DNA of 64,000 nucleotides from CAVYHJ01 sp963768165 [NCBI: uncultured bacterium] (GTDB lineage: Bacteria > UBP4 > UBA4092): contig CAVYHJ010000026.1 in assembly GCA_963768165.1 (NCBI GenBank), positions 496,001-560,000 on the forward strand, given 5' to 3'. The notes beneath the pieces are model-generated. The model saw only the letters and a list, made by a program, of their open reading frames with translations, did no database searches and was not told where the DNA came from. The position numbers were made by a program, and so were the translations under genes. Positions 1 through 64,000 of the stretch are shown here, piece by piece. Numbering within the stretch: position 1 is the first letter of the stretch; each line of letters begins with the position of its first letter.

Positions 1-2189
1 TTTTTCCCTGCGACATATTCCATGGAAATATATTGATTTCCATCTTCCTCCACAATATCGTAGATACGAACAATATTGCGATGTACCAATTTTCTCGTTG
101 ACCGAACTTCCCGCAAGAAACGTTCTAAAATCTGAGGGTCCTCCGCTAAATTTTTGGGTAACATCTTTAACGCAACCATCTCATTGAGCACGGTATCCAT
201 GGCACAACACACAATTCCCATTCCGCCTCGCGCAATTTCTTCGATAATCCGAAAGCGTGTTTTCGCCGTAGGTGCTGGTGTTTTTTGTAAGGAAGTTTTT
301 TCCATTTGTGCTTCCATGGAGCGCATCTTGGTTTCCCGAAGGATCACACCAACATCCCGGAATTTGGCGTCTACTGCATATATCTTATCCAGTATTTCCA
401 TGGCTTTGTCATACTTCTCCGATTGGCGATATGCCTGGGCCAGAATATAAAGCACTTCCTTGGATTCCTCCGTCAACGGCAAATTCGCCAATGCCTCTGC
501 AGCGATATCCAGTTTCTTCATGTGTAGAAAACAACGCGCCATTCCCAATTCGCTTTTTCCCTGGAAATCGCTATGCTTGGCGGATTGTTGATATTCCAGG
601 ATCGCATCCTGCCATAGCTGTTTGTCTTCGTATAACCGGCCCAGGTTAAAATGGATTAACGGCGGGATATCTGCTCCACTTTGGATTAACGATTGATATA
701 AAGCCATCAACGTTTGATTAACTTCCGCCACTGCGCCGTCTTTCTCATGAATCCATTCGAAATCATGGATGGCATCCATTAATTGATTGAATTGAAGATA
801 AAGTTTTGCCCGGCGCATCCGCGCATCCCGGGAATTAGGTTGAAATTCCAAGACAATGGAAAACCCTTTGAGCACTCGTTGTAACATAGCCTCATCGGAA
901 CAATATTCAATAACCCGATCATAAGAAGATATGGCATAATCCGCTTGTCGAGAAATACTATAGGCGTCTCCCAACAATAAGGGAATCCGAAGTTCAGCAG
1001 GATACCGTAATGCCAATTTCTCCAGTTCCGGAACCACCATTTTCCAACTGTCCGGGGATAATTGTAATAATTTTTCTGCGGACTCAATTAGTGCATGAAT
1101 ATCCTGCCTTGCTAAATAAAATCGAAACATTTCTTCCCAAACAGGAACCAATTCATTATTCAATTCCAATGCCTTTTTATAAGTCTCAAATGCTTGTTTA
1201 TCTTCTCGCCGCATTCCCGCATAAGCCCGTGCCAGACCGATAATAAATTCCGGCTCTTCCGGTGATTGCATGCAAAGCCGGTCATAAATAGAACTGGATT
1301 CCTCCCATTGTCCTGTCTCCAAATATACCCCTGCCAACAAACGCATTACATCATTGTCCATAATTCCGCGTTTGACAAGATATTGACAATGTTCTATACA
1401 TTGCATTAATTTTCTCTGGCGAAGATAAGCCTTGCTTAATGCCATGCGGACGATAACCAAATCCGGTTTTTCTTTCAATGCCTGTTCATAAATAAAGCAG
1501 GCGTTTGAGTCAGTCCTTCCCTGCTCACTATAAAAAGACGACAATGCTAGGATCAACGTGGTATCTTGTGGAGCGGCGGCGAGTGCGGCCTGGTAAATAT
1601 CCAACGCCGTGTTATCATGTCGCTGCATCTTTAAAAAACACTGCGCCAGATTCACGTAGGTCTCTGGAGAAGCATTTCCACGCGCCACCAAAGTTGTCAG
1701 GATGGATGTCGCTTTTTCCCATTCTTTCTGTTTGATTAATGCATCACTCGTAATCTGGAGTACCACCGGATCTATCACTCCCAATTGAATTGCTTTTTGA
1801 TAAACTTCAATAGCCTGTGAATCATCTTTACCTTTTAATGCGTAACATCTTGCCAATTGTTGAATGACAGAATTATCCGGTGACCCTTCTTTATAAATCT
1901 TTTCATAAAAAGTAACCGCTTCATTATCCGTCCTGTCGGCTTTCGCAAAAGCAGTTCCTACTTTTTGGGTCAATTGAGGGTTGGTGCGGATTTTCTGGCC
2001 GTATTGCGTTAACGCCGTGTCGAAATCTCCCTCTTCAATTAGTTTTTCCACACTCACCCTGGCTGGTAATTTCTTTTTCCGATGGATATAAATTAATATG
2101 TAAAATCCGGCTAAACAAACCAACAACAATATCCCCAGTAGTATCTGCGTAGAAGGTGTCGTTAGCCATGTCATAAAAGCCCAATTCAT
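1..2189 (-). CDS. TPR-repeat protein with C-terminal Hanks-type Ser/Thr kinase domain (partial, C-terminus off the window)
   Basis: About 729 residues are visible, starting at an ATG at 2187-2189. Residues ~15-33 form one hydrophobic membrane anchor, followed by basic residues (HRKKK). Residues ~40-630 are helical TPR-type repeats with recurring A..Y..A....P signatures. From residue ~645 a protein kinase domain begins, with a glycine-rich loop (ARGGMGIV), the VALKML lysine strand and the REVRSTRKLVHRNIVRIYD helix-C region. The window edge cuts it after ~80 kinase residues, so the catalytic HRD and DFG motifs cannot be seen. The usual bacterial order is kinase first, so a C-terminal kinase behind a long TPR sensor is less common. 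It is divergent from mtgA. Role inferred: membrane-anchored signalling kinase with a TPR scaffold. Confidence 0.85.
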   Translation of the reverse strand, partial: MNWAFMTWLTTPSTQILLGILLLVCLAGFYILIYIHRKKKLPARVSVEKLIEEGDFDTALTQYGQKIRTNPQLTQKVGTAFAKADRTDNEAVTFYEKIYKEGSPDNSVIQQLARCYALKGKDDSQAIEVYQKAIQLGVIDPVVLQITSDALIKQKEWEKATSILTTLVARGNASPETYVNLAQCFLKMQRHDNTALDIYQAALAAAPQDTTLILALSSFYSEQGRTDSNACFIYEQALKEKPDLVIVRMALSKAYLRQRKLMQCIEHCQYLVKRGIMDNDVMRLLAGVYLETGQWEESSSIYDRLCMQSPEEPEFIIGLARAYAGMRREDKQAFETYKKALELNNELVPVWEEMFRFYLARQDIHALIESAEKLLQLSPDSWKMVVPELEKLALRYPAELRIPLLLGDAYSISRQADYAISSYDRVIEYCSDEAMLQRVLKGFSIVLEFQPNSRDARMRRAKLYLQFNQLMDAIHDFEWIHEKDGAVAEVNQTLMALYQSLIQSGADIPPLIHFNLGRLYEDKQLWQDAILEYQQSAKHSDFQGKSELGMARCFLHMKKLDIAAEALANLPLTEESKEVLYILAQAYRQSEKYDKAMEILDKIYAVDAKFRDVGVILRETKMRSMEAQMEKTSLQKTPAPTAKTRFRIIEEIARGGMGIVCCAMDTVLNEMVALKMLPKNLAEDPQILERFLREVRSTRKLVHRNIVRIYDIVEEDGNQYISMEYVAGK

Positions 2190-2276
2190 AAATTTAGGAT
2201 TTTATCATAATCTGCTTTCGGAAGATATTTTTTGACTTCCCTCTGTGTCTCAAGTCTTTCATGGGATAATAAATGG

Positions 2277-2990
2277 ATGACACGAAAAAAGAAAAAATCC
2301 AAATCTTGGAAAAAAATTCTGTTTTGGGGATTGATTCTTTTCATCATCTATTTGTTGTTTGAGTTTTTAACCTTACCCAATGTTGGCTATTTAAAAACGC
2401 AAAACCCATCTAAAACGGCTCTCATGAACCAACGCATTTGGGAACACCGTTGGCGATTCAAGCCGTATAAAATCTATCAAGTTTGGGTGCCTTATTCAAA
2501 AATCTCTCCGGTCTTGCGACATGCCGTCTTGATTGATGAAGATGCTTCATTTTTCTCTCATGATGGATTCGATTATGAAGAAATCGAAAAAGCCATTAAA
2601 GAAGATTGGGAAAAAAAGAGTTTTGCTCGCGGTGCTAGTACCATCACGCAACAGTTGGCAAAGAATCTTTTTCTTTCTACATCCAAAAATCCTATTCGGA
2701 AAATTCAAGAAGTGATCCTGACCCGTCGGTTGGAAAAAGATTTGACAAAAAGACGGATTTTTGAACTCTACCTTAATGAAATCGAATGGGGAGATGGAAT
2801 CTTTGGCTGTGAAGCGGCATCGCGTGCCTATTTCGGAAAATCCTGTTCAGAGTTAACCCCGATGGAAGCCGCCATGCTCTCTGCTGCTATTCCCAACCCT
2901 CTCTATGCTAATCCCAAAACTAATACCCGCACCTTCCGCTGGCGTACCAATCTTATCTTCAACCGCATGAAATCTCTTGGATGGGCATAG
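2277..2990 (+). CDS. mtgA: Monofunctional biosynthetic peptidoglycan transglycosylase
   Basis: GT51 glycosyltransferase that polymerises lipid II into glycan strands at the outer face of the inner membrane. The 237-aa protein has a basic start, a membrane anchor at ~residues 14-30 and then the full GT51 domain. Visible motifs are DEDASFFSHDG (first catalytic Glu at ~88), RGASTITQQLAKNLF, RRIFELYLNEIEWG (second catalytic Glu) and GCEAASRAYFGK. There is no transpeptidase domain, which fits MtgA rather than a class A PBP. I chose ATG 2277; an in-frame TTG at 2232 would add 15 non-conserved residues. It is divergent from the kinase gene across ~87 bp. Confidence 0.93.
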   Translation: MTRKKKKSKSWKKILFWGLILFIIYLLFEFLTLPNVGYLKTQNPSKTALMNQRIWEHRWRFKPYKIYQVWVPYSKISPVLRHAVLIDEDASFFSHDGFDYEEIEKAIKEDWEKKSFARGASTITQQLAKNLFLSTSKNPIRKIQEVILTRRLEKDLTKRRIFELYLNEIEWGDGIFGCEAASRAYFGKSCSELTPMEAAMLSAAIPNPLYANPKTNTRTFRWRTNLIFNRMKSLGWA

Positions 2991-3360
2991 GCATATCCTA
3001 TTAGAGCAAGTGTGTTATTTTGCCTGGCATCTACTAAATAGTCGTAATAACTCTAAAAGTACCCTGAAAAAGGCAAAAAGACCATACCATACTAAATTGG
3101 TTAGTAATCGGTTGTCCACTGGAGTTGAAGTGGAGTTAGTACGGAGACAGTGTGTAGCTGACTTTACACTTATTTATCCCATAATAGTAATTATTATTAG
3201 GATTTCTATGTCAAAATAATCACCTTCTATGACCTTTTGGTGCCGTGCCATCCCTATGTCACTCAGTACCTTCCCCTACCATTGGATACACTTATTATAT
3301 TTTTCACCATTTCTTGGACGGAGCTATGGGAAAAATTGGTTATGTTATGATAATCGGATA
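2991..3360. other. 370-bp non-coding gap with a small hairpin
   Basis: No convincing gene. A short open frame (2977-3219) overlaps the mtgA end and has no family features. A hairpin TCCACT...AGTGGA with an 8-nt loop lies at ~3115-3134, flanked by two similar blocks (TTAGTAATCGG and TTAGTACGG). In many bacteria 6S RNA sits just upstream of the 5-formyltetrahydrofolate cyclo-ligase gene, as here, but I cannot fold a convincing 6S structure by eye. Confidence 0.3.
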
Positions 3361-3966
3361 ATGACCATAACTCATTCGACACTAGCATTAGAAAAACGGA
3401 GTATTCGGGCAAAAATACTCTATCAACGAAAATTGTTATCCCTCGAAGAAGTCTTGAAACGAAGCCGAATAATTGAGAAAAGATTAATTTCTCTACCGGA
3501 ATATAAGTCCGCGAAACGAATTATGTTTTATGTCTCTAAACCGGGAGAAGTGGATACCCATAAAATGATTCGGGATTTCTTGCAGAGTAAAAAACACGTG
3601 GTTGTGCCGATTACCAATAAACAGGACAGAAATTTATTTCTCAGTGAAATTGAAAGTTTCCCAGTTGGGTTACACCCTTCGACCTATGGAGTCTTGGAAC
3701 CGGAACTCGGTGACCGCTGTCATTTGTATACCAAAGAGATTGATTTGATTATCGTGCCCGGCGTGGCGTTTGACAGAAATGGTCACCGGCTCGGTCATGG
3801 CGGAGGATATTATGACAGGTTTTTAAAAACCATGAACCCTAAAATCCCGCGAATTGCCCTGGCGTTTGATTTTCAAATATTATCCAAAATTCCCAAAGAA
3901 ATTTGGGATATGCCTGTGAATGGAATTGTCACGGAATCAGAGATGATAAAAACACCGACATCTTAA
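3361..3966 (+). CDS. 5-formyltetrahydrofolate cyclo-ligase
   Basis: Converts 5-formyl-THF to 5,10-methenyl-THF using ATP (folate salvage, cytoplasm). The 201-aa protein matches the usual ~190-200 aa when started at ATG 3361; the open frame upstream to 3229 encodes non-conserved hydrophobic residues. Diagnostic features are the basic N-terminal helix (KRSIRAKILYQRKLL), FYVSKPGEVDTH and the C-terminal signature PGVAFDRNGHRLGHGGGYYDRFL. The Shine-Dalgarno sequence is weak. Followed by a ~137-bp gap with CATTCC-type dispersed repeat sequence and then the restriction-modification gene. Confidence 0.93.
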   Translation: MTITHSTLALEKRSIRAKILYQRKLLSLEEVLKRSRIIEKRLISLPEYKSAKRIMFYVSKPGEVDTHKMIRDFLQSKKHVVVPITNKQDRNLFLSEIESFPVGLHPSTYGVLEPELGDRCHLYTKEIDLIIVPGVAFDRNGHRLGHGGGYYDRFLKTMNPKIPRIALAFDFQILSKIPKEIWDMPVNGIVTESEMIKTPTS

Positions 3967-5469
3967 CCTCTCCCCTACTGTCATTCCCTCGCAAAAAGGA
4001 ATCCATCTTTCTCCTCTCCATCCCGTCATTCCCGGCTCCGACCAAGAATCAGATTTTCTGTCTTGACATTTCCACCCTAATCAATAAAACTATACCTATC
4101 AAAATGTCTGGAATATTGAATACTCCCAAAGAATTAATTGAACTGGTCGAACGCTTTGACCGTAACAAAGATTCCTATATCTCCGGGCAATACAACGAAA
4201 CTCAGGTTCGCCGTGAATTTGTTGACCCGTTCTTTGCCCTGCTGGGTTGGGATATCGAAAATAAACAAGGATTTGCTGAAGCCTATAAAGACGTTATCCA
4301 CGAAGATGCCATCAAGATTGGTACGGAAACCAAAGCCCCGGATTATTGTTTCCGTATTGGGGGAACCCGTAAATTCTTTCTTGAAGCCAAACGCCCGTCT
4401 GTCAATCTCAAAGACGATATCAGTCCCGCGTTCCAACTTCGCCGTTATGCGTGGTCTGCCAAACTTCCTTTAAGTATCCTCACCGACTTTAAAGAATTTG
4501 TTGTCTATGATACTCGTATAAAACCTTCTCAAACCGATAAACCCTCTATAGGTCGGATTATGTATCTTACTTATCAGGAATATATTGATAAATGGGAGCA
4601 ACTCGTCAACACCTTTTCCAAAGATGCCATTCAAAAAGGCTCTTTTGATAAATATGCCGAAACCAATAAAGGGAAAAAAGGCACGACAGAAGTTGACACC
4701 GCTTTTCTGGAAGAAATTGAATTATGGCGCAAGACCTTGGCACAAAATCTGGCATTGCGGAATCCCAAACTTACTCAACGGGAATTGAATTTCTCTGTCC
4801 AACGCACTCTTGACCGTATTATTTTCCTGAGAATCTGTGAAGACCGCGGTATTGAACCTTATGGCAAACTCCGGGAACTCTTAAAATGGGAAGACGTTTA
4901 TTCCGAACTCTGTAACTACTTTCAACGTGCCGATGAACGTTACAACTCCGGCTTGTTTCATTTCACTAAAGAAAAAGACCGCAGTGAATCTCCTGATGAA
5001 TTAACTTTACACCTAAAAATTGAAGACAAACTCCTCAAGGACATTATCAAGAAACTCTATTACCCGGAACCCTACGCCTTTTCAGTTATACCGGCGGATA
5101 TTCTGGGTCAGATTTACGAACAATTTCTTGGCAAAGTGATTCATCTTACCGATGGACATCGTGCTGTTGTGGAAGATAAACCTGAAGTCAAAAAAGCGGG
5201 GGGCGTTTATTACACCCCTACCTATATTGTAGATTACATCGTGAAAAACACCGTCGGCAATCTCTTGGGCGATAATTTGGTTGAAAATAATTCTCAACTA
5301 GAAACTAGGAACTCGAAACTAGAAACTGCGCATACAAGATATTCCCCAAAACAAGTCTCCAAGTTGCGCATTTTAGACCCCGCCTGTGGTTCCGGTTCAT
5401 TCCTTCTGGGAGCCTATCAATATCTCCTCGATTGGCATTTGAAATATTACACCACTCCTCCCAATTCTT

Positions 5470-5493
5470 CCCCCTCCTTAATTAAGGAGGGGG
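5470..5493. repeat. 24-bp perfect palindrome inside the RM coding region
   Basis: Perfect inverted repeat with arms CCCCCTCCTTAA and TTAAGGAGGGGG, followed by a G-rich tract. It is translated in frame (…PSLIKEGARG…) between methyltransferase motif I and the next conserved helix, where related enzymes would not be expected to carry it. It looks like a small palindromic element tolerated inside a gene. Confidence 0.7.
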
Positions 5494-6797
5494 CAAGGGG
5501 GTGGTCTGATTGGTCTCAACAATGGGCATCCGGTAAATCTCCCGCGATCCATCAAACCGCCACAGGCGGATGGCGTTTGACCACTCAGGAACGAAAACGC
5601 ATTCTTCTCAATAATATTTATGGCGTGGACATTGACACCCAAGCCGTCGAAGTCACCAAACTCTCCCTCCTCCTCAAAGTCTTGGAAGGAGAAAGTGAAC
5701 TCCGTCTTTTCCACAATGAACGTGCCCTCCCTGACCTCGGCAAAAATATCAAATGCGGTAACTCCCTCATCGGTCCCAATTTCTATGACAATCAACAATT
5801 ACTCCTCATTGATGAAGAAGAAAAATACCGCATAAATGTCTTTGACTGGAACATTGAATTCCCCGACATTATCAAATCAGGTGGCTTTGACGCCATCATC
5901 GGCAATCCACCTTATGTTAGACAAGAATCCTTAGGTGACTTAAAAGATTATTTTGAAAGTAGATATAAAGTTTTCCATGGAATTGCAGACCTATACGTTT
6001 ACTTTATAGAAAAGGCTGTTTCATTACTCAAAAAAGATGGTTATTTTAGCTTTATTGTAGCCAATAAATGGTTCAGGACTAATTACGGTGAACCACTTAG
6101 AAATTGGTTGAAAAAACAGAACATCGAAGAAATTATTGATTTTGGTGATCTTCCAGTCTTTCAACAAGCAACGACATATCCTTGTATACTACGAATAAGA
6201 AATAACCCATCTGTTGATAAATTTCTAATGACGCAAGTTAAATCTCTTGATTTTAAAAATCTTTATGAATATGTGGCTAAGAATCAATTTACTGTTAAGA
6301 ACATGGCATTAGATGATAAGGGATGGATATTATCTAATGAAAATATTCATGCATTACTTAATAAATTAAAACTATCAGGTATTAGTTTGGAAAAGTATAC
6401 AGGTGGAAATATATTTAGAGGGATAATAACTGGATTAAATGAAGCTTTTGTTATTGATAATGAAACTAAGAATAAACTTATTGCGATTGATAAAAAAAGT
6501 AAGGAACTGATTAAACCATTTCTTATTGGACGTGAAATAAAGAAATATCAATTCCCTTCAAATAATCTATATCTCATTTTTATACCAAACGGTTGGTCAT
6601 ATTCAAAAACAAATGGAAAAGGTAATGCTTGGTTATGGTTTGAAAAGCTTTACCCGGCAATTGCGAAGCATCTTTTGGGTTATTCAGATTTAGCTAAGAA
6701 GCGTTGTGATCAAGGAGAATATTGGTGGTGACCTGACCCCCGAAAACTAGCCCACCTGAAATGTTAGTATATCTTCACAAAAGAAGGAGATATACCC

Positions 6798-7064
6798 ATG
6801 CAAAAGAAACGGCATAAAGTGGAAGAGATTTTTCGGATACTAAGAGAAGTGGAAGGAGGGCAGACCATTGCCCAAGTTTGTCAGGTTCATAATATTACGG
6901 AACAGACCTACTACCGGTGGAAGCAGAAGTATGGAGGGATGACTTTGTCGGAAGCGCAACAGTTAAAAGCCTTGGAAGAGGAGAACAACCGGTTAAAGAA
7001 GAAAGTCGCAGACTTATTGTTGGAGAATGATTTAATCAAGGAGATTAACTCAAAAAAGTGGTAG
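6798..7064 (+). CDS. IS3-family transposase OrfA
   Basis: 88 aa. N-terminal helix-turn-helix (KVEEIFRILREVEGGQTIAQVCQVHNITEQTYYRW) for terminal-repeat binding, then a leucine-zipper-like coiled coil (LKALEEENNRLKKKVADLLLENDLI) for multimerisation. The ribosome-binding site AAGGAG lies just before the start. It ends six bases into orfB, and the slippery A_AAA_AAG (7052-7058) sits immediately before its stop. It most resembles the IS407/IS51-type branch of IS3. Confidence 0.92.
   Translation: MQKKRHKVEEIFRILREVEGGQTIAQVCQVHNITEQTYYRWKQKYGGMTLSEAQQLKALEEENNRLKKKVADLLLENDLIKEINSKKW
7052..7058 (+). other. Programmed -1 frameshift heptamer of the IS3-family element
   Basis: A_AAA_AAG in the OrfA frame at the orfA/orfB overlap. 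A -1 slip would give the OrfAB fusion transposase used by this family. Placement relative to both frames was checked by counting codons. Confidence 0.8.
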
Positions 7065-7975
7065 GCCCGTCCCCGAAGAGGAAGATGATCCAAGTGTTGG
7101 TGGAAGAGAAAGGGTGTTCGGTACGTCGGGCCTGTCAGGTGATGCAGTTTGGGAGAAGTAGTTATCGGTATAAAGTCCTGGAGAATAAAATAGAGGGACG
7201 GCTTAAGAAACGGATAGAAACCTTGTCCCGTCGGTATCCTCGGTATGGATATCGGCGGATCACGGCAGTACTGCAGAAGGCAGGATGGAAGATCAATAAA
7301 AAAAGAGTTCAACGATTAATGCGAATCATGGGTTTACAAGTCAAGCAGAAAGCTAGAAAACGGCGGAGAGTAGGCTTATCCACGGGGGTTCGCCGAAAAG
7401 CGGAATATCCGAATCATGTCTGGAGTTGGGATATGATTCAAGACCAGACCGCAGATGGACGTATGTTGAAGTGTTTAACCCTCTTGGATGAATATACTCG
7501 GGAAAGCTTACGGATTCGAGTGGGTCGGTATCTCACTTCCGGGGAGGTGTTGAGGGAACTGCAAGAGGTCATCAAGGAATATGGAGTCCCTGAACATATT
7601 CGTAGTGACAACGGACCGGAGTTTATCGCTAATGCCATTCAAGTCTGGTTACAAAAAAAACAGATTACCACTCTGTATATTTCTCCTGGAGAACCTTGGG
7701 AAAATCCGTATATCGAAAGTTTTCACGGAAAGTTCCGAGATGAATGTTTAAATCGAGAATTATTTACCAGTCTGTTGGAAGCTCAAATCATCATTGAAGA
7801 TTGGAGAAAGGAGTACAATCAAACCCGACCCCATAGTTCCTTGGCTTATTTGACACCCAAGGAATTTAAAGAAATCTGTGGCAACTCTTCGGTCGCTACG
7901 CTCCCTACGAGTTGCCACAATCATCATAACTTGGAGTATACTAACATTACGAGTGGTACAGTAATCGGGGGCTAG
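7058..7975 (+). CDS. IS3-family transposase OrfB (DDE integrase core)
   Basis: 305 aa from a GTG at 7058, in the -1 frame relative to orfA; normally made as an OrfAB fusion. An HTH_21-like region (YPRYGYRRITAVLQ, KRVQRLMRIMGL) precedes the rve integrase core. Catalytic acidic residues are visible: D in WSWDMIQDQT, D in IRSDNGPEF and E in PYIESFHGKFRDE. The C-terminal HSSLAYLTPKEF motif is present. Near the 3' end an 11-bp inverted repeat (7877-7887/7909-7919, TGTGGCAACTC) is translated as part of the protein tail. Confidence 0.93.
   Translation: MVGPSPKRKMIQVLVEEKGCSVRRACQVMQFGRSSYRYKVLENKIEGRLKKRIETLSRRYPRYGYRRITAVLQKAGWKINKKRVQRLMRIMGLQVKQKARKRRRVGLSTGVRRKAEYPNHVWSWDMIQDQTADGRMLKCLTLLDEYTRESLRIRVGRYLTSGEVLRELQEVIKEYGVPEHIRSDNGPEFIANAIQVWLQKKQITTLYISPGEPWENPYIESFHGKFRDECLNRELFTSLLEAQIIIEDWRKEYNQTRPHSSLAYLTPKEFKEICGNSSVATLPTSCHNHHNLEYTNITSGTVIGG
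7877..7919. repeat. 11-bp inverted repeat within the end of OrfB
   Basis: TGTGGCAACTC at 7877-7887 pairs with GAGTTGCCACA at 7909-7919 around a loop containing CGGTCGCTACGCTCCCTACG. It is translated near the OrfB C-terminus, beyond the conserved integrase core. It could be a transcription stop for the element or a captured palindromic repeat. Confidence 0.6.
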
Positions 7976-7982
7976 TCAGTGG

Positions 7983-8465
7983 GAACTAAGACCCTGTGAT
8001 TATTATTCAGAATTTGAAAAACCTAAAATTGTTTATCCCAATATTTGCAAAAAACCAGAATTCTCTTATGACGAAAAAGGACTATATACAAATCAGAAGT
8101 GTTATATTATTCCTACAGAAGATAAATATTTATTGGGAGTATTAAATAGTTCTCTTACATATTTTCTATTTCGTTCTATCCTACCTAAGCTAAGAGGAGA
8201 TTTCTATGAGCCAAGTTATGTTTATTTTAAAGATTTCCCAATTTGTAAAATAAGTAAGTCTGATACTCGCTATAAAAAATTGGTTAAATTAGTTGATCAG
8301 ATATTGGAATTAAATCAACAATTACCCAAAACCAAAACACCCCATGACAAAGAATCCCTCCAACGCCAAATAACCGCCACCGATAACCAAATTGACCAAC
8401 TGGTCTATGAATTGTATGATTTAACAGATGGAGAAATTAAAATTGTTGAAGAAAATACTGTTTAA
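7983..8465 (+). pseudogene. 3' part of the type IIG RM gene (C-terminal target-recognition tail)
   Basis: Continues the frame broken at 6728: ELRPCDYYSEFEKPKIVYPNI, then LNSSLTYFLFRSILPKLRGDFYEPSYVYFKDFPI, typical of the C-terminus of Eco57I-type enzymes, and a final helical segment ending with TDNQIDQLVYELYDLTDGE. With the IS present it could only be made separately from an internal start (for example TTG 8133), which would not yield a complete enzyme. Its last 38 bp overlap the next gene in another frame. Confidence 0.88.
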
Positions 8466-10038
8466 TCCAAAATCCTTTATCGTTTATGTAAGTATTCCAT
8501 TTTTAGTTCTGTCGACAATTTTCTTTCTTTTGGGTAAATCTGATTTGAAGGATTACCGTAATACTTTAATTGGACTAAATGTTACAATAGCAATTTTTGC
8601 TATAAACTTTTCATTTGTTGAATATCAATTTTCCCCTTATCGAATATTAATAAAATCATCAGGTAGAATCCATCGTTGGTTTTCAATTGTTTTACTCTTA
8701 ATATCTTTATTACCACTTCTATTTACCATTTATGAAACTAATTATTTAGGCAGAGTTGCTTTAACTTTATTGCCGATAACCGCTTACGGATCTGTATTGT
8801 TGGGGATTTTGGTATCTAGAGAATGTAGAGGGAAGACATTATTAGAAAAATGTATTTCCAGTAAGAAATTTAAAAGTTATCTTAAATTATTTATAAGTGA
8901 TTTGGATAAAGAAATTTATAATGAAAAACAGATAAAGATGAAAAATATCAAAGAAACTCCTATGCATGAACTTACTTCTAACACTCTTTATCCGTTTATA
9001 AGTGATGATGATCCTATTGAATTTGCAATAAGTCTTGCTTATACAGCACTATTAAATAATGATTTGATTACTTTTAATGCTGTAATTGAAAAACTTTTAT
9101 CTCTTTATTCTGAAATACGCAATTTTCGAATATTAAGTACACTTTCGGAGGATTATGAAATTAGGTCATGGTTAAATAATTATATTACTCAAGGTTTTGA
9201 AAGAATTTTCAGATTTGCAATTGCAAATGACAAAAGTTTAAGCTTTCTTGTAAAAATACAGGAACAATTTGCTTTATATATTAGAAATGAATCAAAAAAT
9301 CAAAAACAAACGGATAAAATTGTAACTGATATATTTAAAATGATGACTTATTTGAGTCAATATTTTTTAGAAAAGGATTTATATGGTCCTGCTTTAATTT
9401 CAATAAATATTGCCAGGCAGGTAACCCAGGAAGGTATAGACAATCCTAAAAAAGACAAAAGTGATGGTAAAAATGATCTCCAATTTGAATATAATCTTCA
9501 AATTTATCCAATAATGATTAAAAATATAGGATCAAAAGCCATTAGTTTAAAAAATAATAATTTTCTTTATAGATGTCTCGATACACTTGGATGGTTAGGA
9601 TGTTCTGCAGTAAAAAAGAAACAATACTATATTACTAAAGGATGTCTTGCAAGTTTAACTCAATTGGGAAGAGAGTCCAGATCAGTTGGTTTGAGATGCT
9701 TTGATACGCATTGTGGATTGAGACCTGAAGATCATGTACAAGAACGATTAGATTGGATTAGAAGTTGGATTATTTCTACAAAAGAAAGTAATGGAGAATA
9801 CTTTGCATTTGATGAACTTATTGAAGCGTATCAGAGATTACTTGGTTTTGAAATTGAGGTTTCGTTTGAAAAGATTAAGGAACAAGAAAGAATGAGCCTT
9901 ACAATAACTAAGAATCCACATATATTTACTATGAAAGTTGATGGAATAACTCGTACAATTGATTATTCAGATAATCAAGTTACTGATGAAATTGAACTCT
10001 ATCCTAGTGGAAGTATGATAAGAAAAACTGTTATGTAA
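8428..10038 (+). CDS. AT-rich membrane protein of unknown function downstream of the RM gene
   Basis: 536 aa. Four hydrophobic segments lie in the first 130 residues (about 17-36, 47-64, 85-105 and 110-130), followed by ~400 soluble, mostly helical, Lys/Asn/Ile-rich residues. I recognise no family. The start (ATG GAG AAA TTA) lies inside the last 38 bp of the RM gene, so the two were probably co-translated. Base composition is clearly more AT-rich than the flanking housekeeping genes, which suggests horizontal acquisition. An accessory or defence role is inference from position only. Confidence 0.75.
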   Translation: MEKLKLLKKILFNPKSFIVYVSIPFLVLSTIFFLLGKSDLKDYRNTLIGLNVTIAIFAINFSFVEYQFSPYRILIKSSGRIHRWFSIVLLLISLLPLLFTIYETNYLGRVALTLLPITAYGSVLLGILVSRECRGKTLLEKCISSKKFKSYLKLFISDLDKEIYNEKQIKMKNIKETPMHELTSNTLYPFISDDDPIEFAISLAYTALLNNDLITFNAVIEKLLSLYSEIRNFRILSTLSEDYEIRSWLNNYITQGFERIFRFAIANDKSLSFLVKIQEQFALYIRNESKNQKQTDKIVTDIFKMMTYLSQYFLEKDLYGPALISINIARQVTQEGIDNPKKDKSDGKNDLQFEYNLQIYPIMIKNIGSKAISLKNNNFLYRCLDTLGWLGCSAVKKKQYYITKGCLASLTQLGRESRSVGLRCFDTHCGLRPEDHVQERLDWIRSWIISTKESNGEYFAFDELIEAYQRLLGFEIEVSFEKIKEQERMSLTITKNPHIFTMKVDGITRTIDYSDNQVTDEIELYPSGSMIRKTVM

Positions 10039-10054
10039 GAAATGAACACCTCTA

Positions 10055-10103
10055 GATTTCCCGACGCCTTCCAACGAAATAATTCTCTTCCAAATCTCAA
10101 ATC
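10055..10103. repeat. Direct repeat copy 1 flanking the poly-sigma4 gene
   Basis: A block starting GATTTCCCGACGCCTTCCAA is repeated with a few mismatches at 13102-13150, just beyond the poly-sigma4 gene. An additional exact 21-bp block (GAAATCTTCC...) is at 10163-10183 and again at 13171-13191. Copy 1 contains an extra ~58-bp insert at 10105-10162 that resembles the last bases of the window (63943-64000). Confidence 0.75.
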
Positions 10104-10191
10104 TTCAATAAAATCAATGAACTAATAATTCTTCCGCGAAAGCAGAAAAACTCCGACTGGCTGAAATCTTCCATCTAAAATCCCCTCCCCC

Positions 10192-10269
10192 GCCCACCCA
10201 ATTGACCAACGGGTCTATGAATTGTATGATGTAACAGAAAAAGAAATTAAGATTGTGCAAGGGAAATAA
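10192..10269 (+). pseudogene. Decayed copy of the 3' end of a type IIG RM gene
   Basis: ATTGACCAAC.GGTCTATGAATTGTATGAT.TAACAGA and following bases match the authentic RM gene end at ~8391-8462 almost base for base. It is truncated upstream and ends in TAA just 11 bp before the poly-sigma4 start. It has no function as a protein. It marks an earlier RM gene or a duplication at this spot, and the same remnant precedes the second sigma4-like gene. Confidence 0.8.
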
Positions 10270-10280
10270 AAAGGAATCCA

Positions 10281-13097
10281 ATGCGCACAGGTGTTCTTCA
10301 AAATAGGAAATACCAAGCAGAAAAAAGAATAGTAGAAAATTACCTCGCTTCCGGTCTCCCCTTATCCGATGTACTAATAAAACGACAGGAAAAAATTATA
10401 AGGTTGCGCTACGGTTTGGATTCCCTAGAACCTTTATCATTAGATGAGATTGCAAATCATTATAAGGGTTGGACGAGTAGCATTTGTAAAACAATAAAAA
10501 GAAGCCTTCGATCACTAAAGCACCCTGAAACAGCAATATCACCTGCCATATCGAAAACGGCTGTTAAAAAACACTATAGGAAGTATCTAAAAGAAAAAAT
10601 GATTTTGGATAATTTCCTCCAATCCGGTCATTCTCTGGATAGCATTTTAACTCCGAAACAAGAAAAAATCATCCGTCTCCGTTTTGCAGTAGATCGTCCA
10701 GATCCACTTGCTATAAAAGAAATTGCAAATAAGTTTCATATCACTGTACCCGTAGTCCGTAAAATTATCAGATTTGGTTTTCGTAGTCTGAGAAATCCTG
10801 AGATTCCTTTCAAGACAACCGAAAAAAGTAAATCATTTAAAATAGGAAAGGTCATTATTGAACGATTTTTTCAAAAGGGCTATTCCCTATCCGGGATATT
10901 GAATAAACGAGAAGAAAAAATAATCCGATTACGTTATGGTTTGGATTCAGGAAAACCTTTAACTTTTAAAGATATCGGGAAAATAGTGCATCTTCCTGAT
11001 CGAAGAGTCCTTGCAACGATTATTAGATGTTTGAGGCAAATAGAAAATCCCGATCTGCCTTATAAGCTTTGTTTTCGCACCAAAGCTTACCAAGATGGGA
11101 AAAAGGTGGTGGAGAACTATTTGCAATCAGGTCATCCTTTATCGAACATTTTAAATAAAAGAGAAGAAAAAATTCTTCGTTTACGGTATGGCTTGGATAC
11201 CGGTAAACCTTCGTCTTATAATAGTATTGCAAAACAATTTAAACGAACAAATGCGGCTATTCGCTCTAGTATAATTAGAATTCTGAGGCAATTAAAAAAT
11301 CCTGAAATTCCTCTAACAAGAGACAATCAAAAGAAGTGGGTACGGGAAGAAGGGAAAAGGATTATTGAGTCTTACCTCCAAACGGGACGTGCCCTATCTG
11401 AAATATTGAATGAACGGGATGAGAAAATCCTTAGGCTAAAATTTGGAATGGATAACCGGAAACCTTTAACTAATATGGGAATTGGGAATCTTTTCCATAT
11501 TTCTAGAACTAATGTTATATCAAGTGTTCAAAGGAGTCTATGGCGATTACAAAATCCGGATACTCTTCCCAAAACTTTTGAACAAAGTAAGGGCTATCTG
11601 GAAGGAAAAAAGATAGTGGATGACTATTTGCAATCCGGTCATAATTTATCCGAAGTGTTAAATGAAGAAGAAAAAAATATAGTTCGGTTACGATATGGAC
11701 TGGATACTGGAAAACCATTACCTCAAACTAGAATTGCACAGCAGGTTCAAATACATAAAGGTTCCATCCCCTATATTCTATTTAGAAGTCTCAGGCAATT
11801 AAAAAATCCTGGGATTCCAGCAACCAGGGCTTTTCGAAATAGATGGGCTCAGGAAGAAGCCAAAAAGATTATTAATTCTTTCCTTCAAACGGGTCGTACC
11901 TTATCCGAAGTGGTAAATAAACGGGATGAACAAATTATTCGGCTTCGTTTTGGCTTGGATACCGGGGAAATTTTATCTTTAAAAGAGATTGGGAATAAAT
12001 TTAAGATTCCCGATAATACGGTATCTGAAATTATTACCAGAAACCTTTGGCGTTTAAAACATCCAGAAAAAGTTTTCTCCATGCCCGAACGGAATAAATT
12101 CTTTCAGGAACAAAAGAAATTTCTCGAAGAATACTTGAAACCAGGACGTTCATTATCTAATATACTAAAACCAAGACAGGTAAAAATTCTTCAGTTACGC
12201 TTTGGCTTGGATGGGAAAAAACCTTTAGCCCAAAAAACAATTGCGGGTATTTATAAAGTTGCGAGAGGTACAATCGGAAAAGTTATTAGAGTAAGTCTGG
12301 AAAAATTAAATTATCAGAGCACTATAAAACTTCGAGAAAAAGCAAACCCGCTGTATCGTAATGGGAAAAAAGTAATAGAACATTTCCTTCAAACAGGACT
12401 TTCTTTATCGGATATTTTAAATAAAAAACAAGAAAGATTCATTAAACTACGCTATGGGCTGGATTGGCGGAGGCCTTTAACCTTGTCCGAGATTTCTGAA
12501 ATTTGTGAAATAAGCACTGAAAATATCTATTCTTCTGTAGTTGCAAGTCTTCAAAAGCTAAAAAGGTATGGTTATATTAATACCTCTGAATTGACTGCCA
12601 AATTTGATCGAGAAGGGAAAGAAATAGTGGATAAATATCTCAAATCTGGACACCCTTTATCTAAAGTATTGACGGATCGACAGGAAAAGATTATCCGATT
12701 ACACTATGGCTTGGATTCAAAAGAGCCGCGTTCCTTACAGTATATTGCTTCTCTCTACCAAATCTCCAAAAGTACTGTTTGCGATTTTTTAGTTACAGGG
12801 CTGCGAAAATTAAAATATCCAGATGAGGCTGGGGAAAATATATTATTAAACAAGACCTACCAAAAGGGGAAAAAGATACTGGAGATATATTTGAAAACTG
12901 GTCGTCCACTATCGGATGTATTGAATGACCGGGAGAAAAGAGTAATCCAACTTCGCTTTGGTTTGGACTCTGGAAAACCTATGGTTCTAAAACAGATTGC
13001 ATCTAAATTTAGGGTTTCCCCCTCGAATGTCAGTTATCTTATAAATCATAGTATTCAAAAACTAAAATCCGAGTTTTCTACGTTGGCAATGAAATGA
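10281..13097 (+). CDS. Protein of 11 tandem sigma-70 region-4-like repeats (poly-sigma4)
   Basis: 938 aa divided end to end into 11 repeats of ~85 residues. Each repeat has a helix (GKKIVENYLQSGH-LSDIL) and then the sigma-4 signature: N.REEKIIRLRYGLDSGKPL, helix-turn-helix residues (eIANKF.IS...V..II) and a final SLRKLKNPE. In classical sigma factors this matches regions 4.1/4.2 (…RFGLD…TLEEIG…RIRQIE..ALRKLRHP), which read the -35 element and bind the beta flap. No region 2 or 3 is present, so it should not act as an ordinary sigma factor. The HTH residues differ among repeats, while the LRYGLD core is kept. It is preceded by an RM-tail remnant and flanked by direct repeats. Possible roles are modular DNA binding, RNA polymerase capture or anti-phage control; none is shown. 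Confidence 0.85.
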   Translation: MRTGVLQNRKYQAEKRIVENYLASGLPLSDVLIKRQEKIIRLRYGLDSLEPLSLDEIANHYKGWTSSICKTIKRSLRSLKHPETAISPAISKTAVKKHYRKYLKEKMILDNFLQSGHSLDSILTPKQEKIIRLRFAVDRPDPLAIKEIANKFHITVPVVRKIIRFGFRSLRNPEIPFKTTEKSKSFKIGKVIIERFFQKGYSLSGILNKREEKIIRLRYGLDSGKPLTFKDIGKIVHLPDRRVLATIIRCLRQIENPDLPYKLCFRTKAYQDGKKVVENYLQSGHPLSNILNKREEKILRLRYGLDTGKPSSYNSIAKQFKRTNAAIRSSIIRILRQLKNPEIPLTRDNQKKWVREEGKRIIESYLQTGRALSEILNERDEKILRLKFGMDNRKPLTNMGIGNLFHISRTNVISSVQRSLWRLQNPDTLPKTFEQSKGYLEGKKIVDDYLQSGHNLSEVLNEEEKNIVRLRYGLDTGKPLPQTRIAQQVQIHKGSIPYILFRSLRQLKNPGIPATRAFRNRWAQEEAKKIINSFLQTGRTLSEVVNKRDEQIIRLRFGLDTGEILSLKEIGNKFKIPDNTVSEIITRNLWRLKHPEKVFSMPERNKFFQEQKKFLEEYLKPGRSLSNILKPRQVKILQLRFGLDGKKPLAQKTIAGIYKVARGTIGKVIRVSLEKLNYQSTIKLREKANPLYRNGKKVIEHFLQTGLSLSDILNKKQERFIKLRYGLDWRRPLTLSEISEICEISTENIYSSVVASLQKLKRYGYINTSELTAKFDREGKEIVDKYLKSGHPLSKVLTDRQEKIIRLHYGLDSKEPRSLQYIASLYQISKSTVCDFLVTGLRKLKYPDEAGENILLNKTYQKGKKILEIYLKTGRPLSDVLNDREKRVIQLRFGLDSGKPMVLKQIASKFRVSPSNVSYLINHSIQKLKSEFSTLAMK

Positions 13098-13101
13098 ATT
13101 T

Positions 13102-13150
13102 GATTTCCCAGCGCCTTCCAACAGAATAATTCTCTTCTAAATCATAAATC
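13102..13150. repeat. Direct repeat copy 2 flanking the poly-sigma4 gene
   Basis: Matches 10055-10103 with a few mismatches, and is followed at 13171-13191 by the exact 21-bp block also found at 10163-10183. Together they bracket the RM-tail remnant and the poly-sigma4 gene. Confidence 0.75.
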
Positions 13151-13213
13151 CATGTCCTTGAGCGAAGGATGAAATCTTCCATCTAAAATCCATTCCCAAT
13201 ACTAAAATAATTT

Positions 13214-13243
13214 TTGTAGAATCTATAAAATATAAGTTATAGT
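13214..13243 (+). promoter_or_regulatory. Candidate sigma70-type promoter for the GHMP kinase gene
   Basis: TTGTAG, an 18-bp AT-rich spacer and TATAGT, about 50 bp upstream of the start codon. Recognised by eye only. Confidence 0.3.
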
Positions 13244-13295
13244 AAATGGTCGGAAGGAACAAGAAGATTGTGGAAAGAGACGGAGGTTAATATTT

Positions 13296-14315
13296 ATGCG
13301 CATTATCGGCGCACGGGTTCCCGCGAGAATTGATTTTGTCGGGGGAGGAGCTGATTGTCCACCCTACTCGACCGAATATGGCGGAGCGGTGGTTAATGCC
13401 GGAATTACTCGATATATTTATGTTACTTTGATTCTGGGTGAACCGAAAAATAGAATCAAGATTGTTTCACGCGATTTCAACGTTTCAGTCACCAGCAGGG
13501 ATATTTCTGAATTACAATTCAACGGCAAATTAGATTTACTGAAAGCCGCTGTCAAGAGATTTGGACCGAAAACCAGATTTACCATCATTACCGATACGGA
13601 ATTACCGCCGCAAAGCGGGTTGGGCGGGTCGGCAGCAGTCACGGTGGGAGTAATTGGTGTGTTGACCTATGCCAGGGGATTTCGGTACTCCCCAAGCAAA
13701 TTAGCAGAATTGGCGTTTGAAGTCGAACGGAAAGATTTGGGATTAAGCGGGGGGAAACAAGATCAATATGGAACGGCATTGGGCGGGCTGAATTACTTAG
13801 AGTTTCATGATCCGGAAGTGAAAGCTGAATCACTTTTGAAGATTTCACCGGCAACGTTATTGGAATTGGAGAAAAATTTATTATTGATATATACCGGCAC
13901 GGTGCATCTTTCCGAAAATATTCATGATGAAATTTATAAATCTTACTATGAACCGCATAGCACTACGAAGAAAGCGATGCATAATTTGACCAAAGCGGCT
14001 AAACAGGCACGCGAGGCGCTCATGAAGGGAGACTTAAATCAATTTGCGAACTTATTAAATGTGAATTGGGCGAATCACAAGTTATTACATTCGAGTTGTA
14101 CCAACCAACGGTTGGAAAAAGTCATTCGTACGGGATTGAAATATGGCGCGATGGGTGCTAAAGTTTGCGGTGCCGGCGGCGGGGGATGTATTGTTTTTCT
14201 TTGCAAAGATGGTATGAAACGAAAAGTGCAAATGGCATTGGAGAAACTTAATTGTATCCCATTGGATTTTAAGTTTGATACATCGGGAATCGTAGTGTAT
14301 GAATTCAAAAAATGA
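13296..14315 (+). CDS. GHMP-family sugar kinase (heptose-7-phosphate kinase/fucokinase-like)
   Basis: 339 aa, full-length GHMP kinase. N-terminal motif ARVPARIDFVGGGADCPPY is typical of the HddA/FKP-like branch. The ATP-binding motif 2 is PPQSGLGGSAAVTV (~residues 107-120), and motif 3 near the C-terminus is KVCGAGGGGCIVFL. EVERKDLGLSGGKQDQYG is the substrate-side helix of this branch. It phosphorylates a sugar with ATP in the cytoplasm; the exact sugar (D-glycero-D-manno-heptose 7-phosphate, fucose or another) cannot be read from the sequence. A GGAGG ribosome-binding site precedes ATG 13296. No heptose-pathway partners are adjacent. Confidence 0.85.
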   Translation: MRIIGARVPARIDFVGGGADCPPYSTEYGGAVVNAGITRYIYVTLILGEPKNRIKIVSRDFNVSVTSRDISELQFNGKLDLLKAAVKRFGPKTRFTIITDTELPPQSGLGGSAAVTVGVIGVLTYARGFRYSPSKLAELAFEVERKDLGLSGGKQDQYGTALGGLNYLEFHDPEVKAESLLKISPATLLELEKNLLLIYTGTVHLSENIHDEIYKSYYEPHSTTKKAMHNLTKAAKQAREALMKGDLNQFANLLNVNWANHKLLHSSCTNQRLEKVIRTGLKYGAMGAKVCGAGGGGCIVFLCKDGMKRKVQMALEKLNCIPLDFKFDTSGIVVYEFKK

Positions 14316-14406
14316 AAAGCAGAAATAATCAATAAATGGGTGAATGGGAGCGGGCGATCTGGATCATGGTTTGAATATTATCTTTGGGATTGTTTGGATA
14401 ATAAAT

Positions 14407-14688
14407 TCAAATACGAGAAACTATCTTTTCCAATTCCGGCAGGATTTCTCGCAGGTACTCATCATCCCCGGGGACTTTGACTTCGGAGACATTCGTATCC
14501 ACAAAAACTTTCAGATACCGGGCTTCTTCTTCCGACCGGCAGTTAATGCAATGATCCCCTGAATATAGATTCCACCCAAACAAATCCTTTTCAATTCTTC
14601 CTTTTTGAAATTCGCCGGGCAATTCCCTATGTATTAATTTTTTCCGGGTTAAGATGCGCTGTAAATAAAAATCTCCGATGGTGGTCAT
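14407..14688 (-). CDS. Small conserved-looking hypothetical protein
   Basis: 93 aa, highly charged and soluble, with a CINC pair in the middle (DHCINCRSEEEARYLKVFVDTNVSEV). A GAGG ribosome-binding site lies before the ATG at 14688. Coding on this strand looks more natural than the overlapping frame on the other strand. The Cys pair could bind metal, but I recognise no family. Confidence 0.55.
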   Translation of the reverse strand: MTTIGDFYLQRILTRKKLIHRELPGEFQKGRIEKDLFGWNLYSGDHCINCRSEEEARYLKVFVDTNVSEVKVPGDDEYLREILPELEKIVSRI

Positions 14689-14860
14689 AGGATCATTACC
14701 TCATACGAAAATAAATAATGACAATTGTTCCCTATCAATATAATTTTTAATAAGAAATATCCTAGCACAAGGAGGTATCCATTTCCAACGATAAATTCAC
14801 GGACATTGGCTGGTGCTTTGGATGTTGCCAGCTAAAACTCTGGATAAGCTTACAGAAAAA

Positions 14861-14895
14861 TAAAAAAGCCATTCCGATTTCCTCGGAATGGCTTT
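14861..14895 (-). terminator. Rho-independent terminator of the bacilliredoxin gene
   Basis: 13-bp stem AAAGCCATTCCGA/TCGGAATGGCTTT with a 5-nt loop. On the minus strand it is followed by a T-rich run (TTTTTTATTTTT). It sits ~20 bp after the stop of the 14914-15354 gene. Confidence 0.85.
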
Positions 14896-14913
14896 AAGAA
14901 TTTCAATACAGAA

Positions 14914-15354
14914 TTAAACTGTTTGTGCGACTTCTTCCTTGGCACCACAGAATTTATCATAAGCTGCTTTGAGAAGCATGGAGATAGATTCTGCGTCTTT
15001 CCCTTCAATCATGTGACGCTCGAGCATGAAGACTAACTCCCCGTCTTTAAACAGAGCAATCGAAGGTGAAGAAGGCGGGTAGCCTTTGATTAGACTCCGT
15101 GCTTTGTCTGTGGCTTCAATATCCAACCCGGCAAATACGGTATAGAGATTGTCTGGTACATTTTTGTTCTTAAGGGAGTGAATGACCCCCGGACGCGCTT
15201 TCCCGGCAGCGCAACCGCAAACCGAATTGACCACTAATAAATGGGTGCCTTTTGCCGGGATTGCTTGAGCCACCTGCTCCGGTGTGCTTAATTCCTTAAA
15301 ACCAACCGCTGTTAATTCGTCTATCATGAATTGAACCATGTCACGATCATACAT
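14914..15354 (-). CDS. Bacilliredoxin BrxA/BrxB (YphP/YqiW) family protein
   Basis: 146 aa. Thiol-disulfide exchange protein with the family CGC active site (VVNSVCGCAAGKARPG, ~residues 43-58). It starts MYDRDMVQFMIDELTAVGF and has FAGLDIEATDKAR and PPSSPSIALFKDGELVFMLERHMIEG, all typical of the family, at the usual ~145-aa length. In Firmicutes, BrxA/B remove bacillithiol from proteins; whether this organism makes bacillithiol is unknown. Strong ribosome-binding site AGGAGG before the ATG at 15354. It has its own terminator downstream and an inverted repeat in its upstream region, next to a CDGSH iron-sulfur gene. Confidence 0.93.
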   Translation of the reverse strand: MYDRDMVQFMIDELTAVGFKELSTPEQVAQAIPAKGTHLLVVNSVCGCAAGKARPGVIHSLKNKNVPDNLYTVFAGLDIEATDKARSLIKGYPPSSPSIALFKDGELVFMLERHMIEGKDAESISMLLKAAYDKFCGAKEEVAQTV

Positions 15355-15374
15355 AGATTTTTATCCTCCTGGAT

Positions 15375-15420
15375 ACTATATGGTTAATTTTATTTTCTTT
15401 AATTAATCATACCATATAGT
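15375..15420 (-). promoter_or_regulatory. Inverted repeat in the bacilliredoxin upstream region (possible operator)
   Basis: ACTATATGGT at 15375-15384 is an exact inverted copy of ACCATATAGT at 15411-15420, with 26 AT-rich bases between them. It lies between the CDGSH gene and the bacilliredoxin ribosome-binding site. A repressor or activator site, or a hairpin in the leader, is possible; no regulator is identified. Confidence 0.5.
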
Positions 15421-15438
15421 TGACTGTTTTTGTAAAGA

Positions 15439-15678
15439 TTAGATTGTTGGCTTGGGTGCCGGAGGAGGAAGTTCACGCGCTTGGATAATGGAATTGAACC
15501 CGACTTTGCGGTGCGCTCCGTCACAAAAGGGTTTATTCTCCGAATGACCGCATCGGCAGAGAGAAATTGCCGTTCGTCCACCTAACCCGAATGCTTTTCC
15601 TGTCTCATCCAGAATTTCGAAATCTCCATCTATTTTCACCGAACCATTATTCTTAACTGTAATCTTTGTTGCTGCCAT
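15439..15678 (-). CDS. CDGSH iron-sulfur domain protein
   Basis: 79 aa. One zf-CDGSH domain with the C-x-C-x2-S-x3-P-x-C-D-x2-H cluster ligands (CRCGHSENKPFCDGAH, ~residues 41-56), expected to bind a redox-active [2Fe-2S] cluster. An N-terminal beta segment (ITVKNNGSVKIDGDFEI) is typical of small bacterial members. Ribosome-binding site AAGGAG upstream of the ATG at 15678. Lies 84 bp upstream of the bacilliredoxin in the same orientation, which suggests a shared redox theme. Confidence 0.93.
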   Translation of the reverse strand: MAATKITVKNNGSVKIDGDFEILDETGKAFGLGGRTAISLCRCGHSENKPFCDGAHRKVGFNSIIQARELPPPAPKPTI

Positions 15679-15744
15679 ATCATTCTCCTTCTTTGAATTT
15701 TTAAAACTTTCAACTTTAAACCTGAAACCTGAAACTTGTTTTTA

Positions 15745-15829
15745 TGGTGCCCGGGGCGGGACTTGAACCCGCATGGGTTACCCCATACGCCCCTCAAACG
15801 TACGTGTCTGCCAGTTCCACCACCCGGGC
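15745..15829 (-). tRNA. tRNA-Leu (anticodon GAG)
   Basis: 85 nt with encoded CCA. Acceptor GCCCGGG/CCCGGGC, discriminator A, a D-arm with GTGGAACTGGCAGAC, anticodon loop TTGAGGG, a long variable arm (ATGGGGTAACCCAT) and T-loop GTTCAAGTC. The long variable arm and D-arm identify it as a class II tRNA-Leu. Confidence 0.95.
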
Positions 15830-15845
15830 ACATAGAATAATAGTT

Positions 15846-15921
15846 TGGTAGCGGGAGAGGGATTCGAACCCCCGACACAGCGGGTATGAACCGCTTGCTC
15901 TACCAACTGAGCTATCCCGCC
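15846..15921 (-). tRNA. Elongator tRNA-Met (anticodon CAT)
   Basis: 76 nt with encoded CCA. Acceptor GGCGGGA/TCCCGCT, anticodon arm AGCGG-TTCATAC-CCGCT and T-arm GGGGGTTCGAATCCC. It resembles elongator tRNA-Met rather than initiator or tRNA-Ile2, judging by the TTCATACCC loop and GCTACCA end. Confidence 0.9.
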
Positions 15922-16032
15922 CCATAAAATTCTCAACATGGAATGGAGTAAAATCCTACCAAGTTCACAAATCTACTGTCAATATAACTATATCAGAATT
16001 CAATGAATTTTTTGGAAGACCAGCGAAAGATT

Positions 16033-16109
<77 letters not shown>

Positions 16110-16166
16110 ATTGAGTTAAAAGTATATCATAAACGCCCCAGCCGTGACAAATTATGTGGGGATATT

Positions 16167-16195
16167 TTGATTGCAATTTGCGTTTATGGTAATAT
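16167..16195 (+). promoter_or_regulatory. Candidate promoter of the nfeD-slipin operon
   Basis: TTGATT, a 17-bp spacer and TAATAT, ending about 20 bp before the chosen ATG at 16217. Confidence 0.4.
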
Positions 16196-16216
16196 GTGAC
16201 GGGGAGTGAATGGTAT

Positions 16217-17512
16217 ATGATACGTAAACTTTTTCTTTGTTTCAGCCTGATTCTACTATTTCCATTTATCCAAAACTACGGATATGCTAAAAGTCCTCTC
16301 GTTGATGTTCTTCGGGTTGATGGGATTATTGATCCGGTTACCGCGGAATATATTTCGCAAGGGATAACAAATGCTGCAGATGCCGGCGCTACCTGCCTGA
16401 TTATTGAAATGGATACACCGGGCGGGTTGGATTTATCCATGCGCAAAATTTGTCAGGCGATTTTAAATGCACCGATTCCTGTGGCAGTTTATGTTTATCC
16501 AACCGGTGCAAGAGCAGCTTCTGCAGGTGTGTTCATAACCATGTCCGCGCAAATCGCGGCAATGGCACCGGGAACTAATATCGGAGCGGCTCATCCCGTT
16601 GACCAAAATGGAAATAAACTTTCTGACAAAGTAGAAAACGACGCGGCAGCGTACGCTCGCACGATTGCTGTCCAACACGCACGTAATGCGGAATGGGCAG
16701 AAGAAGCTGTCCGAAAAAGTGTTTCTTTGACAGACCAAGAAGCATTAAAGCAGAATGTAGTTACCCTATCCGCCAAAGACTTGGACGATTTACTCAAACA
16801 GATTAACGGTCAAAAAATTACCTTGCCTCATTCTGAAGTTACGCTGGATACGAAAAATGCGGAAATTCAAATAATTTCCATGTCTTTGCGCCAAAGTATT
16901 TTGCATACTCTCGCCAATCCCAACATTGCTTATATTTTCATGATGCTGGGAATGTTGGGTTTGATTTATGAAATAACCAATCCCCATGGGATGTCGGGAA
17001 TCGCCGGTGTCATCTGTATTTTATTGGCGTTGGTTTCTCTAGAAGCCCTACCCTTCAACCTGGCAGGGTTTTTATTGATTGTGCTGGCCGTCATTTTATT
17101 TTTCGTGGATATCAAAGCACCGACGCATGGTGTGCTAACCTTGGGGGGGATGATTGCGCTCATATTCGGCTCCATGTTGATTTTCTCCCCTCAGGGTACA
17201 CCGCAAGAGCCTTATATTTCCGCGCGAGTTTCCTGGTTTACGATTATCACCATGACTCTCCTGACCGCAGGATTTTTTACATTCATTGTTGCTAAAGGTC
17301 TTCAAGCCATGAAACGACCCGCTGCCTTGGGAACCCATCTACTATCGGGAGCTATAGGGATAGCAACAACTAATTTACAACCCGATGGCATCGTCCACGT
17401 GCAGGGAGAAGAATGGAAGGCAGTCACGGATTCGATCAATTCTATTAATAAAGGAGATAAAGTCCGCGTTACCAAAATTGACGGATTAACCCTCTATGTT
17501 GAGAAAGCATAA
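16217..17512 (+). CDS. NfeD long form: ClpP-class membrane serine protease
   Basis: 431 aa from ATG 16217, with GGGAG upstream; an in-frame GTG at 16196 lacks a better site. Signal peptide at ~1-24 (MIRKLFLCFSLILLFPF...YA), then a ClpP/SppA-like protease domain with GGLDLSMRKI, ARAASAGVFITMSA (nucleophile Ser) and APGTNIGAAHPV. A candidate catalytic Lys lies in EEAVRKSVSLT. About four to five membrane helices follow (~230-370), and a C-terminal OB-fold NfeD domain (GIATTNLQPDGIVHVQGEEWKAV). NfeD proteins act with SPFH/slipin partners in membrane quality control; the slipin gene is ~410 bp downstream. Confidence 0.92.
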   Translation: MIRKLFLCFSLILLFPFIQNYGYAKSPLVDVLRVDGIIDPVTAEYISQGITNAADAGATCLIIEMDTPGGLDLSMRKICQAILNAPIPVAVYVYPTGARAASAGVFITMSAQIAAMAPGTNIGAAHPVDQNGNKLSDKVENDAAAYARTIAVQHARNAEWAEEAVRKSVSLTDQEALKQNVVTLSAKDLDDLLKQINGQKITLPHSEVTLDTKNAEIQIISMSLRQSILHTLANPNIAYIFMMLGMLGLIYEITNPHGMSGIAGVICILLALVSLEALPFNLAGFLLIVLAVILFFVDIKAPTHGVLTLGGMIALIFGSMLIFSPQGTPQEPYISARVSWFTIITMTLLTAGFFTFIVAKGLQAMKRPAALGTHLLSGAIGIATTNLQPDGIVHVQGEEWKAVTDSINSINKGDKVRVTKIDGLTLYVEKA

Positions 17513-17514
17513 AA

Positions 17515-17847
17515 ATGAAAGGTTCCTCAAATAATTCGCATCTTGAAAAGGCTAAAATTGGCCGGCATAAACTCCGTCTGGGTTCGCTCATTATTTTAGG
17601 AACCATGGTTTTTATTGCTTTGTTTAGTCTGTATTTTGTCATGACTGCCAAACCGGAAATTCGCCAGTTTACTATTTCTCCATTCCGTTACTCCATTATT
17701 TTGCTCTGCACGATTCCTATTTTGGCACTCGGAATTCATCTCATGGTCAAGGGCTATCGCATGGAAACCCAGGGCTACATAGAAGACTTGAGACAAAGCG
17801 AAAAGCAGCTAAAGGAACTTATGTCGGATAAAAATTTTGAATCATAA
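17515..17847 (+). CDS. Small two-helix membrane protein between nfeD and slipin
   Basis: 110 aa, starting two bases after the nfeD stop. Two hydrophobic helices (~24-43 and ~58-78) follow a basic N-terminus, and the acidic/helical C-terminal tail (YIEDLRQSEKQLKELMSDK) is probably a coiled coil. No family recognised. Its place inside the operon suggests a partner or spacer for the NfeD-slipin pair. Confidence 0.65.
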   Translation: MKGSSNNSHLEKAKIGRHKLRLGSLIILGTMVFIALFSLYFVMTAKPEIRQFTISPFRYSIILLCTIPILALGIHLMVKGYRMETQGYIEDLRQSEKQLKELMSDKNFES

Positions 17848-17850
17848 ATT

Positions 17851-17878
17851 TTGAGTTATGAAGAATTTGCTGTATACT
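17851..17878 (+). promoter_or_regulatory. Candidate internal promoter for the slipin gene
   Basis: TTGAGT, a 16-bp spacer and TATACT, ~45 bp upstream of the slipin start. It would allow expression apart from nfeD. Confidence 0.35.
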
Positions 17879-17923
17879 GTTGGCAGTTAATGAGATACTA
17901 TTCAAATTAAATAAGGAGGATTT

Positions 17924-18808
17924 ATGGCATTAATTACAGGTGGATCTTTAATATTTATAGGAATCATTGGGATTATTCTTCTAATGATGGTAACCAATTC
18001 AATCAAGATCGTCAGAGATTATCAACGGTTGGTCGTATTTCGTCTCGGAAAAACAATCGGTGGGAGAGGTCCCGGTCTGGTCATTTTAATTCCTTTTATT
18101 GATAAACCGGTATGGGTGGACCAGCGTGAACAATATATCGAAGTCCCCTCCCAGACCTGCATTACCAAGGATAACGCCCCCATCTCTATTGATTTCTTGA
18201 TTTATACCAAAGTGGTTGAACCGGAAAAAACTGTTATTCAAGTCAGTAATTATATCGGTGCCGCCCAAGGTATTGCCATGACCACTTTGCGTGCGGTCGT
18301 CGGCGATATTATGCTCGATGAAGTCCTCGCTAAAAGAGAACAAATTAACCAAGTTCTTCGTACCAAACTCGATGATGTCACCGAACGGTGGGGAGTCAAG
18401 GTGACTACCGTCGAAATTCGCGAAATCCAACCGCCTAAAGAAGTACAGGATGCCATGACCAAACAAATGTCTGCGGAACGCACCCGCCGCGCCGTAGTCA
18501 CCGAAGCTGACGGAAAGAAACAAGCCACAGTAACCATTGCCGAAGGTGATAAACAATCCGCCATCCTCCGGGCAGAAGGCGACAAACAGTCTGCTATTCT
18601 TCGCGCGGAAGGATATGCCCTGGCACTTCAAACGATTTTTGAAACGGCACAACAACTGGATCCCAATACCATGGGTCTCCAATATTTGGATACGCTTAAG
18701 TCCTTAGGCGCCAGTCCGGCTTCGAAATTTATCTTCCCGATGGAATTTACCAATTTATTAAAACCCTTTTTTGGAAATCCAGAAAATACCAAAAAGCCAA
18801 CAAGTTAA
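17924..18808 (+). CDS. Slipin (stomatin/SPFH family, NfeD partner)
   Basis: 294 aa. N-terminal membrane segment (~7-27), then an SPFH/Band 7 domain (VRDYQRLVVFRLGKTIGGRGPGLVILIPFIDK... through IREIQPPKEVQDAM). A charged coiled coil follows, with a tandem duplication of EGDKQSAILRA, then a C-terminal YLDTLKSLG segment typical of prokaryotic slipins. It forms oligomeric membrane scaffolds; bacterial slipins are cleaved or regulated by NfeD proteases encoded next to them, as here. Excellent ribosome-binding site (AAGGAGG). Confidence 0.95.
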   Translation: MALITGGSLIFIGIIGIILLMMVTNSIKIVRDYQRLVVFRLGKTIGGRGPGLVILIPFIDKPVWVDQREQYIEVPSQTCITKDNAPISIDFLIYTKVVEPEKTVIQVSNYIGAAQGIAMTTLRAVVGDIMLDEVLAKREQINQVLRTKLDDVTERWGVKVTTVEIREIQPPKEVQDAMTKQMSAERTRRAVVTEADGKKQATVTIAEGDKQSAILRAEGDKQSAILRAEGYALALQTIFETAQQLDPNTMGLQYLDTLKSLGASPASKFIFPMEFTNLLKPFFGNPENTKKPTS

Positions 18809-18854
18809 TATTTTAAAAAATAATATTTTGATTTAAAATTCATAATTATTTTCT

Positions 18855-19910
18855 ATGCAAGAATTTGATTTATTTGTCCCCGGACGCTTATGTCTATTTG
18901 GAGAACATGCCGATTGGGCGGGCGGCTATCGTCGGATAGATTCCGCTATTCCCCTCGGTTACTGTCTGCTGATTGGCACCGACCAAGGCATCTACGCCAA
19001 AGTCCGGCAGGATGACAATAATCTCACACTCACGTCCATCCTTCCGGATGGTAAAAAAATAGGTCCTCATGAATTGGCTATGGATGAAAAAGAATTATTG
19101 GAAACCGCCCGCAAAGGCGGATTTTTCAGTTATTGTGCCGGTGTCACCTATCATGTCCTGCGAAATTATCACGTGCATGGTATCCATATTGAATCTTATA
19201 AAATGAATTTGCCGATTCGTAAAGGGTTATCTTCTTCCGCTGCCATCAATGTTCTTACTGCTCGCGCCTTCAACAAAATCTATGATTTAAAATTAACCAA
19301 GCGCGGTGAAATGGAACTCGCTTATCAAGGAGAAATTCTCACTCCCTCACGTTGTGGCCGTATGGATCAAGCCTGTGCCTATGGTCGCACGCCGGTTTTC
19401 CTTACATTCGACGGCGACGCAATGGAAACCGAAGAAATTCATCCTCAAAAACCCGTCTATATGGTCATTGTTGACCTTCGCGCCGGTAAGGATACCCAAC
19501 AAATTCTTGCCGATTTAAACGCCTGCTTTCCAAAAACCAAAGGGAAAATCGCCCGTGATGTTCGCTATTACCTTGGTCCCGTTAACGAGGACATCTTAGG
19601 GCAGGCAAAAAAAGCTCTCGCCGAAGGGAACGCCGAAGAAGTCGGACGATTAATGACGGAAGCCCAACGGCTCTTCGATGAATTCGTCAAACCCGCCTGT
19701 CCTTCTGAACTCACCGCGCCGAAACTGCACAAGGTTTTGTCCTATTCCAAGATTCAAGATTTAATCTGGGGTGGAAAAGGCGTCGGGTCTCAAGGTGACG
19801 GCTGCGCTCAATTTGTCTGCAAAGGGCTGGACGAACGCCAAGAACTCATGAAACGCCTTCCCGAACTTGATGTTGCCTGTTTCGAACTCACCATCCATCC
19901 TAAAAAATAG
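18855..19910 (+). CDS. GHMP-family sugar kinase (galactokinase/glucuronokinase-like)
   Basis: 351 aa. N-terminal galactokinase-like signature PGRLCLFGEHADWAGGYR, ATP motif PIRKGLSSSAAINV (~residues 120-133) and C-terminal GKGVGSQGDGCAQF. The substrate loop is GRMDQACAYG. It differs from canonical galactokinase, so the sugar is uncertain. No Shine-Dalgarno sequence is apparent before ATG 18855. A nucleotidylyltransferase starts 67 bp downstream. The pair would phosphorylate a free sugar at C1 and then activate it as an NDP-sugar (salvage route), as plant glucuronokinase/USP pairs do; the pathway is inference. Confidence 0.85.
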   Translation: MQEFDLFVPGRLCLFGEHADWAGGYRRIDSAIPLGYCLLIGTDQGIYAKVRQDDNNLTLTSILPDGKKIGPHELAMDEKELLETARKGGFFSYCAGVTYHVLRNYHVHGIHIESYKMNLPIRKGLSSSAAINVLTARAFNKIYDLKLTKRGEMELAYQGEILTPSRCGRMDQACAYGRTPVFLTFDGDAMETEEIHPQKPVYMVIVDLRAGKDTQQILADLNACFPKTKGKIARDVRYYLGPVNEDILGQAKKALAEGNAEEVGRLMTEAQRLFDEFVKPACPSELTAPKLHKVLSYSKIQDLIWGGKGVGSQGDGCAQFVCKGLDERQELMKRLPELDVACFELTIHPKK

Positions 19911-19977
19911 ATTGTGGTATAGTAATATGTTTTTAACTCTAAACCCCAAATTCTAAACGCTAAACTTATTTTTTATT

Positions 19978-20892
19978 ATGCACATTAAAAAAGCCGTCAT
20001 CACTGTCGCTGGATTGGGTACACGCATGTATCCCGCGACCAAAGCCGTGAAAAAAGAATTGTTTCCCATTGTTGACCGGGAAGGCAAAATCCGTCCTGCT
20101 CTCTGGTACATTATTCAGGATGCCCTTAACGGGTTCATTGATGAGATTTGTCTCGTGATTCGCAGAGAAGATGAAGAGGTTTTTCGACGCGCCTTTTCCG
20201 GAGATTTGCCGGATTGCCTAAAACACAAACTGGAGGATTATTCATTCAAGCAGGAAACCTCGTTTCTCGAAGAAATCTCGCACCGCCTGACCTATGCCTA
20301 TCAGGACAAACAAGACGGGTTTGGGCATGCCGTCTATTGCGCCAAAGATTTCGTTGGTAAAGACCCATTTGTTCTCTTGCTGGGCGATCATATTTATTAT
20401 TCGAAAACAGACGTGCGGGATAAAAAGACTTTCTCCTGTACCGACCAATTGCTCGAAATTTTCAATCAAACCCAACTGACAACCATCGGAGTCATCCCTC
20501 GACATGAATCCGTCATTTCCCGTTACGGTGCAATCGCCGGGAATCCCAGTTCGAATAACAAAAAATTATATGAAGTCACCGAGTTCAAAGAGAAACCCGA
20601 TATTGATTACGGCAAAAAACACCTTCGTATCGCAGGATTGCCCAACGACCAATATCTCTGTTTTTTCGGCATCTATGCATTTCAACCTGAAATCATGGAT
20701 ATTCTACAGGAAATGATTAAGGACGATATCCGGGATAAAGGGGAAATTCAATTGACCGGCGCGATGGAACTCTATCGCCAGAGAACCGACAAGATCTATG
20801 CCTATGAAATTAACGGCGTTTATTACGATATCGGTAACCCGCAAAATTATGTCGAAGCTATTAAAGCCTTCTCGAATCAATCAAACTGTTGA
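19978..20892 (+). CDS. GalU-like sugar-1-phosphate nucleotidylyltransferase
   Basis: 304 aa. Rossmann-type nucleotidyltransferase with the signature AVITVAGLGTRMYPATKAVKKELFPIVD at the start. FGHAVYCAKDFVGKDPFVLLLGDHIY contains the metal-binding Asp, followed by VTEFKEKPDID and C-terminal YDIGNPQNYVEAIKAF. Closest in layout to UTP-glucose-1-phosphate uridylyltransferase (GalU/HasC). Expected to make a UDP-sugar from UTP and the sugar-1-phosphate made by the upstream kinase. No clear ribosome-binding site; probably co-transcribed with the kinase. Confidence 0.88.
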   Translation: MHIKKAVITVAGLGTRMYPATKAVKKELFPIVDREGKIRPALWYIIQDALNGFIDEICLVIRREDEEVFRRAFSGDLPDCLKHKLEDYSFKQETSFLEEISHRLTYAYQDKQDGFGHAVYCAKDFVGKDPFVLLLGDHIYYSKTDVRDKKTFSCTDQLLEIFNQTQLTTIGVIPRHESVISRYGAIAGNPSSNNKKLYEVTEFKEKPDIDYGKKHLRIAGLPNDQYLCFFGIYAFQPEIMDILQEMIKDDIRDKGEIQLTGAMELYRQRTDKIYAYEINGVYYDIGNPQNYVEAIKAFSNQSNC

Positions 20893-20980
20893 TTTATAAT
20901 GAGATATCTTGTATGGTTGAATAACATAATTTAAGCCGATACATCCCAAACCAACGCTGAAGGACAAGCAGAACAGAAAC

Positions 20981-21022
20981 GGAGTTGCAATGAACGAGAC
21001 CGATCTCGTTCATTGCAACTCC
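20981..21022. repeat. 19-bp perfect inverted repeat upstream of the DUF4416 gene
   Basis: GGAGTTGCAATGAACGAGA, loop CCGA, then the exact reverse complement. No T-run follows, so a simple terminator is unlikely. It may be a palindromic repeat, a small hairpin RNA or a processing site. Confidence 0.75.
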
Positions 21023-21057
21023 CTATAATCTCATATTTTCAAGGGAAAGAGAATTCG

Positions 21058-21573
21058 ATGGGTGAGGTTAAGAAATCTGAAAAAGTTAAGCTCTTTATCG
21101 GTATGATTGCCGTCAATGAATTGGTTTGTGTTGAGACGGAAGAGTGCTTAAAAGAGAAATTTGGCGCCGTGGATTTCCATTCTCCAATCTTACCATTTCA
21201 TTACACGGAATATTATACTCAGGAAATGGGTAAAAATCTAATCCGACAATTTATCTCTTTTAAACGCCTCATCGACCCCGCCAAACTCGCCTCCATTAAA
21301 TTATGGACTAACGAACTGGAACACAAAATCAGTTCCCCTAACCGAAAAATTAATCTTGATCCGGGTTATCTCACCGGTTCCAAAATGGTCCTCGCTACTA
21401 CCAAAGATTACTCCCATCGTATCTATCTGCAAAAAGGAATCTATGCCGAAGTCACCCTCCGATTTCGCAAAGGTACCTTCACCCCCCTCGACTACACCTA
21501 CCCCGACTACACCACTGACTACATTCCTATCTTCAATCAGATACGAGAGATTTATTTGAAGCAAATAAACTAA
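21058..21573 (+). CDS. DUF4416 family protein
   Basis: 171 aa from ATG 21058 (AAGGGAAAGAG upstream). Family features are VKLFIGMI, the FHYTEYYTQEMG block, KLWTNELE, RKINLDPGYLTGSKMVLATTKDYSHRIYLQKGIYAEVTL and DYTYPDYTT. The protein is soluble and cytoplasmic. DUF4416 proteins are sometimes labelled GTP-binding, but no P-loop is present here, and the function is unknown. Confidence 0.9.
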   Translation: MGEVKKSEKVKLFIGMIAVNELVCVETEECLKEKFGAVDFHSPILPFHYTEYYTQEMGKNLIRQFISFKRLIDPAKLASIKLWTNELEHKISSPNRKINLDPGYLTGSKMVLATTKDYSHRIYLQKGIYAEVTLRFRKGTFTPLDYTYPDYTTDYIPIFNQIREIYLKQIN

Positions 21574-21846
21574 ATCAAACTTGTCCAAAATAGGAATTTA
21601 AAAAGAACTCCTGTCCAAATAAAATTATAGTTTGTAAATAATAAAATTTTAGAAGTGTAGTAGTATTTTGGGATAGATACTGTCTCCTCACGACGCTATT
21701 GTATTCTCAGACAATGACGGCAAGCGGCGATACGATTGTGGTACGATATTGCTGTTTCAATAAAGATTATAAAGGTTGGAGTTCATATATATGGAGGTTG
21801 TGGCAGATTTCCTCTCAGCTCTTTGCCAACAAAGCGAAATCAATAA

Positions 21847-23343
21847 TTACATTTTGGAATTTTCCCGTATCAAGGAGGAATGTTGAATAAATAATTCTTC
21901 CAATCCGAAGTATAGTTTCTTATAGAAATCATATAAAGGATGATATTGTTTGACTCTGGAAAAGTTGGGTTTTATAGTCATTTTCTTTTTTACAACCCGA
22001 TCAACACCCTCTTGTAGTGAAGAATACTCTCCTAAAAAACAATGTCCCATGATTCCATTCCCAATCAAAGAATCCTCTTCGCTTCGTGTCAGTCCGATCG
22101 GTGTATTCAGAATATCTGAAAATATTTTAACCCATTGCAGGTTTTGAGAACCTCCTCCTCCCATGCGGATTTCTCGAATCTGGATGTCATTTTCTACCAG
22201 TGCGTCTTTTATGAATCGCAGAGAGTACCCCACACCCTCCAGAGCACTTTGAAGAATATCGTATCGCGTATGATGATCTTTTAAACCGAAAAATACACCG
22301 GAAGCATAATTCCCGATTTTATGATCCCGTTCCCCGGTTAGATAAGGAAGAAAAAAAAGATGGTTGGCTCCAAGACAGGATTTATTAACGGAAGAATATA
22401 TCTTTTTGTCATTTAATATTTTGGCAAGCCAGCGTAAAGGAATGGTAGCGTTATTTATAGCACCACCAACGAGATATTTTCCATTCAGCAGGTAACACAG
22501 TTGGAATCGCATTAAATCTTCCTTATCGAATACCGGTTTAGAACAAACCGCACGAAGCATACCGGAGGTCCCGATATTCGAAACAGCCGTATTCTCTTTC
22601 AACCCACCGACTCCGATTGCCAGTGCTCCTCCGTCATAAACTCCCGGTATAAGTTTAACACTTGCATTTAATCCAATAGAATCTATTATTTTCTTTTTTA
22701 ACGGGATGGCTTCTTTATTCCCTTCCACAATTTCAGCAAGTTGTTCGGGCAACACGTCTATTTTCTGTAAAACTTCTTTATCCCATTTACGAGTATAAAT
22801 ATTCATCATCTGTGTGGCGGATGCAATACTCGGTTCCGTAATCATCTGACCTGTCAATAAAAAAATTAAGTAATCTTTTGAAGAAAGAAAAAATCGAGTC
22901 TTTTTAAATAATAGAGGCTTCTTTGTTTTCGAATAGTAGATTCTTGAAAGAGTATATTGAAACAACGGCGGACAGCCCGTATGGCGATAAAGAAATTTAT
23001 AATTCATTTCTTTGCGGAACTCATGGATTGTGTCCTGTGCTCTTGAATCCAGAAAAGTAATCAAACCCGATAATGGTAAGGAGTTCTTGTCAAGATGAAT
23101 TAATCCAAATTGATAAGAGGACATGGCCATTAATGAAATATCTTTTCGATGATAACGGGATACCTTGCGACAGATTTTAATGAGTTGGGTAAATAATTTA
23201 TGGGGATTGTGTTCGGATGCTCCACATTCCGGTTGTTCCATTTCAATCGGTTCCCGGGCGAAATGGAAAATCCTCCCATGCTTATCAATCACTCCGGCTT
23301 TTATATTGGTCGTGCCAACATCCACAGAAAGAATCAAACCCAT
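21847..23343 (-). CDS. FGGY-family carbohydrate kinase (gluconokinase/xylulokinase-like)
   Basis: 498 aa. Actin-like fold sugar kinase: N-terminal phosphate-1 motif LSVDVGTTNIKAGVID, central GVYDGGALAIGVGG and SNIGTSGMLR, and the FGGY C-terminal signature region MGGGGSQNLQWVKIFSDILNTPI. Phosphorylates a sugar or sugar acid with ATP. The start overlaps the end of the upstream dehydrogenase gene by 10 bp, so the two are translationally coupled. With that partner, a gluconate/ketogluconate-type catabolic step is plausible; the substrate is not determined. Confidence 0.9.
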   Translation of the reverse strand: MGLILSVDVGTTNIKAGVIDKHGRIFHFAREPIEMEQPECGASEHNPHKLFTQLIKICRKVSRYHRKDISLMAMSSYQFGLIHLDKNSLPLSGLITFLDSRAQDTIHEFRKEMNYKFLYRHTGCPPLFQYTLSRIYYSKTKKPLLFKKTRFFLSSKDYLIFLLTGQMITEPSIASATQMMNIYTRKWDKEVLQKIDVLPEQLAEIVEGNKEAIPLKKKIIDSIGLNASVKLIPGVYDGGALAIGVGGLKENTAVSNIGTSGMLRAVCSKPVFDKEDLMRFQLCYLLNGKYLVGGAINNATIPLRWLAKILNDKKIYSSVNKSCLGANHLFFLPYLTGERDHKIGNYASGVFFGLKDHHTRYDILQSALEGVGYSLRFIKDALVENDIQIREIRMGGGGSQNLQWVKIFSDILNTPIGLTRSEEDSLIGNGIMGHCFLGEYSSLQEGVDRVVKKKMTIKPNFSRVKQYHPLYDFYKKLYFGLEELFIQHSSLIRENSKM

Positions 23344-24347
23344 TTGCGAATCCTTTTTGGTTGAATATCCTGGTTCACAATTGTCTTGGGCACTTTCCCT
23401 TCAACGAATACATCGCGCATATTTTTCACCATAGTGTCTCCCATTTGATGAAGGGATTCGTAGGTATAGGCGCCAATGTGGGGTACGATAAGAACATTAT
23501 CAAATTTTAGAAGCGGGTGATTCTTCCCAATGGGTTCTCCGGTTACGGAATCCGCGCCATACGCAGCCACTTTTCCTGATTGGAGATTTTTGATTAATGC
23601 TTCTTCATCAATCAATTCACCTCTGGCAGGATTGATAATGATGACCCCTTTTTTCATCAAAGCGAATTCCCTTTCACCAATCCCGTGATGGGTTGTCTCA
23701 TTTAAAGGACAAAGCAGGATGATAAAATCAGAGACTTTCAATAAATGCCGGAATTCAACGGAAATAGCATGCCTTTTTCGGATGATTTTCTCGTGCAAGA
23801 ATGGATCGTAGGCGTGAACATGTGCTTGAAAACCCTTCTTCAATATTTCTGCCACTTTTGAACCAATATTTCCGATTCCATTAATTCCGATATTTTTATT
23901 TTTTAATTCATGTCCAACAAATTGAGTCCGTTTATTCCAAGCTCCATTCTTTACGGCTAAAGAGGCTTTCTGGATTTGGCGGGAAGCGGATAATAAAAGA
24001 GTAATTGTATGTTCCGCCATAGCTTCTTGTTCGATGATGCCAGGAACTTTGCAAACCATAATGCCCAATTGAGTAGCAGTTTTTATATCAACATTATTGA
24101 CCCCAATCCCATGCCTGGACAGCACTATTAAATTGGGAAGTTTTTTTAATAATGTTCCTTCATAATCGGGATTTATGCTGGCGATAATCCCGTGAAAATC
24201 TTTTATTTTATTTAGGAATTCTGTTTCGGAAATATCATTGGAAACATTGATTCGTGAAATCGTGGAGAACTTTTGCAATTGTCTCAAATGTTCCGGAAAG
24301 ATATTTCCAAAACTACTTGAATTTACGATGACTATTTTAGGTTTCAT
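23334..24347 (-). CDS. D-isomer-specific 2-hydroxyacid dehydrogenase
   Basis: 337 aa. NAD(P)-binding Rossmann motif GINGIGNIGSKVAEIL (~residues 154-169). Catalytic residues are readable: Arg in NPARGELIDEEAL, Glu in DSVTGEP and His in VPHIGAYTYES. Reduces a 2-keto acid or oxidises a D-2-hydroxy acid; phosphoglycerate dehydrogenase, glyoxylate and 2-ketogluconate reductases share this plan. There is no ACT regulatory domain, so it is probably not biosynthetic SerA. First gene of a two-gene operon with the FGGY kinase. Confidence 0.92.
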   Translation of the reverse strand: MKPKIVIVNSSSFGNIFPEHLRQLQKFSTISRINVSNDISETEFLNKIKDFHGIIASINPDYEGTLLKKLPNLIVLSRHGIGVNNVDIKTATQLGIMVCKVPGIIEQEAMAEHTITLLLSASRQIQKASLAVKNGAWNKRTQFVGHELKNKNIGINGIGNIGSKVAEILKKGFQAHVHAYDPFLHEKIIRKRHAISVEFRHLLKVSDFIILLCPLNETTHHGIGEREFALMKKGVIIINPARGELIDEEALIKNLQSGKVAAYGADSVTGEPIGKNHPLLKFDNVLIVPHIGAYTYESLHQMGDTMVKNMRDVFVEGKVPKTIVNQDIQPKRIRKWV

Positions 24348-24732
24348 AAATGCTTAATACATTGCCAAATAACTTGTCACCACAACGTTTGTATAGTTTC
24401 ATCTGCTACAATTTCAGCATCTTTCAGCTTAATTAAGAATATCGCCTTTAAAATTTTGGATATTTATGACGCAAAGATTACAGATATTACACATAATACA
24501 TAAAGTCATTACTGTTTTTCTTGTTGTATTCATAGTCCATCCAATTTTACTTAGTTGGAAAGAAAACCATCACTATCGATACTGCTTACAGCGGTCATTA
24601 AATAGATTACCATAAGCGGAGAACCCATGTGAATTATGTCCAGACTATGATGTATATATTTGACAAAAGATGACCATGATAGTATTGTAAGAATCAGAAA
24701 AAATAAAATGATAGAACAAAAGGAGAAATCAA
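24348..24732. other. Divergent intergenic region of 385 bp
   Basis: AT-rich, with no coding. It holds the 5' leaders of the dehydrogenase operon (minus) and the DUF4380-like gene (plus). The only clear site is a sigma70-type promoter at 24660-24688 on the plus strand. Confidence 0.6.
24660..24688 (+). promoter_or_regulatory. Sigma70-type promoter for the DUF4380-like gene
   Basis: TTGACA, an exact 17-bp spacer and TATTGT; start codon 45 bp downstream. Confidence 0.6.
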
Positions 24733-25638
24733 ATGAAAGTTACTAACAAGAAAATAAATGGATTTAAAATGACATGTATCGAGTCGAGAAATTTTATTGT
24801 AGGAATTGCCCGGGATATCGGGCCCAGAGTCCTCTATCTGGCGCACGCGGACAAACCGGATTATAACGTGTTGGCTATACTCCCCAAATCAGGCAGTCCT
24901 CTTCCTGATGGCGGCTTTTGGTACAGTTATGGCGGTCACCGTTTGTGGAGTTCCCCGGAAGCGATGCCGCGCTCTTATTCGCAGGACAATACACCCGTGG
25001 AAATTAAAGTCGAATCCAAGAAAGTAACGATTATTGCCAATCCAGAACCCGAAAATTCCGTCCATAAGGAAATCCTACTTGATTTTTCCCCCCAAGATCA
25101 TATCCAAGTCACTCATACTATTAAAAATATCGGGCGATGGCCTATCCAAGCGGCATGTTGGGCATTGTCGGTTATGCGGCAAAATGGGTTTGCCATAATT
25201 CCTATAAAACCATGCAAGGTGGATGAATCCGGACTCCTTCCCGACCGGCGCATTTCTCTCTGGCCTTATTCCAATCCTGGAGATAAAAGGGTTTCATTTT
25301 TTAAGGATACTATTATTGTCCGGCAAAATCCCAACGAACCGGGTGCTTTTAAAATCGGCGCGATGGCTAATCCATCCTGGATAGCGTACTGGGTTGGCGG
25401 AGTATGTTTCCTCAAGAAATTTGTGCCGGAATCTTCTGCCCCCTACCCCGATTTTGGATGTAATGTAGAAACCTATACCAATCCGGGTATATTGGAAATC
25501 GAGACCCTGGGTCCACTTAAAACTATTGAACCCTCTCAATCTATTCAACACACGGAACAATGGTATCTCCAAGTGACGGGAAATATGGAACCGGAACCAA
25601 ACAGTATTCACAAAAAACTAGGGCGGTTAATCAAATAA
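24733..25638 (+). CDS. DUF4380-like (aldose-epimerase-fold) protein
   Basis: 301 aa, with no signal peptide. Beta-rich, with the hallmark YGGHRLWSSPEAMPRSYSQDN and ILLDFSPQDHIQVTHTIKN..W.IQAACWALSVM, which resemble DUF4380/galactose-mutarotase-like folds. Probably binds a sugar; the catalytic His/Glu of true mutarotases cannot be assigned. Strong ribosome-binding site AAAAGGAG. Divergent from the sugar kinase/dehydrogenase operon, which fits a shared carbohydrate theme. A weak hairpin (TTCTCTG...CAGAGAA) lies downstream at ~25654-25685. Confidence 0.7.
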   Translation: MKVTNKKINGFKMTCIESRNFIVGIARDIGPRVLYLAHADKPDYNVLAILPKSGSPLPDGGFWYSYGGHRLWSSPEAMPRSYSQDNTPVEIKVESKKVTIIANPEPENSVHKEILLDFSPQDHIQVTHTIKNIGRWPIQAACWALSVMRQNGFAIIPIKPCKVDESGLLPDRRISLWPYSNPGDKRVSFFKDTIIVRQNPNEPGAFKIGAMANPSWIAYWVGGVCFLKKFVPESSAPYPDFGCNVETYTNPGILEIETLGPLKTIEPSQSIQHTEQWYLQVTGNMEPEPNSIHKKLGRLIK

Positions 25639-25707
25639 ATAATTAATTATTTCTCTGGGTTCATCATATTCTCCGCAGAGAACGAATATCCGAATAGCAC
25701 GTCCTTT

Positions 25708-26541
25708 TTATAAATGAGTATAAAACTCGACCGGTTTCCCTCCAAACTCAGTCGTGTGGATAACTTTGGAATTAAGTAATCCTTGCAAGCCAACTTGAAC
25801 AGATTCAGGAGACCAACCAAAGAGTCGGACGATTTCTTTTTCCGTAGTGAGACCGGCGGTGGTAATAAATCTTTCCAGAATTCGTTGGCGAGCGATAGGA
25901 GGGGATAGCTGTTCCGCCTGATGCAATATTTCTTTTGGCGCCCAATGCGAAAATAAATCCAAAACTCGAACCCCCCAATGTTTCTCTTCCAGACCGCTCA
26001 CAGCCACTTTAAATTTAATTTGTAATTCCTTAATCGCTTCATGAAACTTGCGGGTACCGGCCTTTCCCGGATGAGCGAGATCTTTTCGTAAATCATCCAC
26101 CGAAGTAGGTCCGCGATTGAAAAGATAATCGGCAATCCGATACGCCGGTTCCGTTAATTTGCCATAATAATATTCTTCATCATAAACTTCGCACCCGCCG
26201 GATTCATAATATAACGACAAAAAACATGGCAGGAGTTCCATAGAAACCAAGGTGGCTTTTTTCTTGACGACCCGGCTGTTATACCATTTCTTTTTGGCTT
26301 GCAGCGTATCTTTCCACTCCCACCAGTCCCAAGCCTCGGATTGCGCCGATTGAGACAATTTCGGCAAGGGAATCTCCTTACACGCGAATAACAGGCATAA
26401 CCCTACCTCATTGATAAATTTCACGGCTTCGGATTCAGACATAATCCGCCGCTGAGGTGTCAATCGCCATTTGCTTTTACGGTATTGGTCAATATCCTTT
26501 TCCAACAAGGTAGACAAGACGTATTTCCTCTGTGACAGCAA
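25708..26541 (-). CDS. Winged-helix protein, possibly AlkZ-related
   Basis: 277 aa, cytoplasmic. Features are YVLSTLLEKDIDQYRKSKW at the start, a WDWWEWKDTL aromatic cluster, AYRIADYLFNRGPTSVDDLRKDL (winged helix) and a second C-terminal winged helix (AGLTTEKEIVRLFGWSPESVQVGLQGLLNS...V). The build resembles the tandem winged-helix AlkZ/YcaQ-related group, linked to DNA crosslink repair. The QxQ catalytic motif of AlkZ glycosylases is not visible, so enzymatic activity is doubtful. Assignment is tentative. Confidence 0.55.
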   Translation of the reverse strand: MLSQRKYVLSTLLEKDIDQYRKSKWRLTPQRRIMSESEAVKFINEVGLCLLFACKEIPLPKLSQSAQSEAWDWWEWKDTLQAKKKWYNSRVVKKKATLVSMELLPCFLSLYYESGGCEVYDEEYYYGKLTEPAYRIADYLFNRGPTSVDDLRKDLAHPGKAGTRKFHEAIKELQIKFKVAVSGLEEKHWGVRVLDLFSHWAPKEILHQAEQLSPPIARQRILERFITTAGLTTEKEIVRLFGWSPESVQVGLQGLLNSKVIHTTEFGGKPVEFYTHL

Positions 26542-26680
26542 TATAGTAAAGTATATTATAACATTGTATTATCTAGTGGATTGGGAGACTCTGTGAAATA
26601 CAAAAAGCTCAAAGTTAAATTGATAGCAAAACCCTGAAAAAAGTCCCTCCCTAAGTAAACCAGTTTGGGTACGGAGTGTA

Positions 26681-26707
26681 ACCTAGGAGGGTATTACCCT
26701 CCTAGGT
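26681..26707. repeat. Palindrome ACCTAGGAGGG-TATTA-CCCTCCTAGGT
   Basis: 11-bp perfect stem with a 5-nt loop in the non-coding region ahead of the array. It lacks a T-tract. Possibly a regulatory site or palindromic repeat. Confidence 0.65.
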
Positions 26708-27092
26708 ATACCTCCCGATATTTCTCCCTATAAAAACCAAAATTATAGCCTCCTCTTTTAAAACCTTCAAGAATCACTCAAAATTGACGTAGAAACCACG
26801 AACCCACCTAAAAGAACCTTAAGTCTAGTCCCGAACCAAATCCTCACTCTTTTTCAATGGGAGACAATACGGAGATAATACGGAGAAAATAGGGAGATAA
26901 CTCAGACCCAATTTTGAGACATTTTAAGCCCCTTAAATCGCAAATTTAGCTATGCCAAAATGGCACACCTCACCTTGTCTTAATCTATTGAGCAACCATT
27001 TGTCCAGCAAAGAACAAAATATCCCTGAAGTATAGAAATTACCTCACAAAATAAGAAACATGACTATGATTAAACTATCCTAAAAAAAGTAC

Positions 27093-27121
27093 TTGACAGA
27101 TGGTTCTTATTGGAATATTAT
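27093..27121 (+). promoter_or_regulatory. Strong sigma70-type promoter of the secreted-protein array
   Basis: TTGACA, a 17-bp spacer and TATTAT. It lies ~200 bp upstream of the first array gene, leaving a long 5' leader. It could serve the coupled genes down to about 38819. Confidence 0.65.
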
Positions 27122-27318
27122 TTCCGGTGGATTAGAAAAAAAGAAAAAATTCTTGTAAGGGTATAAACCCATTTTGAGTCTTATACTCTAGAAAGCATAA
27201 ATCTCTGGATAGGAAAGGAGATGAAGAAGTAGTAACCTATCTGTTTGACCGTATGCCATTTGAGGACTGTAGAGATTCTCGTCCAAGAAAGTAAAAATAC
27301 CAAGGGAGGATATATACC

Positions 27319-30300
27319 ATGAACCATCGTTTCTGCGTTACCTTATTAATCTTTTTGCTTATTTTTAGTTTTTATGGTTTGACCTGTTTTGCCGATACCC
27401 CAACTCCGGGTACCAATGCTGTCACCGAAGTAGTCTCCGGTCGCAATCAAAATACTCGGGTCTGGCAAACCACCCATATCGAAAACGCCGTAGATTTAGT
27501 TACCGGATTGCCCACTGGTACGCAAAATACAACCTATCCAATTTATTATGAACGTGCCGATGGGTTATGTTACCAGGATACGGCCAACAATTGGCAGGTA
27601 TCGGTCGAGAGTATACAATCCACTCAGGATGGAACCTATCAAGCCTTGCAAGGACCTTATCAGGTTAAATTTACTGGATCAATGAGCGCCTCCTTTCCTG
27701 TGACTTATACCGCGAATGGCGATATACTCCGGATGGGTCTGCGTTCCATCGGATTTTATAATATGCAAACCAACACATTACAGACCTTACAAGTTGTTTC
27801 CCAATCCTATCCCGTTCTCAAGGGGAATACCTTAACCTATCCCGGCGTGTTTCCAGGAATAGACGTGCAATATCAATATTTGAGAGGTTCTTTTGAGCAG
27901 AGACTGATCTTACAAAACAACTCTTCCCTCCCCTCTCCCGCCATCTTTAATATGGACTCCACCGTCTATTTGGTGAGTATCACGGAAATCGATACCAGCA
28001 GTGTATCCTGTTCCATCACCAACAGTGCTGGAGAATCCTTAACGAATAGTTTTCTTTCGGGAGAAAATCAGAGTTTATATTTTACCGATAGTTCCACCGG
28101 GAATACTATCTGTCAATTTGTAGTAAGTCAAGCCTTTGACAGCCAAAATAGCGGACTTCCTCTGAATATGTATAAACAACTCTACCAAGCGGATGGACAC
28201 TTGTACCTTTTGGAAGGAGTCCCGTTTAGCTGGGTACAATCGTCACAATATCCGATAACGCTCGATTACCAAACGTTGACGAATACAACGATAGCTTCTA
28301 ATGAAGTCTGGAAATCAGGAAACACCTATTATCTCAGTGGGCCATTTACCGTTGGCTCCCCGTGGTCATTGGCGATTGAAGGCGGCACCGTCATTAAGTT
28401 TTCGGAAGGAGCTGAGATTGTCGTCCAGACTGCTAGTAAGATTATTGCCAAAGGTGATAAGTTTAACTATATCATGTTTACCAGTGCCAATGATAATTCG
28501 GTTGGAGCAACAATTTCTGGTTATAGCACGGCAACTCCTGCTCCGGGGGATTATACTACGGCTATTTATTTTCAACCTACTTCGTCTACAGCCAGTTGGA
28601 TTGAATATTGTAAAATCGCTTATGCCCAATATGGGCTTAAAATTCAAACTCAATTAAATAACCCTGTGGAAAATAATATCATCCGTTTGTGTAGTGTGGC
28701 GGATGTCTGGATAAACAATGGAAGTTCTAATGGGGTTACTTTACTCAACAATTTGATTTTGGGCCCAGCTGCCTATGGAATTTATGGTTATAACACGACA
28801 ACCACTGCCTATATCAATGCCCTGAATAATACCGTGGACGGGGTTGATACGAGTATCTATGCCTATGCTACTATCAGTACTGGCACTTATTTGAGTTGTA
28901 AAAACAACCTCATCACCAATGGCGCCTTTGGGTTGTATGCGGGTAATAGTACGTTCTTTGGGACGCATTTGTATAATAAATTTTATGATGTAGCAACTCC
29001 TTGGTTTGGAGTAATTAAAACTACGGGAGAGAATACTATACAAACCGGTAGCCTTCCCGTCTATAGTAGTTCACCCAATGGAAGTTATTATTTGAATCAT
29101 AATTTGACTATGAGTGAGACTTTTCTCGGTGATTCAGCGGCATCGGTCTATGGATTGGATACCAAAACCACCGAAACCGCTATCTTGATTCTTTCCGATA
29201 TTACTAATTCTCCAACTTGGTCATTGGTAGAAAGAGATACATACAATGATACGAAGTCTCTTAATGGATGTGAATATATCGGCTATCACTATGACCCTGT
29301 GGATGTGATTATTGGCAATAGTGCCAGCAATTATTCAATCGCGGTATCCGGGAATGGGAATACGCTCACGATTGACTCTGGAGTGGTAGTTTCCTTTTAT
29401 CGGGATAGTACCGATACGGGAGGGGAATTGAATAACGAAGCAACTCTCACGGCCATCGGTCAACCGGGGAATGAAATCCAATTTACTTCGATTTTTGCCA
29501 CGGGCAGTTTACATGCCATGCCCTTGCGCGGGGGATTGGATTCTAATGATTACTTCGCTATTGTGCTGTCTCCAACTTCAAACCCGGCGTCGAATATTCA
29601 ATATTGTCAATTCTCCTATGCCCAATACGGTCTTGATGAGGAAGCTTCTTTGAATATCGATAAACCGATTCAGAATAACATTTTTAAAAACAATATATGT
29701 GGGATTTATTTCGATTCTTCCAGTGCGATTATAGCGAATGTGGTCAATAATCTCTTTATCGATAATGGGTATGGTATAGACTTGGTGGTAGCGGGAAGTC
29801 AACCGCCGATCCCAACGATGACAAACTATCTTCAAAGTAATACGTTTTATGGGAATGGTACCGGTGTTCTACTGGCCAATGAGGATTCGCTTACGCTGCG
29901 ACTGGAAAATAATCTCTTTGTCGGCAACTATATCGGGGTGACCAATTCCGAAGGTGCCTGTACCGTAGAAACCCGCAATAATTTGTATTGGGATAATGGG
30001 CAAAATACCAATGGAGTTCCATTGAATACGACAGGCGGGGATAATGCGGATATAACGGGGAGCAACCCGATGCTGGTACACCAGACCCAATTGAGCAGTA
30101 CAACCTTTTTGAGTTCCACGACCCATGACGGGTTTTATCTGGCGCAGAATAGCGGAGATGCCAGCCGGTTCCCTCTGCAAATAAGCAGTGTGTCAGGCAT
30201 TTCCGGTTCGTTTGCCAACACACCGCCAAACGGCGTCAAGATCACGGTATCCTCTTATACCAACGGATTGAGCGGGAGTGTACAACTGGGGTATGCTACA

Positions 30301-32184
30301 ACATTGAATGGGGGTAGTTGGTCATATACGTCCACCGGTTCCGGACTGGGAAATATCTTAATCACCCTGAACGCTGGTGCGAATGGGTGGACTATCAGTT
30401 CGACCGATTCGATTACGTTGCTGTTTGGCAATGATTCTATCCGAGTGTATCTCCCTCAGCTTTCGTTGTACGAAAGCCAAGTACGATACTGGGCGGCCTT
30501 GGACGGTAGTATTTATTACTCAACACCTGGCCCGACAGGAATATATGAAGATGCCTGGTATGCCATGGAATATGACAGTAGCGGATTAGTCCGTTCCGCC
30601 TATAGTGCCGGGGGACGCAGTGCGTCAGTAGATAAAGGCTCGGTCAAGGTGACCACCATTAACAGTACCACCTATCGCTATACCACCATGGCGTCCTTAG
30701 GAAATACCAATACCAACGGGACATCAGATAATAGTTCGACCTATCGCCTTATCCCTGCGACTTTGAGTACCAGTACTATTGACCCGATTGGACGATTGGA
30801 TATTGGCTACCACTACAACGGGAATGTGGTATATACTATAGATATGGTGACTGCCTTTATATACCAACCATCGGGTCGGTTGTATACCTATTCCCCGTAC
30901 ACTGATTATTTTGATGATACATATCAGAATGCCCCCTATCCTAATTACAAGAATGATATTGAATTACGGAAATCTATTTCGGGGAAATATAATTCAATGT
31001 CTTTGAATCCCACAGAGATTTTAACAATGACCGGTATTGGACCTCTTGTAAATTCCAGTATTCCTACCAGCCGGAATTACATCGGGTTGGGGTATCATAT
31101 CTACAATACTCCCATCCTGGCAGCATTTGATGAAATATCCTCTCATCCCTATTCGGAGTGGGATGGTGACTTGACTTATTCATTAGGACCGTATTTTAAT
31201 TATTCCGGTTTGGCGGCGTCCCCGACAGGACAGGTATTTTCCATGTTGCAAGGGTTTAATACTTATCAGGTTAGTTACGATAATTATACGATCATGGAAT
31301 TTATGTATATTTACCGTTACGATGATAGTTCCAACTCGTGGACCAAGATTGTTACTCTTGAGACCACGGAGTATGAACCGGGTGGTCTTACAATTCAAGG
31401 TGCAGACATCGCCGTAGATACCGCCAATCTCTGGATCACTGTGTCCTCTATTGGCAGTCCCTATAATTTTATTGGAGTAACTTTGTTACCACTCAACACC
31501 TTGCCTCAGACAATTAATTTGGGTTCTTTTACACCAGTTCAATATGAAACTACTTATGCTTATCCTGTAAAAATAACCTATGATGCTTCCACTGGCTGGG
31601 GACGGATTCTCTATAATGATCAGGATGACTCCAATAATATGCATGCGATGGGTGTTAATATTGTAGCAGGTTCTCCGCACTTGGCTCGTGACACTGTAGC
31701 CGCTCTAAATGCAGTAGGTGGTGGAATTGACCCATATAATTATGAGATTGTATATAATCCGAATGATCCAACAGGTGGCATATTAAGGGCTTATGCCGTA
31801 TATAATATTAATGATAATACGGAATATTCCCATTTAGATGCATCTGATTCACTGCATGATCTTTGGAGTTCTTACTCAAACACTTTTGCGGACGATTACG
31901 CCTATGGTAGACAGAACGTCACATATAGATATGATGGTTCGGCTCTTGTCGCTTGGTCAAGTTCCAGGGATGATGTTCCCTCTGAAGGCGGATATAGTGA
32001 CGGGTTTATGCATACCAATGCCGGAGGAATTCCAATCTTTTTTAATGATGGTGGGTTTTATCTGGATGTGAAAACCAATACAATCAACCATCGGGATATT
32101 CTAGCAACATGGCATGAATTTACCGATCCGGCTAATACTAATGATTTCTCAGGAGTCGTGGTATGTCAGGAACTATATCCATAA
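27319..32184 (+). CDS. Giant secreted beta-helix-type protein (array gene A)
   Basis: 1621 aa. Signal peptide at ~1-25 (LLIFLLIFSFYGLTCFA). A beta-rich N-terminal region is followed (~330-950) by right-handed beta-helix-like repeats rich in N, G and T (…ENNIIRLCSVADVWINNG…NNLILGPAAYGIYGYNTT…). Next comes a segment SVDKGSVKVTT...STIDPIGRLDIGYHYNG, also found in the two D genes, and a C-terminal module (YNPNDPTGG...AYGRQNVTYR...LVAWSSSRDD...HRDILATWHE...CQELYP) that is repeated through the array. Presumably extracellular or surface-exposed. Ribosome-binding site GGGAGG. Its last 22 bp encode the start of the next gene in another frame. No enzymatic motif seen. Confidence 0.88.
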   Translation: MNHRFCVTLLIFLLIFSFYGLTCFADTPTPGTNAVTEVVSGRNQNTRVWQTTHIENAVDLVTGLPTGTQNTTYPIYYERADGLCYQDTANNWQVSVESIQSTQDGTYQALQGPYQVKFTGSMSASFPVTYTANGDILRMGLRSIGFYNMQTNTLQTLQVVSQSYPVLKGNTLTYPGVFPGIDVQYQYLRGSFEQRLILQNNSSLPSPAIFNMDSTVYLVSITEIDTSSVSCSITNSAGESLTNSFLSGENQSLYFTDSSTGNTICQFVVSQAFDSQNSGLPLNMYKQLYQADGHLYLLEGVPFSWVQSSQYPITLDYQTLTNTTIASNEVWKSGNTYYLSGPFTVGSPWSLAIEGGTVIKFSEGAEIVVQTASKIIAKGDKFNYIMFTSANDNSVGATISGYSTATPAPGDYTTAIYFQPTSSTASWIEYCKIAYAQYGLKIQTQLNNPVENNIIRLCSVADVWINNGSSNGVTLLNNLILGPAAYGIYGYNTTTTAYINALNNTVDGVDTSIYAYATISTGTYLSCKNNLITNGAFGLYAGNSTFFGTHLYNKFYDVATPWFGVIKTTGENTIQTGSLPVYSSSPNGSYYLNHNLTMSETFLGDSAASVYGLDTKTTETAILILSDITNSPTWSLVERDTYNDTKSLNGCEYIGYHYDPVDVIIGNSASNYSIAVSGNGNTLTIDSGVVVSFYRDSTDTGGELNNEATLTAIGQPGNEIQFTSIFATGSLHAMPLRGGLDSNDYFAIVLSPTSNPASNIQYCQFSYAQYGLDEEASLNIDKPIQNNIFKNNICGIYFDSSSAIIANVVNNLFIDNGYGIDLVVAGSQPPIPTMTNYLQSNTFYGNGTGVLLANEDSLTLRLENNLFVGNYIGVTNSEGACTVETRNNLYWDNGQNTNGVPLNTTGGDNADITGSNPMLVHQTQLSSTTFLSSTTHDGFYLAQNSGDASRFPLQISSVSGISGSFANTPPNGVKITVSSYTNGLSGSVQLGYATTLNGGSWSYTSTGSGLGNILITLNAGANGWTISSTDSITLLFGNDSIRVYLPQLSLYESQVRYWAALDGSIYYSTPGPTGIYEDAWYAMEYDSSGLVRSAYSAGGRSASVDKGSVKVTTINSTTYRYTTMASLGNTNTNGTSDNSSTYRLIPATLSTSTIDPIGRLDIGYHYNGNVVYTIDMVTAFIYQPSGRLYTYSPYTDYFDDTYQNAPYPNYKNDIELRKSISGKYNSMSLNPTEILTMTGIGPLVNSSIPTSRNYIGLGYHIYNTPILAAFDEISSHPYSEWDGDLTYSLGPYFNYSGLAASPTGQVFSMLQGFNTYQVSYDNYTIMEFMYIYRYDDSSNSWTKIVTLETTEYEPGGLTIQGADIAVDTANLWITVSSIGSPYNFIGVTLLPLNTLPQTINLGSFTPVQYETTYAYPVKITYDASTGWGRILYNDQDDSNNMHAMGVNIVAGSPHLARDTVAALNAVGGGIDPYNYEIVYNPNDPTGGILRAYAVYNINDNTEYSHLDASDSLHDLWSSYSNTFADDYAYGRQNVTYRYDGSALVAWSSSRDDVPSEGGYSDGFMHTNAGGIPIFFNDGGFYLDVKTNTINHRDILATWHEFTDPANTNDFSGVVVCQELYP

Positions 32185-33269
32185 ATAGGTTTATCCAAAT
32201 ATGTTTATTATTGATTGTATATCTCTTGGGCTGGAGTTCTTCTCCAGCCCGGGAGATGTTATTGTTTGCTTATAATGCAGGTTATGAGTTTTACTGCTTG
32301 CAATTATTACCGACCGGGCAATTGGTGACTACAGGGCAAGCAGTAGCCGTGGGTAATGATCATACTTTTGGATTTGCAGTCAGTCCCGATCAAAGATATA
32401 TTTGGTCGGGATATTCAGATTCAACATCTCAAGGGATACATCAATATCAAGTTTCGCCAAGTGGTCAGGTTTCAACAACAGGACGTCTTGTATCGTTATC
32501 AAGTGCTCCAGATGATATTATGTTCACCCCTAATGGACAATTGCTAATAGCTTACGGAGCACCTATTTTTCGTGTTAATGCCGACAGTAGCATTCAGAGT
32601 ACAAATAATGTATATTCAGGTGGGGTGTTAAACATTAGCCCTCGAGGAGATATTAATTATACCAAACCTCCTTCTTATGCTGATTCTTTCGAGATTGACT
32701 ATATTAACTATGCCTCTGCGGTTATTATAACTTTGGAAATAATAACTACCATACCTAATTACTCCGAATTACAAGCCATCTATCGTCCCGCGGGTGATTA
32801 TATTGCTTTTACTTATTTTGGGGGGTATCCCAGCGGGGTGGAAGTACATCCTGTATTGTCCAATGGAATAGTGGATACGACTCAAACATGGGATTATGGT
32901 CATATTGGAGGATCTTATCTGGATATTACTCCCGATGGGAATAATATCTATGCCAGCGGGATTACTCATTTATCCTGGTCAGCCAAGAGTTCTATGTTTA
33001 TTGATGTTGGAATTACAACATCATTGAGTGTCCTTCAGCTTAAAGTTTCTCCAGATGGGAAGTTTCTGGTTGTTGTTCCAGGAAATCAAACTACTATAAA
33101 GACTTTTGCCATTCAAACGGATGGGAGTTTGGTAGATACGGGATATACTTTTGATTATGGGAGTACATTCGGTGCTTTTATTCCTGCTGACTGTAGACTC
33201 ATCTTTGACTGGACACCCTTGCCTACCGGAGTTCCCTATGAGTTGTGGAACCAGTTTGATGATAAATAA
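32163..33269 (+). CDS. Secreted beta-propeller protein B1
   Basis: 368 aa. A hydrophobic leader (ICLLLIVYLLGWSSSPA), the invariant REMLLF and then a seven-bladed-propeller/lactonase-like pattern: FAVSPDQRYIWSGYSDS, FTPNGQLLI, LDITPDGNNIYASG and LKVSPDGKFLVVVPGNQTT. It ends GVPYELWNQFDDK. The start ATG lies inside the 3' end of gene A (out of frame), implying translational coupling. The 3' half is almost identical in DNA to that of B2. Substrate unknown; such propellers often mediate binding. Confidence 0.85.
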   Translation: MSGTISINRFIQICLLLIVYLLGWSSSPAREMLLFAYNAGYEFYCLQLLPTGQLVTTGQAVAVGNDHTFGFAVSPDQRYIWSGYSDSTSQGIHQYQVSPSGQVSTTGRLVSLSSAPDDIMFTPNGQLLIAYGAPIFRVNADSSIQSTNNVYSGGVLNISPRGDINYTKPPSYADSFEIDYINYASAVIITLEIITTIPNYSELQAIYRPAGDYIAFTYFGGYPSGVEVHPVLSNGIVDTTQTWDYGHIGGSYLDITPDGNNIYASGITHLSWSAKSSMFIDVGITTSLSVLQLKVSPDGKFLVVVPGNQTTIKTFAIQTDGSLVDTGYTFDYGSTFGAFIPADCRLIFDWTPLPTGVPYELWNQFDDK

Positions 33270-33705
33270 TGGTTATGCGATTGTGTATAATCCGAATGAC
33301 CCGACAGGCGGAACAGAGAGAGCCTATATCGCCTATAATATTCTGGATAATACCTATTATTCCCATTTGGATGCCTCCAATTCCTTGTATGACTTATGGA
33401 GTTCGTATTCCACAATATTTGCGGATGACTATGCTTATGGGAGACAGAACGTCACCTATAGATTTGATGGTTCGGCTCTTGTCGCTTGGTCAAGTTCCAG
33501 GGATGATCTATCATCCGACGACGGATTTATGCATACCAACGCCGGAGGAATTCCAGAATTTTTCAGTGACGGGGGATTCTACCTGGATGTAAAAACCAAT
33601 GCAATAAACCATCGGGATATTCTTGCTACATGGCATGAGTTTACTGATCCGAGTAATGGCAATGACTTTTCAGGAGTAGTGGTGTGTCAAGAGTTGTATC
33701 CTTAA
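33259..33705 (+). CDS. Cassette C1: 148-aa remnant of the gene A C-terminal module
   Basis: Begins MINNGYAIVYNPNDPTGG and ends SGVVVCQELYP, matching the last ~145 residues of gene A. No signal peptide. The start ATGATAAATAA overlaps the stop of B1, and the last 22 bp encode the GTG start of B2. It may be translated for coupling, or be a decayed fragment retained because it carries the next gene's start. Confidence 0.7.
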   Translation: MINNGYAIVYNPNDPTGGTERAYIAYNILDNTYYSHLDASNSLYDLWSSYSTIFADDYAYGRQNVTYRFDGSALVAWSSSRDDLSSDDGFMHTNAGGIPEFFSDGGFYLDVKTNAINHRDILATWHEFTDPSNGNDFSGVVVCQELYP

Positions 33706-34790
33706 GCCGGACAATAAGAATTGGATTATTATTCTTGATGATAAGTCTCTCGTGCTGGGGTATTTCTTCAGCACGAGAGATGTTATTATTCGTGAGTAAT
33801 GCGGGGTATGAGTATTATTGCTTGCAATTATTGCCTACCGGTAAACTAGTAAACACCGGACAGGCGGTAATGACAGGGAACAACAATGCCTATGGGTTTG
33901 CAGTGAGTCCCGACCAACGCTATCTCTGGTCGGGATATTCTGATTCGACCTCCCAAGGGATAGAGCAATATGAAGTCTCTCCTACTGGTCAAATTTTAAC
34001 CACAGGATATTTTATGCAGTTGCAAGTAGCTCCTTTAGATCTTTCATTTACTCCCAACGGACAATTGTTGATCGTTGGAGGAACTATTTTTCGGGTGAAT
34101 TCTGCCTACAGTATCCAAAGTACTGCAAATTCTTATGCTGCTGATTTCAATTTTAGTCCCCGTGGAGATATTAATTATACTAAAAATAACATATACGCTG
34201 ATTCGTTTGATATTGACTATATTAATTATACTTCGGCAATTATTACTACCCTAGAAGTAGTAACAACCACGGCAGGGGATTATTCTGAACAACAAGCGGT
34301 GTATCGTCCTGCGGGAGATTATATCGCTTACACCTATTTTGGGGGTTATCCCGGTGGAGTGGAAGTGCATCCTGTGTTATCGAACGGAATGGTAGATACT
34401 ACCCAGACATGGGATTATGGTCATATTGGAGGTTATTATCTGGATATCACACCTGATGGGAATAATATTTATGCCAATGGGATTACCCATTTAGCCTGGT
34501 CAAATCAGAGTTCTATGTTTATTGATGTTGGAATTGCGACATCAATGAGTGTATTTCAACTTAAAGTCTCCCCCGATGGAAAGTTTCTGGTTGTTGTTCC
34601 AGGAAATCAAACTACTATAAAGACTTTCGCCATTCAAACCGATGGCAGTTTGGTGGATACGGGATATACTTTTGATTATGGGAGCACATTTGGTGCTTTT
34701 ATTCCTGCTGATTGTAGACTAATTTTTGACTGGACACCTCTGCCTACTGGAGTTCCTTATGACTTGTGGAATGAGTTTGATGATAAATAA
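33684..34790 (+). CDS. Secreted beta-propeller protein B2
   Basis: 368 aa from a GTG start (GTG TCA AGA) inside C1. Leader IGLLFLMISLSCWGISSA, then REMLLFVSNAGYEYYCLQLLPTG and propeller blades FAVSPDQRYLWSGYSDST, LDITPDGNNIYANG and LKVSPDGKFLVVVPGNQTT. It ends GVPYDLWNEFDDK. Very close to B1, especially in the 3' half. Coupled to C1 and C2. Confidence 0.85.
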   Translation: MSRVVSLSRTIRIGLLFLMISLSCWGISSAREMLLFVSNAGYEYYCLQLLPTGKLVNTGQAVMTGNNNAYGFAVSPDQRYLWSGYSDSTSQGIEQYEVSPTGQILTTGYFMQLQVAPLDLSFTPNGQLLIVGGTIFRVNSAYSIQSTANSYAADFNFSPRGDINYTKNNIYADSFDIDYINYTSAIITTLEVVTTTAGDYSEQQAVYRPAGDYIAYTYFGGYPGGVEVHPVLSNGMVDTTQTWDYGHIGGYYLDITPDGNNIYANGITHLAWSNQSSMFIDVGIATSMSVFQLKVSPDGKFLVVVPGNQTTIKTFAIQTDGSLVDTGYTFDYGSTFGAFIPADCRLIFDWTPLPTGVPYDLWNEFDDK

Positions 34791-34929
34791 CGATGGCGGG
34801 TTTTTCTTGGATGTGAAAACCAATGCGATCAATCATCGGGACATCTTCTCCTCATGGCATGAATGGACAAATGTCAGCGGTTCCAACGACTTTTCAGGAG
34901 CGGTATTGTGTCAGGAACTTTATCCATAA
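34780..34929 (+). CDS. Cassette C2: 49-aa remnant of the gene A C-terminus
   Basis: MINNDGGFFLDVKTNAINHRDIFSSWHEW...VLCQELYP: only the final ~45 residues of the module remain. It starts in the overlap with the B2 stop and ends over the B3 start. Too short to fold as the full module; probably kept for translational coupling. Confidence 0.6.
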   Translation: MINNDGGFFLDVKTNAINHRDIFSSWHEWTNVSGSNDFSGAVLCQELYP

Positions 34930-36017
34930 GACAAAGAATCGTATCTTTTGTATTGTTAGTCTTGATAGTTCATTCGGGCTGGGGTATTTCCCCAGCCCGG
35001 GAGATGCTGTTATTTGTCAGTAATGCTGGCTATGAATTTTATTGTTTGCAATTGCTGCCCACCGGTCAACTGGTAACCACTGGACAGGCGATAATGACAG
35101 GCTATGAAGCAGCCTACGGATTTGCGGTTAGTCCTGACCAACGTTATATTTGGTCAAGTTATTCCGATTCTACCTCTCAAGGGATAGAACAATATGACGT
35201 CTCGCCGAATGGACAGATTTCTACAACAGGACGTACTGTCCAATTATCTTATACTCCAGAAGAAATGGCATTTACCCCTAATGGACAATTGTTAATTACA
35301 GCATCAGGTCCAGTTTTTCGGGTGAATCCCGACAGCAGTGTTGAAAGTACAAGTAATGTGTATAACGATTTTCTAAACATAAGTCCTCGCGGGGATATTA
35401 ATTATACTTATGGTAGGTATCCTGAAGCGTTTGAGATTGATCAGATTGATTATTCTTCAGGGAGCCTCATTACTTTGGAAATAGTAACTGCTGGTGATGA
35501 GGACCAACCGCAACATCAAGCTGTTTATCGTCCTGCGGGAGATTATGTTGCGTACACCTATTTTGAAGGCAGTCCTGGGGGTGTAGAAGTGCGTCGTGTA
35601 TTTCCTAATGGAATGGTAGATACTACGCAGGCATGGGATTATGCGCCCGGAAACGGTGGTATGTATCTTGACATTACCCCCGATGGCAACAATATCTATG
35701 CTAACGGGATTACTCATTTATCCTGGTCAAGTCAGAGTTCTATGTTCATAGACGCAGGAATGGCAACATCTTTGGGTGTTTATCAACTCAAAGTCTCCCC
35801 GGATGGAAAGTTTCTGGTTGTGGTTCCCGGAGATCAAACTACCTTGAAAACTTTTTCCATTCAAACCGATGGGAGTTTGTTGGATACAGGATATACCTTT
35901 AATTATGGAAGTACTTTTAATGCTTTTATTGATGGGAGTAGTAGACTCATCTTTGACTGGACGCCCTTGCCTACCGGAGTTCCCTATGAGTTGTGGAATA
36001 AGTTTGATGATAAATAG
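34908..36017 (+). CDS. Secreted beta-propeller protein B3
   Basis: 369 aa from GTG 34908 (GTG TCA GGA), matching the other B starts. Leader IVSFVLLVLIVHSGWGISPA, REMLLFVSNAGYEFYCLQLLPTG and the same blade motifs, including FTPNGQLLIT, LDITPDGNNIYANG and LKVSPDGKFLVVVPGDQTT. It ends GVPYELWNKFDDK. An in-frame start at 34863 would add non-homologous residues. Confidence 0.82.
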   Translation: MSGTLSIRQRIVSFVLLVLIVHSGWGISPAREMLLFVSNAGYEFYCLQLLPTGQLVTTGQAIMTGYEAAYGFAVSPDQRYIWSSYSDSTSQGIEQYDVSPNGQISTTGRTVQLSYTPEEMAFTPNGQLLITASGPVFRVNPDSSVESTSNVYNDFLNISPRGDINYTYGRYPEAFEIDQIDYSSGSLITLEIVTAGDEDQPQHQAVYRPAGDYVAYTYFEGSPGGVEVRRVFPNGMVDTTQAWDYAPGNGGMYLDITPDGNNIYANGITHLSWSSQSSMFIDAGMATSLGVYQLKVSPDGKFLVVVPGDQTTLKTFSIQTDGSLLDTGYTFNYGSTFNAFIDGSSRLIFDWTPLPTGVPYELWNKFDDK

Positions 36018-36156
36018 CGACGGTGGATTTTGGTTAAGCATTCGTACTAATGCAATCAACCATCGGGATATTCTTGCTACATGGCATGAATTTACTGATC
36101 CAAGTAATGGCAATGACTTTTCAGGAGTAGTAGTGTGTCAGGAGTTGTATCCTTAA
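36007..36156 (+). CDS. Cassette C3: 49-aa remnant of the gene A C-terminus
   Basis: MINSDGGFWLSIRTNAINHRDILATWHEF...VVCQELYP. Same arrangement as C2: start overlaps the B3 stop, end overlaps the B4 start. Deletion removed the NDPTGG-to-WSSSRDD part. Confidence 0.6.
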   Translation: MINSDGGFWLSIRTNAINHRDILATWHEFTDPSNGNDFSGVVVCQELYP

Positions 36157-37289
36157 GACGAAGAATACAAATTGGCGTATTGTTATTGATTCTTTCGGGC
36201 TGGAGCATATCTTCAGCCCGAGAGATGTTATTGTTCGTCCCGGGAGAAAGTGTTTATTATTATGGTTTTCAACTATTAACCACGGGTCAACTGATTTTTA
36301 CTGGAGAAATCTTAACTACTGGTAGTGATTATCATTATGGCTTTGCTGTGAGTCCCGATCAAAGATATATTTGGACGAGTTATTCTGATACAAGCTCCTT
36401 TGGTGTCAAACAATACGCCATTACTATTTATGGACAAATAACTGCCACCGGACGGACAGTACAATTATCTGGAATACCGGATGATTTGAGATTTACCCCA
36501 AATGGGCAATTGATAATATCTGAAGGAGGACCTATTTTTGAGGTAAATGCAGATAGTAGTATTCAAACCACAGTAAACTCGTATTCAGGTTTTTTAAACA
36601 TTAGTCCTCGGGGAGATATTAATTATACCCGAGGAGGATATCCTGAATCATTTGAGATTGATAAAATAAGCTATACTTCTACCAGTCTCACCACCTTGGA
36701 GATAATAACAACTGGAAATGCAGATCAGCCACAAATTCTAGCCGTATATCGCCCTGCGGGGGATTATATTGCTTTTACAAATTTTAATGGTGTTGCTGCT
36801 GTTTCTGTATATCCAGTTTTACCAAATGGAATGCCAGATACAACGCAATTAAAAAGTTATGAACCAGGAATGCTCAGCTGTAGGTATCTTGATATAACTC
36901 CCTACGGAGATCATATATATGCGGTTTTTCAAGATACCGATACGTCAGGCGTTTTTCGTTTAGATTGGTCGAACCAAAGTAGCATGTATGTGGATGCGGG
37001 TACAATAATACCTTCTACATATACTGATTATCCTCAGCAAATCAAGGTCTCTCCCGATGGCAATTTTCTGGTAGTAGTTTACCAAAATGATAACAATTTT
37101 AGTAAGCAATATTTAACTACCTTCTCCATTCAATCCGATGGGAGTTTAGTAAATACGGGATATACTTTTGACTTCGGGGATACATTTAGTCCTGATTTTA
37201 TTGCTGGTGGGTCTCGATTGATATTTATCTGGACACCTCTACCCACCTCTGTACCGGAAGAATTGTGGAATGAATTTGATGATAAATAA
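36135..37289 (+). CDS. Secreted beta-propeller protein B4 (divergent)
   Basis: 384 aa from GTG 36135. Leader IGVLLLILSGWSISSA, then REMLLFVPGESVYYYGFQLLTTG: more diverged than its neighbours but with the same blades (FAVSPDQRYIWTSYSD, FTPNGQLIIS, LDITPYGDHIYA, IKVSPDGNFLVVV) and a C-terminus SVPEELWNEFDDK. Coupled to C3 and C4. Confidence 0.82.
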   Translation: MSGVVSLRRRIQIGVLLLILSGWSISSAREMLLFVPGESVYYYGFQLLTTGQLIFTGEILTTGSDYHYGFAVSPDQRYIWTSYSDTSSFGVKQYAITIYGQITATGRTVQLSGIPDDLRFTPNGQLIISEGGPIFEVNADSSIQTTVNSYSGFLNISPRGDINYTRGGYPESFEIDKISYTSTSLTTLEIITTGNADQPQILAVYRPAGDYIAFTNFNGVAAVSVYPVLPNGMPDTTQLKSYEPGMLSCRYLDITPYGDHIYAVFQDTDTSGVFRLDWSNQSSMYVDAGTIIPSTYTDYPQQIKVSPDGNFLVVVYQNDNNFSKQYLTTFSIQSDGSLVNTGYTFDFGDTFSPDFIAGGSRLIFIWTPLPTSVPEELWNEFDDK

Positions 37290-37698
37290 TGGTTTTGAGA
37301 TCGTGTATAATCCCAATGACCCTACTGGTGGGATGGAAAGAGCCTATATCGCATATAACATTAATGATAATACCTTTTATGCTCATTTGGATGCCTCCAA
37401 TTCCTTGTATGACTTATGGAGTTCGTATTCCACCATATTTGCGGACGACTATACCTATGGGAGACAGAATGTCACCTATAGATTTGATGGTTCGGCTCTT
37501 GTCGCTTGGTCAAGTTCTAGAGATGATCTATCATCCGACGACGGATTTATGCATACCAATGCCGGGGGATTTTATTTGGACGTAAAGACCAATACCGTCA
37601 ACCATCGGGATATTCTTGCCACATGGCATGAATTTACTGATCCAAGTAATGGCAATGACTTTTCAGGAGTAGTGGTGTGTCAAGAACTGTATCCCTAA
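37279..37698 (+). CDS. Cassette C4: 139-aa remnant of the gene A C-terminal module
   Basis: MINNGFEIVYNPNDPTGG...YGRQNVTYRFDGSALVAWSSSRDD...HRDILATWHEF...VVCQELYP. Nearly identical to C1 but lacks the short GIPEFFSDG piece. Overlaps the B4 stop and the B5 GTG start. Confidence 0.68.
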   Translation: MINNGFEIVYNPNDPTGGMERAYIAYNINDNTFYAHLDASNSLYDLWSSYSTIFADDYTYGRQNVTYRFDGSALVAWSSSRDDLSSDDGFMHTNAGGFYLDVKTNTVNHRDILATWHEFTDPSNGNDFSGVVVCQELYP

Positions 37699-38819
37699 GA
37701 CGAGTAATTCGCATAGGCTTATTGTCCTTGATAATAGGTTTCACGTGTTTGGGTATTTCCCCAGCACGGGAGATGTTATTGTTTGTCTATAATGCAGGCT
37801 ATGAATTTTATTGTTTACAATTATTGCCTACCGGGCAACTAGTAACAACTGGACAGGCTGTAGAGGTAGGAAATGATGATGTTATTGGATTTGCAGTGAG
37901 TCCTGACCAACGCTATATTTGGTCTAGTTATTCCGACTCTACTTCCCAAGGAATAGAACAATATGAAGTCTCTCCTACCGGACAGATTTCTACAACAGGA
38001 CGGATAGTACAATTATCAGGTGTTGCAGAAGATCTTTCATTCACCCCTAATGGGCAATTATTAATTTGTGGAGGAGGACCAATTTTCAGGGTAAATCCCG
38101 ACAGCAGTATTCAAAGCACGAGCAATGTGTATAACGATTTTTTAAACATCAGTCCTCGCGGGGATATTAATTATACTTATGGGGGGTATCCGGAAGCATT
38201 TCGGATTGATAAGATTGATTATACTTCTGCCAGCCTCACCACCTTGGAAGTAATCACAACGAGTGGTTATCCAGAATTACAAGCCGTATATCGCCCTGCC
38301 GGAGATTATATTGCATATACTTATTTTTTCGGTTATCCTGGGGGCGTAGAAGTACGTAATGTATTATCCAGTGGAATGGTGGATACTACACATGCATGGG
38401 AATATGAGCAGGGAATCGGTGGCAATTATATTGATATTACTCCTGATGGGAACAATATATATGCTAATCATTATATTCATTTATCTTGGTCGACTCAGAG
38501 TTCTATGTTTATTGATTGGGGAGATAATACCACAACAGAGACTAGTCCGTTGCAACTCAAAGTTTCTCCTGATGGGAAATTTCTAGTCGCTGTTAATGGT
38601 TCACAGCTTTCCTTGAAAACTTTTTCCATTCTAACGGATGGCAGTTTAGTGGATACTGGATACACCTTCGACTTTGGGAGTACATTTAATGCTTTTATTC
38701 CTGGCGGTAGTAGACTCATCTTTGATTGGACACCTTTACCTACCTCCGTGCCGGAAGAGTTATGGAAAGACCCTCCTTCGGAAATAATCACTACCGATTC
38801 TCAAGAGATTCTTAACTGA
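37677..38819 (+). CDS. Secreted beta-propeller protein B5 with an E-type tail
   Basis: 380 aa from GTG 37677. Leader IGLLSLIIGFTCLGISPA, REMLLFVYNAGYEFYCLQLLPTG and blades as in B1-B3. The C-terminus switches to SVPEELWKDPPSEIITTDSQEILN, the ending typical of the E genes downstream rather than ELWNEFDDK, so it looks like a recombinant of the two classes. It ends in TGA, and the next gene (D1) continues in the same frame after that stop. Confidence 0.82.
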   Translation: MSRTVSLRRVIRIGLLSLIIGFTCLGISPAREMLLFVYNAGYEFYCLQLLPTGQLVTTGQAVEVGNDDVIGFAVSPDQRYIWSSYSDSTSQGIEQYEVSPTGQISTTGRIVQLSGVAEDLSFTPNGQLLICGGGPIFRVNPDSSIQSTSNVYNDFLNISPRGDINYTYGGYPEAFRIDKIDYTSASLTTLEVITTSGYPELQAVYRPAGDYIAYTYFFGYPGGVEVRNVLSSGMVDTTHAWEYEQGIGGNYIDITPDGNNIYANHYIHLSWSTQSSMFIDWGDNTTTETSPLQLKVSPDGKFLVAVNGSQLSLKTFSILTDGSLVDTGYTFDFGSTFNAFIPGGSRLIFDWTPLPTSVPEELWKDPPSEIITTDSQEILN

Positions 38820-38846
38820 TTTCTTGCAAAAGGACGCAGTGCGTCG

Positions 38847-40289
38847 GTGGATAAAGGTGCTGTGAAAACCACGACGCTCACGGGTGGAACGACTTATCGT
38901 TATTCCATCTTCGCTTCCTTGGGGAATACCAATACCAACGGGACATCGGATAATAGTTCGACTTATCGCCTTATCCCTGCGACTTTGAGCACCAGTACCA
39001 TTGACCCGATTGGAAGGTTGGATATTGGATACCACTACAACGGTTCTGTGGTCTATACGACAGATATATTTGGGAATATATCCACTGTGTACAGCGGTGT
39101 GACGGTTTTGATGACGGAATCTAACACTAATTCTATCGGGAACGACGTAGTGTCCGGGGCATGGAATTCCAATACTCTGGTAGATCAATCCATGGTGCTT
39201 TACGGCAATGGGGGGTGTATCAGTATTAACAATAACACCACCTATTTAGAGGGATGCGGGTATCATGTGCCGAATACACCCATTAACAATGAGCTTGTGC
39301 CGGTGAATAATGGTATTGAGTCGGCGCCTTTTCCAGGGGTTGCATCATTGGCATTATCTCCCTTTGACAATACCATTGTCGGAGGAGTGGTATATACCGA
39401 CCTAACCACCACTCATATACAAATTTTCAAATATCTAAGCGATACAGGCGGTTGGGCATTATTGGGACTTTATGATGCTACGTCCATTCAGGACTTATCG
39501 CTTTCCGTCGGGCAGGACAGCAATGTTTGGGTGACATGGGGGCAGACGTGGCCGAATGCCCAACTCTGCGCATCGCGGGTTTCCCTGAGTGCCAGCAATT
39601 CCCCTTTGACTCCTAGTGTCCTTATTCCCAATTGGAATGGTGAAGCTTCGGCGGGAGGACATGCCATCAGTATGACTTATGACCCGCAAAATGTATATAC
39701 ATCGCAAGGCATTTATGGGGTACGATTGGCATTTCTCAATGATACAGGTAGTATGACGAGTTTGTGGGAAAGTCCATTGGTATTTGGAGCTGGTCAAATT
39801 AGTTTTCAGTATCCTCCAAATGGTCATCAGATTACCGAGACGGGACAAAGTGCGGAAGCCAATGTACGGTTGGTGTATAACCCGAATAACACGGGAAATG
39901 CTCCTGCCTTTCAAGATTTTTCTGCTGCTCTGGAACAGGGCTATCTGCGGGCGTATGATTTAAGTACCCCGTCCAGCGATATCTGGACTCCCGATAATAC
40001 CTATGGATACTCCAGTGTAACGTCAGGTGCCGGTGAAACAGATTTAACCTATAGAAGTACAGGAGAGAAACTGACCGTGTGGCAACCGTCGGGGAATCTC
40101 TACCTGACCACCAATCAAGGGGGTGCGGTGACCCTGTTTGGGTTGACGAACCATATAGTAGGTCATCCACGCATTACGACCAATGCGGTTAATCTCCGTG
40201 ACCCGGCACTGTTATGGGAGGACGGTTATGACTTGGAACAAGACGGGACTCCCATCTCAGCCCTGTTTGTTAGAGAGTTGTACCCGTAA
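38847..40289 (+). CDS. D1: 3' part of a gene A homologue, no signal peptide
   Basis: 480 aa from a GTG. The frame is open upstream as far as the TGA that ends B5 (38817-38819), giving FLAKGRSAS before VDKGAVKTTT. The homologous stretch in gene A is internal (GGRSASVDKGSV), so D1 lacks the gene A N-terminus and signal peptide. It contains SLGNTNTNGTSDNSSTYRLIP, ALSPFDNTIVGG, YNPNNTGNAPAFQDF and the C-terminal module ending ALFVRELYP. It could be a decayed copy, or the readthrough extension of B5. Confidence 0.65.
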   Translation: MDKGAVKTTTLTGGTTYRYSIFASLGNTNTNGTSDNSSTYRLIPATLSTSTIDPIGRLDIGYHYNGSVVYTTDIFGNISTVYSGVTVLMTESNTNSIGNDVVSGAWNSNTLVDQSMVLYGNGGCISINNNTTYLEGCGYHVPNTPINNELVPVNNGIESAPFPGVASLALSPFDNTIVGGVVYTDLTTTHIQIFKYLSDTGGWALLGLYDATSIQDLSLSVGQDSNVWVTWGQTWPNAQLCASRVSLSASNSPLTPSVLIPNWNGEASAGGHAISMTYDPQNVYTSQGIYGVRLAFLNDTGSMTSLWESPLVFGAGQISFQYPPNGHQITETGQSAEANVRLVYNPNNTGNAPAFQDFSAALEQGYLRAYDLSTPSSDIWTPDNTYGYSSVTSGAGETDLTYRSTGEKLTVWQPSGNLYLTTNQGGAVTLFGLTNHIVGHPRITTNAVNLRDPALLWEDGYDLEQDGTPISALFVRELYP

Positions 40290-40316
40290 TTAAATGTTGT
40301 CCCGTGACGAACGTAG

Positions 40317-40322
40317 TATAAT
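40317..40322 (+). promoter_or_regulatory. -10-like box TAGTATAAT before E1
   Basis: CGTAGTATAAT occurs ~19 bp before E1 and in the same position before E2 (41996-42001, AGTAGTATAAT) and E3 (44678-44683). The conserved context suggests each E gene has its own promoter. No good -35 element is seen. Confidence 0.4.
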
Positions 40323-40340
40323 GTATCGAGAGGAAAGAAG

Positions 40341-41495
40341 ATGAATAAGCGGAATATGACATTCCTTATGATGGCCGTTGTTCTGGTAGGCATGACATCC
40401 TTGTGTCATGCCTACGTGGAGTATTATAATCTGTTTGTGGTGAAAGGGGGGGATAGTCCTCCCGCCAAGATTTATCAATTAAAATTCCTGCCTACCGGTC
40501 AAATCTTAGATACCTATACCCAGTATACGGTCGGAGGAAATTTATATCAATTTGGTATTGGTTCGTTAGCGGTCTCCCCAGATAACCGGTTTCTTTTTGC
40601 TGCGGGAGATGCGATTTACCGGTATCAAATTCAACCGGATGGCAGTTTGCTTTCCATCGGGTCAACAACTCCCGGTAGCTTTATTGCTTTTACCCCAAAC
40701 GATCAATTAATCATCGCAGAAAACACTGTTTATTCTCTCACCTCCACCGGAGATTTGATTAATGGGACAAGCGGTCCTTTAATTGACTATCCTCGAATTG
40801 ACCCCTTGGGTCGAGGGCTTTTAGCCCTATCTTCTTTTAGTACTTTCAGTGCCTATACCATTAACTATAACTCAAGGACTTTGAGTTTAACGACCTCCTA
40901 TCCTCTTGAAGTAGATTCGCCTTTTAATTTTGCTTTTACACCCAATGGAAATCTAGGATTTTTTTATAGTACGGTTTGGGATGGCTTGGGAATTCTTACT
41001 TTTGATAGCATCTTTAATGTTTCAACCACTCAAGTTTTAAATATTAATGGAGAATCCATTTTTGATTTAGCCGTATCGAAAGATAATAAATACCTTTGGA
41101 CACCTACTAACAATTACATTAAGTTATTTTCCATTGACACACTGGAAAATGTAACCGATACCGGACAGCAATATTATGTGTTGAATGACTTCGGTGGAAC
41201 ATTAGCACGATATCAGCGCAATACGCCGGATGGAAATCTGGCGATTGTGGAATATGTTGATTTGAATTCAAATTCAAGTGGGGGTAGTTTTGCCACGGCT
41301 TATATTAATGGGGATGGAAGTCTAACTTGGACGGGATATAGCTTTGCTTTCGATTCTACGTATCCCTCGCCGGAAACGATAGTAGACTTTACCCTAGTGC
41401 CTGTATACGCCACGGGAATCCCAGAAGAGTTATGGAAAGACCCACCGCCAGAAATGATTCTCCATGATTCTCAAAAGATACTTATGAATCCCTGA
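40341..41495 (+). CDS. Secreted beta-propeller protein E1
   Basis: 384 aa. Clear Sec signal peptide (MNKRNMTFLMMAVVLVGMTSLCHA), then YVEYYNLFVVKGGD and propeller blades (LAVSPDNRFLFAAGDAIYRYQIQPDGSL, FTPNDQLII, FTPNGNLGFF, LAVSKDNKYLW), ending ATGIPEELWKDPPPEMILHDSQKILMNP. Start supported by GAGGAAAG. A different subfamily from B1-B4. Confidence 0.85.
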   Translation: MNKRNMTFLMMAVVLVGMTSLCHAYVEYYNLFVVKGGDSPPAKIYQLKFLPTGQILDTYTQYTVGGNLYQFGIGSLAVSPDNRFLFAAGDAIYRYQIQPDGSLLSIGSTTPGSFIAFTPNDQLIIAENTVYSLTSTGDLINGTSGPLIDYPRIDPLGRGLLALSSFSTFSAYTINYNSRTLSLTTSYPLEVDSPFNFAFTPNGNLGFFYSTVWDGLGILTFDSIFNVSTTQVLNINGESIFDLAVSKDNKYLWTPTNNYIKLFSIDTLENVTDTGQQYYVLNDFGGTLARYQRNTPDGNLAIVEYVDLNSNSSGGSFATAYINGDGSLTWTGYSFAFDSTYPSPETIVDFTLVPVYATGIPEELWKDPPPEMILHDSQKILMNP

Positions 41496-41965
41496 AAATA
41501 GTTGTCACGGAATCGGGACAAAGTGCGCAAGCCAATGTACGGCTGGTGTATAACCCAAATAATACGGGGAGTGCGCCAGCCTTTCAAGATTTTTCATCGG
41601 CTTTGGAACAGGGCTATATGCGGGCGTATGATTTAAGTACTCCGTCCAGTGATATCTGGACTCCCGATAATGCCTATAGCCCCACCAGCGTAGGTTCGGG
41701 TGTCGGTGAAACGGATTTAACGTACAGAAGTACCGGAGAGAAGCTGGTGGTGTGGCAACCGGGGGAGGTGGGAGGGGTATGCTACCTGGATACAAATCAG
41801 GGGAATGCGGTAACCCTGTTTGGAACGAGTAATATAGGTCATCCGCGCATTACCACCAATGCGATCAATCGCCGAGACCCGGCACTTTTATGGGACGATA
41901 GTTATGACTTGGAAGGAGACGGGACTCCGATTTCAGTCTTATTCGTCAAAGAGTTGTATCCGTAA
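41492..41965 (+). pseudogene. C-prime: remnant of the D-type C-terminal module
   Basis: The reading frame is open from ~41492 and matches the last ~150 residues of D1 (ESGQSAQANVRLVYNPNNTGSAPAFQDFSSALEQG...VLFVKELYP). It is not in frame with E1, and the earliest usual start is GTG 41546. No signal peptide. A truncated array unit. Confidence 0.6.
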
Positions 41966-41995
41966 TAAAAAAATGGTAAAACATGACGAAAGTAG

Positions 41996-42001
41996 TATAA
42001 T
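41996..42001 (+). promoter_or_regulatory. -10-like box before E2
   Basis: AGTAGTATAAT ~25 bp upstream of the E2 ATG, in the same place as the boxes before E1 and E3. Confidence 0.4.
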
Positions 42002-42025
42002 GTATCTAAGGAAAGAAGATGAAAG

Positions 42026-43180
42026 ATGAAAAAGCGCAATGTGACATTCCTTGCGATAGCCATTTTTCTAGTAGGCATGACCTCCCTGTGTCATGCCTAC
42101 GTGGCGTATTATAGTTTGTTTGTGGTGGATGGAGAAGATAATCCAGCGAGGATTTATCAGTTAAAAATTCTTCCCAATGGAAAAATTCTCGATACTTATA
42201 TCCAGTATACTACTGCTACTGGAGGAATAGGATTCGATAACGGCTCATTGGCGGTTTCCCCGAATGATCGGTTTCTCTTTGCTACAGGAGATGCCATTTA
42301 CCAGTTTCAAATCCAACCGGATGGGAATTTGATTTCCATTGGGTCAACCAATCCCAGTAATTTTATTGCTTTTACACCCAACGAACAATTGGCTATCGGG
42401 GGAAACATTATCTATTCCCTCACCTCCACCGGAGATTTGGTCAATGGAATAAGTGGTCCTGTAATTGACTATACTCGGATAGATCCTTTGGGTCGGGGAC
42501 TTTTAGCTATGTCTTCTTACAGTACATTTAGTGCCTATATCATCAACTATAACTCAAGGACTTTGAGTTTGATGACCACCTATCCATTCGGCAATGGTAA
42601 CAACTATAATTTTGCTTTTACGCCCGATGGAAAATTAGGATTTCTGTCCGGCTTTGGAGTGTCTCCCAGTGGGGGAGATTTATGGGTACTTAATATTGAC
42701 AGTGTGTTTAATGTTACCACCACGTCTCAAATATTCAATGTCGCTAGTAATGGTATCGATGAAATAGCCATATCAAACGATAATCGCTATCTCTGGGCTC
42801 CGACAGGCGATTATATAGAATTGTTTACTATTGATACGCTAGGCAATGTTACAGATACTAGGAAAGAATATTATGTGAGTAATGATACCGGAGGAACATT
42901 AGCTGATTTTCAAAAGAATACGCCCGACGGAAGTCTGGCGATTGTGGACTACCTTGACATGAATTCAGGTGGAGAATGTTTTGCGACCGCTTATATAAAT
43001 GGGGATGGGAGTTTAACGTGGACGGGATATACCTATGCGTTTGATTCGGCGCATCCTACAGAGGGAACAGTAGTGGATTATGCCATTGTGCCGGTGTATG
43101 CCACAGGAATCCCGGAAGAATTATGGAAAGACCCTCCTCCGGAAATAACCATCCATGATTCCCAAAAGATTCTTAACTGA
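42026..43180 (+). CDS. Secreted beta-propeller protein E2
   Basis: 384 aa. Signal peptide MKKRNVTFLAIAIFLVGMTSLCHA, then YVAYYSLFVVDGEDNPARIYQLKILPNGK and propeller blades like E1 (LAVSPNDRFLFATGDAIYQFQIQPDG, FTPDGKLGFLSG, IAISNDNRYLWAPT). It ends PEELWKDPPPEITIHDSQKILN and a TGA. As with B5-D1, the next gene (D2) is in the same frame after this TGA. Confidence 0.85.
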   Translation: MKKRNVTFLAIAIFLVGMTSLCHAYVAYYSLFVVDGEDNPARIYQLKILPNGKILDTYIQYTTATGGIGFDNGSLAVSPNDRFLFATGDAIYQFQIQPDGNLISIGSTNPSNFIAFTPNEQLAIGGNIIYSLTSTGDLVNGISGPVIDYTRIDPLGRGLLAMSSYSTFSAYIINYNSRTLSLMTTYPFGNGNNYNFAFTPDGKLGFLSGFGVSPSGGDLWVLNIDSVFNVTTTSQIFNVASNGIDEIAISNDNRYLWAPTGDYIELFTIDTLGNVTDTRKEYYVSNDTGGTLADFQKNTPDGSLAIVDYLDMNSGGECFATAYINGDGSLTWTGYTYAFDSAHPTEGTVVDYAIVPVYATGIPEELWKDPPPEITIHDSQKILN

Positions 43181-43201
43181 TTTCTCGCAAAAGGACGCAG
43201 T

Positions 43202-44650
43202 GTGGCGGTGGATAAAGGTGCTGTAAAAACAACGACGCTTACAGGTGGAACGACCTATCGTTATTCCATCTTCGCTTCCTTGGGCAATACCAATACCAAC
43301 GGGACATCAGATAATAGTTCGACCTATCGCCTTATCCCTGCGACTTTGAGCACCAGTACCATTGACCCGATTGGACGCTTGGATGTTGGATACCACTACA
43401 ACGGTTCTGTGGTCTATACGACAGATGTGTTTGGGAATATATCCACTGTGTACAGCGGCGTGACAACGGTTCTGATGACGGAATCTAATACTAATTCTAT
43501 CGGGAACGATGTGGTGTCCGGGGTATGGAATTCCAATACTCTGGTAGATCAATCCATGGTGCTTTACGGCAATGGGGGGTGTATCAGTATTAACAATAAC
43601 ACCACCTATTTAGAGGGATTCGGGTATCATGTGCCGAATACACCCATTAACAATGAGCTTGTGCCGGTGAATAATGGCATTGAGTCGGCCCCTTTTCCAG
43701 GGGTTGCATCCTTGGCGTTATCTCCCTTTGACAATACCATTGTCGGAGGAGTGGTATATACCGACCTAACCACCACTCATATACAAATTTTCAAGTATCT
43801 AAGCGATACTGGCGGTTGGACATTATTGGGACTTTATGATACTTCGTCTATTCAGGACTTATCACTTTCCGTTGGGCAGGACAGCGATGTTTGGGTGACA
43901 TGGGGGCAGACGTGGCCGACTGCCCAACTCTGCGCATCGCGGGTTTCCCTGAGTGCCAGCAATTCCCCTTTGACTCCTAGTGTCCTTATTCCCAATTGGA
44001 ATGGTGAAGCTTCGGCGGGAGGACATGCCATCAGTATGACTTATGACCCGCAAGCGGTGAAGACGTCACAAGGCATTTATGGGGTACGGTTGGCATTTTT
44101 AAATGATCTGGGTAGCGTTGGTACAACACGATTATGGGAAAGTCCGTTGGAATTTAATCAAAGTTTAGGACAAATTGTTTTTAAATATCCGAACGGTCAG
44201 CCTGTTACGGAGTCGGGACAAAGTGCGCAAGCCAATGTGCGGCTGGTATATAATCCAAATTATACGGGGAATGCGCCAGCCTTCCAAGATTTTTCTTCGG
44301 CTCTGGGACAGGGCTATCTGCGGGCGTATGATTTAAGTACCCCATCCAGCGATATCTGGACTCCCGATAATACCTATGGCCCCTCCACCATAGGTTCAGG
44401 TGCCGGTGAAACGGATTTAACCTATAGAAGTACCGGTGAGAAACTGACGGTATGGCAAACATCGGGGACCCTGACCACCAATCAAGGGGGTGCAGTGACA
44501 TTGTTTGAGACGAGCAATATGGGTCATCCGCGCATTACGACCAATGCGGTCAATCTCCGAGACCCGGCACTATTATGGGACGACGGTTATGACTTGGAAG
44601 GAGACGGGACTCCGATTTCAGCCTTATTCGTCAAAGAGTTGTATCCATAA
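43202..44650 (+). CDS. D2: second 3'-type gene A homologue, near-identical to D1
   Basis: 482 aa from a GTG. The frame is open from the E2 TGA (FLAKGRSVAVDKGAVKTTT). For roughly the first 850 bp its DNA is almost identical to D1, then it diverges (LEFNQSLGQIVFKYPNGQPVTESG). It ends ALFVKELYP. No signal peptide of its own. A recent tandem duplicate of D1, offset ~4.36 kb. Confidence 0.65.
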   Translation: MAVDKGAVKTTTLTGGTTYRYSIFASLGNTNTNGTSDNSSTYRLIPATLSTSTIDPIGRLDVGYHYNGSVVYTTDVFGNISTVYSGVTTVLMTESNTNSIGNDVVSGVWNSNTLVDQSMVLYGNGGCISINNNTTYLEGFGYHVPNTPINNELVPVNNGIESAPFPGVASLALSPFDNTIVGGVVYTDLTTTHIQIFKYLSDTGGWTLLGLYDTSSIQDLSLSVGQDSDVWVTWGQTWPTAQLCASRVSLSASNSPLTPSVLIPNWNGEASAGGHAISMTYDPQAVKTSQGIYGVRLAFLNDLGSVGTTRLWESPLEFNQSLGQIVFKYPNGQPVTESGQSAQANVRLVYNPNYTGNAPAFQDFSSALGQGYLRAYDLSTPSSDIWTPDNTYGPSTIGSGAGETDLTYRSTGEKLTVWQTSGTLTTNQGGAVTLFETSNMGHPRITTNAVNLRDPALLWDDGYDLEGDGTPISALFVKELYP

Positions 44651-44677
44651 TTAAATGTTGTCCCGTGACTAACGTAG

Positions 44678-44683
44678 TATAAT
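44678..44683 (+). promoter_or_regulatory. -10-like box before E3
   Basis: CGTAGTATAATA ~20 bp upstream of the E3 ATG, same context as before E1 and E2. Confidence 0.4.
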
Positions 44684-44701
44684 ATACCTAGAGAAAAGAA
44701 A

Positions 44702-45862
44702 ATGAAAAAACGAAATGTAACACTTCTTGCGATAGCCATTTTTCTAGTAGGCATGACCTCTTTGTGTCATGCCTACGTGGCATATTATAATCTCTTTGTG
44801 GTTTCGGGAAACGATTATCCGGGGAGAATTTATCAGTTAAAAGTTTTACCCAACGGTCAAATATTAGATACCTATACCCAGTATACGATAGAGGGAAACT
44901 GGTTTGATTATGGGGCATTAGATGTCTCCTCCAATTACCAGTTTCTCTTAATTGCGAGTGATGACATTCATCGTTTTCAAATCCAATTGGATGGGAGTTT
45001 ATTCTCTTTAGGAACCACACCGAGCGCTGGTTCTCAAATTGCCATTACACCAAATGGACAAATCGTCATTGTAACCCTCAATGTAGGATCGTCAACAATC
45101 TATTCCCTTGATTCCAGTGGTGACTTAATCAACGGGACACCGGGACCAGAGATAGCTATTCCAAAAGCAGACCCTTTAGGACGCGGGGTGTTGGCAGGAA
45201 TAACTTCAGCCTTCAGTGCCTATACCATTAACTATAATACCCGTACATTGACTCAAACGACTTCATTCCTAAGAGGAGATGGGATACCTTACGGATTTAA
45301 TTTCACGCCCGATGGAAAATTGGGATTTATGTATGGTTTTAATCTCGCTCCAAATAATACAGGGGATTTATTGGTCATGAAGATTGATAGTAATTTTACT
45401 ATCACCACAACTCAAGTTTTAAATATCCCTGGCAGACCCATAGATGACTTAGCGGTGTCCAAGGATGGTAGATACCTTTGGGCTTCTGCTGGATATATAG
45501 AATTGTTTTCCATAGATACCAATGGTCTGGTTACTGATACAGGAAATAAATATTATGTACTAAATCAAACAGGTTCTTATGCACAATATCAACGCAATAC
45601 CCCTAATGGGAATCTCGCAATTGTAGAATATCTTGATTTTAATTTGGGAGGTTCTTTTGCCACGGCTTATATTAATGGGGATGGGAGTTTGACATGGACG
45701 GGATACACCTTTGCGTTTGATTCGGCGCATCCTACAGAGGGAACAGTAGTTGATTATGCCATTGTTCCGGTGTACGCAACAGGAATTCCGGAAGAGTTAT
45801 GGAAAGACCCATCCCCGGATACAATAACTACTGATTCTCAAATTCTAATTAAAAATCCCTAA
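44702..45862 (+). CDS. Secreted beta-propeller protein E3
   Basis: 386 aa. Signal peptide MKKRNVTLLAIAIFLVGMTSLCHA, then YVAYYNLFVVSGNDYPGRIYQLKVLPNG and propeller blades (LDVSSNYQFLLIASDDIHRFQIQLDG, ITPNGQIVIV, FTPDGKLGFMYG, LAVSKDGRYLWASA). It ends PEELWKDPSPDTITTDSQILIKNP. Last gene of the array; followed by a ~190-bp AT-rich gap without a clear terminator. Confidence 0.85.
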   Translation: MKKRNVTLLAIAIFLVGMTSLCHAYVAYYNLFVVSGNDYPGRIYQLKVLPNGQILDTYTQYTIEGNWFDYGALDVSSNYQFLLIASDDIHRFQIQLDGSLFSLGTTPSAGSQIAITPNGQIVIVTLNVGSSTIYSLDSSGDLINGTPGPEIAIPKADPLGRGVLAGITSAFSAYTINYNTRTLTQTTSFLRGDGIPYGFNFTPDGKLGFMYGFNLAPNNTGDLLVMKIDSNFTITTTQVLNIPGRPIDDLAVSKDGRYLWASAGYIELFSIDTNGLVTDTGNKYYVLNQTGSYAQYQRNTPNGNLAIVEYLDFNLGGSFATAYINGDGSLTWTGYTFAFDSAHPTEGTVVDYAIVPVYATGIPEELWKDPSPDTITTDSQILIKNP

Positions 45863-46054
45863 AATATTGTCCATTTAACATATTTAACTATTTAACATGA
45901 TCTATCGAACTTTAAACTAAAAGCCGGGGAGAATTTTTTTGATATTGCGTTTAGGAACACAACATTTAATGCTGTCGTCTTAACTTTGGCCTTTTGCACT
46001 ACGTCTCTTTGGTGAAAACTATTTTATCATCCGCTTTCTGGAAATGAAATATTC

Positions 46055-48163
46055 TTACAATGGCACTGAACCGGATTCTATGGATTTAAGCATCCTGGTG
46101 GGCCCATCCCAATTACTTGTCAAACGCTCTTGTTCTAAAATTCGCCGTGCTTCTTCTATCTTGTGCAATGCCAGATAGGATTGCGCCAGGTTGATGGCAA
46201 TTTGTTGACGGTATCTTCCCTTGTACTCCTGCAGCGCGATTTTAAAATCGGCTATAGCTTGTTCATGTTCATCGAGGATTTGATGCAATCCACCGCGAAT
46301 TCGATAGAAATCCCCCCTTTGTCCTTTCTCCAGTCCAAACTTTTTAATAGCCTCCCCTTCCAATAGTTTGTCCCGTGCCATTTTCTTCTCCGCTTCAGTC
46401 AATGTTTTATGAGTCATCTTGGAACAGAATAAAAGGTTCATTGCAAGATGAAGATTATAGAGTGTAAAGTCCTTTCCCTGATTTAAAGCTCGTTGAAAAT
46501 AAGGTTGCGCTTCTGACAACATCCCCCTTTCATAATAGGCGTCGCCGACATACATCGTTAAATCCGGCGGATATGGGTGATTATGTAAATCTGCATGCCA
46601 CCGTTGCACAGCAATTTTTTCAATCGGAGTAAAACCGGTTGCAATGGAATACGCGACCTTTTGATAATAATCGCGTGCAAGTTCATTATTGGCGTCCATG
46701 GGAGGTTTTTCCCATAAGCCAGCTACATTTACCGCGACTTCATATTCCTTATATTTGCTGTATCCCTGTAAAGTCGCCAGTTCCTTCCAATCCGATTGAA
46801 CCGCGCTCGTGGAATTATCCAATGAAGCCCATTGATGTGATTTTAGAGTATCGTATATAGTCCGTGCCAATAGCACTTGTCCTTCGATGGACGGATGGAG
46901 ATGGTCCACCATCAAACGCCAGCCGATTCCCACAGGTTCAAGTTGATGAAATTGAGTTTCGACATCCGCCAGCCACACATTTTCCTTTTTTGCCAAATCT
47001 CGAATCAAATCGTTGGTCGTTTCCGCCGCCCGCCAGGGCATTTCATCCAAATCCTTGGCACGCTGATATTCCCAAAGGAGAAAAGTAGTATCGCCGTATA
47101 TATCCAATGCCTGCGCATAGCGGTAATGGGTTAAGGCATGGTTGGGAAACACTTGTGAAGCTGTTTTTAAACATTGCACCGCATCCGCTTTATTCTGTTG
47201 CAGATATTTCATTCCTAATTCAAAATTATTCTGCCACTGTTTTGCTTTTTCCTGAGTTAATGATTTTGCATCGGCAGAACGTATTGGCGCTACGTCTCTT
47301 TCATTAGATACCAGGGTACATAATATGACCGGCACATTTCTTTTTTTTGAAGACTCTACAATAAGTTGTAAATGTCGTAATAAATTTTTTTGAGCGGATT
47401 GACGTAAACTATCGTCCACGGGGATACTGTTGGTTTTTGCCATAATCTCAATCAAGTCTTTTCGCTGGGTGGAATGTTTGGAAAATAATTCCATCAGTTT
47501 TATCATTCCCTGATAAAGTCCCAGACCGCGAAACAAGTAAATCGCGTTCATTTCCCATTCTAGCGTCCCGACAGATTGCAAACTGGCAACTCCAAAAGCA
47601 CCGAAATATTCATTATGTCCGGCGTACACGATAATTAAGTCCGGCTCATAAGCAAGAGCCTGTTCGGTAATCTTCCAAACTGGATAACTGGCGGCAGCGG
47701 TGACTCCTAAATTAATGACATCAACTCTCTTGTTTGGCAATGCCTGTTGCAGCATCACCGCTAGGAACGCGGGTGAGCACAAGGTCTTGGGATAAGGAAA
47801 CCCCTGGATAGTAGATTCGCCAACGACAAATACTCGTAATTCATCTTTGGGTTTGGGAACCAATATCCGTTGAGTGATTAATCCTCCGGATTCCCGTTCC
47901 TGTCCTTTGGCATGTGCCATAAAGAAAATTGATTGGGCAGCAGGATTGGACACGTAAATTTGTTTGCCGGAGGAATCTTTCATCACCGGTATAAATAACG
48001 TGGGATGCCCGCCAATACCGCATATCCGCAAGATGATTTCTATCAATACAATGAGACCGAATGAAAAACCTAGCAAAATGAATTTTTGCCAGATTTTCAA
48101 AGGCTTCAAATTATTAGTGTTTCCTGTTTTTGTAAAAATAATCAAACTCCGATTAGATTTCAT
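46055..48163 (-). CDS. Membrane-anchored SGNH-hydrolase/TPR protein
   Basis: 702 aa. Basic N-terminus, a membrane segment at ~27-46, then an SGNH/GDSL-like domain: block I VFVVGESTIQG (Ser ~117), block II region VINLGVTAAASYP, block III VYAGHNEYFG (Asn ~184) and block V DHLHPSIEGQ (~425). TPR-like helices are inserted before block V, and further TPRs fill residues ~530-700. Family members hydrolyse esters, often acetyl groups on cell-envelope glycans; the substrate is not known. It faces priA across 36 bp in the same orientation. Confidence 0.82.
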   Translation of the reverse strand: MKSNRSLIIFTKTGNTNNLKPLKIWQKFILLGFSFGLIVLIEIILRICGIGGHPTLFIPVMKDSSGKQIYVSNPAAQSIFFMAHAKGQERESGGLITQRILVPKPKDELRVFVVGESTIQGFPYPKTLCSPAFLAVMLQQALPNKRVDVINLGVTAAASYPVWKITEQALAYEPDLIIVYAGHNEYFGAFGVASLQSVGTLEWEMNAIYLFRGLGLYQGMIKLMELFSKHSTQRKDLIEIMAKTNSIPVDDSLRQSAQKNLLRHLQLIVESSKKRNVPVILCTLVSNERDVAPIRSADAKSLTQEKAKQWQNNFELGMKYLQQNKADAVQCLKTASQVFPNHALTHYRYAQALDIYGDTTFLLWEYQRAKDLDEMPWRAAETTNDLIRDLAKKENVWLADVETQFHQLEPVGIGWRLMVDHLHPSIEGQVLLARTIYDTLKSHQWASLDNSTSAVQSDWKELATLQGYSKYKEYEVAVNVAGLWEKPPMDANNELARDYYQKVAYSIATGFTPIEKIAVQRWHADLHNHPYPPDLTMYVGDAYYERGMLSEAQPYFQRALNQGKDFTLYNLHLAMNLLFCSKMTHKTLTEAEKKMARDKLLEGEAIKKFGLEKGQRGDFYRIRGGLHQILDEHEQAIADFKIALQEYKGRYRQQIAINLAQSYLALHKIEEARRILEQERLTSNWDGPTRMLKSIESGSVPL

Positions 48164-48199
48164 CCAAGCCGTTATCTTATCATGAGTAATTACAATAAA

Positions 48200-50254
48200 T
48201 TATTGAATCATTAAAGGATCCATATCGATGGTGATGGATATACCGGCCAATTTGACACGGGTGGGGAGTTCGGAAACAACATATTCATAAAGTTCCTGGA
48301 GAAGAGTAGAGCGAGTGCATTTCAATAAAACATGATAGCGATATTTATCTTTCAATTTGGCCTTGGGGGCAGCGGAAGGCCCGTACACTTCAACCGATTG
48401 ATACTCTTCGGCTTTACTTTTTTCTTTCACGATGAGAGCGACATGTTCCGCGATAGATTTGGCATGTTGCTGGGAAGAATGTTGCATGAGCATCACTAAT
48501 AAGCGGCTGTAAGGGGGAAAGAAAACTTTTTTACGGTTCTGCAACTCCCGTTCATAGAATTGGTGCCGTTCACCTTTGAGAACAGCCTGCAAAGAATAAT
48601 GCGAAGGGTTGTATGTTTGTATTAAAACTTCTCCCGGCACATTTCCTCGTCCCGCCCGACCAGAGACCTGCGTCAATAAAGCGTACGCCCGTTCCGCTGA
48701 GCGGAAATCGGGCAGATTGATAAGCATATCCGCGTTAATAACCCCCACCAATGTCACATTGGGAATATCCATGCCCTTGGCGATCATCTGGGTTCCCAAT
48801 AGAACATCAGTCTTGCCACAAATAAAATTTTCCAGAACGTGCTCATATTCCCCGCGCTTTTTGGCGACATCCACATCCAATCGAGCGGTCCGCGCGGAAG
48901 GAAATAATTTTTCAACTTCTGTTTCCACTTGTTGAGTTCCTAGTCCAAGGTAGCGAATCAACTCCGCCCCGCAAGAGGGACATATAACCGGTGCGCTATA
49001 CCGCAACCCACAATAATGACAATGAGCCTTGGAGGTGACTTGATGAAAGGTCAAAGGAATCGAACAACGGTTACAACTCACCGCGCGTCCGCACGACCGG
49101 CAAAGTAAAATCGTAGAGAATCCCCGACGGTTTAAAAATAATAATACCTGCTCTTTTTTCTCCAACCGTGCAGCAATCGCATTTTGTAAAGAAGATGAAA
49201 TAATTTGATTCCCTTGGGGCAAATCCCATTCCTGCCGCATATCAATAATCCGGCAATGGGGCATGACCCGATCATCAATTCGTTGGGTTAATTCCACACA
49301 TTTATATTTTTTGGTTTGGGCGTGAAAATAGGATTCCAAAGATGGCGTGGCGCTACCGAGAAGTACAGTAGCATTAAGATATTTCCCTCGCATGACTGCA
49401 ACATCCCGCGCATTATATCGTGGAGAATTTTCCTGTTTAAAACTCGTTTCGTGTTCCTCATCCACGATAATTAAACCCAATTGACGGACAGGAGCGAATA
49501 CCGCCGAACGAACGCCAATTATTACCCGTGCTTCTCCCTGCCGGATTCTCCGCCAATCTTTGGTTCTTTCCTTTCCCAATAATCCGCTATGCAAAACTGC
49601 GATTTTCTCACCAAATCTTTCGCGGAACCGCTGAATTAATTGATAGGTTAACGCAATCTCAGGAACCAGGATTAAAGCATTTTTTTTCTGCGCTAAAACA
49701 TGCGCGATGGATTGCAGATAAATCTCTGTTTTCCCGCTCCCCGTAACCCCATAAAGTAGGATCACATTAAATTTTTTAGATTCCAAACTTTCACAAACCG
49801 TTTTTAAGGCTTTCTCTTGTTCCTCGGTGGGTTGAAGGTGGACGGGGATATCGAATATATGATGTTCATAAAGTTCCACCTTATCCAATAATTCCGAAGA
49901 AATAGAATGTTTTCCTCTACTCGAAGGAGGGGCAGCGGCATGAACCGCTTCTCCCAACGAACACAAATAATATTCAGATATCCATCGCGTTAACTGCATT
50001 AATTCTTTATCTAATGCGGGATAGGGGTCTAAAACTCGCAAGATATCTTTGGTCTTTTCAAATTCTGTCTGCTCTTTAAATCCCATGATAATTCCCAACA
50101 GTTTTTTATCTTTGCGGCCGAAAGGAACCAAAACTCTTGACCCTACTTGTATGAATTCCGCCAATGTTTCCGGGATTCTATAAGTGAACAAACCCGGCAC
50201 TGGAAGATTTAAAGCAATATCCGCATAACGCGGTTGAATCTCAGAAGTTGACAT
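48200..50254 (-). CDS. priA: Primosomal protein N' (replication restart helicase PriA)
   Basis: 684 aa from the ATG at 50252-50254. N-terminal 3'-DNA-binding domain (YADIALNLPVPGLFTYRIP...VGSRVLVPFG). Helicase motifs: Walker A YGVTGSGKTEIYLQ, DEEH box LIIVDEEHETSFKQE, GSATPSLES and GTQMIAKGMDIPNVTLVGV...QVSGRAGR. Eight Cys in four pairs (CRSC, CNRC, CHYC, CPSC) for two zinc sites. It restarts stalled forks. The start codon falls at the edge of an IS481-like element, and the frame stays open into it as far as 50311. The stop of the transposase lies 4 nt before this ATG, so translation may be coupled to the transposase. Confidence 0.95.
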   Translation of the reverse strand: MSTSEIQPRYADIALNLPVPGLFTYRIPETLAEFIQVGSRVLVPFGRKDKKLLGIIMGFKEQTEFEKTKDILRVLDPYPALDKELMQLTRWISEYYLCSLGEAVHAAAPPSSRGKHSISSELLDKVELYEHHIFDIPVHLQPTEEQEKALKTVCESLESKKFNVILLYGVTGSGKTEIYLQSIAHVLAQKKNALILVPEIALTYQLIQRFRERFGEKIAVLHSGLLGKERTKDWRRIRQGEARVIIGVRSAVFAPVRQLGLIIVDEEHETSFKQENSPRYNARDVAVMRGKYLNATVLLGSATPSLESYFHAQTKKYKCVELTQRIDDRVMPHCRIIDMRQEWDLPQGNQIISSSLQNAIAARLEKKEQVLLFLNRRGFSTILLCRSCGRAVSCNRCSIPLTFHQVTSKAHCHYCGLRYSAPVICPSCGAELIRYLGLGTQQVETEVEKLFPSARTARLDVDVAKKRGEYEHVLENFICGKTDVLLGTQMIAKGMDIPNVTLVGVINADMLINLPDFRSAERAYALLTQVSGRAGRGNVPGEVLIQTYNPSHYSLQAVLKGERHQFYERELQNRKKVFFPPYSRLLVMLMQHSSQQHAKSIAEHVALIVKEKSKAEEYQSVEVYGPSAAPKAKLKDKYRYHVLLKCTRSTLLQELYEYVVSELPTRVKLAGISITIDMDPLMIQ

Positions 50255-51269
50255 TGTTTTAGGTACGAACATTTGGCGGTTTAGGTTTTTGGTATTGTGC
50301 CATGAACTCATTGGGTGATTTGCCCAGTAAGCCGCAATGTTCCAGATGATTGTATTCTATATTCCAGCGTTTCAATTTATTTTGCAAGTCTTGGAAGTTC
50401 TGGAAGGTGTTTTGGTCATAAAATTTCTCCTGGTCTTCCCGGTGACTTCGTTCGACGGTTCCATTTTGCGCGGGCTTTCCCGGATCAATAAGATAATGCA
50501 CTATATTTCTTTCTTGGCAAAAGACATCCAGCGGGTGAAGGGTTTTCAGGGTTCGATCACGGCGTTTGTTTACGCCGGTGTAGTAGTTGGTGAAGATCAC
50601 CCCGTTGTCAGTTTTAATCGCTTGTATTCTATGAGGGAAACGATCCAGGACCTCTTTTAAAAACCGGAGAGAGTGGAAACTGGATTGTTCGTCATAGACC
50701 GCCAAATGTCTCCAGCGGGACGCCAGATCAATGGCGGTATACTGATAATAGCGTTGTCCCGCTACCTTTCCGGGAACATACTTCACATCGATCTCTAGAA
50801 GTTCACCGACCGATCGTGGTGCTTTCAAATACTTGTATTTCATTTTCTTCACCCGATATTTCCTCACCAACCCTTCTTTCTTCAAGATCTTCCCGATAGT
50901 CCGTGCATGAATCCTCACTCCTTCTTTGGCCAAGTGCCAATGGATCTTTAGAGCGCACTTTTTCGTTTTCTTCCGGATTTCCAGAATTCTCTCTTTCACT
51001 CGGAGAGTGGTTTCTTTTGTACAAGTTTTGGGTCGGGTGGATTGCGGCTCCAAAGCCTTCTCTCCTCCTTTCCGATACGCCGCCGCCCATCGCTCCAAAC
51101 TTCGTTGGCTGTGTGGACAAATCTTACACACCTCCTTTAACCGTATCTCTTTCTTTATTATAGGTAATACCCAGCGTAATCGTTCCTCTTGAATCGTCGT
51201 TGCCATACGTATAGACATCTCCTCATTCTAAAAAACCCGCCATATGTCTGTACACATTACCACATTTAC
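50253..51269 (-). mobile_element. IS481-like insertion sequence at the priA start
   Basis: About 1.0 kb with one transposase. Imperfect inverted ends: TGTTTTAGGTACGAACATTT (from 50255) versus TGTGGTAATGTGTACAGACA (from 51264 inward), sharing the inner block ATxTGGCGG. TTGAC flanks both sides (50248-50252 and 51270-51274), a possible 5-bp target duplication. The exact ends are uncertain by a few bases. Confidence 0.75.
50259..51218 (-). CDS. IS481-family transposase (DDE integrase core)
   Basis: 319 aa. N-terminal helix-turn-helix (KEVCKICPHSQRSLERWAAAYRKGG), a second HTH (ALKIHWHLAKEGVRIHARTIGKILKKEGL), then the rve core. Catalytic acidic residues are present: D in LLEIDVKYVPG, D in IKTDNGVIFT and E in NGTVERSHREDQEKFYD. 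The C-terminus is complete (HCGLLGKSPNEFMAQY). It appears intact. ATG 51218 or 51206 may be the start. Confidence 0.9.
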   Translation of the reverse strand: MSIRMATTIQEERLRWVLPIIKKEIRLKEVCKICPHSQRSLERWAAAYRKGGEKALEPQSTRPKTCTKETTLRVKERILEIRKKTKKCALKIHWHLAKEGVRIHARTIGKILKKEGLVRKYRVKKMKYKYLKAPRSVGELLEIDVKYVPGKVAGQRYYQYTAIDLASRWRHLAVYDEQSSFHSLRFLKEVLDRFPHRIQAIKTDNGVIFTNYYTGVNKRRDRTLKTLHPLDVFCQERNIVHYLIDPGKPAQNGTVERSHREDQEKFYDQNTFQNFQDLQNKLKRWNIEYNHLEHCGLLGKSPNEFMAQYQKPKPPNVRT

Positions 51270-51298
51270 TTGACGCCTGCCTTATTGAAATCTACAAT
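51270..51298 (+). promoter_or_regulatory. Sigma70-type promoter of the TPR gene, abutting the IS end
   Basis: TTGACG, an exact 17-bp spacer and TACAAT. The -35 bases TTGAC coincide with the putative target duplication of the neighbouring IS, so the element seems to have landed in this promoter while leaving one -35 copy intact. Confidence 0.6.
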
Positions 51299-51342
51299 AG
51301 ATAGAAAGATATATTTTATTCCCATACGTTTTCAAGGTTGGT

Positions 51343-53124
51343 ATGATCCATATTTTAAATAAAAAAATGTTTTGTTTATTCAACCAAAATCATTCTATCA
51401 TTCTGGCTGTTCTTCTCCTAGCCCTTGGCGGAATATATCCAACTCCATCTTTCGCGCAAGAAAATTTACAACAAGTAATACAAGCAGACCGGGATACCGA
51501 TTACTTATCGGAAATTTATTCCATCTATATGATAGGTACCATGGAGAAAATGCAGGAGAATTATGACGATGCAACTAAAATTTTTCAACAAGGAATCGCG
51601 CTGGATTCCACGGAGTCAAGATTCTATCAAGAAATTGCCGAATGTAAATATGCACAAGAGTCCATCAACCCAGCTTTGGAATATGCACTGAAAGCCGATA
51701 AATTGGACCCTTTCGCGCCCCGTGTTCATCTCTTATTAGGAATGATTTATGCGGGACAAAACGAGCATCATCACGCCATTAGTGAATTAACCACTACCCT
51801 CGCGCTGGATTCCAGTTCGGTGAATGCCGAATCTTTGGTAGCAGAAGAATATCTGCATATAGGAGATACGGATAATGCCATCTTGTATTATGAAAAAACC
51901 ATACGGCTTGACCCTTCGGATATATTATCGCAACTCCAATTAGGTAACCTTTATTTCCAAAAAAAGCAATATCAAAACGCGTCGGAATGCTTTAAACGTG
52001 TCACGGAATTGAATCCTCGTTATCCACTAGCCTATGTCAATCTGGGTTGGACTTTGGAACTTTTAGGTAAAGTATCTGAAGCCGAATCTACTTATCACAA
52101 GTCGATTAATCTTGATCCTGATAATTTATTTGTCCATCAACGCTTAGGTACAATCTACCTCGACCGGGATTCCTACACCCAAGCTAGTGCGGAATTTTTC
52201 CAAATTCTGCAACATGATCCAAAAAATCTGGTGGCGAAAGAATTTATGAGTGAAATATTTTTCAACATGAAAAACTATTCCGCCGCCAAAGAATACCTGC
52301 AATCCGTACTTTCCGAAAGGAAAGATTCTCCATTACCCTTGCTTTATATGGGGTTTATCGCCAACGAGGAAAATAATCCGGATGAGGCATTTAATTATTT
52401 TGAAAAGGCTTTTTCTCAAAAAGAAGACGCCCGTGAAATGTATACCCAGTTTTATTTGCAGTTTGATAAACAAAAAGAATATAAGCAGGCGATATTTTAC
52501 TTAGAAAAAATGTCTTCTCGCCATCCGGAAAGTTGGATGGCTGATTATTATTTGGCATTGAGTTATGAAACAGTCGGAGATACCGCCAAAACCCTCCATT
52601 ATTTTGAAAGTGCCATTTCCAAAAATCCCACTGATTCTGAAATGTATTATCAATTGGGAAATCTCTATGACCAGAGGGGGCGGAGCGAAGATGCCATTAC
52701 AGCGATCACCAAAGCCATCCAACTCAACCCGCTTGACCCTGACCCGTATAATTATTTGGGATATATGTTTGCGGAAAAGGGTATCCGGTTGGATGAAGCG
52801 CAAAAATACGTGGAAAAAGCATTAGAAATAACCCCCCATGCCGGATATATTGTGGATAGTCTCGGCTGGATATTTTATAAGAAGGGAATGTATCCCCAGG
52901 CACTATCAAAACTTCTGGAAGCGGCAACATTGACTCCCGATGACGCAGTTATTTACGACCATTTGGGAGATGCCTATGAAAAAAATGGACAAATCGAAAA
53001 AGCTGTTGAAACTTGGGAAAAAGCCCTTAAACTAGATCCCACAGATAAAGAAATTAAACGGAAACTGGATCAGATAGATACCAAAAAATTACGGAAATCA
53101 AAAGAATCCGAGAATGTGCAATAG
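51343..53124 (+). CDS. Exported TPR-repeat protein
   Basis: 593 aa. Signal peptide with hydrophobic core IILAVLLLALGGIYP and cleavage near PSFA-QE. The rest is ~15 tetratricopeptide repeats (for example AILYYEKTIRLDPSDILSQLQLGNLYFQKKQYQNASECFKRV and DAITAITKAIQLNPLDPDPYNYLGYMFAEKGIRLDEAQKYVEKAL). It ends in a Lys-rich tail. Probably a periplasmic protein-interaction scaffold. Its last 27 bp overlap a small gene on the opposite strand. Confidence 0.9.
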   Translation: MIHILNKKMFCLFNQNHSIILAVLLLALGGIYPTPSFAQENLQQVIQADRDTDYLSEIYSIYMIGTMEKMQENYDDATKIFQQGIALDSTESRFYQEIAECKYAQESINPALEYALKADKLDPFAPRVHLLLGMIYAGQNEHHHAISELTTTLALDSSSVNAESLVAEEYLHIGDTDNAILYYEKTIRLDPSDILSQLQLGNLYFQKKQYQNASECFKRVTELNPRYPLAYVNLGWTLELLGKVSEAESTYHKSINLDPDNLFVHQRLGTIYLDRDSYTQASAEFFQILQHDPKNLVAKEFMSEIFFNMKNYSAAKEYLQSVLSERKDSPLPLLYMGFIANEENNPDEAFNYFEKAFSQKEDAREMYTQFYLQFDKQKEYKQAIFYLEKMSSRHPESWMADYYLALSYETVGDTAKTLHYFESAISKNPTDSEMYYQLGNLYDQRGRSEDAITAITKAIQLNPLDPDPYNYLGYMFAEKGIRLDEAQKYVEKALEITPHAGYIVDSLGWIFYKKGMYPQALSKLLEAATLTPDDAVIYDHLGDAYEKNGQIEKAVETWEKALKLDPTDKEIKRKLDQIDTKKLRKSKESENVQ

Positions 53125-53310
53125 ATACCCTATTCCACCCAATACGAGTATCCAACCGAACTTTTTTTCAAATACCAGCGCTAGAATAAATCCGCCGACA
53201 ATCAAAAGCAAAGTAATAAGTCCGGAGGTTAAATTCTCTGTAAACATGGCTTGAAATTTCGGTAACATATCCCAGTCCATCAGAATTCGGTTAGACCATT
53301 CACCAATCAT
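53098..53310 (-). CDS. Small membrane protein upstream-region partner of the pss/psd group
   Basis: 70 aa with two hydrophobic stretches (LITLLLIVGGFILALVF and FGWILVLGGIGYLLHILGFF). Strong ribosome-binding site GGAAGGAG before the ATG at 53310. It lies 15 bp after the pssA stop in the same direction, so it is probably the last gene of a psd-pssA-orf operon. No family recognised. Confidence 0.65.
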   Translation of the reverse strand: MIGEWSNRILMDWDMLPKFQAMFTENLTSGLITLLLIVGGFILALVFEKKFGWILVLGGIGYLLHILGFF

Positions 53311-53325
53311 TTTTACACTCCTTCC

Positions 53326-54117
53326 TTAAGACCCCAAACTTTTTTCAACTGGCACGGGAATATAATTACCGATACCAGGTAATTTCCAAACGGGAATCCG
53401 TAAACCTGTGGCGATACCCAATAAAGTATACAAAGCAAAAAAGGAAAATATCATGATTTCAATATGTTCCGATTCCATGATAAGTATACCAATTACCAAC
53501 ACAACCATGACCAAAGAATGGAACTCCCGTTTCTTTTCCAACCGAGCTTTTTTTAAACTCATATAAGGAATTTTACTGACCATTAAAAGTCCTAGAAGAA
53601 ACGCTAACAAGGGTGTCCATCTCACCATATATGTCCATTGATACCGTTCATAAACCATTATACTGGATAATAGCATCCCTGCCGCTGCCGGTATTGGCAT
53701 TCCGACAAACCCCTGGCTTTCTTCACTGCGTACTTGTACATTAAATCTCGCCAAACGCATAGCTCCGCAAATCACATACATGGCACAAGCCGCCAGCGCG
53801 ATACGAATTCCAATTTCATGCGCCAATTTGTAAACTACAATCGCGGGAACTACACCAAAAGAAACCAAATCAGACAACGAATCATAGTTTAATCCAAAAC
53901 TGCTTGCCGTACCGGTCATTCGCGCCACTTTCCCATCCAGCCCATCCATAACGACGGCAATCAGTACAAACCAAATACACAGTTCCAGTTTGTCATTCAT
54001 ATCGTAAACCAATGCCAGAAATCCACAAAACAAACTCATGGTCGTAAATAAATTCGGCAATATATAAATCCGTTTACTGGATTTAATTCTTTGTTTAATT
54101 GGCATTCGTCTTGGCAT
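53326..54117 (-). CDS. pssA: CDP-diacylglycerol-serine O-phosphatidyltransferase
   Basis: 263 aa integral membrane enzyme making phosphatidylserine. The CDP-alcohol phosphotransferase motif is complete: DGLDGKVARMTG...FG...DSLSD (~residues 58-83), with the four metal/catalytic Asp. About eight hydrophobic helices. I chose ATG 54117, with GGGAGG 10 nt upstream; ATG 54105 and GTG 54150 are possible. The 5' end overlaps psd, so they are translationally coupled. The C-terminal part is longer than in minimal PssA. Confidence 0.93.
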   Translation of the reverse strand: MPRRMPIKQRIKSSKRIYILPNLFTTMSLFCGFLALVYDMNDKLELCIWFVLIAVVMDGLDGKVARMTGTASSFGLNYDSLSDLVSFGVVPAIVVYKLAHEIGIRIALAACAMYVICGAMRLARFNVQVRSEESQGFVGMPIPAAAGMLLSSIMVYERYQWTYMVRWTPLLAFLLGLLMVSKIPYMSLKKARLEKKREFHSLVMVVLVIGILIMESEHIEIMIFSFFALYTLLGIATGLRIPVWKLPGIGNYIPVPVEKSLGS

Positions 54118-54757
54118 CCTCTGGTAACCTCCCAATGATGGTTTCTCCACCTTTAACTTTATCGCCTAATTTTACCAAAACCTTTGTATCCAAAGGTAAA
54201 AACATTTCCACTCTTGAACCGAATTTAATGAGACCGATTTTCTGTCCCGCTTTCATAGTATCACCGGGAGAACAATAACATACAATTCGCCGGGCAATCA
54301 TACCCGCGATTTGTTTCACCAACACTTTTGACCGATGGTTTTCAATTCCCACCAGATTATTTTCATTGAATATGGAAGACTTCCCTTCCATGGCGTTATG
54401 GAATTTACCGGGCTGATATTTAACATATTGAATCTGGCCTTCCACCGGCGCGCGATTGATATGCACATCAAAAATACTTAAAAAGATACTGACCCGCTTG
54501 ACGGTTTTCTGCAAATAATTGGGTTCGGCAATTTCCTCAATCCCCACTACTTTCCCATCCGCCGCGGAAAGTATCACCAAGGGATCTGTTGAACTGATTC
54601 GTACCGGATCACGGAAAAAATAAATCACATATCCCATCAAAATCAACGGGACTATCGCCCACCAAAGATTGAATATCCCCACCCCTATTGAGACCACCAA
54701 TAAAGCGAATATATAAGGTAACCCTTCTCGGGCTACACGCATTGGGCCGATTTTCAT
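54095..54757 (-). CDS. psd: Phosphatidylserine decarboxylase proenzyme (short type)
   Basis: 220 aa. Two N-terminal membrane helices (~13-45), then FRDPVR, SAADGKVVGIEE and the conserved IFLSIFDVHINRAPVEG with its His. The self-cleavage site is FGSRVEMFLP (Gly180-Ser181), which yields the pyruvoyl cofactor. It belongs to the short PSD-A type common in diverse bacteria and archaea. It converts phosphatidylserine from the next gene product into phosphatidylethanolamine. Confidence 0.94.
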   Translation of the reverse strand: MKIGPMRVAREGLPYIFALLVVSIGVGIFNLWWAIVPLILMGYVIYFFRDPVRISSTDPLVILSAADGKVVGIEEIAEPNYLQKTVKRVSIFLSIFDVHINRAPVEGQIQYVKYQPGKFHNAMEGKSSIFNENNLVGIENHRSKVLVKQIAGMIARRIVCYCSPGDTMKAGQKIGLIKFGSRVEMFLPLDTKVLVKLGDKVKGGETIIGRLPEDAKTNAN

Positions 54758-54864
54758 CTTATCGCCTAGACCCTCTATTTAATTTTCTCATTCAACCTAA
54801 CATTTTACCATATCCCCACATTTTCTCACAAAAAGAACTTACACTTTCCCCAAAGCTACCCCCC

Positions 54865-54945
54865 CCATAACAAAGAACCGCTCCTCACAAAATTCAAACC
54901 ACCGACCACCAAATTGACCAATTGGCTTATGAATTGTATGATATT
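54865..54945 (+). pseudogene. Second decayed copy of a type IIG RM gene 3' end
   Basis: CCCATAACAAAGAA..CTC and AAATTGACCAATTGGCTTATGAATTGTATGAT align with the RM gene end at ~8340-8430. Small deletions shift the frame, so it is not coding. It lies directly before the second sigma4-like gene, as the other remnant (10192-10269) does before the first. Confidence 0.78.
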
Positions 54946-54963
54946 AATAAAAAAAGGAGAGAA

Positions 54964-55719
54964 ATGAAAAAAGGTTGTGCCATTGTATCCAAGTCTTTTC
55001 TAGAAGACAAAAAAGTGATCGATTTTTATCTCCGGTCAGGTCATTCCTTATCCGATATATTTAATAAACGCCAGGAGAAAATCATCCGGTTACGTTTTGG
55101 ATTGGATGGGGGAAAACCCTTGCCCTTGATTGCTATCGGGGATCAATTTCAGACTACCGTGCAAAGTATCCGTGGGTCCCTTCTCCGGTATTTCCGACAA
55201 TTGAAACACCCCGATGTTCCTTTAATGAGAACGTTACAAAACAAGAAACGCTATCAAGATGGAAAAATAATTATTGATTCTTTTTTCAAAAAAGGCCTTT
55301 CCTTGTCCGAGATATTAATCCAACGCCATGAGAAAGTTATCCGGTTACACTTTGGACTGGATTCGGGAAAACCCATGACGATTCAGTCTATCGCAAATAA
55401 ATTTCAGTTAACCAAAGGTGAAATTCGATTAATCATCTTTGCAAGCCTAAAAAAATTGAAACATCCGGAAAACTATAAAGGGTTATCCTTTAAAAGTAAA
55501 CGTTATAAAGAAAGAAAAAAGATTCTTGATGCTTATATAAAAACCGGCCGTCCCTTGTCGAAGGTACTCAATGAACGCCAGGAAAAAATCGTCCGGCTGC
55601 GCTTTGGATTGAATTCCCAAAAACCCATGACTCTTCAGGCCATCGCGAATAAATTTCAAATGACAAAAGAAAGAATTCGCCAGATTGTTGAACTGAGTAT
55701 AAAAAAATTGGCCTTGTGA
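54964..55719 (+). CDS. Three-repeat sigma-70 region-4-like protein (short poly-sigma4)
   Basis: 251 aa from ATG 54964 (AAAAGGAGAG upstream). Three ~83-residue repeats of the same kind as in the 938-aa protein: DFYLRSGHSLSDIFNKRQEKIIRLRFGLDGGKPL, then a HTH-like segment and RQLKHPD. The third repeat carries MTKERIRQIVELSIKKL, close to the canonical sigma 4.2 RERIRQIE motif. No region 2. A decayed RM-gene tail lies just upstream. Probably DNA- or RNA-polymerase-binding; role unknown. Confidence 0.83.
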   Translation: MKKGCAIVSKSFLEDKKVIDFYLRSGHSLSDIFNKRQEKIIRLRFGLDGGKPLPLIAIGDQFQTTVQSIRGSLLRYFRQLKHPDVPLMRTLQNKKRYQDGKIIIDSFFKKGLSLSEILIQRHEKVIRLHFGLDSGKPMTIQSIANKFQLTKGEIRLIIFASLKKLKHPENYKGLSFKSKRYKERKKILDAYIKTGRPLSKVLNERQEKIVRLRFGLNSQKPMTLQAIANKFQMTKERIRQIVELSIKKLAL

Positions 55720-55836
55720 TTCACCCTTACAAAGACTCCTAAACACTATTTGGGGAATTAAAGTTCTTTCCTCTGAAAACCAAGATTAACCTGACAGTTG
55801 ACAACTGGTTTATGGATTGGTTAGTCTCAACCCGTC

Positions 55837-58005
55837 ATGTTGCAAATATTAATTTGGTGGGTTTTAGTGGAATGTATCGGACTGGCAGTATTGCCGGTCG
55901 TGTTACATTGGTTCAAATCTTTGCCGGATTCCGGGTATCCTTTGTCCCGAATCTGCGGACTCGTTTTATTAAGTTATCTTTGCTGGATTACCGGGATTTC
56001 GGGAATCATACCCTACACTACTAGAACCGTTTATTTAATGCTCCTGCTTTTATTTTTCGTGTGCTGGTTCTCTTCTTCAGAATTACGTAAACACGCAGTA
56101 CGATTTTTAACAGAAAAACATTCCCTGATTATGTACTATGAAATTCTTGGTGTAGTGTCATTTTGTTTTTGCCTGCTCATTCGTAGTTTTAGCCCGGGAA
56201 TTTATGGCGCTGAGAAATACATGGATTTGGGGATATTGAACACATTGATTCGTTCCCGTCAATTGCCACCACTAGACCCTTGGCTGGCAGGATTTCCAGT
56301 CCATTATTATTATTATGGCCATTTGTTTTTTGCTACCCTTGGAAAAATGTCCCTTATTCCATCGCAATATATCTACAATTATTCTTTGGCCACTTTATTC
56401 CTTTTGAGTATGCTCGGTGCCGCTTCGTTGGGATATAACATTTCAAATTTCAAGTTTCAAGTTCCATGTTCCAAGTTAAATGATAATAAGAAAAAGGAGG
56501 TGGATGATAGAATGGCAGGATTATTAACCGCGTTTTTTCTATGCCTGGCTGGAAATATGGATGGGTTCTTTCAATTCTTACAGAAAAGGTCTCTCTTCCA
56601 AATTGATTATTGGCAAAGTTCCAGAATTATTCCCGCTACCATTAATGAATTCCCTTTTTTCAGCTTCTTGCATGGCGACCTGCATGCGCACTTGATTAAT
56701 TTACCGGTAATTCTGGTTTTGCTTTCCACCGTCTTCGTTCTTTATATCCAGAAAAATCACCCGATAGATTTTATGATATGGCTTACCCTGATTTTGGGCA
56801 CGGCGATAGCGGTCAATCCCTGGGATATGATTCCAATATCGTTATTACTTCTGATTACCTGTTTCAATACAGGCTGGAAAACGACAGTATGGATACTTAT
56901 AACTCTATTCGTTGGCATTGGCCTATTCTCCCCTTATTTCATTACCCTACCCCATTCCTCGCAAGGGATTGGAAAAGTAACCACTGTGACACGAGTTACG
57001 GAATTTCTAATGATTTTTGGTTTGCCTGTTTATCTTTTTATATCGTTTATTTTTACAAAATTAGCCGAACTAAATTATGCGAAAAATAATAAAGAAGGTT
57101 ATGCGTCGGGAATGGAGCGAAGCGGATTTCCCGACGCCTTCTATATTAGCGGTTTACTTTTTCTCAGTATGGTCATTGGCGTAGCGACAAAAAATCTATT
57201 ATTGGGCTTTTTATGTATTTTGATGTTATGTAATCTGTGTGGGTTATTTTACTTTCACAAAAACTCACCCTCCCTTTCGTTCATCCTGACCCTGACAATG
57301 GTCTCTTTTATTATATTCATCGGATGTGAAATGGTTTATCTCAAAGACCCGTATGTCGGTTCCTTGTACCGGATGAACACGGTATTTAAAGGATATTTCA
57401 CAGCATGGACTCTCCTGGCGATTAGCGCGGGATATTTTGCGATATATCTTATGAAAAAAGGCAACAGGCATTTCATGCCGTCTCTTATTTGGCAGGGAGG
57501 ATTGGTGACTTTAATCATTATGTCTCTGGCGTATCCCATTGGCGCGACCTATACCCGTTCTTTGGGATTTCGCCACCTGCCAACATTAAACGGTTGGGCT
57601 TATTTAAAACAATCTCATCCATTCGATCTGGAAGGGATTCAATGGTTACAAGAAAATGTTACTGGTTCACCGGTGATATTGGAATATTCCGGAGACCCGT
57701 ATACCTATTCCAGCCGTGTTTCTTCAAATACAGGATTACCCACCATTCTGGGATGGGCAAACCATGAACTTGTTTGGAGAAATGATTCGAACCTATTGGA
57801 AGAAAGACAACAGGATGTGGATACCCTTTTTAATACAACAGATATTCTATCCACAAAATTGCTCTTAGACAAATATCATGTCCAATATATTATTGTCGGA
57901 GAATTGGAAAAAGAGATTTACTCATCTGATAAACTGGTGAAATGGGCAACTCTCGGCAAAATCGCCTATTCCAACGAACAAATAACCATCTATCAATATC
58001 AATAA
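55837..58005 (+). CDS. DUF2298 (Chlor_Arch_YYY) polytopic membrane protein
   Basis: 722 aa with ~14 hydrophobic segments. Family hallmarks are MDLGILNTLIRSRQLPPLDPWLAGFPVHYYYYGHL (the YYY motif), EFPFFSFLHGDLHAHLINLPV, AVNPWDMIPI and LYRMNTVFKGYFTAWTLLA. The C-terminal soluble part has EGIQWLQENVTGSPVILEYSG and TTDILSTKLLLDKYHVQYIIVGELE. Related to glycosyltransferase-type integral enzymes. Two repeat-derived stretches are embedded in frame: ISNFKFQVPCSKL (~residues 204-216) and EGYASGMERSGFPDAF (~420-435). No good ribosome-binding site before ATG 55837. Confidence 0.88.
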   Translation: MLQILIWWVLVECIGLAVLPVVLHWFKSLPDSGYPLSRICGLVLLSYLCWITGISGIIPYTTRTVYLMLLLLFFVCWFSSSELRKHAVRFLTEKHSLIMYYEILGVVSFCFCLLIRSFSPGIYGAEKYMDLGILNTLIRSRQLPPLDPWLAGFPVHYYYYGHLFFATLGKMSLIPSQYIYNYSLATLFLLSMLGAASLGYNISNFKFQVPCSKLNDNKKKEVDDRMAGLLTAFFLCLAGNMDGFFQFLQKRSLFQIDYWQSSRIIPATINEFPFFSFLHGDLHAHLINLPVILVLLSTVFVLYIQKNHPIDFMIWLTLILGTAIAVNPWDMIPISLLLLITCFNTGWKTTVWILITLFVGIGLFSPYFITLPHSSQGIGKVTTVTRVTEFLMIFGLPVYLFISFIFTKLAELNYAKNNKEGYASGMERSGFPDAFYISGLLFLSMVIGVATKNLLLGFLCILMLCNLCGLFYFHKNSPSLSFILTLTMVSFIIFIGCEMVYLKDPYVGSLYRMNTVFKGYFTAWTLLAISAGYFAIYLMKKGNRHFMPSLIWQGGLVTLIIMSLAYPIGATYTRSLGFRHLPTLNGWAYLKQSHPFDLEGIQWLQENVTGSPVILEYSGDPYTYSSRVSSNTGLPTILGWANHELVWRNDSNLLEERQQDVDTLFNTTDILSTKLLLDKYHVQYIIVGELEKEIYSSDKLVKWATLGKIAYSNEQITIYQYQ
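57103..57137. repeat. Palindromic repeat inserted in frame in the DUF2298 gene
   Basis: GCGTCGGGAA at 57103-57112 pairs with TTCCCGACGC at 57128-57137, and flanking GAAGG/CCTTC extends the stem. The loop holds TGGAGCGAAGCGGA. The same TCGGGAATGGAGCGAAGCG occurs in non-coding DNA at 58073-58091, and TTTCCCGACGCCTTC-type sequence at 10057-10071. Translated as ASGMERSGFPDA. Confidence 0.72.
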
Positions 58006-58061
58006 AATAATAGTTTCAATCCCCGATTTCTCGAGGACATGGTTTCTAGTTCCAAGTTTCA
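57982..58061. repeat. Direct repeat copy 1: end of the DUF2298 gene plus downstream sequence
   Basis: A 37-bp stretch (57982-58018, ATAACCATCTATCAATATCA...) is identical to 59337-59373, and GGTTTCTAGTTCCAAGTTTC follows in both (58041-58061 and 59374-59394). Copy 1 contains the true stop codon of the gene. Confidence 0.85.
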
Positions 58062-58172
58062 AGTTTTCTCGTCGGGAATGGAGCGAAGCGACAAAACAAA
58101 CTCACCTTTTCACACTTTTGTCACCCTCACCATCCTGTCATCCCCTCCCATGCTGGAATCCAGTTATAAATC

Positions 58173-58201
58173 TTGACAAATCCTTGGAAAGCTTATAAAA
58201 T
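58173..58201 (+). promoter_or_regulatory. Sigma70-type promoter of the LVIVD-repeat gene
   Basis: TTGACA, a 17-bp spacer and TAAAAT, 68 bp before the start codon. Confidence 0.65.
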
Positions 58202-58230
58202 AACCGCATAAAAATATACGGTTTTATAAG
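58192..58230. promoter_or_regulatory. Inverted repeat overlapping the -10 element (possible operator)
   Basis: CTTATAAAATAACCG (58192-58206) and CGGTTTTATAAG (58219-58230) form an imperfect inverted repeat with a 2-nt bulge, covering the -10 box and transcription start. Confidence 0.45.
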
Positions 58231-58268
58231 GTATAAATAACCTTAATAAATAAATAGGAGGAACTACA

Positions 58269-59264
58269 ATGAAATCTAAATACTTAGCTTTGGGTTTGTT
58301 ATGGTTTGGATTCATCGGTGTATTCAACCATTCTTCTGCTTCCAATGTGACACTCCTCGGGTGTTATACTACTTTGCCGGATGTCGATGGGATAGCGGTG
58401 AATTCCACCTATGCGTATCTAGCGGATGGCTATAATGGATTACAGATTATCAATATTAGCACGCCTTCTGTTCCGACTCTGGTAGGAGCCTATACTACGG
58501 TGAGCGAGGCTGATAGTATCGCGGTGAGCGGGAACTATGCCTATCTCTCAGAATGGCAATACGGATTGGAGATTCTCGATATCAGCAATCCTGCTTTACC
58601 GACTCTGGCGGGGACCTATGTTACACCGGGGAGCGCGGATGGTGTCGCCGTGAGCGGGAACTATGCCTATCTGGCAGAGGGTACCAGCGGGTTGGTGATT
58701 GTCAATATCAGCACGGCGTCTAACCCGACACTGGCGGGGTCATATCCTACGCCCGACCATGCCTATAATGTGGCGGTGAGCGGGAACTATGCCTATGTCG
58801 CAGATAATTTCTCCGGGTTATTGATTCTCAATATCAGCACGGTATCTAATCCGACTCTGGCAGGATCCTATGCGACGAACACGAGTACTTTCATAGGGGT
58901 TGCCTTAAGCGGAAACTATGCCTATGTGGCAGATTATAACAACAGATTGGAGATTCTCGATATCAGCACGGCATCTAACCCGACTCTGGCAGGGGGGTGT
59001 GCTACGCCAAACATTGGCTGGAGTATCGCGGTGAGTGGGGACTATGCCTATACGGCGGGCAATTTTGATACGACCGGGTTACACATTTTTAATATCAGTA
59101 CGGCGGCTACGCCGACTCTGGCAGGGTCCTATGGGCCTATGCCGGGCTGGGGCTTGGGTATCGCGGTGAGCGGGAACGATGTCTATATGGCAGAATATGA
59201 ATCCGGATTATGGATTTTGCAGTTTATTCAGCCTGTAAGCATTAAGGATTGGGCATTATACTAA
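58269..59264 (+). CDS. Secreted LVIVD-repeat (beta-propeller) protein
   Basis: 331 aa. Signal peptide MKSKYLALGLLWFGFIGVFNHSSA, then seven LVIVD-type repeats of ~41 residues built as AVSGNYAYLAD...GL.I.DIS.ASNPTLAGSY.T, which should close into one propeller. Strong ribosome-binding site AGGAGG. It is unrelated in sequence to the B/E propellers upstream. The gene with its promoter is bracketed by two copies of the DUF2298 gene end, which suggests insertion or duplication. Confidence 0.9.
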   Translation: MKSKYLALGLLWFGFIGVFNHSSASNVTLLGCYTTLPDVDGIAVNSTYAYLADGYNGLQIINISTPSVPTLVGAYTTVSEADSIAVSGNYAYLSEWQYGLEILDISNPALPTLAGTYVTPGSADGVAVSGNYAYLAEGTSGLVIVNISTASNPTLAGSYPTPDHAYNVAVSGNYAYVADNFSGLLILNISTVSNPTLAGSYATNTSTFIGVALSGNYAYVADYNNRLEILDISTASNPTLAGGCATPNIGWSIAVSGDYAYTAGNFDTTGLHIFNISTAATPTLAGSYGPMPGWGLGIAVSGNDVYMAEYESGLWILQFIQPVSIKDWALY

Positions 59265-59656
59265 ACTATTTCAAGCGGCATAGAGAATGATTTAGGAATT
59301 TGAAGTTTATATTTTCTCTGTCTTTCCAACAAACATATAACCATCTATCAATATCAATAAAATAATAGTTTCAGGTTTCTAGTTCCAAGTTTCATGTTAG
59401 AGCAGTACCAGAACTTATCATCTTAGATATTCTTGTGAAAGAAGGGATTGAGGAACCATCTATTGCCAACACTCCTATCCCTTGCCGCCCTCGAATTTTT
59501 CATCGAGTGGAAGGTTCTTCCCCCCCAAATATTCTTTTACATCAAGAAAACAACCCTATTACCGGTCGGATATTTCAATCTTATTAATGCATTGTTAATT
59601 ATATATCTGATATTTTCTTATTATGGTAATATAGCCTTTTATTCTCAAGGATGTTT
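59265..59656. other. Non-coding gap with repeat copy and a possible gene scrap
   Basis: Contains the second copy of the DUF2298 gene end and then a 63-codon open stretch at 59399-59587 (RAVPELIILDILVKEGIEEPS...) without a start that may be a 3' gene fragment. The AT-rich leader of the STAND gene follows. Confidence 0.45.
59337..59394. repeat. Direct repeat copy 2: duplicated end of the DUF2298 gene
   Basis: 37 bp identical to 57982-58018, followed by 21 bp matching 58041-58061; a 22-bp segment between them in copy 1 is absent. Upstream (59323-59336) the match continues imperfectly. Confidence 0.85.
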
Positions 59657-62600
59657 ATGGATACTATTGATTGGTCAAATATAAGAAGTGATAAAGGTAC
59701 TCAATATAACGCATTTGAAGAATTAGTTTGCCAGTTAGCTCGAGAAGAAGATATTCCAGATAAAATATCATTCACAAGAGTGAGAACTCCAGATAGCGGT
59801 GTAGAAGCTTTTTGTACATTAAAAAATGGTGATGAATATGGTTGGCAGGTGAAATATTTCTTCGAACTTCGCCCTTCTTCTTGGGATAAAATTGAAGCAT
59901 CTTTTAAAAAAGCTCTAAATGAATATCCTCATCTTGTTAAATACTTTATATGCCTACCAATAAATAGGTCTAAACCTATATTGAATAATTGGAATAAAAA
60001 AATTAAAAAATGGCGTAATTATGCAAAAAGTAAAGGAAGAAAGCTGGAATTTGAGTATTGGGGAGATTCTGAACTAACCACTAGATTAACTTTAGAGAAA
60101 CATGCAGGTAGGAAAAAATATTGGTTTGGCACAGAAGAGTTTTCAGATAACTGGTTTGCAGATAAGTTAAATGCAAGTGTAAATGATTTAGGTCCAAGAT
60201 ATACTCCAAAATTAAATTTCGATTTAGGTATTGCAAAAATATTTGATGGTATGGCAAGAGACAATAATTTTAAAATACAATTTGATGAACATTATTTTAA
60301 ACTTTACCGAAAAGTTGCTGATTTATTTAAGCCATCTAGCGATACATTATTGAAACCACATTTAGATAATATACATCAAAAGCTGCATTCAATTTCTATA
60401 GAGTATAGTCGAATAGATTTTAATGAGATATCTCAAATAAATATTAGTTTGTTTACTGCTTTGTGTTCTGAACTCGCTAAAACATTAGAAGAGTGTGAAA
60501 TCGAAATAGAGAAAGCTCTGGAGAATAGACAAAGCATAACTAAAGAGCAGATTGATAGTTTGACATATAAGAGCAGTAAATTGAGAAGCACATATTCACC
60601 CTTGAATCAATTTCAAGATTTCTTAGAAGGTAAAATTATAGCATTATCAAATTTGCCGATTTTGATTTTAAGCGGTGAGGCTGGTATAGGTAAATCACAT
60701 ATTCTGGCGGATGTAGCGAAGAAGCGCTTAGAAAATGGCAAACCAAGTATTTTATTATTGGGACAACATTTTATTAATGATGAGCATCCTTGGACTCAAA
60801 TTCTTGGGAATATTCTTAGAATAGATTGCAATGAATATGAGTTTTTAGGTGCGCTGGAGGCGAAAGCACAAGCTATTAATTCCAGGATTACTATTTTTAT
60901 TGATGCAGTCAATGAAGGTAGGGGAAAATATTTTTGGCGAGACACGATGAAAGGATTTATTAAGTCATTTGAAAAATATAAATGGATCGGGCTGGTTTTT
61001 AGTGTACGCTCGAGTTATGAAGATTTAATAATGCCTAAAGATTTAATAAGCGATGATATAGCGATAAGAGAAACGCATTATGGTTTTGCAGGAATTGAAT
61101 ATGAAGCATCGAAAATATTTTTTAAACATTATAATATTGAACTACCTAGTGTTCCACTTCTTCATCCTGAATTTGGAAATCCACTTTTTTTAAAAACCTT
61201 TTGTGAAGGGTTAAAGAAATCTGGCTTGACCAAAATCCCTGAAGGTTATGAGGGTCTCTCAAATATAATCAAATATTTTCTAGACGCCATAAATAAAAGA
61301 CTTTCACTACCGAACAAATTAGACTATCCAGTAAATATAAATTTGGTAGAAAAAGCTGTAAATCTAATATCCGAGAAGAAATTGGAGAATAATTCGAAAT
61401 ATATAGATTATGATACAGCATATCTATTATTAGAAAATGAGCTTAAAAAATATAGTTCTAAAGAAAAATTATTAACAGAATTAATATCCGAAGGTGTTTT
61501 TACAAATAATCTATTTTGGGAGAAAGATAAAAAGCCAATCGAAGGGGTATATTTTGCATACGAAAGATTTGAGGATTATTTAACAGCTTCTTATTTATTA
61601 GATAAATATCTTGATAAGACAAGTCCTGATAAATCCTTCGTTGAAGGGTGTAAACTTTTCGAAATATGTAAAGATGAGAATAGCTGTTATATCAACAAAG
61701 GTCTTCTCGATGCTTTATCAATTCAACTCCCGGAATTAGTAAATAAAGAAATTTATGAGGTTGCGCCACACAGTAAATCCTTTGATCCAGTGAAAGAATC
61801 ATTTATTGACAGCTTAATATGGAGGAAAAGAGAAACGATAACCGTTAAATTGCTTGATTATATAAATGAGTATATTGTCAAATATGTGAGTACAAATGAA
61901 AAGTTTTTGGAAATGCTATTTTTGATAACCTCAGATCCAAAACATCCTTTCAATGCAGATTTTTTGCACAAGCACCTAATGCGGTTTACACTTTCAGACA
62001 GAGATTCTTGGTGGACCACATATATTCATTATCAATATGAGGATGAACAACCGGTAAAGAGATTAATTGATTGGGCGTGGTCAGATGAAGATAAATCTCA
62101 TATATCAGACGAATCAATTAGATTAATCAGTAAAGCCTTGACATGGTTTCTGACTAGTACAAACAGGCGGCTAAGGGATTGTACTACTAAAGCATTGATT
62201 TCTATTCTTGAAAATAGAATACCAGTGTTAATACAAATATTAAAAGAATTTGAATCGGTTAACGATCCCTACGTTTATGAACGATTATTTGCAGTTGCTT
62301 ATGGATGCTCAGTAAGGACAAAAGATAAATCTTTTCTTAAGAATTTGAGTGAATACATCTATGAAACGATTTTCAATAAGAATGAAGTTTATCCACATGT
62401 TCTTTTACGTGATTATGCAAGAGGTGTTATAGAGTATTCATTATATATAGGTCAAAGCTTAAATATTGACAAGAAAAACATTAGTCCGCCATATAGAAGT
62501 GACTGGATTAACAAAATACCTGATGACGAAGATATTAGAAAATACAAGTTTAATTATGAATCGGAAGATTTTAAGGATTATTATTGGAGCCAAAACCAAA

Positions 62601-63856
62601 TCATTGCCTCAATGACAACAGAATATGATCGAAATGGGAAATGCGATATGTATGGAGATTTTGGACGTTATGAATTTCAAAGTGCATTAAAATATTGGAA
62701 AGATATAAATGTAAATGACTTGAAAAACCTCGCTATAAAGAAGATATTTGAATTAGGTTATGATGTTGAGAAGCATGGTAAGTTCGATAGATTGTTATCT
62801 AGTCATGGTAGAAATGATCACGGTATGGAAAGAATTGGCAAAAAATATCAGTGGATAGCGTTTCATGAAATATTGGCTAAAGTTTCAGATAATTTTTCTA
62901 TGTATTGGGATAATTATCCCGAAAGTACAAAACAAAAATATGCTGGGACTTGGAATCCCTATATTCGAGATATAGATCCAACTATGCTTATCGCTAGAAC
63001 TCAAGATGATCGTGATACTAATAGTTGGTGGTTTAATATCCAATATTCTGATTGGGATTCTTCTCATTCTGATTGGTTAATGGAAAAAAATAAGTTGCCT
63101 GACCCAGAACAATTAATTAGTGTAAAAGATATATACGGAGTTGAATGGGTAGTCTTAGAAATATATCCTGAATGGTCGGAACCAGTTTCAAATGAAAAGG
63201 AAAAACTGGACTATCCACATAAAAATTTATGGTATCAGATTAGAGGCTATATAGTGCATAGGAAGGATATAAATAATATAGTTAAAAAATTAAAACGAGA
63301 AAACTTCTGGGGAAGATGGATGCCAGAATCTAGAGATATGTACCAATTGTTCAGTAGAGAATATTATTGGTCTCCTGCTTATAAGTATTTTAGAACCCAT
63401 TACTATAGTGGAGAGAAATGGAAAGATATTGAGAGGGGTAGAAATAACAAAATAATTGGCAAAGTCCTGGTAACAACAGAAAGTATCCTTTGGGAATGCG
63501 GATATGACTATTCAAAAAAAGAAATAATTAGTTTTTTTAAACCATCTAATGGACTGTTTTATGGACTAAAAATGAAGTATAGTAGACTTGAAGGTTCTTT
63601 TGAAAATGAAAATAATGAGATAATATGCCTAGATCCATCCATTTATGAAAAAGGATTCTCTTGTCTTTTAGTAAGAAAGAAGGAACTGACTGATTTTCTT
63701 AAAAAGAAAAAATTAGATATTTTTTGGACAGTATTAGGAGAAAAAAGAATATTTGGAGGAGACATTCCTAAAACTGAAATTTTCAAGCCTTTTGAAATTT
63801 CAGGTGTATATTACTTGAAAAAGAATCAAATTGATGGATTTTTAAATACTTTTTGA
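59657..63856 (+). CDS. Avs-like STAND NTPase with N-terminal nuclease-like domain (putative antiviral)
   Basis: 1399 aa from ATG 59657 (AAGGA 6-10 nt upstream; ATG 59651 is too close to it). Residues ~10-160: restriction-endonuclease-like domain with GTQYNAFEELVCQLA, DSGVEAF and GWQVKYF (D/E-x-K pattern, Mrr/Cap4-like). Residues ~320-560: P-loop ATPase with Walker A GEAGIGKSH (~339-347), Walker B ITIFIDAVNEG (~412) and FSVRSSYEDL. Residues ~600-1399: long helical, then mixed region, presumably the sensor. This order (effector, STAND ATPase, large C-terminal sensor) is that of Avs proteins, which detect phage terminase or portal and trigger nuclease activity. AT-rich relative to the neighbours. 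The family subtype is not assigned. Confidence 0.75.
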   Translation: MDTIDWSNIRSDKGTQYNAFEELVCQLAREEDIPDKISFTRVRTPDSGVEAFCTLKNGDEYGWQVKYFFELRPSSWDKIEASFKKALNEYPHLVKYFICLPINRSKPILNNWNKKIKKWRNYAKSKGRKLEFEYWGDSELTTRLTLEKHAGRKKYWFGTEEFSDNWFADKLNASVNDLGPRYTPKLNFDLGIAKIFDGMARDNNFKIQFDEHYFKLYRKVADLFKPSSDTLLKPHLDNIHQKLHSISIEYSRIDFNEISQINISLFTALCSELAKTLEECEIEIEKALENRQSITKEQIDSLTYKSSKLRSTYSPLNQFQDFLEGKIIALSNLPILILSGEAGIGKSHILADVAKKRLENGKPSILLLGQHFINDEHPWTQILGNILRIDCNEYEFLGALEAKAQAINSRITIFIDAVNEGRGKYFWRDTMKGFIKSFEKYKWIGLVFSVRSSYEDLIMPKDLISDDIAIRETHYGFAGIEYEASKIFFKHYNIELPSVPLLHPEFGNPLFLKTFCEGLKKSGLTKIPEGYEGLSNIIKYFLDAINKRLSLPNKLDYPVNINLVEKAVNLISEKKLENNSKYIDYDTAYLLLENELKKYSSKEKLLTELISEGVFTNNLFWEKDKKPIEGVYFAYERFEDYLTASYLLDKYLDKTSPDKSFVEGCKLFEICKDENSCYINKGLLDALSIQLPELVNKEIYEVAPHSKSFDPVKESFIDSLIWRKRETITVKLLDYINEYIVKYVSTNEKFLEMLFLITSDPKHPFNADFLHKHLMRFTLSDRDSWWTTYIHYQYEDEQPVKRLIDWAWSDEDKSHISDESIRLISKALTWFLTSTNRRLRDCTTKALISILENRIPVLIQILKEFESVNDPYVYERLFAVAYGCSVRTKDKSFLKNLSEYIYETIFNKNEVYPHVLLRDYARGVIEYSLYIGQSLNIDKKNISPPYRSDWINKIPDDEDIRKYKFNYESEDFKDYYWSQNQIIASMTTEYDRNGKCDMYGDFGRYEFQSALKYWKDINVNDLKNLAIKKIFELGYDVEKHGKFDRLLSSHGRNDHGMERIGKKYQWIAFHEILAKVSDNFSMYWDNYPESTKQKYAGTWNPYIRDIDPTMLIARTQDDRDTNSWWFNIQYSDWDSSHSDWLMEKNKLPDPEQLISVKDIYGVEWVVLEIYPEWSEPVSNEKEKLDYPHKNLWYQIRGYIVHRKDINNIVKKLKRENFWGRWMPESRDMYQLFSREYYWSPAYKYFRTHYYSGEKWKDIERGRNNKIIGKVLVTTESILWECGYDYSKKEIISFFKPSNGLFYGLKMKYSRLEGSFENENNEIICLDPSIYEKGFSCLLVRKKELTDFLKKKKLDIFWTVLGEKRIFGGDIPKTEIFKPFEISGVYYLKKNQIDGFLNTF

Positions 63857-63908
63857 GAATGAATGTTGGTATTCTTTCATTCTTCCCTTCAACTAAACCT
63901 ATATTTTG

Positions 63909-63938
63909 AAAAACTTTGTACGAACGTACAAAGTTTTT
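63909..63938 (+). terminator. Rho-independent terminator after the STAND gene
   Basis: AAAAACTTTGTACG/CGTACAAAGTTTTT hairpin, ending in the T-run, ~50 bp after the stop codon. Confidence 0.75.
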
Positions 63939-63942
63939 ATCC

Positions 63943-64000
63943 TCAATAAAATCAATGAACCAATAACTCTTCTACAAATGTAGAAGAGTTTTAACCGGCT
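63943..64000. repeat. Repeat shared with 10105-10162, containing a second hairpin
   Basis: TCAATAAAATCAATGAAC is identical to 10105-10122, and the following ~40 bp remain similar (…CCGGCT versus …CTGGCT). It includes the hairpin AACTCTTCTAC-AAAT-GTAGAAGAGTT (63965-63990). In the first locus this repeat leads into the RM-tail remnant and the poly-sigma4 gene. Confidence 0.7.

What the first reader, a model, noticed from the sequence alone, without database searches (positions are those of the whole stretch)
10281..13097. A 938-aa protein built only of 11 sigma-70 region-4-like repeats
Every ~85 residues the sigma-4 core (EKIIRLRYGLD...HTH...SLRKLKNPE) returns, 11 times, with an added N-terminal helix (YLQSGHxLSDIL). 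No sigma region 2, 3 or anti-sigma domain is visible. Sigma factors carry one region 4; a tandem array is not a standard architecture I know. The scaffold is conserved while the HTH residues vary between repeats. That pattern would suit a modular DNA-reading protein, a multivalent trap for RNA polymerase flap domains, or a phage-transcription blocker.
Basis: partly seen in the sequence, partly recalled or inferred. Interest (0 to 1): 0.88.

Follow-up and report, generated by a model that had tools for sequence, protein, structure and literature searches.

The report
Eleven-repeat sigma-factor region-4 array protein
A bacterial gene encodes a protein made of eleven copies of the promoter-reading end of a sigma factor and nothing else; a second, three-copy gene lies nearby, and the repeats keep their frame while their DNA-reading parts differ, so the protein probably grips DNA at many points.

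Summary
ORF 10281-13097 (938 aa, gene A) is 11 head-to-tail units of about 84 aa, each a region-4 domain of the RpoD/SigA type plus an added N-terminal helix. No sigma region 2 or 3 or anti-sigma domain was listed.

Both genes start just after a relic of the 3' end of a type IIG restriction-modification gene that holds a promoter-like TTGACC-17-TATGAT.

The frame is under purifying selection (omega 0.24); the helix-turn-helix changes faster (0.79). Residues that read the -35 box in sigma70 are among the most variable exposed positions; only unit B3 is near canonical.

No other multi-unit relative was found in the searches I could run.

Best reading: a multivalent DNA-binding protein built from RpoD region 4 with diversified heads (0.5); RNA polymerase flap trap 0.2. 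No binding or expression is shown. New architecture, known domain.

The parts
10281..13097 (+). gene A: 938-aa array of 11 sigma region-4 units (pI 10.1, net charge about +89 at pH 7)
10284..10535 (+). unit A1
10557..10808 (+). unit A2
10809..11060 (+). unit A3
11061..11312 (+). unit A4
11316..11567 (+). unit A5
11568..11819 (+). unit A6
11823..12074 (+). unit A7
12075..12326 (+). unit A8
12327..12578 (+). unit A9
12579..12830 (+). unit A10
12831..13082 (+). unit A11
11094..11489 (+). first copy of a duplicated two-unit block (most of A4-A5), 70.7% identical in DNA to 11601-11996
11601..11996 (+). second copy of the duplicated two-unit block (most of A6-A7)
54964..55719 (+). gene B: 251-aa array of 3 units; start chosen at the ATG 4 nt after AGGAG (the mechanical ORF starts at 54922, TTG)
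54970..55221 (+). unit B1
55225..55476 (+). unit B2
55477..55716 (+). unit B3, the only unit with a near-canonical -35 reading helix (T-K-E-R-I-R-Q)
10178..10256 (+). relic of a type IIG R-M 3' end upstream of gene A (82% identical over 79 nt to 8368-8446)
10202..10230 (+). promoter-like TTGACC-17-TATGAT inside the relic; -10 box ends 50 nt before the ATG of A
54841..54947 (+). relic of the same R-M 3' end upstream of gene B (76% over 108 aligned columns to 8318-8424)
54914..54942 (+). promoter-like TTGACC-17-TATGAT; -10 box ends 21 nt before the ATG of B; homology to the R-M tail falls off just past it
3903..6731 (+). type IIG restriction-methyltransferase (Eco57I type), N-terminal part; apparently split from its C-terminus by a transposase gene at 7058-7975
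7965..8465 (+). C-terminal part of the R-M gene (TaqI_C domain), with the copy of the tail that is also found before both arrays

Best explanation
Genes A and B encode poly-sigma4 proteins: tandem copies of region 4 of a primary sigma factor, each with an extra N-terminal helix, and no other domain that I could find. I think they act as multivalent DNA-binding proteins. The repeated sigma4 frame is kept, each unit presents its own recognition helix, and many weak, differing contacts add up along the DNA. They would then coat, compact or silence promoter-like or AT-rich DNA, or bridge several -35-like sites, and so compete with RNA polymerase. Unit B3, which keeps most of the -35 reading residues, could bind TTGAC-like sites, perhaps including the TTGACC box before both genes (autorepression). 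Shown: the repeats, the predicted fold of units A4-A6, the selection contrast, the second gene and the shared upstream relic. Inferred: DNA binding, what it does to transcription, and autoregulation.
For: Fold: single unit A4 pLDDT 88.6, pTM 0.77; SigA region 4 bound to -35 DNA (3n97) matched at TM 0.90 by target length, rmsd 0.9; VIA Z about 8-9 to region 4 and to YlxM-type proteins. Basic: pI 10.1, each unit of A +4 to +12. The frame is under purifying selection while the HTH changes faster: omega 0.24 (CI 0.13-0.40) against 0.79 (CI 0.33-1.72) between the copies of the duplicated block; non-synonymous contrast p = 9e-7, synonymous p = 1; HTH pN exceeds scaffold pN in 54 of 55 unit pairs of gene A (pairs not independent). 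The five reading positions have mean entropy 2.79 bits against 1.98 for 24 other exposed positions, p = 0.0014. R554 and R562, which by my recollection contact the DNA backbone, are R in 11 of 14 units each. pTM 0.45 with pLDDT 87 for three units suggests loosely connected beads.
Against: No binding data. High variability and omega near 1 at the HTH also fit loss of DNA reading, and the upper part of the omega interval does not show selection for change. Two other exposed positions (592 and 575) are as variable as the reading positions. Reading positions are not enriched in K/R (24% against 31% at other exposed positions), and several units carry D, E, P or G there. Promoter-like hits in 7900-13400 are no more frequent than in shuffles (20 found, 22.9 expected), so the promoter claim rests on the shared position only. 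Foldseek E-values are all above 0.001.
Confidence: 0.5

Rival explanations
1. RNA polymerase flap trap: the array binds the beta-flap tip through the conserved 4.1 surface, many polymerases per molecule, and keeps sigma region 4 off. It would lower or redirect -35-dependent transcription, as AsiA does by a different route.
For: The 4.1 motif (L-R-F/Y-G-L-D) is the best-kept part of the 14 units, while 13 of 14 keep at most one of the five reading residues. A review passage places the flap contact on H1, H2 and H5 of region 4 (PMC2988021, passages read).
Against: No H5-like helix follows 4.2 in the three-unit model, which goes from the recognition helix straight to the next unit's N-terminal helix; that helix might stand in for H5, which was not tested. 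A11 and B3 end soon after 4.2. 4.1 is also structural core, so its conservation does not need a flap. The aromatic at 563 is Y in 6 of 14 units; F563Y weakens AsiA binding in sigma70, and its effect on the flap was not looked up.
Confidence: 0.2
2. Modular sequence reader: each unit reads its own short motif and the array as a whole reads a long composite site, like a TALE made of helix-turn-helix domains.
For: Frame kept, reading helices differ from unit to unit, arrays differ in length (11 against 3 units) and show a two-unit duplication.
Against: Omega in the HTH is not above 1 (0.79, CI 0.33-1.72); no code between residues and bases can be tested with one window; linkers look flexible.
Confidence: 0.13
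3. Regulator tied to type IIG restriction-modification: the array gene was the downstream operon partner of the R-M gene and controlled its expression or acted with it in defence.
For: Both arrays start within about 25 nt of DNA homologous to the R-M 3' end.
Against: The R-M gene of the window is followed by a different gene (8428-10038) and is itself apparently interrupted, and the arrays stand without an R-M gene. PADLOC gives only short pieces: best stretches of 23-62 residues in A (MzaA, Cas11, mad1) and 49 in B (MzaA). The relic may have been kept only as a promoter.
Confidence: 0.1
4. A decaying or selfish repeat gene without a present role.
For: No relative in what could be searched; repeats easily expand.
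Against: 938 codons open; scaffold omega 0.24 between the duplicated blocks; ribosome-binding-site-like AAGGA and AGGAG before the two starts.
Confidence: 0.07

Closest known systems
Region 4 of group-1 sigma factors (RpoD/SigA)
   Same: Residues ~29-82 of the unit match a full region 4: profile, fold of A4, and 4.1 motif L-R-F/Y-G-L-D
   Different: 11 or 3 copies in tandem, added N-terminal helix, regions 2 and 3 not found, 13 of 14 units keep at most one of five reading residues, H5 not seen in the model
YlxM / UPF0122 (PF04297) stand-alone sigma4-like proteins
   Same: N-terminal helix plus sigma4-like HTH; best structural match over 67-68 residues (1xsv, Z 9.2); Pfam UPF0122 passes its cut-off
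   Different: YlxM has one unit and lacks the R-F-G-L-D motif (recalled); the Sigma70_r4 score is far higher (249 against 74 bits) and the NCBIfam YlxM cut-off is not reached
Short phage proteins with region 4 (those on L016, L019, L021)
   Same: A region 4; no region 2 seen by eye in the frames (not scanned with Pfam)
   Different: one unit only
MzaA, described as a sigma factor, of the mzaABCDE defence system (PMC9523054, passages)
   Same: PADLOC and NCBIfam models hit the region-4 part
   Different: whole-protein cut-off not reached (170 against 800 bits)
AsiA, and T4 gp33 (gp33 recalled)
   Same: What the flap-trap rival would work like
   Different: no sequence relation tested; AsiA binds sigma region 4 (PMC2988021, passages), it is not built of it

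Membership tests
sigma-70 family RNA polymerase sigma factor | region 4 domain | tested here: met
   PF04545 E 1.1e-75, 10 stretches
sigma-70 family RNA polymerase sigma factor | region 2 (core binding, -10 recognition) | tested here: not met
   no Sigma70_r2 among the 25 of 30 Pfam families shown; the remaining five are no stronger than E 0.035
sigma-70 family RNA polymerase sigma factor | -35 reading residues kept | tested here: not met
   B3 keeps E585, R586, R588 and Q589 with K at 584; the other 13 of 14 units keep at most one of the five; roles of R584, E585, R588 from PMC2613000 passages, R586 and Q589 added from recall
Sigma70_r4 domain family (as domain, not as sigma factor) | profile match above the curated cut-off and region-4 fold | tested here: met
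   249 bits against 24.1 for A, 83 for B; fold of A4 and A4-A6
YlxM / UPF0122 | curated model score | tested here: inconclusive
   NCBIfam YlxM 71.9 bits against cut-off 80 over 3 stretches; Pfam UPF0122 is over its cut-off (74.3 against 22.7) but far weaker than Sigma70_r4
MZA anti-phage system (MzaA) | full-length MzaA model | tested here: not met
   170 bits against 800
flap-binding transcription inhibitor | binds the RNA polymerase beta flap | not testable with these tools
   needs an interaction assay

The most novel reading that the evidence does not exclude
A new class of modular DNA-reading protein: RpoD region 4 was multiplied into an array in which each unit carries its own recognition helix, the scaffold being fixed and the reading heads free to diversify, with array length changing by block duplication. 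It would be a helix-turn-helix counterpart of TALE arrays, run from a promoter that was once the coding tail of a restriction enzyme.
Probability: 0.13. Interest if true: 0.9.

Novelty: new variant of a known kind. Interest (0 to 1): 0.66.

Why it matters
Region 4 is the -35 reader and flap ligand of bacterial sigma factors, and a sigma factor carries one. A protein in which only region-4 units were found suggests that this domain can leave the sigma factor and be multiplied, and gives a natural set of 14 diverged region-4 units on one frame with which to ask which residues set base preference. If the arrays bind DNA they would be a new type of nucleoid or promoter-silencing protein; if they bind the flap, a multivalent polymerase inhibitor.

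Tried and rejected
Rejected: ordinary sigma factor (no region 2 or 3 listed); a different repeat family (the strongest profile and fold matches are region 4); a phage gene (no multi-unit hit in phages, plasmids or viral contigs). In (298 plasmid records, 20 listed; 51 phage records, 20 listed) only the listed rows were looked at: 39 of these 40 span 159-261 nt of the record, i.e. one region 4. The odd one (H33, 408 nt) was fetched and is an ordinary RpoD fragment with regions 3 and 4. All 12 viral loci have one unit.

Led nowhere: placing the organism (no whole genome is held); a tree of units, mostly unresolved, only A5 with A7 well supported at 98, and only in the tree of whole units (54 in the core tree); promoter scan, at chance level overall; a first tandem pattern with the wrong gap, which found nothing even in the window (corrected in 59); papers. 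Ten searches listed no title on tandem region-4 proteins; one search matched 42 papers, of which 25 were listed and judged by title and start of abstract. The library holds open-licence papers only, so this is weak evidence of absence.

Limits: the unit profile was built from the units it finds, so its E-values are circular; the independent test is Pfam. The core/exposed split and the 43 gene starts were chosen by hand. The duplicated block used for omega is one event, and dS is near saturation for the other pairs. In one search, rows 2 and 18 carry titles without a sigma factor (ribosomal protein with RNA polymerase), 9g33 and WhiA (3hyi) score Z 7.3-7.4, near many sigma rows. PADLOC also gives a Cas11 match to A (E 1.6e-8, 33 bits, no stretch passing on its own), which I take as chance on a repetitive protein. 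Searches of genome collections were two scans, one by peptide words of gene A and one by an exact degenerate pattern, which itself misses 3 of 11 units of A and 1 of 3 of B; diverged relatives could be missed.

Full report
Observation. The ORF at 10281-13097 (+) encodes 938 aa. Pfam gives Sigma70_r4 at E = 1.1e-75 with 10 stretches, and no region 2 or 3 among the 25 of 30 families shown. The protein splits into 11 units; of the ten steps between them the first is 91 residues and the other nine 84 or 85. Units are 27-51% identical to each other (where A5 and A6 were still merged) and 37-52% identical to A4, which includes gene B. The whole protein has pI 10.1 and net charge about +89, and every unit of A is positive, +4 to +12.

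A second gene. A degenerate pattern for one unit hits the window 10 times (0 in 100 shuffles): 8 times in gene A and twice in another ORF. That ORF, best started at the ATG 54964 after AGGAG, gives 251 aa with three units. A profile scan of all six frames finds no further units in the window; one other match has E 0.36.

Fold. AlphaFold of one unit (A4) with the 14-row alignment: pLDDT 88.6, pTM 0.77, helices 8-22, 33-43, 53-60, 64-79. Three units (A4-A6) together: pLDDT 87.4 but pTM 0.45, as expected if the units are loosely joined; this is an inference, since no inter-domain error map was at hand. The full protein was not modelled. Foldseek lists mostly SigA/RpoD chains (4g6d TM 0.77-0.78 by target length; 3n97 0.90 with rmsd 0.9), although no E-value is below 0.001. 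VIA gives Z about 8-9 for region 4 (1ku3, 1rio, 4g6d, 3n97) and 9.2 for the YlxM-type protein 1xsv, which also aligns part of the N-terminal helix; the tool warns that Z under 8 can be common and that helical proteins often score high. A sequence profile of the units finds 58 PDB sequences, all named as primary-type sigma factors (RpoD, SigA, SigB, HrdB), over positions 26-82 only, best E 8e-13. So the domain is region 4 of a primary sigma factor, and the first ~25-28 residues are an addition.

What varies. Aligned to S. aureus SigA with E. coli numbering, 4.1 is well kept: L561 in 14 of 14, R554 and R562 in 11 of 14, F or Y at 563 in all, D566 in 13. In 4.2, five residues read the -35 box or lie beside it (R584, E585, R588 from a review, PMC2613000, passages; R586 and Q589 added from recall). 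B3 keeps four of the five, with K at 584; the other 13 units keep at most one. Mean entropy at these five is 2.79 bits against 1.98 at 24 other exposed positions (permutation p 0.0014; the exposed set was chosen by hand; positions 592 and 575 are as variable). The units A4-A5 and A6-A7 are a duplicated block (70.7% DNA identity over 396 nt). Between the copies omega is 0.24 (95% CI 0.13-0.40) in the scaffold and 0.79 (0.33-1.72) in the HTH; synonymous rates are alike. Of the 55 pairs of units of A, the HTH has the higher non-synonymous divergence in 54 (pairs are not independent). So the protein is under purifying selection as a frame, with the reading surface free or driven to change. Omega is not above 1, so diversifying selection is not shown. 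Against DNA reading: K/R are not enriched at the reading positions (24% against 31% elsewhere).

Upstream. Both array genes start right after DNA homologous to the 3' end of the window's type IIG R-M gene (82% over 79 nt for A; 76% over 108 columns for B; alignment). That R-M gene has its N-part at 3903-6731 (PADLOC REase_MTase_IIG), its TaqI_C part at 7965-8465, and a transposase gene (rve, HTH_21; IS3 type by recall) between; that the element split it is an inference. The shared tail codes Q/P-I-D-Q-x-x-Y-E-L-Y-D and also reads as TTGACC-17-TATGAT at 8392, 10202 and 54914. The -10 box ends 50 nt (A) and 21 nt (B) before the ATG. In B the homology to the R-M tail falls off just past the -10 box (BLAST ends at 54947). 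Of 43 hand-picked gene starts in the window, 7 have a promoter-like match of 10 of 12 or more within 90 nt upstream, including A, B and 8428; the window holds 20 such sites on the + and 19 on the - strand, for which no shuffle control was run. At 9 of 12 such sites are at chance level in 7900-13400. I read this as a coding tail kept as a promoter for the arrays, which remains to be tested.

Distribution. Genome contigs: 85 word matches, none confirmed, and 0 exact pattern matches. Viral contigs: none by gene A or B words, 0 by three patterns, and 12 loci by unit alignment, each with a single unit. Phages and plasmids: none for A; for B only one-domain sigma-like matches in the 40 rows listed. 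The organism could not be identified, and no whole genome is held.

Mechanism. Best supported is a multivalent DNA-binding protein made of region-4 units with differing heads (0.5). The flap trap (0.2) is favoured by the well-kept 4.1 surface but disfavoured by the lack of a visible H5, which a review counts among the flap contacts (PMC2988021, passages). A modular reader (0.13) is the boldest form of the first. The R-M link (0.1) rests on position only.

Novelty. The domain is known; an array of it without any other sigma region is not described in the titles listed by ten searches of an open-licence library (see Tried and rejected). I rate it a new variant of a known kind.

Noticed in passing
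window 3903-8465: Type IIG restriction-methyltransferase apparently interrupted by a transposase gene (7058-7975), leaving an N-part and a TaqI_C part.
   Followed up: partly
window 8428-10038: 536-aa protein with N-terminal hydrophobic stretches, starting inside the R-M tail; only a weak sub-threshold Pfam hit (VMAP-M9, E 0.0013).
   Followed up: no
window 10055-10189 and 13102-13197: Direct repeats on both sides of gene A (49 nt at 86% and 31 nt at 90%); another 47 nt (10101-10147) recurs at 63939-63985 at 83%. May be an intergenic repeat family or traces of how A was inserted.
   Followed up: partly
window 32163-45862: Run of ORFs of which eight are 368-386 aa long; the two of that size that were scanned give weak beta-propeller hits (Lactonase, WD40), two others in the run (38847, 41546) give none. 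Looks like a tandem paralogue cluster.
   Followed up: no
window 59651-63856: 1401-aa protein with weak sub-threshold AAA_16/NPHP3_N hits, possibly a STAND-type NTPase.
   Followed up: no
L016, L019, L021: Viral contigs with short frames (153-170 aa) that carry region 4 and, by eye, no region 2; not scanned with Pfam.
   Followed up: no
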